DNA of 44,391 nucleotides from Betaproteobacteria bacterium (lineage in GTDB: Bacteria; Pseudomonadota; Gammaproteobacteria; Burkholderiales; Casimicrobiaceae): contig JAPUER010000064.1 of NCBI GenBank assembly GCA_027492485.1, positions 1-44,391 on the forward strand, given 5' to 3'. Position 1 is the first letter of the stretch; each line of letters opens with the position of its first letter. Shown here one piece after another: positions 1 through 44,391 of this stretch. The position numbers and the translations under genes were made by a program. The notes under the pieces were generated by a model. The model was not told where the DNA came from. It saw nothing but the letters and a program-made list of their open reading frames with translations, and made no database searches.

Positions 1-55
1 GAGCGCCGCGTTCGCAATGCGGAGGTCGGGAGTTCGATCCTCCTCCTCTCCACCA
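1..55 (+). tRNA. tRNA-Ala (anticodon CGC), 5' end outside window
   Basis: The sequence begins in the D stem. The anticodon stem (6-10/18-22) closes a loop with CGC at 13-15, so it reads GCG alanine codons. A 5-nt variable loop, a T arm with TTCGATC loop (28-44), the 3' acceptor strand (45-51), discriminator A52 and an encoded CCA (53-55) follow. The T at acceptor position 70 is compatible with the G3:U70 identity pair of alanine tRNAs. The 5' acceptor and most of the D arm are cut off by the window edge. Confidence 0.93.
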
Positions 56-61
56 TCGTCC

Positions 62-92
62 AAAGCCCGACCACTTCCTGGTTGGGCTTTTT
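62..92 (+). terminator. Rho-independent terminator of tRNA-Ala
   Basis: A 12-bp stem (62-73 with 79-90, one G:T pair) around a 5-nt loop is followed by a T run. It lies 6 bases after the tRNA CCA end and is a textbook intrinsic terminator for the tRNA transcript. Confidence 0.9.
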
Positions 93-178
93 CTTGCCTG
101 TTTCCACCAACGCTGACACAACGTGTAGCGTTGGCGCGTCGACAGCCAAGCAACCGACTGCGAACGCGACGGACTGGA

Positions 179-1084
179 TCAATCGTCGGCAAGCATCGCG
201 AAGCGCCCGGCCAGGAAGTCGATCAGTGCACGAACCGAAGGCAGCAGCCCGCGGCGAGATGGAAACACGGCATGGATGACTGCCCCCTTCGTGCACCATT
301 GCGGTAACAACTTGACCAACTGTCCGCTGGACAACTCGTGCGCCATCAACATGGCGGGCAACTGTACGACGCCCAGGCCCGCCACCGCAGCAGCGCGTAA
401 TGCATACATGTCATCGGTGATCAGGCGAGGGCGGTGCGGGATGTCGGCAACGGCGCCGTTAGGCCCCACCAGTTGCCATACGTGGGCGCCGTCGACGGGA
501 CCGTCACCCAACGTCGGCAGTTGCTCCAGATCGGCGGGCACCGTGGGCATCGCGAATCGCCCGCACAATTCCGGGCTCGCGACCAGATACCAGTCACGCT
601 GCGCCAGCTCGCGCATCACCAGGCTCGAATCTTCCAGCGGCGGCGTGCGCGCCCGGATCGCGATGTCATAACCCTCGGCGACCACATCGACCCGGCGGTT
701 GGTCGACTCCAGGTGGATCGCAACGCGCGGATGCAACTGCATGAACTCGACCAGCATCGCGGCAACCTGTGCGTGCAGCAATGCCACCGGACAACTGATG
801 CGCACGATGCCCTGCGGTTCGGCGGTTGCCTGGTCGATTGATTCCTGCGCCGCCTGGGCCTCGACGATGATTGCCTTGCAGTGACGGTAGTAGCTTTCGC
901 CGACCTCGGTCACTGAAAAGCGCCGCGTCGAGCGCTGGATCAGCCGCACGCCCAACCGCGCTTCCAGCATGGCAACGCGTCGGCTGAGCTTCGACTTCGG
1001 CACCGCAAGCACGCGCGACGCCGGCGCAAAGCCGCGGTGATCGACTACGTGTGCAAAGTAAACCAGATCGTTGAGATCCTGCAT
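179..1084 (-). CDS. LysR-family transcriptional regulator
   Basis: A 301-aa protein with an N-terminal LysR winged helix-turn-helix (about residues 1-60; motif SKLSRRVAMLEARLGVRL) and a C-terminal periplasmic-binding-like effector domain. The start at MQDLNDLVYF is preferred over an in-frame ATG 33 nt upstream because it fits the family N-terminus and has a GAGG-type ribosome site. It is transcribed away from the pirin gene at 1215, so it probably autoregulates and controls the pirin-azoR-osmC group through the shared 130-bp gap. The family role is well known; the effector and target are inferred. Confidence 0.9.
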   Translation of the reverse strand: MQDLNDLVYFAHVVDHRGFAPASRVLAVPKSKLSRRVAMLEARLGVRLIQRSTRRFSVTEVGESYYRHCKAIIVEAQAAQESIDQATAEPQGIVRISCPVALLHAQVAAMLVEFMQLHPRVAIHLESTNRRVDVVAEGYDIAIRARTPPLEDSSLVMRELAQRDWYLVASPELCGRFAMPTVPADLEQLPTLGDGPVDGAHVWQLVGPNGAVADIPHRPRLITDDMYALRAAAVAGLGVVQLPAMLMAHELSSGQLVKLLPQWCTKGAVIHAVFPSRRGLLPSVRALIDFLAGRFAMLADD

Positions 1085-1214
1085 CAAGGCGCCTCTATCG
1101 TTCCACCAATAGGACAATGAAGCGCGATTTTAGGTACTACCGAGCCAATTGTTCGGCAAATATATTCATTTCATCGCGAAGGAATGGATCCTTCCCAATC
1201 ACAAGGAGCTCGAA

Positions 1215-2114
1215 ATGAAGAAGATTCTCGGCATCTATGGCAATCGCAACCAGCACTGGGTGGGCGACGGCTTCCCGGTACGCAGCCTGTTCTCGTATGG
1301 CACGCTGGGCCAGCACGCCAGTCCGTTCCTGCTGCTGGACTATGCCGGCCCGACCGTGTTTGGCCCCAGCGCTCGTGAGCGCGGCGTCGGCGAGCACCCG
1401 CACCGCGGTTTCGAAACGGTAACCATCGTTTATCAGGGCGAGGTCGAGCACCGCGATTCCACCGGCGCCGGCGGTCGCATCGGTCCCGGCGACGTGCAAT
1501 GGATGACCGCCGGCAGCGGCATCCTGCACGAGGAGTTCCATTCGCAAGATTTCACCCGTCAGGGTGGCACGCTGGAGATGGTGCAACTGTGGGTCAATCT
1601 TCCCGCCCGTGACAAGATGACCGCCCCGCGCTATCAAACGCTGACCAGTACCGCCATCCCGGTGGTGCCGCTGCCCGACGACGCCGGTTCGCTGCGGGTG
1701 ATCGCCGGCGACTATCTGGGGCACCGGGGACCGGCACGCACGTTCACGCCGATTGACGTCTGGGACATGCGGCTCGAATCCGGCAAGTCGGTCGAGATCG
1801 ACCTGCCCGAAGGTCGCAACGTGGGACTCGTCGTTCTGCGCGGCACGGTGCTGGTCAACGACTCGCAGGTGGTGCGCGAAGCAACCATGGCACTGCTCGA
1901 CCGCGCTGGCCGCAAGCTGCGCCTGGAAGCGAACAACAGCGCGACGGTACTGCTCCTCAGCGGCGAGCCCATCGACGAGCCGATTGTCGGTCATGGCCCG
2001 TTCGTGATGAACACTCGCGAGCAGATCGAAGCGGCCTACCGCGACCTGCGCGACGGCCGTTTCGGCAGCATCCCCGCCGAAACGCACGCCGCCGAGGCAG
2101 CGCAACCCGCCTGA
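1215..2114 (+). CDS. Pirin-family protein (bicupin)
   Basis: A 299-aa pirin. The N-terminal cupin carries the full metal-binding set of the family: H61 and H63 in EHPHRGFETVTIV, then H105 and E107 in GILHEEF. Pirins of this type bind iron or another metal and several act as quercetin 2,3-dioxygenases. The start has a strong AAGGAG site 7 nt upstream; a longer reading begins at 1149 but lacks one. It leads a run of co-directional genes (azoR, osmC-like, second pirin) and faces the LysR gene. Quercetinase activity is possible; a general role in quinone/electrophile response is inferred from neighbours. Confidence 0.9.
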   Translation: MKKILGIYGNRNQHWVGDGFPVRSLFSYGTLGQHASPFLLLDYAGPTVFGPSARERGVGEHPHRGFETVTIVYQGEVEHRDSTGAGGRIGPGDVQWMTAGSGILHEEFHSQDFTRQGGTLEMVQLWVNLPARDKMTAPRYQTLTSTAIPVVPLPDDAGSLRVIAGDYLGHRGPARTFTPIDVWDMRLESGKSVEIDLPEGRNVGLVVLRGTVLVNDSQVVREATMALLDRAGRKLRLEANNSATVLLLSGEPIDEPIVGHGPFVMNTREQIEAAYRDLRDGRFGSIPAETHAAEAAQPA

Positions 2115-2199
2115 TCGCTGCCGCACCGATCATCCCAACCCGGCGCCGGTACATCGCCTTGCAGCAGTGCACCGGCGCATCGAACAGCAACCACACACC

Positions 2200-2802
2200 A
2201 TGAACACACTTCTGCACATCAAGGCGAGCCTGTTCGCCGACCACGGCCAATCGAGCCAACTCTCCGACGCCTACGTCGCCGCCTGGCGCGAACGCCACAC
2301 CGACGGGCAAGTGATCACGCGCGACTTCGCGCGCACGCCCATGCCGCACCTGGACGGCGCCACGTTCCAGGCCTTTCTGACGCCACCGGCAGAGCGCAAC
2401 GCCGGGCAGCAGGCGGCGGTTGATCGTTCCGACAATCTCATCGCCGAACTCGAGCAGGCCGACCACCTCGTCATCGGCCTGCCGATGTACAACCTGGGCA
2501 TCCCGTCGATGCTGAAAGCCTGGTTCGACCACGTCATGCGCGCCGGCAAGACCTTCCGATACACCGACACCGGGCCGCAGGGACTGCTGCAAGGCAAGCA
2601 GGCACGGGTGTTTGCCACCCGCGGCGGCCGTTACGCCGGCTCCGCCAGCGACGTGCAGACGCAGTACGTGCGCAACGTACTGGGTTTCATGGGCATCACC
2701 GATGTCGACTTCGTCTACGCCGAAGGTTTGAGCATGGGCGACGCCGCGCGCGCCGACGGCCTGGCACGGGCGCGCGCGGCACTCAAGCGGCTGGCGGCCT
2801 GA
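2200..2802 (+). CDS. azoR: FMN-dependent NADH-azoreductase (AzoR/AcpD family)
   Basis: A 200-aa flavodoxin-fold reductase. The N-terminus MNTLLHIKASLF and the central segment PMYNLGIPSMLKAWFDHVMRAG are family hallmarks around the FMN site. A second signature, FATRGGRYAG, follows. Members reduce quinones and azo compounds by two electrons using NAD(P)H and protect against quinone stress. The length matches E. coli AzoR (about 200 aa). It lies 85 nt after the pirin gene on the same strand and is probably part of the same LysR-controlled unit. Confidence 0.93.
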   Translation: MNTLLHIKASLFADHGQSSQLSDAYVAAWRERHTDGQVITRDFARTPMPHLDGATFQAFLTPPAERNAGQQAAVDRSDNLIAELEQADHLVIGLPMYNLGIPSMLKAWFDHVMRAGKTFRYTDTGPQGLLQGKQARVFATRGGRYAGSASDVQTQYVRNVLGFMGITDVDFVYAEGLSMGDAARADGLARARAALKRLAA

Positions 2803-2956
2803 GGCCGTCACCGCATGGGCACGGCCGGGCGTCCTGTCGCTGCGGCGGCGTCCGATTGCCGGTCTGTGCCATCATGATGATCGGTGCGTGATCGGTGCGC
2901 GGCGATCGCTGCATCCGCGGGGACGCCGACCGCCGCCATTTGACAAAGGATCTCCG

Positions 2957-3349
2957 ATGAGCCACACCGCACACATCGTCTCGACAACGACCAACTATGC
3001 CCATCGCATCAATGTCGGACGCCACGAGCTGCTCGCCGACGAACCGCCGACGCTGGGCGGACAGGATGCCGGGCCCGCACCGTTCGACCTCTATCTCGCG
3101 TCACTGGCGGCCTGCACGGCGATCACGCTGCGCATGTATGCGCAGCGCAAGGGCTGGGACCTCGGCGAGCTGCGTGCCGAACTGACTCTCTCGCACGGGG
3201 TCGACGACAAGCCGCACGTGCACCGCCGACTCTCGGCCAGCGGCGCGCTGGATGACGCGCAGTGGGCGCGTCTGCTGGAAGTGGTTGCCAACACGCCGGT
3301 CACGAGGGCGATGCGCGACGGTGCGGTGATCACCACGGCACGCGGTTGA
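2957..3349 (+). CDS. OsmC-like protein, one-cysteine type
   Basis: A 130-aa OsmC/Ohr-superfamily protein. The first-helix motif LASLAACTAITLRMYA carries C53, matching the first catalytic cysteine of the family. The second motif (usually CPV) reads NTPVTRAM and has no cysteine, so classic peroxidase chemistry with two cysteines is unlikely. The start has an AAAGGA site 6 nt upstream. It lies between azoR and a second pirin, which suggests thiol or electrophile stress, but the substrate is unknown. Confidence 0.88.
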   Translation: MSHTAHIVSTTTNYAHRINVGRHELLADEPPTLGGQDAGPAPFDLYLASLAACTAITLRMYAQRKGWDLGELRAELTLSHGVDDKPHVHRRLSASGALDDAQWARLLEVVANTPVTRAMRDGAVITTARG

Positions 3350-3384
3350 TGGCGCGACGGCGAAGCAAGGACAGGAGAATCGTC

Positions 3385-4293
3385 ATGATCGCAAACGACC
3401 CGCAAGCCAGTCCGCAGCGCATCGAAGCTCGCCCCTCCGACGTCGGCGGCATCGTGCTGCGTCGCGCCCTGCCCAGCCGCGCGCTGCGCACTGTTGGCGC
3501 CTGGTGCTTTCTGGATCACGCTGGGCCGGCGCAATTCGGCCCCGGCCAGGGCATGCATGTCGGGCCACACCCGCATATCGGCTTGCAAACCTTCACCTGG
3601 ATGATCGAAGGCGAGTTGCTGCACCGCGACTCGCTGGGCAACGAGCAGCGCATCCGTGCCGGCCAGGTCAACCTGATGACCGCCGGGTGCGGCATCGTGC
3701 ACAGCGAAGATCAGGTGCAGGACGGCGGCGCGCTGCACGCCGCGCAGATGTGGATTGCGCTGCCCGACGCCGAACGCCAGCGCGCGCCGGCCTTCCAGCA
3801 CTACCCCGATCTGCCGCGCGTCGAGCGCGATGGCATCGCAATCACGGTACTGGTCGGCGAGGCGCTGGGCGTTCGCTCCCCGGTGCAGGTCTACACGCCG
3901 CTGATCGGCCTCGATCTGGTGGCCCACGGCAACGCACGAACCACGTTGCCGCTCACGCCGGGCTTCGAGCATGCCATCCTCGTGCTGCGCGGCGCCGCAG
4001 AGGTGGCGGGCGACATCTTGTTACCCGGCACGCTGCTGGTGTTCGCGCGCGGACGCGACAGTGTGGCGCTCGACTGCACCGCCGGCACCCAGGTGCTGCT
4101 GCTCGGTGGCGAACCCTTCGGGCCACCGCCGCTGTTATGGTGGAACTTCGTCGGCAGCACCCAGAGCGAGCTTGAACAGGCGCTGGTCGACTGGAACGCC
4201 GGCGATGCACGCTTCGGCGACGTGCCGGGCGCGACCACACCGCGCCTGATTGCGCCAACGCTCGCCGGCGTCAAACTCAAAGACGCGACCTGA
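3385..4293 (+). CDS. Second pirin-family protein
   Basis: A 302-aa bicupin, clearly diverged from the pirin at 1215. It keeps the metal ligands (H62 and H64 in PHPHIGLQTF, H106 and E108 in GIVHSED). An AGGAGA site lies 7 nt before the ATG, and the gene starts 35 nt after the OsmC-like gene, so the two are probably cotranscribed. It converges with the cytochrome gene on the other strand, with only 13 bp between stop codons. The substrate is unknown; family members are quinone/flavonoid dioxygenases or redox sensors. Confidence 0.9.
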   Translation: MIANDPQASPQRIEARPSDVGGIVLRRALPSRALRTVGAWCFLDHAGPAQFGPGQGMHVGPHPHIGLQTFTWMIEGELLHRDSLGNEQRIRAGQVNLMTAGCGIVHSEDQVQDGGALHAAQMWIALPDAERQRAPAFQHYPDLPRVERDGIAITVLVGEALGVRSPVQVYTPLIGLDLVAHGNARTTLPLTPGFEHAILVLRGAAEVAGDILLPGTLLVFARGRDSVALDCTAGTQVLLLGGEPFGPPPLLWWNFVGSTQSELEQALVDWNAGDARFGDVPGATTPRLIAPTLAGVKLKDAT

Positions 4294-4306
4294 GTCACGC
4301 GGCCAC

Positions 4307-5734
4307 TTATCCGCCGCCGTTGTTGCCGTCGGTCACTTTTCTCAGGAACGCGATCAGATCGGCGATTTCGGCGTCGCTCAGCGCAGATATGGTCTTCAGC
4401 TCCGGCGCCAGTCGGCCCACCATCGCCGCATACAGTGCCGGCGCGCTCTGGCTGTCGCGGCACTCGACCCGGACCCCGCTCTGCAGGGGCGGCGCGTCGT
4501 CCGCGCAGCGGAACGCCCGGGCATAGCCCGCGGCATCGAGGTGATGGCGGATGGTCTTTTCCAGGCTGTCGTAGACGCCGTTGTGGAAGTAAGGCGCGGT
4601 GGCGCGCACTTCCCAAAGCGACGGCGTCAGAAAGGCGTAGAGGTCGGCATCCTGGCGCGTCACTTCGTAACGCCCCTTGTCCGAGCGCGGCGTTTCGCCC
4701 GCGCCGCTGCCGAAGCCGGGGCCGATCTGCGGGACGGCGAGGTTGTGGAAGCGGGAGTCGGTCAGCCGCGGCCCGCTGTGGCACTGGGCGCAGCCTGCCT
4801 TGTCGAAGAACAGCAGTGCGCCGCGCAATTCAGCCGCAGCGAGCGACCAGCGCTCGCGGTCGCGCAGCCAGCCATGAAAGCCGTAGACGGAACGCCCGGC
4901 GTTCCAGCGTCTGGTCTGGAATGCGGCCAGCGCGTTGGCCACATGCTGGATACCCAGCCCGGCGGGAGTCACGTCGGGGAAGGCAGCGGCCAGTTCGCCT
5001 GCCAGCACCGGATCGGCCAGTACGCGCTGCAGCACCGCGTTCCACACCGGTTGCGGGTTGGCCTCCACCGGATCGCTTGCCAGTCCGGCCATTGCGTTTT
5101 CCGAACGGCCACCGTTGCTGCCGGGGGCAAAGCCCAGCATCTCCTCGCGCGTCAGCAGCGGAAACAGCGCCTGCACCGCCAGCAAGTTTTCCAGCCCGGC
5201 GGGCAGCTTGTCGCCCACAGGGGTGCGGTAGCCGCCAAGCCCGTCGACGGCAACCCGCCCGTCGTGGAACATGAACTGTGGCGCGCCGAGCAGGCGGTTC
5301 ACCAGGTCGGGCGCGTTGCGGTGGATCGATGCGGTGTTGGCCGGGTCGTCGGCGTCGCCGCCGCGCAGGCTGAGGTGCAGCGCACGCGCCAGCGAGCGGC
5401 CGTCGATGCTGACCAGACTCTCCACGCCGGCGTTGCTGTTGGCGTGGCAGGAGTGGCACGACACCTTGCCGGTGCCCGAGAGTTTGGTGCTGGTAAACAG
5501 GTCGCGTCCGGCGGCGAAGCGTGCGTCCGAGACTACAGGCGGCGCCTCCAGCGCCGTGACACCGTACAGGGCGGTAAAGCAGGTCAGTTGTTCGTCCGCC
5601 GTGGCCCTGGCGCGGCAAGCAAGCACCGCGTCGGACGTTGCCTCTGGCGCCGCCGACGCCGTACCGCCACCGCCGCCGCAAGAGACCAGCGACAGTGCAG
5701 CGGCAGCCGTCGCCGCCAGCAGGCGACGACTCAC
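4307..5734 (-). CDS. Di-heme cytochrome c peroxidase/MauG-family lipoprotein
   Basis: A 475-aa exported protein with lipobox LSLVSC (C19). It has two c-type heme sites, CHSCH at 93-97 and CAQCH at 315-319, each in its own cytochrome domain, as in the CcpA/MauG family. Such proteins reduce H2O2 or oxidise partner proteins in the periplasm. The start codon is GTG and overlaps the TGA of the upstream gene as GTGA, so translation is probably coupled to the molybdopterin-fold lipoprotein. This suggests the two act as an electron-transfer pair. Whether it is a peroxidase or another oxidase cannot be told from sequence. Confidence 0.92.
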   Translation of the reverse strand: MSRRLLAATAAAALSLVSCGGGGGTASAAPEATSDAVLACRARATADEQLTCFTALYGVTALEAPPVVSDARFAAGRDLFTSTKLSGTGKVSCHSCHANSNAGVESLVSIDGRSLARALHLSLRGGDADDPANTASIHRNAPDLVNRLLGAPQFMFHDGRVAVDGLGGYRTPVGDKLPAGLENLLAVQALFPLLTREEMLGFAPGSNGGRSENAMAGLASDPVEANPQPVWNAVLQRVLADPVLAGELAAAFPDVTPAGLGIQHVANALAAFQTRRWNAGRSVYGFHGWLRDRERWSLAAAELRGALLFFDKAGCAQCHSGPRLTDSRFHNLAVPQIGPGFGSGAGETPRSDKGRYEVTRQDADLYAFLTPSLWEVRATAPYFHNGVYDSLEKTIRHHLDAAGYARAFRCADDAPPLQSGVRVECRDSQSAPALYAAMVGRLAPELKTISALSDAEIADLIAFLRKVTDGNNGGG

Positions 5735-6765
5735 GGCGTGCCTGCTTCGAACACCTGAATTTCGATGAGATTGGAGATCAGCCGGCCCTGCTTGTTTTCC
5801 TTCGGAATCACCAGCCGCAGCGCGCCGCTGTTGGTCAGCGCCGCGCCGTTTTGTTCGTAGGCCACCACGGCCGGCTTGTTGCCGAAGTCGGGGCTGATTT
5901 CTCCGAGAGAAACGATGGCGCGATAGCCGTCGCTGCCGGTCGCTACCGCGTACATCGAAATGGTGGGATTCTTGCGGCTCGACACCTTCAGACCGACGCC
6001 GGGGCTGTTGAGCAAGTCCAGCAGTGCCACGCCTTTGTAGGTGTTGTTGTTTTCGGTCATCGTGGCTTCCTTCACCGTGCCGTTCGTCACCAGCGCCTTC
6101 AATGCGGCCACGTCGAACGTGGGGCTGGCCTTGACCTGACCGTTGACCACGAAGCTGGGCACCACGCAGGTGGCGCCGCTACAGCCCGGTTTGGTGGCCG
6201 TTGCCGTTTTCGGGGCGACGCCGACGTCGAGCTTGATCGCATTGGACACATAGCGCGCGCCCTTCACGTCGCCCGCCGCCGTGATGCGGAACGGCCCGCC
6301 GGTGCTGTCGTCCAGCGGCGTCACGGTGCCGTTCACTTTCTGCGCGTAGGCAATCAGGCTCTGCTTGCCGCCGAAGTCCGGGCTCAACTCACCGAGCGCA
6401 TACACGGATTGATAACCGTCGGTCGCGGTGGACAGCACGTAATGCTCCAGCAAAGTGTTCTTGCTGTTGGTGCCGTCCGTTGTCTTCACGCCGGCAACTT
6501 GCAGCACCTCCCACAGATTGACGCCGGTGAAGCTGAGGTTGTTCTGCGTCGACGTGCCGCTGATGAACGAGACATCCTGCGAAATCTCGGTGTACGGCGC
6601 TGCTTTCAGGATGGCGCTGGTGAAGGTGGCAGGTTTGTCCACCGCGCCCGCCACGGCGATGGTCGGATAAGCCGATGCGGGCGCATCGTCGCCACCGCCA
6701 CAGGCGGCAAGGGTCAACGCCAGCAGGCTACCGATGCCGCAGAGCGCGAATGTCGTTCGTTTCAT
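5731..6765 (-). CDS. Lipoprotein with two tandem molybdopterin-oxidoreductase-like domains
   Basis: A 344-aa lipoprotein (lipobox LTLAAC, C22). It contains two homologous domains, about residues 35-190 and 200-344. Each has a signature of the form DGY(Q/R)...LGE(L/I)SPDFG (about 115 and 285), followed by a GPFR or GALR segment and a SN(A/L)I end, resembling the sulfite-oxidase-type molybdopterin fold. No cysteine sits where a molybdenum ligand would be expected; the only internal pair is GCSGATC in the linker. The domains may therefore have lost the cofactor or bind something else. It has a GGAG ribosome site, a ModE-like palindrome upstream, and is coupled to the di-heme cytochrome. Confidence 0.75.
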   Translation of the reverse strand: MKRTTFALCGIGSLLALTLAACGGGDDAPASAYPTIAVAGAVDKPATFTSAILKAAPYTEISQDVSFISGTSTQNNLSFTGVNLWEVLQVAGVKTTDGTNSKNTLLEHYVLSTATDGYQSVYALGELSPDFGGKQSLIAYAQKVNGTVTPLDDSTGGPFRITAAGDVKGARYVSNAIKLDVGVAPKTATATKPGCSGATCVVPSFVVNGQVKASPTFDVAALKALVTNGTVKEATMTENNNTYKGVALLDLLNSPGVGLKVSSRKNPTISMYAVATGSDGYRAIVSLGEISPDFGNKPAVVAYEQNGAALTNSGALRLVIPKENKQGRLISNLIEIQVFEAGTP

Positions 6766-6778
6766 GACGTGTCTCCAT

Positions 6779-6802
6779 CGTTATATACAACAAAATATAA
6801 CG
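6779..6802 (-). promoter_or_regulatory. ModE-like operator upstream of the molybdopterin-fold lipoprotein gene
   Basis: A perfect 8-bp inverted repeat, CGTTATAT and ATATAACG, separated by 8 bases, lies 13 bp before the lipoprotein start codon. The half-sites match the known ModE molybdate-regulator box, roughly CGNTATATA-spacer-TATATAACG. The position would overlap the promoter or transcript start. The palindrome is seen directly; the ModE assignment is inference, strengthened by the molybdopterin-like fold of the gene product. Confidence 0.55.
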
Positions 6803-6875
6803 TATCGAAGACACTGGAAGACGTGCGTGCGCGGCGAACGCGGGGCTTTGCCGGAAAACCCGGCGGCGAGCAACG

Positions 6876-7871
6876 TCAAGCCGCGCCACGTCCTTTCTGG
6901 CTGGCGAAGTAGACGACCTTGCGTGCCCGTTGCACGTCGCCGAGCGGGCGGTGCGCGGCGAGGGCTTGCCAGGGGTCGAACACCGATGCTTCGGCTTTGT
7001 CGCAGAACGCTTTGCCTGCCGCCGACGCGGTGTCCTGTTGCGGCAGCGTGAGCGTGGCGACGGTGGTGTAGGGGCTCGTCCAATTGACCGAGGCATCTTC
7101 GATCGGCGTGAGTGTTTCGCTGACGAAGGGTTGCAGTTGCAGATCCCAGTGCAACTGCTGCTGGCGCAGGCGGGCGCTGAAGTCGGCGCCCCAGTTCCGG
7201 TTGGCGCCGGGCGTTGCCTTGCCGTTGGCCTCGGCCGGCAGCAGCCGCACGCGCACGGCGTAAGGCCCGCAGGCCATCGGCACGTTGCTGAACAGCATTT
7301 CGGTGGCGAAACCGCCGAACGGCTTGCTCACGGTCTTGAGCATTTGAGCGATGCGCGCCGGGCCGCCGAAAATGCCGTAGCGCCGGATCAGAAACCTGAG
7401 CAGCGCGCCGTTGCCGCGCGACGCCGCGACCACGAAAGCGACGAACTCGTCGCTTCTGGCAAAGGCGAATTTTTCCTGATTGATCAGCGTGAAATCCTGG
7501 CTCTTCGCCGGGCCGTTGCCAAGCGCCGATTCACCGTGCACGCCGAACACGCGCAGCGCGAAGCCGCGGATATCGGGCGCCGCATCCGGCGCGCGGTTCA
7601 TGCCACCGTTCGACAGGCGAACCCAGACCTGGTGCCGGCCCGCCTTCGCAAACAACCCCTGCCGCGCAAATGCGGGCAGATCGGGCAGCACATCGAGCAT
7701 GCCGGTGGCGGCGGTCAGCTGCTTGCGATGCAGCGCGCGGCCATTGCCATACTTCGCCGACTTTCGCGCCTGCAACGCGGCGAACTGCTCGCCGTAGCGC
7801 GCGAAACGTTCCGCCTCGTCGGCGGCAATGTGCTCTTGCCATTGGGTGCTGGGTTGCATGTTGGCGGCCAT
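6876..7871 (-). CDS. Catalase-fold heme protein (small, SrpA-like)
   Basis: A 331-aa protein of the catalase superfamily, much shorter than ordinary catalases (about 480 aa or more). Recognisable parts are an early histidine segment ALHRKQ (H48), the block RHQVWVRLSNG, the signature DIRGFALRVFG and SQDFTLINQEKF, which corresponds to the catalase asparagine region. No signal peptide is evident. Small members of this fold include catalases and peroxidase-like enzymes, and activity has to be tested. It lies 110 bp upstream of the lipoprotein gene on the same strand but is separated from it by the ModE-like box, so it may be transcribed independently. Confidence 0.75.
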   Translation of the reverse strand: MAANMQPSTQWQEHIAADEAERFARYGEQFAALQARKSAKYGNGRALHRKQLTAATGMLDVLPDLPAFARQGLFAKAGRHQVWVRLSNGGMNRAPDAAPDIRGFALRVFGVHGESALGNGPAKSQDFTLINQEKFAFARSDEFVAFVVAASRGNGALLRFLIRRYGIFGGPARIAQMLKTVSKPFGGFATEMLFSNVPMACGPYAVRVRLLPAEANGKATPGANRNWGADFSARLRQQQLHWDLQLQPFVSETLTPIEDASVNWTSPYTTVATLTLPQQDTASAAGKAFCDKAEASVFDPWQALAAHRPLGDVQRARKVVYFASQKGRGAA

Positions 7872-7977
7872 CGTCGCTCCCCGGTGATGATTGTGCGGGC
7901 TGGCGCTGGATGCTACGTCCTGGCGGCGGCAATGGGAACCGGCGTCGCCGCCGACGCGAAACGACGAACGAACTCAA

Positions 7978-8095
7978 CAACTCTGACCGGAAACCCCTAT
8001 TCAATAAGGGCTCACACGCCGTTTATTCAAATAGTCGACTTTAGATAGAAATGCGCTCGTAGCCCATATCCAATGGGCGTTCCAGAAAAAAGTTG
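7978..8095. repeat. 118-bp near-palindromic intergenic repeat, copy 1 of 4
   Basis: Two ~60-bp half-units in opposite orientation share the central TCGA at 8035-8038. Reading outward from TCGA, each arm shows CTTT, then a GCGCTCGTAGCCCAT-like block, then a run near AAAAG(C/T)TG. The same architecture recurs at 14345, 18611 and 22229. This copy lies between psd and the catalase-fold gene. Apart from it, the 281-bp gap shows nothing recognisable. Confidence 0.8.
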
Positions 8096-8152
8096 TAGCG
8101 ATTGAGCGAGCGAAATTTCGCGGCGCAGGATGCCCGCGGCGCGCTGAATCGC

Positions 8153-9013
8153 CTACGCGCCGGGCGCCGCAGGTACCGCACTCCGTCCCATCGCCTCGCC
8201 CATGCGGATGGCGCCCGCCGGTTGCCACGACGGGTTGAAGGCAATGCTGCCCTTCGGCCACAGCATCACTACCGTCGAGCCCAGCAGGAAGCGGCTCATC
8301 TCGGCGCCGCGCTTGAGCGTGACGGCATCGCTGCCCGCGGCGGGGTAGTTCCAGCGCTCGACGTCGGGTCGGCGCGGCGGATTGACCACGCCGTGCCACA
8401 CGGTTGCCATGCTGCCGACGATGGTGGCGCCGACCAGCACCAGCACGAACGGCCCGCGCGCGGTGTCGAACACGCACACCACGCGCTCGTTGCGGGCGAA
8501 CAGACCGGGCACCGAGCGCGCCGTGGCGGGGTTCACCGAGAACAGATCCCCGGGCACGTAGATCATCTGTCGCAACGTGCCGTCGCAGGGCATGTGAATG
8601 CGGTGATAGTCCTTCGGGCTCAAGTACAGCGTGGCGAATTCGCCGTCCGCGAAATGGCCCGCCAGCGCGGCGTCGCCGCCGACCAGCGCGCGCGTCGTGT
8701 AGCTGTGCCCCTTCGCCTGAAAAATCTGCTCGCCGCGGATCGGCCCGAACTGGCTGATGGCACCGTCGACCGGACACAGAAAATCCGCATCCGCCAATGG
8801 CCGCGCGCCGGCCGCCAGCGGCCGCGTGAAGAAATCGTTGAACGAGGCGTAGCTCGCCGGGTCGGGATTGGCCGCCTCCGCCATGTTGACGCCATAACGG
8901 TCGATGAAACGCCGGATCATCGCCGTCGTCAGCGTGCCGGCCTGCGCCCGCGCGAAGGTGCCGGCCATCCGGGTGAGCAGCCGCTTCGGCAGCAAGTATT
9001 GCAGGGTAGACAT
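8153..9013 (-). CDS. psd: Phosphatidylserine decarboxylase proenzyme
   Basis: A 286-aa type I phosphatidylserine decarboxylase. It makes phosphatidylethanolamine at the inner membrane. The LGST self-cleavage motif is present in [10 protein letters not shown], whose serine becomes the pyruvoyl group. Conserved [11 protein letters not shown] and FNDFFTR segments are also present. The start at [13 protein letters not shown] is chosen because it fits the family length; the open frame continues 47 codons upstream without family similarity. It is divergent from the nitrobindin-like gene. Confidence 0.95.
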
Positions 9014-9156
9014 GAAATGGCGCGGTGCGGTGCAGATGCGCAATTGTCTGTCATGCGCGCATCGCGCGTACGTGGCATGCGGCGGGCGCCGTCGGCAAAC
9101 CTCGTCAACGGCGTCGCGACGCGCTACTATTTTCCGGTTTCCGGACGAGAGCACTC

Positions 9157-9804
9157 ATGAGCAGACAACCGCACGCGTACCCCAAGGACATCTACACCGA
9201 GTCGAGCGACACCGACGACGATACCCTGGCCAATCTTGGCCCGCTGACCGGCATGGCCGGCATCTGGCAAGGCACGCGCGGGCTGGACGTGAAGCCGGAG
9301 GCCGACGGCCCGGCGAAGCAGGCCTACATCGAACGCATCGAGCTGCAGCCGATCGATCCGCAATCCAACGGCCCGCAGCTTTTCTACGGCCTGCTCTATC
9401 ACGTGCACATCACCAAGCCCGACGACGTGGAGACCTATCACAGCCAGGTCGGCTACTGGCTGTGGGAGCCGGCCACCGGCATGGTCATGCAATCGCTGAC
9501 CATTCCGCGCGGGCAGACGGCGCTGGCGGTCGGCCACGCCAGGGCGGGCGACCGCGAGTTCGAACTGGTTGCGCAGCGCGGTTCCACGGTCAATGGCATC
9601 TGCTCGAACCCGTTTCTCGAGGATGCCTTCCGCACCGACGAATTCCGCATCCGCGTTAAGATCAACGGCAACGGCACCTGGAGCTACGAGCAGGACACCG
9701 TGCTCAAGATTCGCGGCCAGGACGAACTGTTCCACCATACCGACCGCAACACGCTGAGCAAAATCGGCGAGCCGACACCGAATCCGCTGGCGAGGCAAAA
9801 GTAG
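9157..9804 (+). CDS. Nitrobindin-like heme-binding beta-barrel protein
   Basis: A 215-aa protein with the fatty-acid-binding-protein-like barrel of the nitrobindin/THAP4 heme family. The N-terminal strand LGPLTGMAGIWQGTRG fits the family signature, followed by the ERIELQPID and QVGYWLWEP strands. Relatives bind ferric heme and react with nitric oxide or peroxynitrite. No signal peptide, so probably cytoplasmic. An in-frame upstream extension to 9025 overlaps the psd promoter area and is not favoured. It is followed 17 nt later by a small DNA-binding-like gene on the same strand. Confidence 0.78.
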   Translation: MSRQPHAYPKDIYTESSDTDDDTLANLGPLTGMAGIWQGTRGLDVKPEADGPAKQAYIERIELQPIDPQSNGPQLFYGLLYHVHITKPDDVETYHSQVGYWLWEPATGMVMQSLTIPRGQTALAVGHARAGDREFELVAQRGSTVNGICSNPFLEDAFRTDEFRIRVKINGNGTWSYEQDTVLKIRGQDELFHHTDRNTLSKIGEPTPNPLARQK

Positions 9805-9821
9805 TCGACTACAATTGCGGG

Positions 9822-10106
9822 ATGGCACGAGAACGGATTCACCCGCAAGGCACCGACGCCACCTATCGCGTGCAGGAATCGCTGAAGGCGCTGGTGCAAC
9901 AGGGCGGCGCGCGCAAGACCTTTCGCCTGAAGCCGGACGCCAACAAGGCGCTGCAGCAGTTGGTGAAATTGCTCGCGGTGAACACCGAGACCGAAGCCGT
10001 GGAGGCGGCGCTGATCGCGCTGCGCGACGAGTTGAAGGCCACAAAAGCGCCGCCGGTTGCAAAAAAGCAACGCAACAATGCAATCAATTTGCGCCTCGTC
10101 AAATAA
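9822..10106 (+). CDS. Small ribbon-helix-helix-like protein
   Basis: A 94-aa basic protein. Residues about 28-72 (RKTFRLKPDANKALQQLV, then a second helix TETEAVEAALIAL) have the strand-helix-helix pattern of ribbon-helix-helix DNA-binding proteins. The C-terminus is lysine-rich. It starts 17 nt after the nitrobindin-like gene and is probably cotranscribed. The fold is inferred from pattern only; the target is unknown. Confidence 0.6.
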   Translation: MARERIHPQGTDATYRVQESLKALVQQGGARKTFRLKPDANKALQQLVKLLAVNTETEAVEAALIALRDELKATKAPPVAKKQRNNAINLRLVK

Positions 10107-10109
10107 ATG

Positions 10110-10138
10110 TTGACCACCCAATCGTAGTCATACACAAT
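10110..10138 (+). promoter_or_regulatory. Candidate sigma-70 promoter for the small transcript at 10150-10475
   Basis: TTGACC at 10110-10115 and CACAAT at 10133-10138 are separated by 17 bases. It lies just after the ribbon-helix-helix gene stop and upstream of a short ORF that ends in a strong terminator. The -10 match is modest. Confidence 0.35.
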
Positions 10139-10204
10139 TCGATCATCCGTAACCCATTGACGATTGCCGACAGGCGACAAGCACAGGAACCCGAAAGCAG
10201 AACC

Positions 10205-10414
10205 ATGATTACCAAGGCCTACATCACCACCACCAGCAAGCCGCACGCGGCCTGTGCTGGCGCGTGCGCGGCCGTCTGGAGCATGGCGATGAAACGTGGC
10301 CTGCGTCGTGTCGGCAAGCAACCGCGTCTGTATTCGTTTACCAGTGGCATGGGTAGCAATACAGGTAACCCGATGACTCGAATGTTTGCGAGAGGAGCGC
10401 CAAAACCGGCGTAA
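10205..10414 (+). CDS. Small hypothetical protein, or an sRNA of the same span
   Basis: A 69-aa basic reading frame beginning MITKAYITTTSKPHAACAG, with no recognised domain and only a weak ribosome site. It sits between a candidate promoter and a strong intrinsic terminator 24 nt after its stop, so a discrete ~330-nt transcript is likely. Whether the product is the peptide or the RNA itself cannot be decided here. Confidence 0.35.
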   Translation: MITKAYITTTSKPHAACAGACAAVWSMAMKRGLRRVGKQPRLYSFTSGMGSNTGNPMTRMFARGAPKPA

Positions 10415-10437
10415 CAGCAGCAAACAGGTTTCACCCG

Positions 10438-10475
10438 AAAACCCCGAGTCGTCGCCAGACCTCGGGGTTTTTGTT
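10438..10475 (+). terminator. Rho-independent terminator
   Basis: An 11-bp stem (10438-10448 with 10461-10471) with a 12-nt loop is followed by a T-rich tail. It ends the small transcript at 10205-10414. The left arm begins with AAAA, so it may also work in reverse. Confidence 0.85.
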
Positions 10476-10549
10476 TTTGGTTCCGACCGCTCGTGATCCT
10501 GTTCCCGGCAGCTTTCCTCACCTCACCACCGCACACATTGGAGTTCATC

Positions 10550-10753
10550 ATGGTCCTCGTTGATTTCACCCTTGCAGAACGATGGCGGGTATTCGGCGAA
10601 CTTCGCTTCGCCGCGATTCCCCGCGCTGTCCAGCGTCCGCACGCCGGTACCGCCCTACCGGTAGTGACGGCGCCGGCGGCGCCGGGCATCGATCCGGCGG
10701 AAGCGCCGGCCCGTCGTCAGGCAGAAGCTGCGTTGATGCAGCGTCTGCTCTAG
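10550..10753 (+). CDS. Small hypothetical protein
   Basis: A 67-aa frame starting MVLVDFTLAERWRVFGEL, preceded by TTGGAG 7 nt upstream. It has an alanine/proline-rich second half ending in an amphipathic EAPARRQAEAALMQRLL helix. No family recognised. The stop codon is followed 8 nt later by the first hairpin of the structured region, so it could be a leader gene for that element. Confidence 0.4.
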   Translation: MVLVDFTLAERWRVFGELRFAAIPRAVQRPHAGTALPVVTAPAAPGIDPAEAPARRQAEAALMQRLL

Positions 10754-11244
10754 TCCCCGACGGGGGCACCGTGCCAGTGCACCGATAGTGCACGGCATGG
10801 AGCCCCCGGTAAGCGGTTACCCGCGCAATCGTGAGCGCGGGTAACGCCGGTCGCAACCGGCACCCAATTTGATGCGTGTGGCCCACCGGCGGCACGCCAC
10901 GATTTTCAGGAAGACACGGCAAATACCGTGTCACGCAACCGAGCATCCCGTATGTCAATCAAGAGCACATGCGAGTACGGGATGCCAAGCTCGGCTGACG
11001 GAACGGCGCAGTTCCCCCTCCTCCCCGAAGGCGGCGCCGGACCCGATAAGTTGCGTGCGCTAGAGGTGCGGCTAGTGCGCGAGGTGCAAGTCCTCACCTG
11101 AAGCCCCTGTTTCGCAGACGCGTGCATGAAGGCCAGCCCAACAGCACACGGCACCGCCGGACGCGGCGGTGTCGAGATCCGGAGAACGGCCTTGACGGAC
11201 ACGGCGAACCCGCCGTGGTGGTGCAAGGCGCGCGTCTGCGAAAC
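10754..11244 (+). ncRNA. Candidate large structured RNA (ORF-less hairpin array)
   Basis: Strong stems follow one another almost without gaps. One is a 19-bp interrupted stem at 10762-10807. Others are 11 bp (10816-10826/10835-10845), 6 bp (10846-10851/10856-10861), 7 bp (10913-10919/10926-10932) and 10 bp (10943-10952/10976-10985). A 14-bp stem (11109-11122/11231-11244) encloses three further hairpins (cores AAGGCC/GGCCTT, CACCGCC/GGCGGTG, CACGGC/GCCGTG). A short hairpin with AGGTG and CACCT arms at 11082-11099 resembles group II intron domain I pieces. Overall size and style also recall HEARO/omega RNAs of the IscB family, but no nuclease or reverse transcriptase gene is present. Strand is assumed from the flanking genes. 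Confidence 0.5.
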
Positions 11245-11274
11245 TTCCCCTCTTTGTTCCGTCCGATCTTGCCC

Positions 11275-12081
11275 ATGCCGCCGGCCCAAGCTCCCGATTT
11301 CGATCTTCGCCGCCTGGAAGAAGTCTCGCAAAACGCCTCGCGGCCCGATCGCGGCCTGATGATCGATGGCTGGAGCGTCGGGCTGTCGCGCGGCGTTGCC
11401 AAGCGCTCGCGCTGCATCAACGCCTTTTATCGCTCGGCGCGGCCGTTTGCGCGCAATCTTGCCGATGCCCGCGCCGCCTATGCACAGGCCGGACTGCCCT
11501 GCGTGTTCCGGCTGACGCCGTTCGTCGACGATCCGGCGCTCGACGAGCGTCTGGCCGGATTGGGCTATCGGCGCTTCGACGCGGCGATCGTGATGGCGCT
11601 CGATCTCGCCGATCTGCGGCTCGACCACGTGCGGCCGTCGCCGCTGGCGATCGTCGACGAAACCGACCTCGCACTGGCAGCGGCGCGAGTCGCCGATTTG
11701 CGCGGCGACGACGCCGACGAGATGCATGGTCTGGCCGCGCGCTGGCAACTGGCCGCCGCGCAGATCGCGCCGCAATTCGCGATGGCAGCCGACTGTGCGA
11801 CCACCACGGACGCCGACTTCGCGGCGGTGGCCAGTTCGGTCGCCATCGCCGAAGGCGACCACGTCGGCATCTTCGACGTCGTCACCGCGCCGTCGTGGCG
11901 AGGGCGCGGCCTGGCAGCGGCGCTGATCGGCGGCCAGCTTGCGCGGGCGCGCGCCGCCGGCGCCCGCGTCGCCTATCTGCAGGTGCGCGCCGACAACCCG
12001 GCACGCCGCCTGTACGAACGGTTCGGCTTCGCCGCCGTGTACGAATATTGGTACCGTGCCTTGCCGGGCGAGGATCGTTAA
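11275..12081 (+). CDS. GNAT-family N-acetyltransferase
   Basis: A 268-aa protein with a C-terminal GNAT domain. Motif A reads GIFDVVTAPSWRGRGLAAAL (about residues 200-220) and binds acetyl-CoA. The typical QVRADNPARRLYERFGF ending with a YWYR tail follows. The N-terminal ~120 residues are a diverged, probably second GNAT half. The start at MPPAQAPDFD is chosen since the in-frame extension to 11122 runs through the structured RNA region. The acceptor substrate is unknown. Confidence 0.85.
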   Translation: MPPAQAPDFDLRRLEEVSQNASRPDRGLMIDGWSVGLSRGVAKRSRCINAFYRSARPFARNLADARAAYAQAGLPCVFRLTPFVDDPALDERLAGLGYRRFDAAIVMALDLADLRLDHVRPSPLAIVDETDLALAAARVADLRGDDADEMHGLAARWQLAAAQIAPQFAMAADCATTTDADFAAVASSVAIAEGDHVGIFDVVTAPSWRGRGLAAALIGGQLARARAAGARVAYLQVRADNPARRLYERFGFAAVYEYWYRALPGEDR

Positions 12082-12249
12082 GGAAACACTGTACATGTGG
12101 AGCCGTTCGCCCTGAGCCGACGGCGTCCTTCACTCCATTCAGGATGATCGGAGGGTCTGAACCCCCATCCAATGGTCAAACCGTCCGACCATCCTGAGCT
12201 TGCGAAGGACACTGCGTTCAGGGTGAACGGGGGCTTGTTTAGTGTCGCG
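12082..12249. repeat. MITE-like palindromic repeat, copy 1
   Basis: It begins immediately after the GNAT stop codon. Imperfect terminal repeats at 12082-12097 and, inverted, 12234-12249 flank nested inverted arms (GTTCGCCCTGAG and CAGGGTGAAC; GTCCTTCACTCCATTCAGG and CTTGCGAAGGAC). The ends resemble those of copy 2 at 14182 and the IS5-family terminal repeat at 43235. The rest of the 400-bp gap before nptA contains no clear gene. Confidence 0.65.
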
Positions 12250-12481
12250 CACACCGTCCCGCCTCGCTGCGATCGCCTCGCGTACCACGTGAGGCTGCGG
12301 CCGCCGTCGTAGCAATCGCGCAACTTGTTGCGCGCCGCGTCGATGCAAATCGGTACTTACTCACGCTACCGGCCGCTACGGCGCGTATCATCTCGCGATG
12401 TCTTTAGCATACTTTTGTGTCCGTTTGATGACGGTTGTTGCGTGTGCCGTGAATAAGCCCACCCAGGGCGGAGTCAGGTAA

Positions 12482-14173
12482 GTGCTCACGCTGTTGAACA
12501 TCCTCGCCGGCATTGCGCTGCTGGTGTGGGGCACCTACCTTGTGCGCACCAGCGTGCTGCGCGTGTACGGCGCCGAACTGCGCCGCTTCCTGTCGGTCAA
12601 CGTCGGCAACCGCTTCCTCGCGCTGCTGGCTGGCCTGGGCGTTACCGGCCTGCTGCAAAGCTCCACCGCCACCGCCTTGCTGACCACCTCGTTCGCCGGC
12701 AGCGGCCTGATCGCGACGGCGCCGGCGCTGGCCATCATGCTAGGCGCCGACATCGGCACCGCGCTGGCGGCGGTGTTCCTGTCGCGCGACCTGAGCTGGC
12801 TGTCGCCGCTGTTGATCTTCATCGGCGTCATCGTGTTCCTGTCGAAACAGCGCAGCAATGCCGAGCACCTCGGCCGCGTGGCGATCGGCCTCGGCCTGAT
12901 GATGCTGGCGCTGCAACTGATCGTCGCCGCCGCGCGGCCGCTGACCCAGACCGCCGGCGTGAAGGCGATCTTCACCACCATCTCCGGCGACCCGCTGCTC
13001 GATCTGGTGATCGCGGCGGCAGTGACCGTGCTCGCCTATTCGAGTCTTGCCGTGGTGCTGCTGGTCGCCACCCTGACGGCGTCGCAGGTGATCGGCCTCG
13101 ACACTGCCCTGCCGCTGGTGCTCGGCGCCAATATCGGCAGCGGCGCGCTGGCGGTGCTGATGACGCTGAAGTCGTCGGCCGAAGTGCGCCGGGTGCCGCT
13201 GGGCAACCTGTTCTTCAAGCTCGGCGGCGCGCTGCTGGCGATTCCCTTCATTCGCCTGCTGGCCAACTACGCGGGCGAATCCGGCTTTCCCGACGCCCAG
13301 GTGGTGATCGCCTTTCATCTGGTGTTCAACCTGGTGCTCGGCGCCATCTGCATCGGGCTGACCGAACAGACGGCCGCGTTGGTGGAGCGGCTGATTCCGG
13401 CGGCGCCGGTGGCGCAGGACGAATCGCGCGCCCGCCACCTCGACCCGCATGCGCTGCCCACGCCGTCGCTGGCGCTCACCTGCGCCGCCCGCGAAGCGCT
13501 GCGCATCGGCGATTTCGTCGAACAGATGCTGGCCGCGCTCGGCCGCCTGATGCACGACAACCACCGCGCGTCCGCCGACGAGATTCGCCGCCTCGACGAC
13601 GTGGTCGATTCGCTTTACAAGCAGGTCAAGTTCTACCTGACGCAGGTCAGCCGCACGCCGATGGGCGAGCGCGAAAGCCGCAAGTGGACCGACATCATCT
13701 CGTTCACCATCAATCTCGAACAGGTCGGCGACATTATCGAGAAGAGCGCCAACGACGTCGTCTCCAAGAACATCGAGCGCAGCCGCAATTTCTCCGACGC
13801 CGGCCGGCAGGAGCTTTGCGACCTGCATTCGCGGCTGGTGGCCAACTTGCGGCTGGCGATGAACGTGTTCATCAACAACGACGTCAACGACGCCGAAAAA
13901 TTGCTCGCCGAGAAGGTGAAGTTCCGCGAACTCGAACTGGTCAACTACGACAAGCATCTGCTGCGGTTGGCCGACCACACGGTGCAGAGCATCGAAACCA
14001 GCTCGCTGCATCTCGACCTGATGCGCGATCTGAAGCGCATCAATTCGCACTTCTGCTCGGTGGCCTACCCGATTCTGGAAGCCGCCGGCGCGCTGTCGGA
14101 AAGCCGCCTGCGCGCCGTCGAGCACGAGCGCGGCGACGTCACCATCACCGGCGGCGGACGGCAGCGGGTCTAG
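12482..14173 (+). CDS. Na/Pi-cotransporter family protein with C-terminal PhoU-like domain
   Basis: A 563-aa protein. The first ~300 residues hold two inverted transport repeats with several membrane helices and the signature GLLQSSTATALL (about 57-68), and a second, weaker site VLAYSSLAVVLL in the other half. Residues about 340-550 form a PhoU-like helical domain (NLEQVGDIIEKS). Members move phosphate with sodium or control phosphate export. Start is GTG, which directly follows the TAA of a 27-codon open frame (12398-12481), an arrangement that could couple or gate translation. Confidence 0.9.
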   Translation: MLTLLNILAGIALLVWGTYLVRTSVLRVYGAELRRFLSVNVGNRFLALLAGLGVTGLLQSSTATALLTTSFAGSGLIATAPALAIMLGADIGTALAAVFLSRDLSWLSPLLIFIGVIVFLSKQRSNAEHLGRVAIGLGLMMLALQLIVAAARPLTQTAGVKAIFTTISGDPLLDLVIAAAVTVLAYSSLAVVLLVATLTASQVIGLDTALPLVLGANIGSGALAVLMTLKSSAEVRRVPLGNLFFKLGGALLAIPFIRLLANYAGESGFPDAQVVIAFHLVFNLVLGAICIGLTEQTAALVERLIPAAPVAQDESRARHLDPHALPTPSLALTCAAREALRIGDFVEQMLAALGRLMHDNHRASADEIRRLDDVVDSLYKQVKFYLTQVSRTPMGERESRKWTDIISFTINLEQVGDIIEKSANDVVSKNIERSRNFSDAGRQELCDLHSRLVANLRLAMNVFINNDVNDAEKLLAEKVKFRELELVNYDKHLLRLADHTVQSIETSSLHLDLMRDLKRINSHFCSVAYPILEAAGALSESRLRAVEHERGDVTITGGGRQRV

Positions 14174-14181
14174 GCGTTCAG

Positions 14182-14304
14182 GGAAGCGCTGAACAAGGCC
14201 CGTTCACCCTGAACGAAGTGAAGGGTTTGACGATTGGATGTGCGGGTTTCAGACCCTTCGCCGACGGCTCAGGGTGAACGGATAACCACTCATCCAACGT
14301 TTCC
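14182..14304. repeat. MITE-like palindromic repeat, copy 2
   Basis: The left end at 14182-14197 matches the terminal repeat of the IS5-family element (43235-43250) at 14 of 16 positions. The right end (14289-14304, inverted) matches more loosely. Internal arms CGTTCACCCTGAACG (14201) and CTCAGGGTGAACGG (14268) are the same core as copy 1. No clear target duplication is visible. It lies in the convergent gap between the phosphate transporter and dedA. Confidence 0.6.
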
Positions 14305-14344
14305 CGAGGCGGCGAAACCGTGCTCGCAGCCGTCGCAGACGAGT

Positions 14345-14462
14345 CAGCTTTTCACTGAAAACGGCGTCGGCATTGGGCTCGGCGCGTGAAAACAGCGATT
14401 ATCGACTTGTGGCGATTTCGCGGTCTGAGCCATTATGGAATGGCGCTTTCAGCCAAAAGCTG
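14345..14462. repeat. 118-bp near-palindromic intergenic repeat, copy 2 of 4
   Basis: Opposed half-units meet at TCGA (14402-14405). The outer ends are CAGCTTTT and AAAAGCTG. It sits between convergent genes (phosphate transporter and dedA), where it could fold into a long hairpin in either transcript. See the copies at 7978, 18611 and 22229. Confidence 0.8.
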
Positions 14463-14484
14463 ATCGCACGCAGGAAGCGTCGCG

Positions 14485-15129
14485 CTACGACGCCTGCCTG
14501 CTGCGCCGATATTCCTGCCACATCTTGATTGCGATCGGCAGCACCGACACCACCAGGATGGCGACGATGATCAGCGACAGATTGCTTTTCACCCAGGGCA
14601 CGTTGCCGAACAGGTAGCCGGCGTACACCAGCGACGTAATCCACAGGATGCCGCCGACGATGTTGTTGAACAGGAACGTCGAATAGCGCATCGGCGCCAC
14701 GCCGGCCAGGAAGGGCACAAAGGTGCGCACGATCGGCACGAAACGGCCGAGGATGATCGACATCGGGCCGTACTTGTCGTAGAACTCGCGCGTCCGCTGC
14801 AGGTAGACCGGCCGGAAGATGCGCGAATCCGGGTTGGCGAACGCACGGTCGCCAAAGTAGCGGCCCGCCGCGTAGTTGACCGAGTTGCCGACGATGGCGG
14901 CCGCCGTCAGCAGGATCACCAGCGCATGCACGTTGAGCCCCGCCAGCGCCACCACGGCGCCGGCGACGAACAGCATCGAGTCGCCCGGCAGGAAAGGCCA
15001 CAACACCACCCCGGCCTCGACGAAGATGATCGCCGCCAGCACGCCGTAAAACAGATACGGCGAGCTTTGTGCGAGTGCGGTGAGGTGGGCGTCGAGCGAG
15101 GTGAAAAACGCGATCAGCTCGGCGATCAC
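14485..15129 (-). CDS. DedA-family membrane protein
   Basis: A 214-aa inner-membrane protein of the DedA/SNARE-associated family, thought to act in lipid or proton-coupled transport. Visible hallmarks are EAGVVLWPFLPGDS (about 38-51), GRYFGDRAF, and FGRF-type ILGRFVPIVRTFVPFLAGVAPM (about 125-147) with its conserved arginines, plus four or more membrane segments. The GTG start overlaps the secF stop as GTGA, so it is the last gene of the queA-tgt-yajC-secDF unit. Confidence 0.93.
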   Translation of the reverse strand: MIAELIAFFTSLDAHLTALAQSSPYLFYGVLAAIIFVEAGVVLWPFLPGDSMLFVAGAVVALAGLNVHALVILLTAAAIVGNSVNYAAGRYFGDRAFANPDSRIFRPVYLQRTREFYDKYGPMSIILGRFVPIVRTFVPFLAGVAPMRYSTFLFNNIVGGILWITSLVYAGYLFGNVPWVKSNLSLIIVAILVVSVLPIAIKMWQEYRRSRQAS

Positions 15130-16112
15130 GGCAGGATCTTCTCGGCTTCCAGCGCGTCCTTCGGTTTCGCTTCGGGTTTGACCAGATTCTCACGCGAGGT
15201 GCCGAGCCAGCGCACCAGCGGCGCCATCACCAGCACCGACGAGTAGATGCCGAAGCAGATGCCGATGGTCAGCGCCAGCGCGAAGTAATGCAGCGTTTCG
15301 CCGCCGAAGAACAGCATGGCGAGCACCATGATCTGCGTCGAACCGTGGGTGATGATGGTGCGGCTGATGGTGCTGGTGATCGCGTTGTCGATGACGTGAT
15401 CGACGCTCGCCTTGCGCATCTTGCGGAAGTTCTCGCGCACCCGGTCGGCGATGACGACCGATTCGTTCACCGAGTAGCCGAGGATCGCCAGCACGCCGGC
15501 CAGCACCGGCAGGTTGAACTCCCAGCCGAAGATCGCAAACAGGCCGAGGATGATGATGATGTCGTGCAGGTTGGCGATGATTGCGGACACCGCGAAGCGC
15601 CATTCGAAACGGATCGCGAGATACATCATGATGCCGGCGATCACCAGCAGCAACGCCAGCGTGCCGCTCTCGAACAATTCCTTGCCCACCTGCGGGCCGA
15701 CGAATTCGACGCGCTTGAGCTCGATCCGCTCGGCGCCCTCGCCGCACGCCGTCCGCGTGTCGGCGATCGCGCGCGATCCGCAGACCGCCTTGAATAGGTT
15801 CTCGCTCATCTGCGCGTTGGTCACGCCCGGCACCAGCGGCAGCCGCACCAGTACGTCCTGCGGCGTGCCGAAGTTCTGCACCACGGCCTCGCCGGTCTTC
15901 AGCGCTTCGATCGCCGCGCGGGCCTGCGCCATGTCGGCCGGTTTCGCGTAACGCAGTTCGGCGACGGTGCCGCCGGTGAAATCGATGCCGTAGTGCAGCC
16001 CTTTGGTGAACAGCGCGCCGACGGCGATGAGGAAGGTAATCAGCGAAATTGCGTTGAAGTACAACGCATATTTCATGAACGGAAGGTCGCGCTTGATGCG
16101 GAAAAATTCCAT
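15126..16112 (-). CDS. secF: Protein translocase subunit SecF
   Basis: A 328-aa SecF with a first membrane helix, a periplasmic P1 region, the FVGPQVGKEL motif and five C-terminal helices containing GYSVNESVVIADRVRENFRK. With SecD it uses the proton gradient to pull preproteins through SecYEG. It starts 24 nt after the secD stop and overlaps dedA by 4 nt. Confidence 0.97.
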   Translation of the reverse strand: MEFFRIKRDLPFMKYALYFNAISLITFLIAVGALFTKGLHYGIDFTGGTVAELRYAKPADMAQARAAIEALKTGEAVVQNFGTPQDVLVRLPLVPGVTNAQMSENLFKAVCGSRAIADTRTACGEGAERIELKRVEFVGPQVGKELFESGTLALLLVIAGIMMYLAIRFEWRFAVSAIIANLHDIIIILGLFAIFGWEFNLPVLAGVLAILGYSVNESVVIADRVRENFRKMRKASVDHVIDNAITSTISRTIITHGSTQIMVLAMLFFGGETLHYFALALTIGICFGIYSSVLVMAPLVRWLGTSRENLVKPEAKPKDALEAEKILP

Positions 16113-16136
16113 GCTTGTCTCCTGCGTCCGCGCCGC

Positions 16137-18074
16137 TTATTTGCCGTCGGCGGCGACCACGTCGGTCGCTGCCTCAGTGTTGGTGGTGGTGACCACCGAA
16201 TCCGGCCGCCAGACGGTGCCGATGGAAATTTTCTCCAGCTTTTTCTTGGTGCCGTAGACCAGGTTCACGATGCCGCGCGAGAAGAACACGGCCGAGAACA
16301 TCGAGGTCAGGATGCCGAGGCAGTGCACCACGGCGAAGCCTTTGACCGGCCCGGAGCCGAACATGAAGAGCGCGAGACCGGCGATCAGCGTCGTGATGTT
16401 GGAGTCGAGAATGGTGGCCCAGGCGTGATCGAAACCGGCGGAAATCGCCTCCTGCGGTTTCAGGCCACGGCGCAGTTCCTCACGGATACGTTCGTTGATC
16501 AGCACGTTGGCGTCGATCGCCATACCAAGCGTCAGCGCGATAGCGGCGATGCCCGGCAGCGTCAAGGTCGCCTGCAACATCGACAGGATGGCGATCAGCA
16601 GCAGCAGGTTGACCGACAGCGCCAGCGTCGAGATCAGGCCCATCACCATGTAGTAGACACAGATGAACGCGGCCAGCGCGACGAAGCCCCACATCACCGA
16701 ATTGAAACCGCGCTCGATGTTCTCGGCGCCGAGGCTGGGGCCGACAGTGCGCTCCTCGATGATTTCCATCGGCGCCGCGATCGAGCCGGAGCGGATCAAG
16801 AGCGCGATGTCGCTGGTCTCGCGCGTCGTCATGCGGCCGCTGATCTGGAAGTTGCTGCCCAGTTCGCCCTGGATGACCGGCGCGGTGATGACTTCCGGTT
16901 TGCCTTTTTCGATCAGCACGATCGCCATGCGGTTGCCGATGTTCTGCGACGTGATGTCGCGCAGCACGCGGGCGCCCTGGCCGTCGGTAGTGACGCGCAC
17001 GATCGGCTGGTTGCTCTGGCCGTCGAACGCCGGCTCGGCGCCGTTGATGCGCTCGCCGGTGATGACGTATTGCTTCTTGACCAGAATCTGGCCGCCGTCG
17101 CGGTCGTTCATCAGTTCGGTGCCGAAGGGCACGTTGCCGCCCTGCGCCGCCTGTAACGCCGCGCTGTTCTTGCTCATGTCGGCTTCGACCATGCGCAGCT
17201 CCAGCGTGCCGGTGCGGCCGATCACGTCTTTCAGCCGCGCCGGATCGGAGGCGCCCGGCACCTGGATCACGATGCGGTCGGTGCCCTGGCGCTGGATGAT
17301 CGGTTCGGTCAGGCCGAGCGCGTTGATGCGGTTGCCGAGCACTTTCTGGTTTTGCTCGATGGCGGAATCGGCCAGCTTCTTCTTCGCCTCTTCCTTGAGC
17401 GTGACGACCAGCCGCAGGTCCTGCGCGGCGCCGTCTTCCTTGATCAGCAGATCCTTGTTGCTGTCGTTGATGGCGCGCGATGCCTTCTCGCGTTCGGCCG
17501 GATCGCTGAACTTGACCGCAATCGTCTCGCCGCTTTTGTCGACGCCGCCGTACTGAATCTTCTTCTCGCGCATCAGGCTGCGGATGTCGGCCGCGTTGCG
17601 GTCGGCGGCGCGGTCGAGCGCGCCCTTCATGTCCACCTGCATCAGGAAGTGCACGCCGCCGCGCAGGTCGAGCCCGAGCGCCATCGGTTTGGCGTTCAGC
17701 CCCTGCATCCAGTGCGGGGTGGTGGATTCGCTGGTCAGCGCGATGATGTAGCTGCCGGTGCCGTCGGCGACGCCGTTGTTCAGATCTTTCAGCAGCAGTT
17801 CCTTGGCCTTGACCTGGCTGTCGCTGTCGCCCTTGGCGAAACGCACGTGCACGCCGTTGACCGGATCGAGCTCGGACGAGGTGATGGCCACGCCGGCGCC
17901 CTTGAGCGTTTTTTCGACGCGATCGAGCAGCGGCGCATCGAGACGCACGGCCGTCTTGTTGGTGGAGACCTGAACCGCCGGAACCTGCGGAAAGATGTTG
18001 GGGACGGTGTAGAAGAATCCGATCACGACCGCGACGATCATGATGAGGTATTTCCACAGGGGATAGCGATTCAT
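16137..18074 (-). CDS. secD: Protein translocase subunit SecD
   Basis: A 645-aa SecD. It has an N-terminal membrane helix, the GLDLRGGVHFLMQVD motif (about 125-140), a large periplasmic P1 domain and C-terminal helices with LTLPGIAAIALTLGMAIDANV. The length is typical for betaproteobacteria. It follows yajC with a 123-nt gap and is contiguous with secF. Confidence 0.97.
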   Translation of the reverse strand: MNRYPLWKYLIMIVAVVIGFFYTVPNIFPQVPAVQVSTNKTAVRLDAPLLDRVEKTLKGAGVAITSSELDPVNGVHVRFAKGDSDSQVKAKELLLKDLNNGVADGTGSYIIALTSESTTPHWMQGLNAKPMALGLDLRGGVHFLMQVDMKGALDRAADRNAADIRSLMREKKIQYGGVDKSGETIAVKFSDPAEREKASRAINDSNKDLLIKEDGAAQDLRLVVTLKEEAKKKLADSAIEQNQKVLGNRINALGLTEPIIQRQGTDRIVIQVPGASDPARLKDVIGRTGTLELRMVEADMSKNSAALQAAQGGNVPFGTELMNDRDGGQILVKKQYVITGERINGAEPAFDGQSNQPIVRVTTDGQGARVLRDITSQNIGNRMAIVLIEKGKPEVITAPVIQGELGSNFQISGRMTTRETSDIALLIRSGSIAAPMEIIEERTVGPSLGAENIERGFNSVMWGFVALAAFICVYYMVMGLISTLALSVNLLLLIAILSMLQATLTLPGIAAIALTLGMAIDANVLINERIREELRRGLKPQEAISAGFDHAWATILDSNITTLIAGLALFMFGSGPVKGFAVVHCLGILTSMFSAVFFSRGIVNLVYGTKKKLEKISIGTVWRPDSVVTTTNTEAATDVVAADGK

Positions 18075-18197
18075 GGGCCGATCCTGGGGCTGGGATTGAT
18101 CGTAGCTTGGGGCGCAGCCGCGCCGCGCAAGTCGCGCGCGGCGCCGCCGGTGGCCCGTAGCGGGCGGGGCAACGCCACGCCGAACCGGATGTCCGGT

Positions 18198-18518
18198 CTA
18201 GATTTGTTTGAGCGAGCCCTTGGGCAAAAGTGCCGTGACCGAATTGCGCTGGAAGCTGAGTTCGGTGCTGCCGTTGACCTGCAGGGTGACGTAGTTGTCG
18301 TCGAGCTTGACGACCTTGCCGACCACGCCGCCGGCGGTGACCACTTCGTCGCCCTTTTGCAGCGCTTCCATCATCGCCTTCTGCTCCTTGGCGCGCTTCT
18401 GCTGCGGACGGATCAGCAGAAAGTAGAAGACGACGAAGATGCCGATCATCGGCAACAGGGACAGAAACTCGTTGCCGGCTGCGCCGCCAGCCGCCTGCGC
18501 GTATGCAGTGCCAATCAT
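18198..18518 (-). CDS. yajC: Preprotein translocase accessory protein YajC
   Basis: A 106-aa single-span membrane protein. The helix FLSLLPMIGIFVVFYFLLI is followed by the hallmark RPQQKRAKEQ and GDEVVTAGGVVGKV. It binds the SecDF complex. It stands in the usual position between tgt and secD. The 233-bp gap to tgt holds an inverted repeat (18611-18727), so expression may be partly uncoupled from tgt. Confidence 0.96.
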   Translation of the reverse strand: MIGTAYAQAAGGAAGNEFLSLLPMIGIFVVFYFLLIRPQQKRAKEQKAMMEALQKGDEVVTAGGVVGKVVKLDDNYVTLQVNGSTELSFQRNSVTALLPKGSLKQI

Positions 18519-18610
18519 GGGGGAAACCCTCGATAAATCAAAAAGTTAACCTGTAATTGTAGCGATGGCGGCAGGTGCGGCGGCGCGCTGCCGGCGGGGT
18601 TTGCAGATAG

Positions 18611-18727
18611 CAGCTTTTTGGCGGAAGCGTTGTTGGTTATGGGCTACGCGCGATATTTTTCGGAAGTCGAGTTTTCGTCATTTCGCGCTTTCTGCCCTGT
18701 GCCGATGCGCGTTTCGGCGAAAAGATG
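18611..18727. repeat. 117-bp near-palindromic intergenic repeat, copy 3 of 4
   Basis: The left half-unit (inverted) reads, on the minus strand, CGCGTAGCCCATAACCAAC, closely like the arm of copy 1. The right half starts at the shared TCGA (18667-18670) and ends GGCGAAAAGATG. It lies inside the queA-tgt-yajC-secDF unit, between tgt and yajC. Confidence 0.78.
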
Positions 18728-18751
18728 TATCGGCCACCTGTCCGGCGGCAA

Positions 18752-19990
<1,239 letters not shown>

Positions 19991-21119
19991 AGATTTTTGC
20001 TCCCGTTGCAACAACATCGCATCGCCATAGCTAAAAAAACGATAGCGCTGCGCGATTGCATGCGCGTACAGCGCGCGGATGTGCTCGTAGCCTGCGAACG
20101 CCGAGACCAGCATCAAGAGCGTCGATTTCGGCAGATGGAAATTGGTCAGCAGCAAATCCACCACCCTGAATTCGTAGCCGGGCGTGATGAAGATGTCGGT
20201 CTCGCCCGCGTGCGCGCGCAGTTCGCCGCATTCGCGCAGTGCGCCTTCTAGCGTGCGCACGCTGGTGGTGCCCACCGCCACCACGCGGCCGCCGCGCGCC
20301 CGGCAGGCGGCGATCGCGTCCACCGTCTGCTGCGACAGCACGTAGCGCTCGCGGTGCATGCGGTGCTCGGCGATGGTCTCGGTCTTGACCGGCAAAAAGG
20401 TGCCGGCGCCGACGTGCAGCGTGACCTGCGTCATCGCGATGCCGCGCTCGCGGCAGGCATCGAGCGTCGCCTGGTCGAAATGCAGCCCTGCCGTCGGCGC
20501 CGCGACCGCGCCGTCGTGCCTGGCGTAAACGGTCTGATAGCGCTCGCTGTCGCCGGCACCCGCCGCGCGCTGCATGTAGGGCGGCAGCGGCAGCTCGCCG
20601 GCGTCGCGCATCAGCGCTTCGAAATCGGCCGCCGCATCGAGCAGTTGCACGAGGAAAAAACGGTCGTCGCGGCCAGTCACTTCGGCGTCGATGCGCCCCG
20701 CAATCGTCAGCCGCGTACCGGGCTTGGGCGCATGGCTGGCGCGCAGCTGCGCCAGCGCGAGCGTGGGCGACAGCAGCCGTTCGATCAGGATTTCCACCGC
20801 GCCGCCGCTCGCCTTGACCGCGCGCAGCCGGGCATTGAGCACGCGGGTGTCGTTGAACACCAGCAGGTCGCCCGCGCGCAGCAGCGACGGCAAATCGCTA
20901 AACACGCGGTCGACCGGCGACGCCGCGCGGCCATCGAGCAGGCGGCTGGCCGCGCGCTCGGCAAGCGGAAACTGGGCAATCAGTTCCGGCGGCAGCGCGT
21001 AGTCGAAATCGGACAGGGAAAACGTTCGTGGCGGGGTCGGCAGGGGCACTTGACAGGCGCTCCGTCGGCGTTGAAGCGCCCATTTTATGGCGTCAACGCC
21101 GGCCGGCGCCGGCGGCGGG

Positions 21120-22055
21120 CTACTTCTTCGCCGGATCGGCGGCGGGCCGCGCTTCGCGCACCGGGCCGATCTGCACGGTGCCGGTGTCCGCCTTGTCGCT
21201 GACCGCGCGCAGCGCCGAGGTCTCGACGAAGCGCTGCATGTGCGAGGCCAGTTGCTCGGGCGTGAACTGCGCGGCGACGTCGAGCGCGGTCGACTCCTTG
21301 TCGACGATCTTGCGGAAGTCGTAGCGCGATTCGCTGCGGATCACCTTGAGCGTTTTCGCATCCAGCGTCGTCACCTGCACGTAGAAGAACGGCGCGATGA
21401 ATTTCTTCGAGCGCACCTGCTCGCGCGCCGTGTCCTCGACCGCGTCGTCGACCAGCTCACCCGAGGTATCCCAGTCGTTGCCCAGCGGCTGCACGTAAAG
21501 CCCGATGCCGGTGAGTTTGCCGCCCATGCCCTGGCGCCCGCTCATCAGCCACTTCGGCACCACCACGATGATCTGGTCCCAATCCTTGCGCGCGGGGTTG
21601 CCTTCGAGCACGGCGAGCACGTGCTTCATGGTCAGCGCTTCGCGGTCCTGCGGCAGGGCGGCCTGGATGTCGGGCACGCCGCGCACCGCCAGCAGCACCC
21701 GCTCCGAGTTCGGATAGTCGGTCTCCACCGCGCGGTCGAGCCCGCGCAACACGGCGTAATTCAGCGAATGATCGGGCACCTTGAGCGTCTGCCGGCTGTG
21801 GTTGTCGATGAAGTTGGAGCCGACCGATTCCTTCTGCCGCACGTACTGGAACTGGTCGCCGACGGCGGCAACCAGCGCAAACACTTTCGGCGCCGCGGCC
21901 GGCGTTGTTGCCGCCGCGCTTGCGGCCGTCGCGACCGGCGCTGGTGCCGCGCCTGCGTTCTGGGCGCCGGCCGCGGGGACGAGGACGCCGGCGGCAAACA
22001 CGGCGACCGCCGCGAGCAGGCAACCGGCGACGGGGACAACACGAGTGGCAGGCAT
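21120..22055 (-). CDS. Exported protein of unknown function
   Basis: A 311-aa protein starting [23 protein letters not shown], a clear Sec signal peptide (cleavage near AGAQN), followed by an Ala/Pro-rich linker. The mature part (about 50-290) has a repeated alternating-strand pattern, with motifs [18 protein letters not shown] and [15 protein letters not shown] do not recognise the family. The start is chosen for the signal peptide; the frame stays open 37 codons upstream. It sits 70 bp downstream of queA on the same strand but is not obviously part of that pathway. Confidence 0.72.
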
Positions 22056-22228
22056 GACGCAATCTCCAGACAGAGCGCTCGAACTGAACGCACCGGCAGT
22101 GTCGCGATTGCGCGCCACCGGCGCAGCCGGCGTGCGACGAATTGCGAAATTGCCGGCGCGAGTCACCGCCGACGGCTGCCGGCGCCAGACAGCGGCACCG
22201 GCCGACGCACAGACACTGGCGACGATAT

Positions 22229-22342
22229 GGCTTTTGGCACCAAGCCTTATTTTACACGGGCTGATGGAGCGTTTTCTTGATTGTCGACTTTTCGCATTTT
22301 CGGCGCTGTGCCCTTGTGAAATGGTGCTTAGCGCAAAAAGGC
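22229..22342. repeat. ~114-bp near-palindromic intergenic repeat, copy 4 of 4
   Basis: The halves meet at GTCGAC (22293-22298). The left arm, read on the minus strand, contains ACGCTCCATCAGCCCGTG; the right arm ends GCGCAAAAAGGCG. It is placed in the divergent gap between the unknown exported protein and the crotonase gene. Confidence 0.72.
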
Positions 22343-22396
22343 GTTCGCCGCCGCGATCGGCAATGCCGTCACAACGCGCTTGCCGGCCGTCTGCAA

Positions 22397-22419
22397 TTTA
22401 GTTACATTTAATAACCAAA
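22397..22419 (+). promoter_or_regulatory. Candidate MarR operator of the CoA-ester gene cluster
   Basis: An 8-bp inverted repeat, TTTAGTTA and TAACCAAA (7 of 8 pairs), with a 7-base spacer lies 19 bp before the crotonase start codon. The size and AT-rich symmetry suit a MarR-family dimer, and a MarR gene lies in the cluster at 25308. Binding is inferred. Confidence 0.5.
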
Positions 22420-22437
22420 TTAAGGAGGAGGCCTGCC

Positions 22438-23214
22438 ATGAGCAGCCCGGCAACCGAGGTCGCGGTCGAAATTCGCGGCGCCATCGCCATCGTGCGGCTG
22501 ATGCGTCCGGCCAAGCGCAACGCGCTCAGCGACGCCCTGATGGCGGAGATCGACGCCGCGTTCGCCGCGTTGCCGAAAGCGGTCGGCGCCGCGGTGCTGA
22601 CCGGCAGCGGCGAGCACTTCAGCGCCGGCCTCGATCTCTCGGAAATCCGCGAGCGCGACGCCGTCGACGGCCTGCATCACTCGCGAAGCTGGCACCGCAT
22701 CCTCGGCAATCTCGAATTCGGACGCATCCCGATCGTCGCCGCGCTGCACGGCGCGGTGGTCGGCGGCGGGCTGGAACTGGCGTCGAGTTGCCACATCCGC
22801 GTCGCCGACGATACCGCGTTCTTCGCGCTGCCGGAAGGTTCGCGCGGCATCTTCGTCGGCGGCGGCGGCTCGGTGCGCATCCCCAAACTGATCGGCGTGC
22901 ACCGCATGCTCGACATGATGCTGACCGGCCGCGTCTACAAGGCCGCCGAGGCGGTGCCGCTGGGCTTTGCGCAGTACCACGTGGCCGCCGGCCAAGCGCT
23001 CGACAAGGCCATCGCGCTGGCCGAGCGCATCGCCGGCAATGCGCCGATGACCAATTATTCGCTGCTGCATGCGCTGCCGCGCATCGCCGAGCAGCCGGCC
23101 GATCACGGCTATCTGACCGAAGGCCTGATCTCCGCCATCGCGCAGAGCGCGCCGGAAGCGAAAGCGCGCGTCCGCGAGTTTCTCGAAGGCCGCGGGCCGA
23201 AGGTCAAGGCATAG
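22438..23214 (+). CDS. Crotonase-family enoyl-CoA hydratase
   Basis: A 258-aa crotonase. The oxyanion-hole segment HFSAGLDL and both catalytic glutamates of hydratases are present: GGGLELASSC and LPEGSRGIFVGGGGS. It would hydrate an enoyl- or hydroxycinnamoyl-CoA, with the CoA ester supplied by the ligase encoded next. An AAGGAGGAGG ribosome site and a candidate MarR operator precede it. Lyase activity as in feruloyl-CoA hydratase/lyase is possible but the FerB-type signature is not apparent. Confidence 0.88.
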   Translation: MSSPATEVAVEIRGAIAIVRLMRPAKRNALSDALMAEIDAAFAALPKAVGAAVLTGSGEHFSAGLDLSEIRERDAVDGLHHSRSWHRILGNLEFGRIPIVAALHGAVVGGGLELASSCHIRVADDTAFFALPEGSRGIFVGGGGSVRIPKLIGVHRMLDMMLTGRVYKAAEAVPLGFAQYHVAAGQALDKAIALAERIAGNAPMTNYSLLHALPRIAEQPADHGYLTEGLISAIAQSAPEAKARVREFLEGRGPKVKA

Positions 23215-23248
23215 TAACCGCGCTGAACGATCGGCAACGCAGACATCA

Positions 23249-23370
23249 CTCCCCTCTCCCTTGAGGGGAGAGGGGCCAGGGGAGAGGGTGACAGCGAGGG
23301 GAAGTGCGAAAACGCTCTTCCAGCCACCGCCCCCTCTCCCCAACCCCTCCCCCACGCGGGGGGAGGGGCG
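23249..23370. repeat. CCCTCTCCC/GGGAGAGGG inverted repeat
   Basis: A pair of nested palindromes rich in CCCTCTCC and GGGGAGAGG, the left one at 23251-23288 and the right at 23327-23368. It is of a type common between genes of GC-rich proteobacteria. It fills most of the 181-bp gap between crotonase and ligase and may attenuate or stabilise the transcript. Confidence 0.8.
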
Positions 23371-23395
23371 ACAAGATACGCAGCAAGGAGGATTG

Positions 23396-25279
23396 ATGAG
23401 CACCCAAGCAACCGGCCCCCGCTATCGCCCGCTCTCGTTCGGCGTTACCCGCGTCGTGGTGCGCGAGGGCGATGGCCACACCTACGCCAGCGCCGACCAG
23501 ACGCTTGCGGAGCATGTGCCGCGTATCACCGACCGGCTGACGCACTGGGCCACGGTGGCGCCGGAGCGCCCCTTCCTCGCGCGCCGCATGCAACACGCCG
23601 ACGGCAGCCGCGGCGACTGGCGCGTGGTGACCTATGGCGAAGCGCTCGCCGCCGCCCGCAGCATCGGCCAGGCGTTGCTCGACGCCGGCGCCAGCGTCGA
23701 ACGACCGCTGGCGATCCTGTCCGAAAACAGCATCGAGCATGCGCTGCTCGGACTCGGCGCGATGTACGTCGGCGTGCCGTACTGCCCGGTGTCGACGCCG
23801 TACTCGCTGGTCAGCCAGGACTTTGAAAAACTGCGCCATGTGCTCGGCACCATCACGCCGGGCGTGGTCTACGCCGCCGATCTCGCGCGCTACGGACGCG
23901 CCATCAACGCCACCGTCGCCGCCGACGTGCCGGTAGTTTGCGACGACCCCACCGCCGGCAGCCGCCAGGCCGGCACCGTGGTGGCGCTGGCCGACTGGCT
24001 CGCCACCCAGCCCACCGCCGCCGTCGATGCCGCGCACGCGGCCACCGGGCCGGACAGCATTGCCAAGTTCCTGTTCACCAGCGGTTCCACCAAGCTGCCG
24101 AAGGCGGTGATCAACACCCAGCGCATGCTCTGCGCCAACCAGCAGCAGATGCGGCAGTCGATGCCGGTGCTGACCGATGCCGACAGTCCGCCGGTGCTGG
24201 TCGACTGGCTGCCGTGGAATCACACCTTCGGCGGCAACCACAACTTCGGCATGGTGCTCTACAACGGCGGCACGCTCTACATCGACGATGGTAAGCCGAC
24301 CGCGGCGCTGATGCACGAGACGCTGCGCAATCTGCGCGAAGTGGCGCCCACGCTTTACTTCAACGTGCCCAACGGCTTCGAGCTGATCGCGCAGGCGATG
24401 CAAAGCGACGATCAACTGCGGCGCACGTTGCTCTCCCGCGTCCGTATGTTCTTCTACGCCGGCGCCGCGCTGGCGCAGCCGATCTGGGACAGTCTCTACG
24501 CCAGCGCGGAGCGCGAGGTGGGCGAGCGCATCGTGATGACCACCAGCCTCGGGATGACCGAGTCGGCGCCGTTCGCCATCTTCGTCACCAGCCCGCATAT
24601 TCGCGCCGGTGAGCTGGGGTTGCCGACGCCGGGTATGGAAATCAAGATGAGCCCCAACAGCGGCAAGCTGGAGCTGCGCTACAAGGGACCGAACATCACG
24701 CCCGGCTACTGGCGCAACCCGGACGCCACGCGCGAGGCGTTCGACGACGAAGGCTTCTTCTGCTCGGGCGACGCCGTGCAGTGGAGCGATGCGGACGATC
24801 TGCACCGCGGCATCCGTTTCGACGGCCGCATCGCCGAGGATTTCAAGCTCGCCACCGGCACCTTCGTCAGTGTCGGCCCACTGCGCGGCAGGATCATCGC
24901 CGCCGGTGCGCCCTACGTGCAGGACGCCGTGATCACCGGTCACGGCGAACACGAGGTCGGCGCCATGCTGATCCCCGTGGCGCCCGCGGTGCGCCAGCTT
25001 GCCGGCCTGCCCGACACCGCGCCGATGGCGGCGGTGCTGGCGTCGAAGCCAGTGCTCGATCACTTCCAGGCCGTCATCAACCGGCTGGCGGCCAGCGCCA
25101 CCGGCAGCGCCAACCGCGTGGCGCGGCTGTGCCTGCTGGCCGAGCCGCCGTCGCTCGACAAGGGCGAAGTCACCGACAAGGGCTCGATCAACCAGCGGGC
25201 GGTGCTGACCCAGCGCGCCGCGACGGTGGCGGCGTTGCACGACGACAGCCTGCCGCACACTCTTAAACCGGCCGCGTGA
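23396..25279 (+). CDS. Feruloyl-CoA synthase-like acyl-CoA ligase
   Basis: A 627-aa ANL-superfamily adenylating enzyme, of the length and type usually called feruloyl-CoA synthase. The ATP-binding loop is FLFTSGSTKLPKAV (about 224-237), followed by the A5-like MTTSLGMTESAP block (about 381-392) and the hinge FDGRIAEDFKLATGTFVSVG (about 478-497). The substrate is probably a hydroxycinnamate. A strong AAGGAGG site fixes the start; the open frame upstream runs through a dispersed repeat. It continues into the MarR gene with a 28-nt gap. Confidence 0.85.
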   Translation: MSTQATGPRYRPLSFGVTRVVVREGDGHTYASADQTLAEHVPRITDRLTHWATVAPERPFLARRMQHADGSRGDWRVVTYGEALAAARSIGQALLDAGASVERPLAILSENSIEHALLGLGAMYVGVPYCPVSTPYSLVSQDFEKLRHVLGTITPGVVYAADLARYGRAINATVAADVPVVCDDPTAGSRQAGTVVALADWLATQPTAAVDAAHAATGPDSIAKFLFTSGSTKLPKAVINTQRMLCANQQQMRQSMPVLTDADSPPVLVDWLPWNHTFGGNHNFGMVLYNGGTLYIDDGKPTAALMHETLRNLREVAPTLYFNVPNGFELIAQAMQSDDQLRRTLLSRVRMFFYAGAALAQPIWDSLYASAEREVGERIVMTTSLGMTESAPFAIFVTSPHIRAGELGLPTPGMEIKMSPNSGKLELRYKGPNITPGYWRNPDATREAFDDEGFFCSGDAVQWSDADDLHRGIRFDGRIAEDFKLATGTFVSVGPLRGRIIAAGAPYVQDAVITGHGEHEVGAMLIPVAPAVRQLAGLPDTAPMAAVLASKPVLDHFQAVINRLAASATGSANRVARLCLLAEPPSLDKGEVTDKGSINQRAVLTQRAATVAALHDDSLPHTLKPAA

Positions 25280-25307
25280 TGCGCCAACATCGCAGCGCCC
25301 AGACCGC

Positions 25308-25829
25308 ATGAGCCGCCGCATTCGCTCCTTCAATCGCGCCACCGGCGACAGCCCCGGCGCCGACGTGGCCATCGACACCTCGTTTCTGGAGTCCCTGCTC
25401 GGCTACAACGCCCGCCGCGCGGCGCTGACCATCATCGAGGCCTTTCTGGAGCGGATGTCCGTCTTCGGCCTGCGTCCGGTGGATTTTTCGGTGCTGTCGC
25501 TGATCACGCACAACCCCGGCATCACCTCGCGGCAATTGTGCGCCGCGCTGGGCATCCTGCCGCCGAATCTGGTGAAGCTGATCGCGGAGCTCGACCGCCG
25601 CGGTCTGCTGGTGCGCAAACCGCACCCGGAGGACGGCCGCGCCATCGGCCTGCATCTGAGCGCCGACGGCCGCAAGCTGATGCGCGAAGCCGAAGTCGCC
25701 GCGCGCGACCTCGAAGACCGCGTGTCGGCGCCGCTCACGATGAACGAGCGCGCGCTGCTGATGAGCCTGCTGCGCAAAATTTACAAGCCGGACCGCACGC
25801 CGTCCGCGACCGAGGAAAAGCAGCCATGA
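25308..25829 (+). CDS. MarR-family transcriptional regulator
   Basis: A 173-aa MarR protein with a winged helix from about 60 to 125. The recognition region is TSRQLCAALGILPPNLVKLIAELDRRGLLVRKPHPEDGRA with the wing arginine-rich DGR motif. Proteins of this type often sense hydroxycinnamoyl-CoA esters, which fits its placement after the CoA ligase. The gene ends as ATGA overlap with the next one. The likely site is the inverted repeat at 22397. Confidence 0.92.
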   Translation: MSRRIRSFNRATGDSPGADVAIDTSFLESLLGYNARRAALTIIEAFLERMSVFGLRPVDFSVLSLITHNPGITSRQLCAALGILPPNLVKLIAELDRRGLLVRKPHPEDGRAIGLHLSADGRKLMREAEVAARDLEDRVSAPLTMNERALLMSLLRKIYKPDRTPSATEEKQP

Positions 25830-26692
25830 AACACCAGAACCTGATCGCCATCGACATCCACACCCACGCCGAAGTGAGCTGCTGGAACCCGTTCGACGCC
25901 TACGGCGAGGAATACGACCGCGCGGCGGACAAATACTTCCGCTCCAGCCGCCGCCCGACCATTGCCGAGACGGTGGCCTACTATCGCGAGCGCAAGATCG
26001 GCCTCGTCATGTTCACCGTGGATGCCGAGACCAACCTGGGCCGCAAGCGCATCCCGAACGAGGAGATCGCGGCCGCTGCCAAGGAAAACAGCGACATGAT
26101 GATCGCCTTCGCCAGCATCGACCCGCACAAGGGCAAGATGGGCGCCCGCGAAGCCGAGCGGCTGATCAAGGAAGAAAACATCAAGGGCTTCAAGCTGCAC
26201 CCGACGGTGCAGGGCTTTCATCCGAACGACCGCATGTGCTGGCCGCTGTACGAAGTGATCGACGCGCACAAGATGCCGGTGATCTTTCACACCGGGCACA
26301 GCGGCATTGGCTCCGGCATGTATTGCGGCGGCAAGCTGCGGCTCGAATATTCGAACCCGATGCATCTCGACGACGTCGCGGTGAACTTCGGCGACATGCA
26401 GATCGTCATGGCGCACCCGAGCTTTCCGTGGCAGGACGAGGCGCTCTCGGTGGCAACGCACAAGCCGAACGTGTGGATCGATCTCTCGGGCTGGAGTCCA
26501 AAGTATTTTCCGAAGCAGCTGGTGCAATACGCCAACACGCTGCTCAAGGACCGCGTGCTGTTCGGCTCCGACTATCCGCTGATCACGCCCGAGCGCTGGA
26601 TGAAGGATTTCGAAGAGGCGGGATTCCGGCCCGAGGTGATGCCGGGGATTCTCAAGGGCAATGCAGTGCGGCTGCTGGGGCTCGATGCCTGA
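25826..26692 (+). CDS. Amidohydrolase-family metal enzyme
   Basis: A 288-aa TIM-barrel amidohydrolase of the ACMSD/resorcylate-decarboxylase type. Metal or catalytic residues are visible: HxH at H12/H14 (IDIHTHAE), GFKLHP, VIFHTGH, VMAHPSFPW and terminal FGSDYP aspartate. Relatives decarboxylate or hydrolyse aromatic ring products. It overlaps the marR stop by 4 nt, so it is translated with the CoA-ester genes and probably belongs to the same catabolic route, but its reaction is unknown. Confidence 0.88.
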   Translation: MKHQNLIAIDIHTHAEVSCWNPFDAYGEEYDRAADKYFRSSRRPTIAETVAYYRERKIGLVMFTVDAETNLGRKRIPNEEIAAAAKENSDMMIAFASIDPHKGKMGAREAERLIKEENIKGFKLHPTVQGFHPNDRMCWPLYEVIDAHKMPVIFHTGHSGIGSGMYCGGKLRLEYSNPMHLDDVAVNFGDMQIVMAHPSFPWQDEALSVATHKPNVWIDLSGWSPKYFPKQLVQYANTLLKDRVLFGSDYPLITPERWMKDFEEAGFRPEVMPGILKGNAVRLLGLDA

Positions 26693-26707
26693 TGCCGAGC
26701 GTTGGCC

Positions 26708-27088
26708 CTAAAACACCAGCGTTTGCCACGCCGCATCCATTGCCCGCGACATGAACTGCACCGCGCCGCCGTAGCGGCTGCATTCGGCAATCAGGTTCTG
26801 CGGGTCGACCTCGTGCGCGGCGAGTGCGTCGCGGCAGGCATAGAGCACCGCGCCGTGCTCGACGGCTTCGCGGATGCTGTCGAGGATGGTCTTCGGATGC
26901 GCCGATGCGTGCAGCGCGGCGGCGACGCCCGGCTGCAGCAACTTCACGCTGCCGGCGGTGAAATAGATTTCAACCCTGGCCTCCATCGCGGCGGCAGCGG
27001 CGGCGCAAAAGAACGGCGTGGCCAGCAGGTGCGGCGTACCCGGATCGGCCCGCCACAACAGGATGGCGACGTTGCGCGATTCAGCCAT
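26708..27088 (-). CDS. DsrE-family protein
   Basis: A 126-aa protein of the DsrE/DsrF-like family (YchN fold). Alternating strands and helices are seen, such as VAILLWRADP, LATPFFCAAAAAA and RVEIYFTAGSVKLL. Cysteines lie near residues 25, 75 and 94 (FFCAAA, LYACRD, AECSRY). DsrE proteins bind or transfer sulfur as persulfide in several sulfur-handling systems. Its start overlaps the end of the GcvH-like gene by 8 nt, and it closes the 13-kb formate dehydrogenase/selenocysteine unit. Sulfur or selenium carriage is inferred. Confidence 0.8.
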   Translation of the reverse strand: MAESRNVAILLWRADPGTPHLLATPFFCAAAAAAMEARVEIYFTAGSVKLLQPGVAAALHASAHPKTILDSIREAVEHGAVLYACRDALAAHEVDPQNLIAECSRYGGAVQFMSRAMDAAWQTLVF

Positions 27089-27527
27089 CGGTCCAGCCCT
27101 CGGTGTGCCGGCTTGCTGCGATGTACTGCTCCGTCGCCGCGATCGCATTGGCTGGCTGCTGCAGGGCGGCGAGATTGGCCGCGAGATTGCCGCAGCGAAT
27201 GCGCGCCAGCCAGCCCTCGCCATACGGGTCGCTGCGAATCAGCGCCGGCGTCAATTCGACGGCGTGATTGACCTCGACTACCAGTCCGGAGACTGCCGCC
27301 TTGACCGAAACGATCGTCTTGGCCAGCTCGACGACGCCGAGTCCGCGCCCCTGCACGACCTCGGTGCCGACCGGTTTCAGCCGGCACATATGAATGTCGC
27401 CAGCGAGATGGATGCCGAGCGCCGTAATGCCGACCACCACGTCCTGCGCATCGACGGGCCGCGCCCACACCTGATGCTCGATCAGGAGCCACAGCTCGTC
27501 GGGGAATGAATGACCGGCGATGATCAT
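27081..27527 (-). CDS. GcvH-like lipoyl-carrier protein
   Basis: A 148-aa protein resembling glycine-cleavage H protein. The lipoylation-site region is TIVSVKAAVSGLVVEVN (lysine in SVKA), followed by the GEGWLARI end of the H-protein fold. No gcvT or gcvP lies nearby, so a glycine-cleavage role is doubtful. Paralogues called LbpA carry sulfur intermediates on lipoate in the sHdr system and are often linked to DsrE. It lies 16 nt after selC. An LbpA-like sulfur or selenium role is inferred from context. Confidence 0.82.
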   Translation of the reverse strand: MIIAGHSFPDELWLLIEHQVWARPVDAQDVVVGITALGIHLAGDIHMCRLKPVGTEVVQGRGLGVVELAKTIVSVKAAVSGLVVEVNHAVELTPALIRSDPYGEGWLARIRCGNLAANLAALQQPANAIAATEQYIAASRHTEGWTDG

Positions 27528-27543
27528 GCGCCGGCGCGAAAAG

Positions 27544-27639
27544 TGGCGGAAGGGAATGGGAGTCGAACCCACCCGGCAGCGCATGGCACCGCCCACCGGG
27601 TTTGAAGCCCGGCCGATCCACCAGGATCGTTTCCCTTCC
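27544..27639 (-). tRNA. selC: tRNA-Sec (selC, anticodon TCA)
   Basis: A 96-nt tRNA with an 8-bp acceptor stem (27632-27639 with 27548-27555), encoded CCA at 27544-27546, anticodon loop CTTCAAA with TCA in the middle, and a long extra arm. These are the hallmarks of bacterial selenocysteine tRNA, which reads UGA under SelB. It begins 6 nt after the selB stop and so is probably processed from the same transcript. Confidence 0.97.
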
Positions 27640-27645
27640 ATGAAA

Positions 27646-29598
27646 TCATCGCGTCTGACTCTCTGCAAACAGCGCGCAATCCTCGCGCACCCGGTGAGTA
27701 TCGCCGACCCGGCGACAGAGACCGACGCGGTCGAAGTATTCCAGAATCTGAATGGCCCGCTTGCGTCCGATTTTTGTGGCATCGCGCAGTTGCGCGGCGG
27801 TGACCTCGCCGTCACCGGCGGCAGCCTGGCGGCGCACAATGCCGGCCAGCGCTTGCATGGTCGCGGCCGGATACACCAGGTCGCGCACAACCTGATGCAC
27901 GGCGCCGGCCTGGGCGAGGCGCGCGACCGAGGCGCGCATGATCGACTCGGCCACGCCGCAATCGCGCGCTAGGTCGCGTAGCCAGCCCCCTTCAAAACCG
28001 GCGCTGGCGAGCGGCGCTGCAATCTGCTGGGCAATTCGTTCGTCGACGCTGGACAGGCGCACCGCATGGTCCGCCAGATGCAGGAATGCGCCCCGCTGCG
28101 CAAGCGTCAGCACCTGCGCGTAGTCGCCACCGAGGCAGGCGGCGATGAGGGTGTCGAAAAGCGCCTGCGGCAATCGCGGTGTGGCCATCCGCCGCAACCT
28201 TCCGCGATCGAGGCCAAGTTCGTCCGGGTGGCTCGCGTGATACGCCGCCAGCGTTGCGGCAATGGCCTGCACCGCCTGTTGGGCAAACTGCGGGGCGAGC
28301 GCCACGCCGTCGGCGCCGCCACCGGTGACGACCGGCGCCGACGACTGCCAGTCGGCTGTCAGTCCCTCGGCGCGGCGGAAGGTGGCGAGCGACACGCCGT
28401 GGGCGCAGGCATCGAGCAACGCCTGCCATCGCTGCGCCACGGTTGGCTGCTGCAAGGCGTGCAACTCTGCCAGGCGCTGCGCGCTGCGGCGATAACGGGT
28501 AGGGGCATCCGGATCCAGCACGACGCCGCCAGCGATGGTCCGCGACGCCGATGCATCGCGCAGGACGACACGGTCGCCACGCCAGGCGCCGAGCGGGCGT
28601 CGCACCACGAGTTGTGCCAGTTGCCGTTGTCCGGGCGCGATGCGGTCGGCGCCGTCAGCAGACAGTACGGCAACACTCGCCATCGCCGTGGCAGCGCCGA
28701 TGTGGACATGCACCGGCGTGCCGGAGCGCAGCGCCGCAGCTTCGCCCTGCCAGACGTCAAGCAGCACATCGAGTCTGGACGAAGTGCTGCCGCAGTCGGT
28801 GGCAACCAGCCACTGGCCGCGTTCGATCTCGTCCTTGCCGACGCCGGCCAGCGCAACGGCACAGCGCTCGCCGGCATGCCCCGATTCGGCCTGCGCATTC
28901 TGCGCGTGCAGGCTGCGCACGCGAACCGCCTTCCGCGCGTCCGCGGGCACCACGTCCAGCATGTCGCCGGTACGAACGATGCCGGCGTGTACGGTGCCGG
29001 TGACGACCGTGCCGACGCCGTCCAGCGTGAACGCCCGGTCGATGGCCAGACGAAACGCACGACCCAGTTCGCTGTATCGCATGACTTCGCCGCTCGCGGC
29101 AAACAGCCAGCTGCGCAGCGCCTCGATGCCGGTGCCGACGGTTGCTGCGGTAACGAAGACCGGTGCGCCGTCGAGCGTGGTGCCGTGCAGCAGGTCGCGA
29201 GCGGCAGCTGCGACCTCGTCGACCCGCGCGGCATCGACACGATCGGCCTTGGTAATGACGACCGCGCCGTGGCTGACCCCCAGCAACGAGAGCACCGCGA
29301 GATGCTCCCGCGTTTGCGGCATGATGCCGTCGTCGGCGGCGACCAGCAGCAGCGCGAGATCGATGCCGCTGGCTCCGGCCAGCATCGTGTGCACCAGCCG
29401 CTCGTGGCCGGGTACATCGATGAACCCAATGCGGGTCGGGCTGCCATCGGGTGTCGCCCCCGGCAGATAGGCGTAGCCCAACTCAATGCTGATGCCGCGC
29501 GCCTTCTCCTCCGGCAGACGGTCGGTTTCGACGCCCGTCAGCGCACGCACCAGCGTCGTCTTGCCGTGGTCGATGTGGCCTGCAGTGCCGACGATCAT
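27646..29598 (-). CDS. selB: Selenocysteine-specific elongation factor SelB
   Basis: A 650-aa factor. The GTPase part carries [25 protein letters not shown] and VITKADRVD. After EF-Tu-like domains the C-terminal ~250 residues form the winged-helix region that grips the SECIS hairpin in mRNA. It delivers Sec-tRNA to the ribosome at recoded UGA codons, here most plausibly that of fdnG. The selC tRNA directly follows. Confidence 0.97.
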
Positions 29599-29646
29599 GT
29601 TTGACTCGCGATAGCGGTCGTGCCGAAACCTGCTCGCACCACCGCA

Positions 29647-30750
29647 CTAAGCCGCGATTTCGCGTGCGCTAATGGTGTACTTGAAGGTGTCGGGCGACAG
29701 TGAATCGAACGCACCCGTGGCATTCTCGCCGTTCGGATACATCAGGAACGGCAGGCTGCCCTTGGCGCTTGAGCCGGGCAAGCGGATGTCGTGCGCCGTA
29801 TTCCAGCCCACCCAGTTGCCCTCCCAGCGTCCGAACAGACCGGCATAAACCGGGGCGGCGACCGGATGCTTCGGATCTTTGAGCCATTCGGCGGTTTCCT
29901 GGCGCATCACTTTCAGCACGTCGGCGGGGTCCATCGCCACCCAGCCGTATGATTTCAGATAGACCTCCGCGCGACAGTGCTGGGCGCCTTTCAGATTGGC
30001 CGGGTTCGCCCCCAGTTCCTTGTACGGGAATGCCGAGGGCGCGAGGCGCAGTCCGTAGACGTCGCGCGCCGGAATGCCGACCGCGCGACAAAGGCCGACG
30101 AACAGTGCATTGAGGTCGGCGCACTTGCCGCCGAGATTGCCGGTTTCCAGCATGGTCTTGATGTCGCCGGTGCCGCAACCGCGCGTGCTCGGCTCGCGAT
30201 GCCCGTTGGCGATCACCCAGTCGTAGAGCGCCCGCGCTTTCTCCAGGTCGGTCTTGGCGTTGCGGGTGGCCTCGACGGCGGTCTTGCGCACGATGCCGTC
30301 GATTGGCTGCAATTCCGTGGCGCCAAGGTAGGCTTTGAGTTGCGCGGGATCGACATCGGCCACGCTGCCGGGGCGAGAAAGATCGGTCACGCGGTTGCGC
30401 GTTTGCAGCTTGCTGGTCACGGTAAGCGTCGGCGCCTGCACACCGGCATCGAACTCGGCGTACAGCATGCGCACACCGCGGGCCGGATCGCTGGCGAGAC
30501 TTGCCCGGGTGGCGTTTCCGCTCCAGTCGTTGCCGAGGGTCTTCTGCCAGTCGGTGTCCAGATCCGGCACCGGCAGCCAGAGTTTGCTTCCGCCCTTCGG
30601 ATCGGCAACGCTGACCGTGGTCGATAGTTCAAACGTGCGCCAGGGTCCGGGCAGCGGCTCGAAGCGGCGATCCTGGGCAAACGCGGGCAGCGGCAAAGCG
30701 GCGGCCAGGCCCGCCTTCAGCAATTGGCGACGAGAAATCGGGAAGTGCAT
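29647..30750 (-). CDS. Tat-exported transglutaminase-like protein
   Basis: A 367-aa protein with a twin-arginine signal (ISRRQLLKAGLAAALPLPAFA). The C-terminal half is a transglutaminase/papain-like fold with a Cys-His-Asp triad: C210 in GGKCADLN, H258 in AQHCRAEVYL and D274 in VAMDPADV. Proteins of this fold are proteases or transglutaminases, or inactive scaffolds. It is followed by selB 48 nt later. A periplasmic role linked to the neighbouring thioredoxin-like and flavoprotein genes is inferred. Confidence 0.82.
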   Translation of the reverse strand: MHFPISRRQLLKAGLAAALPLPAFAQDRRFEPLPGPWRTFELSTTVSVADPKGGSKLWLPVPDLDTDWQKTLGNDWSGNATRASLASDPARGVRMLYAEFDAGVQAPTLTVTSKLQTRNRVTDLSRPGSVADVDPAQLKAYLGATELQPIDGIVRKTAVEATRNAKTDLEKARALYDWVIANGHREPSTRGCGTGDIKTMLETGNLGGKCADLNALFVGLCRAVGIPARDVYGLRLAPSAFPYKELGANPANLKGAQHCRAEVYLKSYGWVAMDPADVLKVMRQETAEWLKDPKHPVAAPVYAGLFGRWEGNWVGWNTAHDIRLPGSSAKGSLPFLMYPNGENATGAFDSLSPDTFKYTISAREIAA

Positions 30751-30789
30751 CGATGTTTCCTTTCGAGAAGAGACGGAAGGGCAACAACC

Positions 30790-31341
30790 TCAGTTGCCGC
30801 GGGTTTCGAGAATGGGGCGCAACCAGCCGGCGGCAGCGGCGCCCAGCCAGTCAACCTCGCCAATCACCATGAAGCGGGCACGACCGCTGGCGTCGATCGC
30901 CACCGTCGTTGGATAAATGCGGACACCATAAGCCTTGGCGACACCGCCGTCGCGATCGCGCAGCACGGTGAGCGAGAGCCCGGTTTGTTCGACGAACCGG
31001 CGCACGGTGGCGTCGGTCTCCCGGAAATTGATCGCCAGCACCCGCAAACCCGTCTGCCGGTGGCGCGTTTCCAGCAACTCCAGCGAGGGCATCTCGGTGC
31101 GGCAAGGCTCGCACCAGCTCGCCCAGAAATTGAGCAGTACCGGACTGCCGCGCAGGGAGGCCAGCGACAGCGTTGGGCCATCGCCGCCATCGAGCGAGAA
31201 GTCCGGCGTTGGCCGACCTGTGGGCCACGCAACGGCGTTCGGGGCGGCGACTGCCGTCGCGGGACAAGCAACCGACAGCGCGGTGGCTGTCAGCCAGCCG
31301 AACGCGCGGCGGCGATCGGGGCGTTGGCACGCGAACTTCAT
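30790..31341 (-). CDS. TlpA-like periplasmic thioredoxin
   Basis: A 183-aa exported thioredoxin-fold protein. It has a signal peptide, the strand LLNFWASWCEPCRTEMP with redox cysteines C77 and C80, and a cis-proline RIYPTTV motif. Such proteins reduce or reshuffle thiols during cytochrome c maturation or deliver electrons outside the cytoplasm. The ATG overlaps the stop of the FccB-like gene as ATGA, so the two are translationally coupled. A link to the flavoprotein's disulfide is plausible. Confidence 0.9.
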   Translation of the reverse strand: MKFACQRPDRRRAFGWLTATALSVACPATAVAAPNAVAWPTGRPTPDFSLDGGDGPTLSLASLRGSPVLLNFWASWCEPCRTEMPSLELLETRHRQTGLRVLAINFRETDATVRRFVEQTGLSLTVLRDRDGGVAKAYGVRIYPTTVAIDASGRARFMVIGEVDWLGAAAAGWLRPILETRGN

Positions 31342-32669
31342 GCAAACAGGTCATCCACCATGCGCGCGAACCAGCGGAAGTCTTCCCGAACGAGATCGGC
31401 GCGGCGGTCGTTGTCGTCGATCTGGCTCTGCTCGATGATGCCGTCGTTATTGATCTTGTAGTCGAACTGTACGGCCACCGCTTCGCGCGGCTCGCCGTTG
31501 ACCAGCATGTAGCACAGGTTGTCCGGCAGTGCCCCCTTCGGCACCCGTCCGGCGATGCGTTCGGCGATGTATTTGGCCACGATGCGCCCTTGCTGGTTGG
31601 CGACATGGCCGGCCTTCGGATAGAAGAGAAATTGCGGCGACACCAGACCGACCGCGTCGCCGATCACGTACACGTTGGGGTCGTTCTTCAGGTGCAACAT
31701 CAAGGGGTCGACGGCCGCCCAGTTGGTCGGTTTGCCCTCGGCATTGCGGCCGATCGCACCGGCCTTCCAGGCCAGATCGCCTGCCTGATGCGGCGCCATC
31801 AGCACCGCATGATCGAACTTGAGGTCACCCGCCGCCGTCTTGATGCGCTTGGCAAAGGGATCGATTTCCTTGACGTGGGCGTTGGGGACGTAGGTGATGA
31901 TGTCTTTGTAGAGTTCGTTGAACGCGGCGCGGAAACCGAGCCCGATCGGGCGAACGCCATCTTTGTGATCGAGGATCGTGATGTGGCCGCGGACGTTGTG
32001 CTTCTTGAACCACCAGGCAACCAGACAGGCCCGCTCATAGGGGCTCGGCGGGCAACGCTGCGGCGGCGGCGGCAACGTCATCACCCATTCGCCACCCTTG
32101 AAGTCGTGCAGCGCGCGCTTCAATGCGAAGTGTTCGGCATTGGGCACGTAGGCCGCCGGGAAGCGTGCCCTGGTGGCTTCCGCCGCGCGGCGGTCGTTGC
32201 CGAACCATGCCTCGTAGTCGTAGCGGATGCCGGGCGCCAGCACCAGATAGTCGTAGTCGAGCCAGCCGAGATGGGTGACGACCCGCTTCGCATCGCGATC
32301 CACGGACAGGATTTCGCACTGGATGAAGCGGTAGCCGTGGCGCTCCGACACCCGCAGATATTCGTAGGTCAGAAACTGGGTATCGACGACGTCGATGAGC
32401 CATTTGTTGCTCATCGGACACGAAAAGAACGCGCTGTTGCGCTCCAGCATGACAACCTCGGCGTCCGGCGCAAGCTGACGTAGCTGCTTGCTGACGGCGA
32501 GCCCGCCCCAGCCGCCGCCGCACACCACAATGCGCGGCGCCTTGCCCTTCGCCATCAGCGGTTGCGACTGACCACCGATCAGGAAGGGCAGCGTGGTGCC
32601 CTGGCTGAATGCGGTCGATGCCAGCGCGGCGCTGCTGGCGGCGATGAATTGACGGCGGTTCTGGCGCAT
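31338..32669 (-). CDS. FccB-like sulfide dehydrogenase flavoprotein, Tat-exported
   Basis: A 443-aa FAD enzyme with a twin-arginine signal (QNRRQFIAASSAALAS) and a dinucleotide site at VVCGGGWGGLAV (about 48-59). The redox cysteines of flavocytochrome c sulfide dehydrogenase are conserved: C206 in QRCPPSPYERA and C386 in DNLCYML. FccB normally pairs with a cytochrome c (FccA), and none is encoded here. It lies 21 nt after selA, inside a selenocysteine operon, which is unusual for a sulfide-oxidation enzyme. A selenide or polysulfide substrate is possible. Confidence 0.85.
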   Translation of the reverse strand: MRQNRRQFIAASSAALASTAFSQGTTLPFLIGGQSQPLMAKGKAPRIVVCGGGWGGLAVSKQLRQLAPDAEVVMLERNSAFFSCPMSNKWLIDVVDTQFLTYEYLRVSERHGYRFIQCEILSVDRDAKRVVTHLGWLDYDYLVLAPGIRYDYEAWFGNDRRAAEATRARFPAAYVPNAEHFALKRALHDFKGGEWVMTLPPPPQRCPPSPYERACLVAWWFKKHNVRGHITILDHKDGVRPIGLGFRAAFNELYKDIITYVPNAHVKEIDPFAKRIKTAAGDLKFDHAVLMAPHQAGDLAWKAGAIGRNAEGKPTNWAAVDPLMLHLKNDPNVYVIGDAVGLVSPQFLFYPKAGHVANQQGRIVAKYIAERIAGRVPKGALPDNLCYMLVNGEPREAVAVQFDYKINNDGIIEQSQIDDNDRRADLVREDFRWFARMVDDLFA

Positions 32670-32690
32670 GTTGACTCCTTTGTGTCGCGA

Positions 32691-34145
32691 TCAGCGGTGG
32701 GTGAGCAATGTCTTCAGCGAAAGCAATTGACCGGTAATGTGCGCAGCATCGTCCAGACAGCGGCAATCGAGCCATAGCGCATCGTCGCCGATGCGGCCGA
32801 CGATCGGTGTCGGCAGTTGACGCAGCGCGGAAGCCAGCGCATCGAGCAGGCGGCCAGTCCCTTTGCGTTGCGCGGCGGCGGGCGCAAACTTGAGGCCGAA
32901 CGAGGGCAGACGATCGACCGGAAGCGAGCCCGAGCCGATCTGGCTGGACATCGCGACGGCCTCGACCGTGTAACGCGGCGCCACGGCGGCGAGCACCTGC
33001 GGCGCCAGCGCCCGCGCCAGCGCTTCGATCTGCGGCTGCGGCCGCGTCAGATGGCGTAGCGTCGGCAAGTCCTGCGCCAGTCGTTCGGGGCGCAGGTAAA
33101 GCGTGAGCGTGGCTTCGAGCGCTGCCAGCGGCAGCTTGCTCATGCGCAGCGCGCGCTTCATCGGAAATTTGCGGATACGGCCGACCGCGGCCTTGCTGCC
33201 GACGATCAGTCCCGCCTGCGGCCCGCCGAGCAGCTTGTCGCCAGAAAAGGTCACGACATCGCAGCCGGCACGCAGCATTTCCTGCGGCGTCGGCTCGTGG
33301 GGCAGGCCCCATTGCGCGAGATCGACGAGGGCGCCGCTGCCAAGATCGGTGGCCACCGGCAGGCCGCGAGCATGCGCGATGCCGGCAAGCGTCGTCTCGT
33401 CGACCGCCGAGGTGAAACCCTGCACGGCGTAGTTGCTGGTGTGCACCTTCATCAGCAACGCCGTGCGCTCGTTGATTGCGCGTTCGTAATCCGCCGGGTG
33501 GGTGCGATTGGTGGTGCCGACTTCGACCATATGGGCGCCCGCGCTGGCCATGACGTCGGGCATGCGGAAAGCGCCGCCGATCTCCACCAGTTCGCCGCGC
33601 GAGACGATGACCTCGCGGTCGCGGGCAAGCGCCGCGATGGTGAGCAGGACGGCACCCGCGTTGTTGTTGACGACCGTGGCGGCTTCCGCACCAGTGAGGT
33701 CGCAAAGCAGCTCTTCGACAATGCTGTCGCGGTCGCCGCGGCTGCCGGTATCGAGGTCGAATTCAAGATTGTTGGGGCCGGCCATCACCTGCAGGATGTG
33801 CTGCAGCGCGCTCTCGGCCAGTGCGGCGCGCCCCAGGTTGGTGTGGATTACCGTGCCCGTAAAATTGAGTACGGAGCGCATGCTCGGCGCGAGCCGCTGC
33901 GTCAGGCGGGAGGAGAGCGCCGCCGCCAGCGCGTCGGGCGTCGCCTCGTCGTGAGGCAGCTCGCCAGTCACGGCACGTTGCCGCAGGCTTTCGAGCAGGG
34001 CACGCGCTTCTTCAACCAGCAACGAGTGGCCGTGCTCGGCGAGCAGCGCCTGCCCGTCAGGCGAGCGCAGCAGTTTGTCGATGGAGGGCAGATCCTTGGG
34101 GGTTGCCTTCAAGCCGTGAACCACGGACTCGTCGGTCGTCGCCAT
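32691..34145 (-). CDS. selA: L-seryl-tRNA(Sec) selenium transferase
   Basis: A 484-aa PLP enzyme that converts seryl-tRNA(Sec) to selenocysteyl-tRNA(Sec) using selenophosphate. The PLP lysine is K304 in VVTFSGDKLLGGPQAG. Further family features are NNNAGAVLL and the TNLGRAALAE motif. The length suits bacterial SelA (about 460). It starts one nucleotide within the fdhE stop (TAATG), so it is coupled to fdhE. SelD is not encoded in the window. Confidence 0.97.
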   Translation of the reverse strand: MATTDESVVHGLKATPKDLPSIDKLLRSPDGQALLAEHGHSLLVEEARALLESLRQRAVTGELPHDEATPDALAAALSSRLTQRLAPSMRSVLNFTGTVIHTNLGRAALAESALQHILQVMAGPNNLEFDLDTGSRGDRDSIVEELLCDLTGAEAATVVNNNAGAVLLTIAALARDREVIVSRGELVEIGGAFRMPDVMASAGAHMVEVGTTNRTHPADYERAINERTALLMKVHTSNYAVQGFTSAVDETTLAGIAHARGLPVATDLGSGALVDLAQWGLPHEPTPQEMLRAGCDVVTFSGDKLLGGPQAGLIVGSKAAVGRIRKFPMKRALRMSKLPLAALEATLTLYLRPERLAQDLPTLRHLTRPQPQIEALARALAPQVLAAVAPRYTVEAVAMSSQIGSGSLPVDRLPSFGLKFAPAAAQRKGTGRLLDALASALRQLPTPIVGRIGDDALWLDCRCLDDAAHITGQLLSLKTLLTHR

Positions 34146-35173
34146 TACGGATCTCCGGGGTCGGGCGTATCGGGATCGCCGTATAACAACATTAAATTGA
34201 CTCCGTGCCGCTCGAAGCCTGCTTCAGACACCAGGAGATCCAGTGCGACGGTGGCCAAGTCGTCGGCGATGGGATCGACATGCAGGTCGCGTTCCATGTG
34301 CACGATTTTCAGGTAGTGCCCGCATTCGTCGCAGGTTTCCGCTTCTACCGCAGGCTTGAACTTGCTTGATGTCACGGCGCCATCGGCAGCCGCTTGCAGC
34401 GACTGATAGTGAATGCCCTTGGTGCTTTCGCAGTGAGAGCATTTGATGCGCACCATGTGCCATTGCGCCGAACACAGCGAGCAATGCTGATAGCGATGGC
34501 CCGTGTTCTCGCTGCCGACGCGGGAGATGCTGGCGCTCGGCAGACTGCCGCAGCAGGGGCAATGCCCGGTGCGCAGCGTGCGGCCAAATGGCGAGGCAGT
34601 CATCCGCACCGACGCCGGTTGCCCGCCGTGGGCGGCCTGCGTCGTCAGGACCAGATGCGTCCAGTATGTTTGCAGCCCCGCCGCGATGAGCGGCGCCGCC
34701 GCCATGTCGAGCCCGAACATGACGCCGTTGAGCAGACGATCGGCCTGCAGATTCAGACGTTCGTCGTCGGCACTGCGCAGCGCTTCGACCGCAGTGCGCA
34801 CCGGACTGGGTTCAAGCCGCGCCAGCAGGCGATCCAGCAGGCCGCGGAGTTCGTCGACCCACACGCCATCGCGCGGCCACGTCGACGCCGGCAACAACGG
34901 AGCCGCCTCGCCCGCGGCACTGCGCACGGCAGCGGCGTCGGGCACCACGACATCGGGATAGTGCTGCAGGCTCTCGTGCTGGCACTGTGCCACGTCGGCC
35001 ATGAATAGCAGGAAGTCGCGCATCGAATGCGAGGCGGCACGTTCGCGCAAACGCGTCGCACGATCGGCAAATACCGACGCGCGCTCGGGCAGGCGCACGT
35101 ACTGCACCTGCTCGCCCGCCTGTACCGCTATCTCTTCCGGCGTTTTGAGCCGTACCGCCTGGCTGACGCCCAT
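34145..35173 (-). CDS. fdhE: Formate dehydrogenase accessory protein FdhE
   Basis: A 342-aa accessory protein needed for activity of respiratory formate dehydrogenases. It contains four CxxC pairs (CPCC, CSLC, CSHC, CDEC) in its second half, the iron-binding rubredoxin-like region of the family. The start MGVSQAVRLKTPEEIAVQAG is used because it fits the family; the frame is open much further upstream without similarity. It follows fdnI by 50 nt and abuts selA. Confidence 0.95.
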   Translation of the reverse strand: MGVSQAVRLKTPEEIAVQAGEQVQYVRLPERASVFADRATRLRERAASHSMRDFLLFMADVAQCQHESLQHYPDVVVPDAAAVRSAAGEAAPLLPASTWPRDGVWVDELRGLLDRLLARLEPSPVRTAVEALRSADDERLNLQADRLLNGVMFGLDMAAAPLIAAGLQTYWTHLVLTTQAAHGGQPASVRMTASPFGRTLRTGHCPCCGSLPSASISRVGSENTGHRYQHCSLCSAQWHMVRIKCSHCESTKGIHYQSLQAAADGAVTSSKFKPAVEAETCDECGHYLKIVHMERDLHVDPIADDLATVALDLLVSEAGFERHGVNLMLLYGDPDTPDPGDP

Positions 35174-35223
35174 CCAACTCTTTCCAACGATGATTGCCCA
35201 TCGGGATGACGAGCAGCTAACCG

Positions 35224-35850
35224 TTATTGTCGCTTGTTCCCGAGAATTTTGGCAGCCCACAGCGGGTGGTGCGCGCGCGCCCAGCCCTCGGTCACCGTGC
35301 CGCGGGTCATGGCGCGCATGGTGCCCTTGACCCAGATGGCGGCGTAGGCGTGGACGATCACCGAAATGATTAACACTACCGCCGCGATGGCATGCAACAG
35401 GGTCGCCAGACGCACAACGAAGATCGGGAAGTAGCCGGCGAACCACGGCCGCCAAAACATGAAACCGGTCACGATCAGCACCAGCAGACTGATCGCGAAG
35501 GCCCAAAACACGAGCTTCTGCCCCGCGTTGTACTTGCCAACCGGCGGCATGTTTTCCTTGTGTCCCTCGATCATTTCGCGGGACCGCTCAAGCCACTCAC
35601 TGTCGTCGCGATTCCAGACGTTTTCGCTGCGGAAGCGGAGGAACAGAAAGACGAACCCGAGCACCATGCCGACACCGAGGAACGGATGCAGGATACGCGT
35701 CCACGGGCCACCGCCGAACAGATTGCTGAGGAAGAACAGCGACGGATGGAAGAACGCGAGCCCCGACAGTGCCGCGAAAAAGAACAGAACGACCACCAGC
35801 CAATGGTTCATGCGGTCGCGATCTTCGTAACGCTTGACATACCTAGGCAT
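35224..35850 (-). CDS. fdnI: Formate dehydrogenase cytochrome b556 subunit (gamma)
   Basis: A 208-aa membrane subunit with four helices. Heme-ligand histidines sit in [27 protein letters not shown] and VIVHAYAAI. It takes electrons from FdnH and passes them to quinone. Its start overlaps the fdnH end by 8 nt. The symbol follows the E. coli FDH-N nomenclature; an FdoI-type assignment is equally possible. Confidence 0.95.
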
Positions 35851-36766
35851 GGGGGCCTCCTTTGGTCGCGGCCGTATCCGCAGTTTCTTCTTCCTCTTTC
35901 ACTTCGACCGGACCGACCTTCATGTAGTGGAAGAACCCGGCAAACGCCGCACCGATCATCGCCGCGAGCGCCAGCGGTTTGGCCGCGCTCTTCCACAGCG
36001 CCACCATCGGGCTGATCTTCGGGTCGGCCGGCAAGCCGTGATACAGCTCCGGCTTGTCGCCGTGCTGCAGCACGTACATCACATGGGTGCCGCCCACGCC
36101 TTTCGGGTCGTACACGGCGGCCTGCATGTAGCCACGCTCCTTGAGCTCGGACACGCGCCCGGCGCCGTATTCATGCATGTCTTCCTTGCTGCCAAAGTGA
36201 ATGGCGCCGGTCGGACAGGCTTTGACGCAGGCCGGCTCCAGCCCGACGCTCACGCGATCGGAACACAGCGTGCACTTGTATGCCTTGTTGTCCTTTTTGC
36301 TGATGCGCGGGACGTCGAACGGACAGCCGGTGATGCAGTTGCCGCAACCGATGCAGTTCTCCTCGATGAAGTCGACGATACCGTTGCTGTACTTCACGAT
36401 GGCGCCGGGCGAAGGACAGGCCTTGAGGCAGCCCGGGTCTTCGCAGTGCATGCAGCCATCCTTGCGGATCAGCCACTCGAGATTGGTCTCCTGCGCCGCT
36501 TCCGACTTTTTGGTCTCGACTTCGGAGAAACGCATCACCGTCCACGATTGCGCCGTCAGGTCGCGCGGGTTGTCGTAGACGCCGACCGTATTGCCGACAT
36601 CGTCGCGCAGATCGTTCCATTGCATGCAGGCCACCTGACACGCCTTGCAGCCGATGCAGCTCGATACATCGATGAGCTTGGCGACTTCGGGCGTGTTGCG
36701 CACTTGCGGACTCGGCGAGGTGGTTGCCGAGCGTGCCTTGATATCCAGGGATTGCAGAGAAGACAT
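35843..36766 (-). CDS. fdnH: Formate dehydrogenase iron-sulfur subunit (beta)
   Basis: A 307-aa subunit with four 4Fe-4S ferredoxin-like cysteine blocks, starting [31 protein letters not shown] and CTLCSDRV, and a C-terminal membrane helix (about 263-285) that anchors it. It relays electrons from the FdnG active site to FdnI. The AAGGAGG ribosome site lies at the end of fdnG, 12 nt after its stop. Confidence 0.97.
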
Positions 36767-36778
36767 GGCGATACCTCC

Positions 36779-39700
36779 TTATGCCTTCTCGATGTTGACG
36801 ATGAAGCTCTTGTATTCGGGCGTCTGCGTGTTGGCGTCCCCGACGAACGGGGTCAGCGTGTTCACCAGATAGCCCGGCTTCGCCACACCGACGAATCCCC
36901 AGTGGTTGGGCAGACCGACGGTATCGATCTTCTTGCCGTCCACCGTGAGCTGCGGGATGCGCTTGGTCACCGTTGCCACCGCCTTGATGAAGCCACGGTT
37001 GGACGAGACCTTCACCATGTCGCCGTTGGCAATGCCCTTGGCCTTCGCCAGCTCCTCGCCGATCTCGACGAATTGCTGCGGCTGGATGATGGCATTGCTT
37101 TCGACGTTCTTGGTCCAGTAGTGGAAGTGCTCCGTCAAGCGGTAGCTGGTTGCCACATACGGAAAGTCCTTCGGCGTACCGAACGCTTCCATGTCGCCCT
37201 TGTAGACGCGTGCCGCGGGGTTCGCCCTTGCCTTCGCGTTGGTCGGGTGCATGGGGTTGTTCTCGAGCGGTGACTCGAACGGCTCGTAGTGCTCCGGCAG
37301 CGGCCCTTCGGCCATGCCGGTCGGCGCGAACAGTCGCGCCACGCCCTCCGCTGTCATGATGAACGGCTGCACGCGATCGGGGTCGCCCGGATTCGCGGCC
37401 GGGTTGATGTCGGGCACGTCGGCCCCGGCCCAAGCCTTGCCGTTCCACTGCATCAGCTTGCGCTTGCCGTCCCACGGCTTGCCGTCCGGCGCGCTCGACG
37501 CGGCGTTGTAAAGGATGCGGCGGTTCGCCGGCCACGCCCACGCCCAGGCGAGCGTCTGCCCGATGCCAAACGGATCGCTGTTGTCGCGGCGAGCCATCTG
37601 GTTGCCGGCCTGCGTCCACGAGCCGGTGTAAATCCAGCAACCGGACGCCGTCGTGCCGTCGTCACGCAAGAGCCCGAAGCCGGCCAGTTGTTCGCCGGCC
37701 TTGGCGAGCACCTTGCGCTCGGCCTTCGGGTCTTTCGGATCAACCGGCGACAGCACATCTTCCAATGCCTTGCCGTTGTATTCCATCGCCAGTTCTTCCG
37801 AGGACGGACTGTCGGGAATCTTGTACGGCCAGGTCAGGTTCAGGATCGGGTCGGGGAAAGCGCCGCCGTCCTTGGCGTAGGCCGCTTTGATGCGCAGGAA
37901 GATCTCGGCGATGATTTCAGCATCGCCCTTGGCTTCGCCGGGAGGCGGCGCGCCTTTCCAGTGCCACTGCAGCCAGCGACCGCTGTTGGTCAACGAGCCG
38001 TCTTCTTCGGCGAAGCAGGTGCTCGGGAAACGGAACACCGTGGTCTGGATTTCTTCGCTCTTGACATCGTTGTGTTCGCCGTAGTTCTTCCAGAACTCGG
38101 CGGTCTCGGTGTTGAGCGGATCGATGATGACGAGGTATTTCAGCTTCGACAGGCCACCGACGATCTTCTTCTTGTTCGGGAACGAACCGACCGGGTTGAA
38201 GCCCTGGCAGATGTAGCCGTTCAACTTGCCCTGGCCCATCAGCTCGAATGCCGCGAGCACGTCGTACAGCCGATCCCATTTCGGCAGGTAGTCGAACGCC
38301 CAACTGTTTTCGGCGGTGGCCGCCTTGCCAAACCACGCCTTTTGCAGACTGACGAAGAACTTCGGATAGTTCTGCCAGTAGCTCATCTGGTTCGGGCGCA
38401 GCGGCTTCAGCGCACGCGTCTTGTAGTACGTCTCCAGATCTTGCTCGGTATCGCGAGCGAGGCTCAGGTAGCCAGGCAAGCTGTTGGAAAGCAGGCCGAG
38501 ATCGGTGAGGCCCTGAATGTTGCTGTGACCGCGCAGCGCGTTCATGCCACCACCGGCGATGCCGATGTTGCCGAGCAGCAGTTGCATGATGGCCGCCGTG
38601 CGGATCATCTCCGAGCCCGTGCTGTGCTGTGTCCAGCCCAGCGCGTACATGATGGTCATCGCCTTGTTCGGCGCAGCGGTACTCGCGATGTGCTCGCAGA
38701 CCTTGAGGAACTTGTCCTGCGGCGTGCCGGTGATCTTGCTGACCATCTCCGGCGTGTAGCGCGAGAAATGGGCCTTCATGATCTGCAGTACGCAGCGCGG
38801 ATGCTGCATCGTTTCGTCGACCTTGGCGAAGCCCTTGTCGTCGAGCTCGTAGGCCCAGCTTGCGTTGCTGTAGCTGCGCTTGGCCTCGTCGTAGCCGGAG
38901 AAGATGCCGTCCTTGAACGAGTACCCCTCGCCCACGATGAACGGTGCGTTGGTGTAGTGCTTGACGTAGTCCTGCTGGATCTTGTTCTGGCTCAGCAGAT
39001 AGTTGACGACACCGCCCAGGAAGGCGATATCGCTGCCGGCACGAATCGGCGCGTAGTAATCGGCCATCGCGGCCGAGCGCGTGAAGCGCGGGTCGACGAC
39101 GACCAGCTTTGCCTTGTTGTGATGCTTCGCTTCGACAACCCACTTGAAGCCGCAGGGATGCGCTTCAGCGGCATTGCCACCCATGATCAGAACTACATCG
39201 GCGTTCCTGATGTCCACCCAATGGTTGGTCATCGCACCGCGGCCAAACGTCGGAGCCAGACTGGCTACCGTGGGGCCGTGTCAGACGCGTGCCTGATTAT
39301 CGAATACCAGCATCCCCATCGAGCGCATCGCCTTGTGGGTGATGTAGCCCGACTCGTTGGACGAAGCAGAGGCGCAGAGCATGCCGGTCGTCAACCAGCG
39401 GTTGACGGTCTGCCCGGCAGCGTTCTTGGCGATGAAGTTGGCGTCGCGATCCGCCTTCATCATTTTCACCAGGCGGGACATTGCGTCGTTCCAACTCACG
39501 CGCTTCCATTCCTTGCTGCCCGGTTCCCGGATTTCCGGGTATTTCAGCCGATTCGGGCTGTGCACGAAGTCGAGCAAGCCGGCGCCCTTCGGGCACAGCG
39601 TGCCGCGATTGACCGGATGATCGGGATCGCCCTCGATGTGCACGATGTCGGCGACCACGTTTTTCGCCTTGTCGCCCAGGCTGTACATGATGATGCCGCA

Positions 39701-39868
39701 GCCGACCGAGCAGTACGGGCAGGTATTACGCGTTTCCGTGGTCCGGGCAAGCTTGAAGTTGCGCGTCTCGGCCAACGCCGCAGTGGGCGAAAAACCGAGC
39801 GCGACCAGACTGGAACTCACCAGCCCGCCGCCCGTCACCCGGAAGAATTGCCTCCGGTTCATATCCAT
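36779..39868 (-). CDS. fdnG: Formate dehydrogenase alpha subunit, selenoprotein (Sec at residue 196)
   Basis: A 1029-aa molybdopterin (bis-MGD) enzyme that oxidises formate outside the cytoplasm. A Tat signal (NRRQFFRVTGGG) precedes the 4Fe-4S cysteines C50, C53, C57 and C92. An in-frame UGA at 39281-39283 lies between ARV and HGPTVASLAP, the exact place of selenocysteine 196 in E. coli FdnG, and the frame continues without shift to 36779. A SECIS hairpin follows the UGA. The start at MDMNRRQFF is used because of an AGGAG site 9 nt upstream. It heads the 13-kb unit. Confidence 0.97.
39251..39270 (-). promoter_or_regulatory. Bacterial SECIS hairpin
   Basis: Directly after the UGA, the transcript folds as a short stem with a bulged U (39267) and an AGUCU-type loop. 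The lower pairs are CGG with CCG and the upper stem is AGCC with GGCU. Bulged U and loop GU are the SelB contacts known in E. coli fdhF/fdnG. It begins 10 bases after the UGA codon, in the usual position. Confidence 0.88.
39281..39283 (-). other. Selenocysteine UGA codon of fdnG
   Basis: The codon TGA is followed by CAC GGC CCC ACG in the same frame, giving ARV-Sec-HGPT, as in FdnG proteins. It is recoding, not a broken gene, because selA, selB, selC and the SECIS hairpin are all present in the same unit. Confidence 0.95.
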
Positions 39869-39940
39869 AGGTGTGCACTCCTGTGATGCCGATCGATGGT
39901 TCGCAATTCGGCGCTGGCCGAACGATTTGATCATTCGGGA

Positions 39941-39969
39941 TTTTTAGCTTGCCTGTCGGGACAAAGCAA
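39941..39969 (-). promoter_or_regulatory. Candidate promoter of the fdn-sel unit
   Basis: On the minus strand, TTGCTT (39964-39969) and TAAAAA (39941-39946) are separated by 17 bases, which puts the transcript start about 65 nt before fdnG. No other open frame fits the 242-bp gap up to 40111. The match is moderate. Confidence 0.4.
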
Positions 39970-40110
39970 TACGCAGTGCACCCAACTGGCGCGCCTGAAT
40001 TCCGGATTTGCGCATATCGCCGCACTCGTCCACCAGGCGGCCGGCGCAGTGTTGCAATCTGGAGCAATCGGGCGCCGCGGGCGTCCCGGCAACGCCACCG
40101 GTCGACCGGA

Positions 40111-40770
40111 TCAATAAAGAAGCAGCGACGAGTGGAAATTGGGTACGCGACCGTCGCGGACGTCGGCGCGCCACACGCGCAGCGAGCCCAAGTCCATCTT
40201 CCAGAACTTCTCGACATCGTTGAAGTGCGCGAGTACGGCGTCGCGCGCACCGGGGTCGCGCGTCAGCCGCAGTTCCCGCGCCAGCGAGAGGTTCGGCCCG
40301 AAGCTGTCCAACTGCGGCGAACCGGGCGATTTGCCCGCCAGCGCCAACTGGCGCATCGCCTCCGCAACATCGCCGCGACGCAGTGCCGTCCGCCCGAGCG
40401 CGGCATGCGCACCGTAGACCACGTTGCCGTAATTCCAGTCTTTCGCATACGACGGCAGCAGCGCCAGCGCTTCGCCGGCGTAGGCATCCGCCTGATCCAG
40501 CTTGTCGACGCCAGCGCTCGCCATCGCCGCCGGGGCCAGCGCGACCCAGCGCGCATAGGCATCCGTTGCCTGTTCAAGTTTGCTTTGATGCCTGCTGTAA
40601 GCCCCTTGCACGTCCAGCGGCGGCTCGAACGACTGCGCTGCCATGATCGCCCCAGCGTCCGAAATCAGCAGTGCCACTGTCGCCGCAATCAGCACGACCG
40701 CCACGGTGCAAACACCGAGCGCCACAAACCAGGGCCGACGGTACAGCGGTCGCGGCGCGGCAACGTTCAT
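40111..40770 (-). CDS. Membrane-anchored unknown protein
   Basis: A 219-aa protein with one N-terminal membrane helix (about 13-38, WFVALGVCTVAVVLIAATVALLI) and a helical, probably periplasmic body. The helix pairs around residues 55-150 (YARWVALAPAAMA, ADAYAGEALALLPSYA, GRTALRRGDVAEAMRQLALAG) look like TPR-type repeats. I do not recognise the family. It lies just upstream of the fdn promoter on the same strand, separated by 242 bp. Confidence 0.65.
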   Translation of the reverse strand: MNVAAPRPLYRRPWFVALGVCTVAVVLIAATVALLISDAGAIMAAQSFEPPLDVQGAYSRHQSKLEQATDAYARWVALAPAAMASAGVDKLDQADAYAGEALALLPSYAKDWNYGNVVYGAHAALGRTALRRGDVAEAMRQLALAGKSPGSPQLDSFGPNLSLARELRLTRDPGARDAVLAHFNDVEKFWKMDLGSLRVWRADVRDGRVPNFHSSLLLY

Positions 40771-40886
40771 CCGGGAGTTTCATTCAATGGGACACGGACA
40801 GTGTAAGGCGATCCGCCGCGCGGTCCTGGTGACGGGCTTCAGCTTGCGAAAGGCGGCATCGGTCGGAAAGGTAGCAGCACAGCTGC

Positions 40887-40906
40887 GTGGGCAACAAGTT
40901 GCCCAC
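40887..40906. repeat. Short palindrome GTGGGCAAC-AA-GTTGCCCAC
   Basis: A perfect 9-bp stem with a 2-base spacer lies just after the vapC stop (downstream in its direction). It may end the toxin-antitoxin transcript, though no T run follows. The motif is a common dispersed palindrome. Confidence 0.6.
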
Positions 40907-40925
40907 CCTACCAAGCCGATCTATC

Positions 40926-41306
40926 TCAACCGACAACCTTGGCCCGGTACCGTACCCCCGGTGCTTTCATCAAATCCACGTCCTGCGTAAAGAGCAGTGC
41001 CTGATGCACTTGCGCGGTTTGCCAGATGATGGCGTCGGCCATTGCAAGTTTGTAGCGGATCGAGGCAATGGCAGCCAGGCGGAGATTGTCAGCGTCGAGA
41101 TGCACGACCTGACCGCGACTCATTGCATTGACGGCACGGTCTGCAAACGTCTGTCCGCTTTGCACCAGTACGCGTTTACACACTTCGTAGACGGTGATCG
41201 CCGGGACGACCAGGTTCGGCAGGTCGGAGAGCGCCGGTTCAAAGAACGAGGCGTTGGGGCCGTCCGCAAAGTATTCGAGCCATCCGCACGAATCAACGAC
41301 GTTCAT
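40926..41306 (-). CDS. vapC: PIN-domain toxin (VapC family)
   Basis: A 126-aa PIN-domain ribonuclease of a type II toxin-antitoxin pair. It starts MNVVDSCGWLEYF with the first catalytic aspartate (D5), has an E in TVYEVCKRVL and the acidic end cluster AMADAIIWQTA plus FTQDVDLM. Members cleave tRNA or rRNA. The ATG overlaps the antitoxin stop as ATGA. Confidence 0.92.
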   Translation of the reverse strand: MNVVDSCGWLEYFADGPNASFFEPALSDLPNLVVPAITVYEVCKRVLVQSGQTFADRAVNAMSRGQVVHLDADNLRLAAIASIRYKLAMADAIIWQTAQVHQALLFTQDVDLMKAPGVRYRAKVVG

Positions 41307-41572
41307 GCGCCGCGCACCTTGGTGCGGCCTTTCGCGCGGGCGCGCGGTTGCGTGTGTGGCGTATCGAGCCCATCCTCCGGGTCGTTCGGTACATCGGTGT
41401 TGATACCCCGACACATGCCGCGAAGGGCCGAAATCGGCAATTCGGGGACCAGCTCCACATGGTCGCCCACCACGCGCGCCTCAAGGCGCTGGCCGGCGAC
41501 GAGGTTCAGCGCCTTGCGAACGTCCTTCGGGATGACGACTTGAAATTTGGGCGACAGGGCGACGGAGGTCAT
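41303..41572 (-). CDS. vapB: AbrB-type antitoxin (VapB)
   Basis: An 89-aa protein with an N-terminal swapped-hairpin DNA-binding domain (SPKFQVVIPKDVRKAL, GQRLEARVV; residues 7-45) and a basic disordered tail that would wrap the toxin. It is typical of VapB or MazE antitoxins. It overlaps vapC by 4 nt, and an inverted repeat lies immediately upstream. Confidence 0.92.
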   Translation of the reverse strand: MTSVALSPKFQVVIPKDVRKALNLVAGQRLEARVVGDHVELVPELPISALRGMCRGINTDVPNDPEDGLDTPHTQPRARAKGRTKVRGA

Positions 41573-41578
41573 GATGCC

Positions 41579-41614
41579 ATTTCGTAAAACGATTTTTTTA
41601 TCGTAGCACGAAAT
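41579..41614. promoter_or_regulatory. Candidate VapB operator
   Basis: A nested inverted repeat has outer arms ATTTCGT and ACGAAAT and inner arms ACGAT and ATCGT around a T run. It begins 7 bp before the vapB start codon, where an autoregulatory site is expected. Confidence 0.6.
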
Positions 41615-41724
41615 GAAATTAAGACTACGTTTTGTCGCTTGACGTAACGCCGGGCGAGGTAGTGAACCCGCCCCTGTCGGCCGTGCCTTTTGCAGTGATT
41701 TACAAGCAGGTCGAACACGCCGAT

Positions 41725-41762
41725 TCGACTTTCTTGTCTAACGCGTTAGACAAGAAAGTCGA
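41725..41762. repeat. Perfect 38-bp palindrome
   Basis: The half-site TCGACTTTCTTGTCTAACG meets its exact complement at the central ACGCGT, with no loop or mismatch. It lies in the 470-bp gap between vapB and the next gene. Near it, at 41900-41920, two CCCCCAAA-type motifs repeat in tandem. No other gene could be supported in this gap. Confidence 0.9.
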
Positions 41763-42042
41763 CTTTGGGAGAATAGCAGCGAACGATGTGAGTGGACACT
41801 CTCGCGCGAAGGTGCTACCTGTCTGGTGCGAGGGCGGGACTCGTATGTTGCGCATAAGCAACGTTTTTACGGGGCTATGGGAAGAATGGATTTCCTTCAT
41901 GCCCCCAAATATGCCCCCCAAAATTGAGCGCTTGTGTCCGTGGCTCGACGAATCAATCGTCGCCATCACTCATCAGCTTCGATCCAGCCATAGCGTGTCG
42001 CTTGTCGTCGTATCGCCGGTGACGCGTCAAACCCTTCGGCGA

Positions 42043-42735
42043 TCAACCTTGACACGGCGTAGCCCAGCCAGTCGGTCGGTTTATCACTCGCAGAATCCGA
42101 TCGCACTCCGCTTGATCCAGTGTATCCCCTAACGAAGCGCGGTAGCGCAGCACTACCAACTCAAAGCAGTGGCTTTCGCGCGCTCCCCAGGAAGCGCTTC
42201 GTAGCGCGGTTATTCGCGTTTCATTCGATGGCCGCTCCTGGCCGTACGGCAGTGAGAGCAAGCGTTCAGCCAGATCAGTGATGGCAAGGTGTATGGCGGG
42301 GCTATCGGGAATCCCAAGTTGGCGCTTGGCTTCGGTCGACGCGTAAGGAAATCGCGGCTGCTCGTCGCTGAATGAATTGCTACTTTGTCGGCTCAAGATT
42401 CTCTCCGTACAAACTGGCGTTTGTCTGATGCGCGTTTGAATCACCCCGTCTACCGAGCAAAGCCACGGCATCGCCACCTTTCGCTTCGCTTCACGTTCTG
42501 CAAGAGCGCGGCCCACACGCGCCCGAGTGGAAGCGTTGACAACCGCGCGCTCGGCATCAGTACGCGCTGGCAGTCGCGGGAACCATCGCCGGGCGCGCGG
42601 CGGTATCGGCCACCTTCTCGGGGTGTCCACGCCATACACCGGGGCCCATGGATTAGGACCGGTGCGCTGGGATGTCGAGACGAAATCTGTATGCGCGACG
42701 TTGCCTACCCAAGTGACCGCCGAAGCTTCAGTCAT
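42043..42735 (-). CDS. Hypothetical protein of the accessory region
   Basis: A 230-aa protein with no recognised domain. It starts MTEASAVTWVGN and is rich in arginine. A GAGGAG ribosome site is present but very close to the ATG. It follows the 55-aa gene (gap 60 nt) on the same strand, so the two form a small operon. Base composition is lower in GC than the core genes, which fits acquired DNA. The function is unknown. Confidence 0.55.
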   Translation of the reverse strand: MTEASAVTWVGNVAHTDFVSTSQRTGPNPWAPVYGVDTPRRWPIPPRARRWFPRLPARTDAERAVVNASTRARVGRALAEREAKRKVAMPWLCSVDGVIQTRIRQTPVCTERILSRQSSNSFSDEQPRFPYASTEAKRQLGIPDSPAIHLAITDLAERLLSLPYGQERPSNETRITALRSASWGARESHCFELVVLRYRASLGDTLDQAECDRILRVINRPTGWATPCQG

Positions 42736-42795
42736 TGCTCCTCAACCCTAAGCCTATGTGCAACAGCCGTTCTCTGGCACGCCAGCATGACGTGG

Positions 42796-42963
42796 CTATC
42801 TCTTTTGAATGCCTGCGACTTTGGCTTTCTCTGCCAAGGCGTCCTTCTCCTTGCGTTTGGCGATTGCCTTGCCAAGTATCACAGCCTGCGTTCTCGGGGC
42901 CAGCTCGCGCAGCTTCGCCAAGGTCATGGTCTTCTTGTTCGGCGGATTGTCTGCGTCTTCCAT
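42796..42963 (-). CDS. Small basic hypothetical protein
   Basis: A 55-aa frame reading MEDADNPPNKKTMTLAKL and onward, strongly basic and alpha-helical in its second half (AIAKRKEKDALAEKAKVAG). A GAGGTGA ribosome site is 5 nt upstream. It is followed by the 230-aa gene. No family recognised. Confidence 0.5.
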   Translation of the reverse strand: MEDADNPPNKKTMTLAKLRELAPRTQAVILGKAIAKRKEKDALAEKAKVAGIQKR

Positions 42964-43145
42964 AGGTCACCTCATCAGACCATCGGCGCACCGCTAACGT
43001 TGATGCGTCCGAAATCGGGTTGCGTCGAAACCTAGATGCAAGCACCGTCTGTACGGCATCATTTTCTCGCCGTCATTACTTTACGCGCAAGCCAATTTTG
43101 TCCCGGCGTTGCCAAGAACTTGTCGGCGGAATCTTTGGTTGCGAC

Positions 43146-43234
43146 CTAACGACGCGAAGCCATCTGCTGTTCGATGAAGGTGATCACAGCAGAAGCGTCA
43201 ATGTTCAAGGTGTCTTGCGGACGCCCAAGACTAA
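43146..43234 (-). pseudogene. 3' fragment of a gene cut by the IS5-family element
   Basis: From the left end of the IS, the minus strand stays open for about 28 codons, ending ...DTLNIDASAVITFIEQQMA SRR and a TAG stop. The sequence looks like a normal protein end and has no start codon before the IS. The rest of the gene should lie beyond the right end of the IS, outside the window. The protein family is unknown. Confidence 0.4.
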
Positions 43235-44391
43235 GGCAACGCTGAACAAGTCCACGATCAGATGGTGAGAAGCGTTGTAGGTAGATGAAGCAACAGACCT
43301 TTGCCGCAGCAGCCGATCAAGGCGCCGGATTTGAGCAGTACCGTCGCGCAACCAAGCGCGATGTGTTTCTCGCGACGATGGATGAGATCGTGCCGTGGCA
43401 GGCGCTGAGCGAGGTGATCGAGCCGCATTACCCGAAGGCGGGTAATGGCCGCCCGCCGGTAGGTCTGCAGCGCATGCTGCGGATGTACTTCATCCAGCAT
43501 TGGTTCAACCTCGCTGATGAAGCCTGTGAGGAGGCGTTGCTCGACAGCACCGCGTTGCGGCGTTTCGTCGGTATCGACCTGGGTCGCGAGCGCGTGCCCG
43601 ACGGCACAACGCTGTTGAAGTTTCGCCGTCTGTTGGAGAGGCACCAACTCGCTGAGAAGCTGTTTGCCACGGTAGGTGAGCTACTGCAAGCGCGGGGACT
43701 GAAGCTAGGCACGGGCACGATCGTGGATGCCACCATCATCGGCGCGCCGAGCTCGACGAAGAACGCCGACAAGGCGCGCGATCCCGAGATGCACCAGACG
43801 AAGAAGGGCCAGCAGTGGTACTTCGGGATGAAGATGCACATCGGCGTGGACAGCCGCACGGGGCTGGTGCATAGCGCCGTGGTCACCGCGGCCAACGTGC
43901 ATGACAAACACCCGCTGCCCGAGCTGCTGCACGGCAACGAGCAGCGCGTGTACGGTGACAGTGCCTACGCCAGTCAGAAAGAGTTAATCCAGTCCAAGGC
44001 GCCGCTGGCGCGGGACTTCACGAACGAGCGCGTGCGCCGGGGCGGTGAGCTCGACGAAGCCAAGCGCGCGAAGAACCGCAACAAGTCCAGGGTGCGCGCC
44101 CGTGTGGAGCACGTCTTCGCGGTGGTCAAGCGATTGTGGGGCTTCAGCAAGGTCCGCTATCGTGGACTGGCCAAGAACGCCACGCGTTCGCTTGTAGTGC
44201 TGGGCCTGGCCAATCTGTACCTGGCTCGCAGGAGCTTGGCATGAGTGCGTCCGCTGCGAGCGCCGGGGACGCTTTCGCGGTCGCAGCGCGCACCTCCCAA
44301 GGCGAGTTTCGATGAATTCGCACCCCAGCTTCCTTGATCCTCTACCCTCGCACCTCATCTCGCCGATTTCGACGGCTTGTTCAGCGTTGCC
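43235..44391 (+). mobile_element. IS5-family insertion sequence, apparently complete at the window edge
   Basis: Terminal inverted repeats of at least 16 bp (GGCAACGCTGAACAAG at 43235-43250 and its complement at 44376-44391) bracket a single transposase gene. The 4 bases before the left end are CTAA, matching the YTAR target duplication of IS5 elements. The last base of the window is the last base of the right repeat, so the right duplicate cannot be seen. Confidence 0.92.
43285..44244 (+). CDS. IS5-family transposase (DDE)
   Basis: A 319-aa transposase. The DDE residues lie in TIVDATIIGAPSS, RVYGDSAYAS and KSRVRARVEHVFAVVKRLWG, with the YREK-like IS5 block around the last. The HWFNLADEACEEALLDS region is the family N-terminal domain. 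It is intact with no frameshift, so the element may still be active. The start is 34 nt inside the left repeat's inner end. Confidence 0.95.
   Translation: MKQQTFAAAADQGAGFEQYRRATKRDVFLATMDEIVPWQALSEVIEPHYPKAGNGRPPVGLQRMLRMYFIQHWFNLADEACEEALLDSTALRRFVGIDLGRERVPDGTTLLKFRRLLERHQLAEKLFATVGELLQARGLKLGTGTIVDATIIGAPSSTKNADKARDPEMHQTKKGQQWYFGMKMHIGVDSRTGLVHSAVVTAANVHDKHPLPELLHGNEQRVYGDSAYASQKELIQSKAPLARDFTNERVRRGGELDEAKRAKNRNKSRVRARVEHVFAVVKRLWGFSKVRYRGLAKNATRSLVVLGLANLYLARRSLA

What the first reader, a model, noticed from the sequence alone, without database searches (positions are those of the whole stretch)
26708..39868. Sulfur-type proteins embedded in a 13-kb formate dehydrogenase / selenocysteine unit
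fdnGHI-fdhE-selA-[FccB-like]-[TlpA-like]-[transglutaminase-like]-selB-selC-[GcvH/LbpA-like]-[DsrE] run on one strand with gaps of 50 nt or less and several overlaps. Sec machinery clustered with an FDH is known, but a sulfide-dehydrogenase flavoprotein with both redox cysteines, a thioredoxin, a lipoyl carrier and a DsrE protein between or behind the sel genes is not something I can match to a described system. A possible reading is a dedicated selenium acquisition and delivery route: periplasmic flavoprotein plus thioredoxin convert selenium species, and the DsrE and lipoyl carrier pass it inside to the Sec pathway. Alternatively they provide a sulfide-linked electron route next to the FDH.
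Basis: partly seen in the sequence, partly recalled or inferred. Interest (0 to 1): 0.75.

Follow-up and report, generated by a model that had tools for sequence, protein, structure and literature searches.

The report
Sulfur-carrier pair beside selenium formate dehydrogenase
A bacterial gene block that makes a selenium-containing formate dehydrogenase carries a recurrent pair of small sulfur-handling proteins, a lipoyl carrier and a DsrE protein, that probably help finish that enzyme, plus a sulfide-type flavoprotein, while two other neighbouring genes look like unrelated passengers.

Summary
The run is real: fdnGHI-fdhE-selA-[FCSD flavoprotein]-[TlpA]-[transglutaminase]-selB-selC-[GcvH-like]-[DsrE], one strand, gaps of 50 nt or less, Sec UGA and SECIS present. 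The five "extra" genes are not one system. (1) gcvH-dsrE is a recurrent pair that follows formate dehydrogenase: in 16 of 52 selB loci with fdn genes nearby, 1 of 57 without; near 19 of 74 Sec-type FDH places and 0 of 19 Cys-type (suggestive only: like for like 0 of 12, p 0.06). The lipoyl lysine and DsrE cysteine are each kept in 31 of 31 rows; the cysteine pair of sHdr LbpA is missing. (2) The flavoprotein has an RR signal and all three FCSD cysteines. It forms one clade, 14 of 16 beside sel genes, next to a SoxF-like clade; two members sit in genomes without SelB or FDH-N. (3) TlpA and transglutaminase form a separate two-gene module, 6 of 53 places near selB. Best reading: the pair relays protein-bound sulfur or selenium for maturation of this FDH; S or Se is undecided.

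The parts
36779..39868 (-). fdnG, formate dehydrogenase-N alpha, Sec at U196, RR signal
39228..39286 (-). SECIS_3 element (RF01989)
   Evidence: 83.7 bits
35843..36766 (-). fdnH, iron-sulfur beta subunit
35224..35850 (-). fdnI, cytochrome b subunit
34145..35173 (-). fdhE, FDH accessory protein
   Evidence: TIGR01562 229.8 bits; ATG read
32691..34145 (-). selA
   Evidence: TIGR00474 574 bits
31338..32669 (-). FCSD-type (FccB/SoxF-like) flavoprotein with RR signal; Cys84, Cys206, Cys386 align with positions 42, 161, 337 of 1fcd
   Evidence: tree
30790..31341 (-). TlpA/ResA-like thioredoxin (WCEPC); passenger module with the next gene
29647..30750 (-). transglutaminase-like protein with RR motif; passenger module
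27646..29598 (-). selB
   Evidence: TIGR00475 451 bits
27548..27639 (-). selC, tRNA-Sec
27081..27527 (-). GcvH-like lipoyl-domain protein, lipoyl-site Lys70 kept
26708..27088 (-). DsrE-family protein, Cys85 kept; last gene of the run

Best explanation
The block is a biogenesis neighbourhood for a selenocysteine formate dehydrogenase N with one tightly linked accessory pair, one looser accessory and two passengers. Shown by sequence: the gcvH-like/dsrE pair sits behind tRNA-Sec or behind fdnGHI-fdhE in at least nine families of the order, so far seen only with Sec-type FDH, with the lipoyl-site lysine and the DsrE cysteine invariant. Inferred: the DsrE cysteine takes up a persulfide or perselenide from a cytoplasmic donor (a NifS/IscS-type desulfurase); the lipoyl dithiol of the GcvH-like protein accepts or reductively releases it; the chalcogen then goes into FDH-N maturation, either as selenide for SelD and SelA or as the sulfido ligand of the Mo cofactor through FdhD. 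The FCSD-type flavoprotein is exported and works in the periplasm, where FDH-N also faces (recalled), oxidising sulfide or polysulfide, or selenide; it is optional. TlpA and transglutaminase are an unrelated two-gene module.
For: Pair in 16 of 52 selB loci with fdn genes nearby against 1 of 57 without. Beside fdnGHI-fdhE without sel genes in L233 and L235, and in L234 up to a contig end. In G355 an fdnG fragment lies with a shortened dsrE and a weak gcvH match while selA and a full-length selB are on another contig. dsrE within 20 kb of 19 of 74 Sec-type FDH places and 0 of 19 Cys/no-stop places (mended by 106, 107); each of the 19 also has gcvH in its locus. In f21, 4 of 4 Sec genomes have it and the 1 Cys place does not. 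gcvH lies downstream of selC in 25 of 26 related loci, within 300 nt in 19. Lys70 31 of 31, Cys85 31 of 31. The pair is distinct from the sHdr pair. DsrE-like YedF/FdhU is already tied to selenium and FDH (PMC5322559, passages seen).
Against: 53 of the 72 Sec places first counted have no such DsrE within 20 kb (55 of 74 after mending; 53 of 74 if far-linked G083 and contig-split G263 are granted), so it is not required for Sec or FDH. The Sec-against-Cys contrast is weak: p 0.010 over all places, 0.06 for like-for-like FDH-N (0 of 12), 0.08 by family (9 of 26 against 0 of 8), none corrected for kinship; part of it may only reflect that Cys loci have no sel operon to hold the pair. The co-decay is one case. 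No result separates S from Se. Lipoylation was not tested.
Confidence: 0.48

Rival explanations
1. Dedicated selenium route: periplasmic flavoprotein and thioredoxin convert selenium species, DsrE and the lipoyl carrier hand selenide to SelD/SelA.
For: Pair seen only with Sec-type FDH so far, downstream of selC in 25 of 26 related loci; flavoprotein clade 14 of 16 beside selA/selB.
Against: Pair absent from 56 of 57 selB loci without fdn genes nearby; in G355 the pair is damaged or weak beside an fdnG fragment while selA/selB remain; TlpA not linked to sel; flavoprotein kept in two genomes without SelB.
Confidence: 0.2
2. Sulfur relay to molybdenum: DsrE and the lipoyl protein feed FdhD/IscS-type sulfuration of the FDH-N cofactor.
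For: Pair follows the FDH genes; one related cluster also holds a MOSC-domain protein (L140); FDHs need a sulfido ligand (PMC12140954, start of abstract seen).
Against: 0 of 19 Cys/no-stop FDH places have the pair though they should need the same ligand (recalled), weak at 0 of 12 like for like; the window's genome already has an FdhD homologue (129 bits, under the curated cut-off).
Confidence: 0.24
3. Sulfur oxidation in trans: the flavoprotein is this organism's SoxF and DsrE/lipoyl protein are an LbpA-like sulfur shuttle that merely sits here.
For: Nearest outside relatives of the flavoprotein are beside soxYZ; own genome has SoxY twice and its next best FCSD-like match is only 33% identical.
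Against: Flavoprotein clade is separate from the sox clade (95/99); the lipoyl proteins lack the LbpA cysteines and the pair groups apart from the sHdr pair. Whether the own genome has sHdr genes was not searched.
Confidence: 0.15
4. Redox protection: lipoyl dithiol and DsrE keep the Sec selenol of FdnG reduced before export, or clear excess selenide.
For: FDH linkage together with the (weak) Sec-only pattern fits a factor acting on the Sec enzyme itself.
Against: DsrE proteins are known as sulfurtransferases rather than reductases (recalled; the wording of PMC6067878 passages, agrees). No paper search was aimed at this idea.
Confidence: 0.15
5. Neutral neighbours: genes carried along with a mobile Sec-FDH island without functional link.
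For: Fits TlpA and transglutaminase: 87% identical copy in a same-genus genome without SelB over cut-off or FDH-N, 6 of 53 places near selB.
Against: The gcvH/dsrE pair recurs in at least nine families, both behind selC and behind fdhE, with invariant catalytic residues.
Confidence: 0.1

Closest known systems
sHdr LbpA/DsrE sulfur-oxidation system (Hyphomicrobium denitrificans type)
   Same: GcvH-like lipoyl protein encoded next to a DsrE protein; invariant lipoyl-site lysine and DsrE cysteine.
   Different: No Hdr-like, LplA or radical-SAM genes in the block; lacks the LbpA cysteine pair; separate branches in both trees; linked to Sec-FDH.
YedF/FdhU (SirA/TusA + DsrE fusion of selenium users)
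   Same: DsrE-type domain linked to selenium use and to FDH biogenesis (PMC5322559, passages).
   Different: DsrE domain only, no SirA/TusA domain; no YedF model among its NCBIfam hits; paired with a lipoyl protein instead.
Flavocytochrome c sulfide dehydrogenase FccB / SoxF
   Same: FCSD_central domain; cysteines at 1fcd positions 42, 161 and 337 kept in 16 of 16 clade members.
   Different: No cytochrome c gene in the run; own clade tied to sel genes; 56 sox-linked relatives have the first of these cysteines in only 8.
E. coli-type fdnGHI with fdhE and selAB
   Same: Same core enzyme, SECIS and Sec machinery.
   Different: Sec machinery, flavoprotein and carrier pair joined in one run (E. 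coli arrangement recalled).

Membership tests
Formate dehydrogenase N (selenoprotein) | TIGR01553 over cut-off with in-frame UGA and SECIS | tested here: met
sHdr lipoate-binding protein LbpA | strictly conserved lipoyl lysine | tested here: met
   31 of 31
sHdr lipoate-binding protein LbpA | two conserved cysteines near N and C terminus (PMC6067878 section 6) | tested here: not met
   N-terminal column 3 of 31 against 26 of 26 in sHdr-type rows; C-terminal columns under 3 of 31 against 12 and 13 of 26
sHdr lipoate-binding protein LbpA | encoded with hdr-like genes | tested here: not met
   window genes; relatives carry fdn/sel genes, though their other ORFs were not all scanned
Glycine cleavage GcvH | reaches the curated GcvH cut-off | tested here: not met
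   68.9 bits against 115.85 (TIGR00527), 87.5 against 117 (NF002270)
Glycine cleavage GcvH | works with GcvT/GcvP; a separate GcvH-type match exists in the genome | tested here: inconclusive
   second GcvH-type match G000:C58; its neighbours not examined
DsrE/DsrF family | Pfam DsrE over gathering score and active cysteine | tested here: met
   32.2 bits against 22.7, Cys85 31 of 31
YedF (TIGR03527) | N-terminal SirA/TusA domain | tested here: not met
   126 aa, DsrE domain only
Flavocytochrome c sulfide dehydrogenase flavoprotein | FCSD_central domain and the redox cysteine pair | tested here: met
Flavocytochrome c sulfide dehydrogenase flavoprotein | cytochrome c subunit encoded beside it | tested here: not met
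   no cytochrome c among the genes of the run
SoxF | encoded with soxYZ | tested here: not met
   the 13 related sel-clade rows beside sel genes show no soxY/soxZ nearby; the window's SoxY matches are on other contigs

The most novel reading that the evidence does not exclude
The GcvH-like protein is a third functional class of lipoyl carrier (beside GcvH and LbpA) that, with its DsrE partner, carries lipoyl-bound selenium (or sulfur) into maturation of selenocysteine formate dehydrogenase: a cofactor-borne chalcogen delivery step that is not part of the textbook Sec pathway.
Probability: 0.23. Interest if true: 0.85.

Novelty: new variant of a known kind. Interest (0 to 1): 0.52.

Why it matters
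How toxic selenide is handed to SelD, and how the Mo site of formate dehydrogenase is sulfurated, both rest on poorly known carriers. A recurrent lipoyl/DsrE pair tied to Sec-type formate dehydrogenase is a concrete, deletable candidate for one of these steps and would extend lipoyl-protein sulfur chemistry beyond sulfur oxidation. The work also shows which neighbours to set aside (TlpA, transglutaminase).

Tried and rejected
Chance neighbours for the whole set: rejected for gcvH/dsrE and the flavoprotein, accepted for TlpA/transglutaminase.

sHdr membership of the lipoyl/DsrE pair: rejected. SoxF inside a sox cluster: rejected for position, kept as a rival for function.

A partner for the flavoprotein was looked for in a few ORFs of relatives: an FMN-reductase-like and a MOSC protein in L140, no cytochrome among the ORFs scanned. 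Plasmid records: DsrE no match; GcvH 67 records, all under 60% identity and none covering 80% of the query. PDB by sequence: the single DsrE protein found nothing up to E 1; its ten-row profile gave two DsrE-type entries at 2.5e-05 and 0.0011, and five weaker ones.

Read, five are Cys and two (G005:C15, G090:C6) have TGA, so the counts changed from 19/72 against 0/21 to 19/74 against 0/19, the f46 and f6 Cys entries are withdrawn, and the f20 Cys places proved to be divergent FDHs (34-41% identical to the window's, six of seven read). For this I lowered confidence 0.50 to 0.48, the selenium rival 0.22 to 0.20 and the novel case 0.25 to 0.23, and raised the sulfur rival 0.22 to 0.24.

Three of the four 'both' labels (L041, L071, L078) rest on 30-34 bit selA/selB hits and were not believed; L021 is real.
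Full report
1. What is there. The run lies on the minus strand at 26708-39868 with spacings between -8 and about +50 nt. FdnG is a TIGR01553 formate dehydrogenase N alpha subunit with one in-frame TGA (U196) and a SECIS_3 element beside it; tRNA-Sec lies between selB and the GcvH-like gene. FdhE, SelA and SelB pass their curated cut-offs; FdnH and FdnI have the expected domains. The five other proteins are an FCSD-type flavoprotein, a TlpA/ResA-like thioredoxin, a transglutaminase-like protein, a GcvH-like lipoyl protein and a DsrE protein. The next gene beyond DsrE is a convergent amidohydrolase. selD is on another contig (G000:C70).

2. How often the arrangement recurs. A scan of named genomes with the flavoprotein gave 78 loci. 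The ten closest (60% identity or more, L005-L014) all sit with selA/selB, and nine of the ten also show both gcvH and dsrE; L012 is an 8.1-kb contig that ends after selB. None of the other 68 shows gcvH or dsrE at the thresholds used, and one (L021) has fdn/selA genes nearby. In 399 genomes of the window's order SelB passes its cut-off in 106. I fetched up to 20 kb around 109 selB places outside the window (some cut by contig ends, a few genomes with two places or pieces). The gcvH/dsrE pair is in 17 of 109, the flavoprotein in 3, a transglutaminase above 200 bits in 8, TlpA above 60 bits in 3. gcvH lies downstream of selC in 25 of the 26 pair loci (nine named, 17 unnamed), within 300 nt in 19; L153 is rearranged.

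3. The pair follows formate dehydrogenase. Among selB loci it is in 16 of 52 with fdn genes nearby and 1 of 57 without; that one (L180, G083) has fdnG about 27 kb off. In f46 (L233, L235, and L234 up to its contig end) the pair follows fdnGHI-fdhE with the sel genes on other contigs. In G355 an fdnG fragment sits with a shortened dsrE and a weak gcvH match while its selA and selB are elsewhere. Most Sec-type FDH places have no pair, so it is an accessory.

4. Is it tied to Sec? FDH (TIGR01553, E 1e-150) was found in 88 of 399 genomes at 93 places. A first count gave a DsrE of this kind within 20 kb of 19 of 72 Sec and 0 of 21 other places. Checking showed that seven partial matches had not covered the Sec position: five are Cys, two are TGA. 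Mended: 19 of 74 against 0 of 19 (p 0.010). Seven of the 19 are divergent FDHs of family f20; for like-for-like FDH-N it is 19 of 72 against 0 of 12 (p 0.06), and by family 9 of 26 against 0 of 8 (p 0.08). In f21, 4 of 4 Sec genomes have the pair and the one Cys place does not. So Sec linkage is suggestive, not shown. The residue was read as Cys in six of the 19 places; the other 13 are known only to have no stop in the match.

5. What the pair is. The lipoyl-site lysine (Lys70) and the DsrE cysteine (Cys85) are each kept in 31 of 31 fdh/sel-linked rows, four duplicate rows having been dropped. The nearest comparison is the LbpA/DsrE pair of sHdr sulfur oxidation; one such locus here (L239) holds CCG, lipoate-ligase and radical-SAM proteins. 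But LbpA is marked by two conserved cysteines (PMC6067878, section 6 read) and the fdh/sel-linked proteins lack them. In the DsrE tree the sHdr-type rows form one fully supported branch and the fdh/sel rows need two changes (one in 52% of bootstraps). In the GcvH tree the fdh/sel rows need two changes and three GcvH rows fall among them, with long branches, so a single origin is not shown. The window protein also stays under the GcvH cut-offs. I file it neither as LbpA nor as GcvH.

6. The flavoprotein. It aligns with FCSD structures 5n1t and 1fcd. Cys84, Cys206 and Cys386 fall on 1fcd positions 42, 161 and 337 (counted by me on the alignment); that these are the FAD-linking and redox cysteines is recalled. 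They are kept in 16 of 16 clade members, as is an RR motif; in 56 sox-linked relatives position 84 is Cys in only 8. In the tree the sel-linked proteins form one supported clade (95/99) of 16, with G111 and G363 nested inside it; the neighbouring clade holds the sox-linked ones (60 of 146 collected rows used). These two genomes have no SelB over cut-off and no FDH-N, so the protein can be useful without Sec. A 57% relative in the other clade (L228) lies upstream of fdnG in G184.

7. TlpA and transglutaminase. The transglutaminase occurs in 49 of 240 genomes at 53 places, 6 of them near selB, the window included (coordinates). A copy 87% identical sits in a same-genus genome without SelB over cut-off or FDH-N (G038). 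TlpA stands beside it in 16 of 30 loci fetched. In the nearest relative L005 the two lie behind dsrE, not before selB. They look like a separate module that changes place.

8. Mechanism. Shown: linkage, conserved catalytic residues, distinctness from sHdr. Inferred: DsrE takes up a protein-bound chalcogen and the lipoyl dithiol receives or releases it for FDH maturation. The Sec-only tendency favours selenium or an action on the Sec enzyme; the FDH linkage and a MOSC protein in one cluster (L140) favour sulfur for molybdenum. I cannot separate these. Cysteine desulfurases are reported to mobilise both S and Se, with FdhH affected (PMC8300815, passages), so a common donor is plausible.

9. Literature. 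DsrE-like YedF/FdhU is already tied to selenium and FDH (PMC5322559: abstract and passages). I found no description of a lipoyl protein with DsrE in a Sec-FDH cluster in the listings of searches, which cover open-licence PMC papers only. PMC6067878: passages and section 6; its text has no 'formate' or 'selen'. PMC13188914: passages. Of all other papers I saw the listing and start of abstract only.

Noticed in passing
L140 7946-8998 (+): Between the flavoprotein and selB of genome G218 lie an FMN-reductase/flavodoxin-like protein and a MOSC-domain protein, a hint at molybdenum-cofactor sulfur chemistry in the same cluster.
   Followed up: partly
L234 10229-11485 (-): A PepSY_TM protein stands between fdhE and gcvH in the G263 cluster without sel genes.
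   Followed up: no
L021 (uncultured Paracoccus): soxYZ and two FCSD-like genes lie beside fdnGHI-fdhE-selA, the FCSD-like genes on the opposite strand.
   Followed up: no
window 31338-32669, Cys215: An extra cysteine nine residues after Cys206 is invariant in the sel clade (16 of 16) and in sox-linked relatives (56 of 56) but is Ser in the two FCSD structures aligned.
   Followed up: partly
L128, L131, L180: A transglutaminase-like gene sits between selA and selB in three genomes of two families.
   Followed up: partly
L284, L285: A divergent formate dehydrogenase (34-35% identical to the window's) in G005 and G090 has TGA at the Sec position; G247, G335, G019, G186 and G149 have Cys-type divergent relatives (in G335 one of two places read).
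   Followed up: partly
window 43285-44244 (+): IS-type transposase (DDE_Tnp_1, DUF772) near the window end, 3.4 kb upstream of fdnG.
   Followed up: no
window 22438-26692 (+): Plus-strand block with enoyl-CoA hydratase, AMP-binding ligase and amidohydrolase, convergent with the Sec-FDH run.
   Followed up: no
G181, G267, G100, G324: Two selB places over the cut-off in one genome each; in G324 they may be pieces of one gene.
   Followed up: no
L236, L237, L238, L240: A further DsrE group (42-44% identical) shows no fdn, sel or gcvH genes in its fetched loci; near L237's lies a nitroreductase, near L236's histidine kinases.
   Followed up: partly
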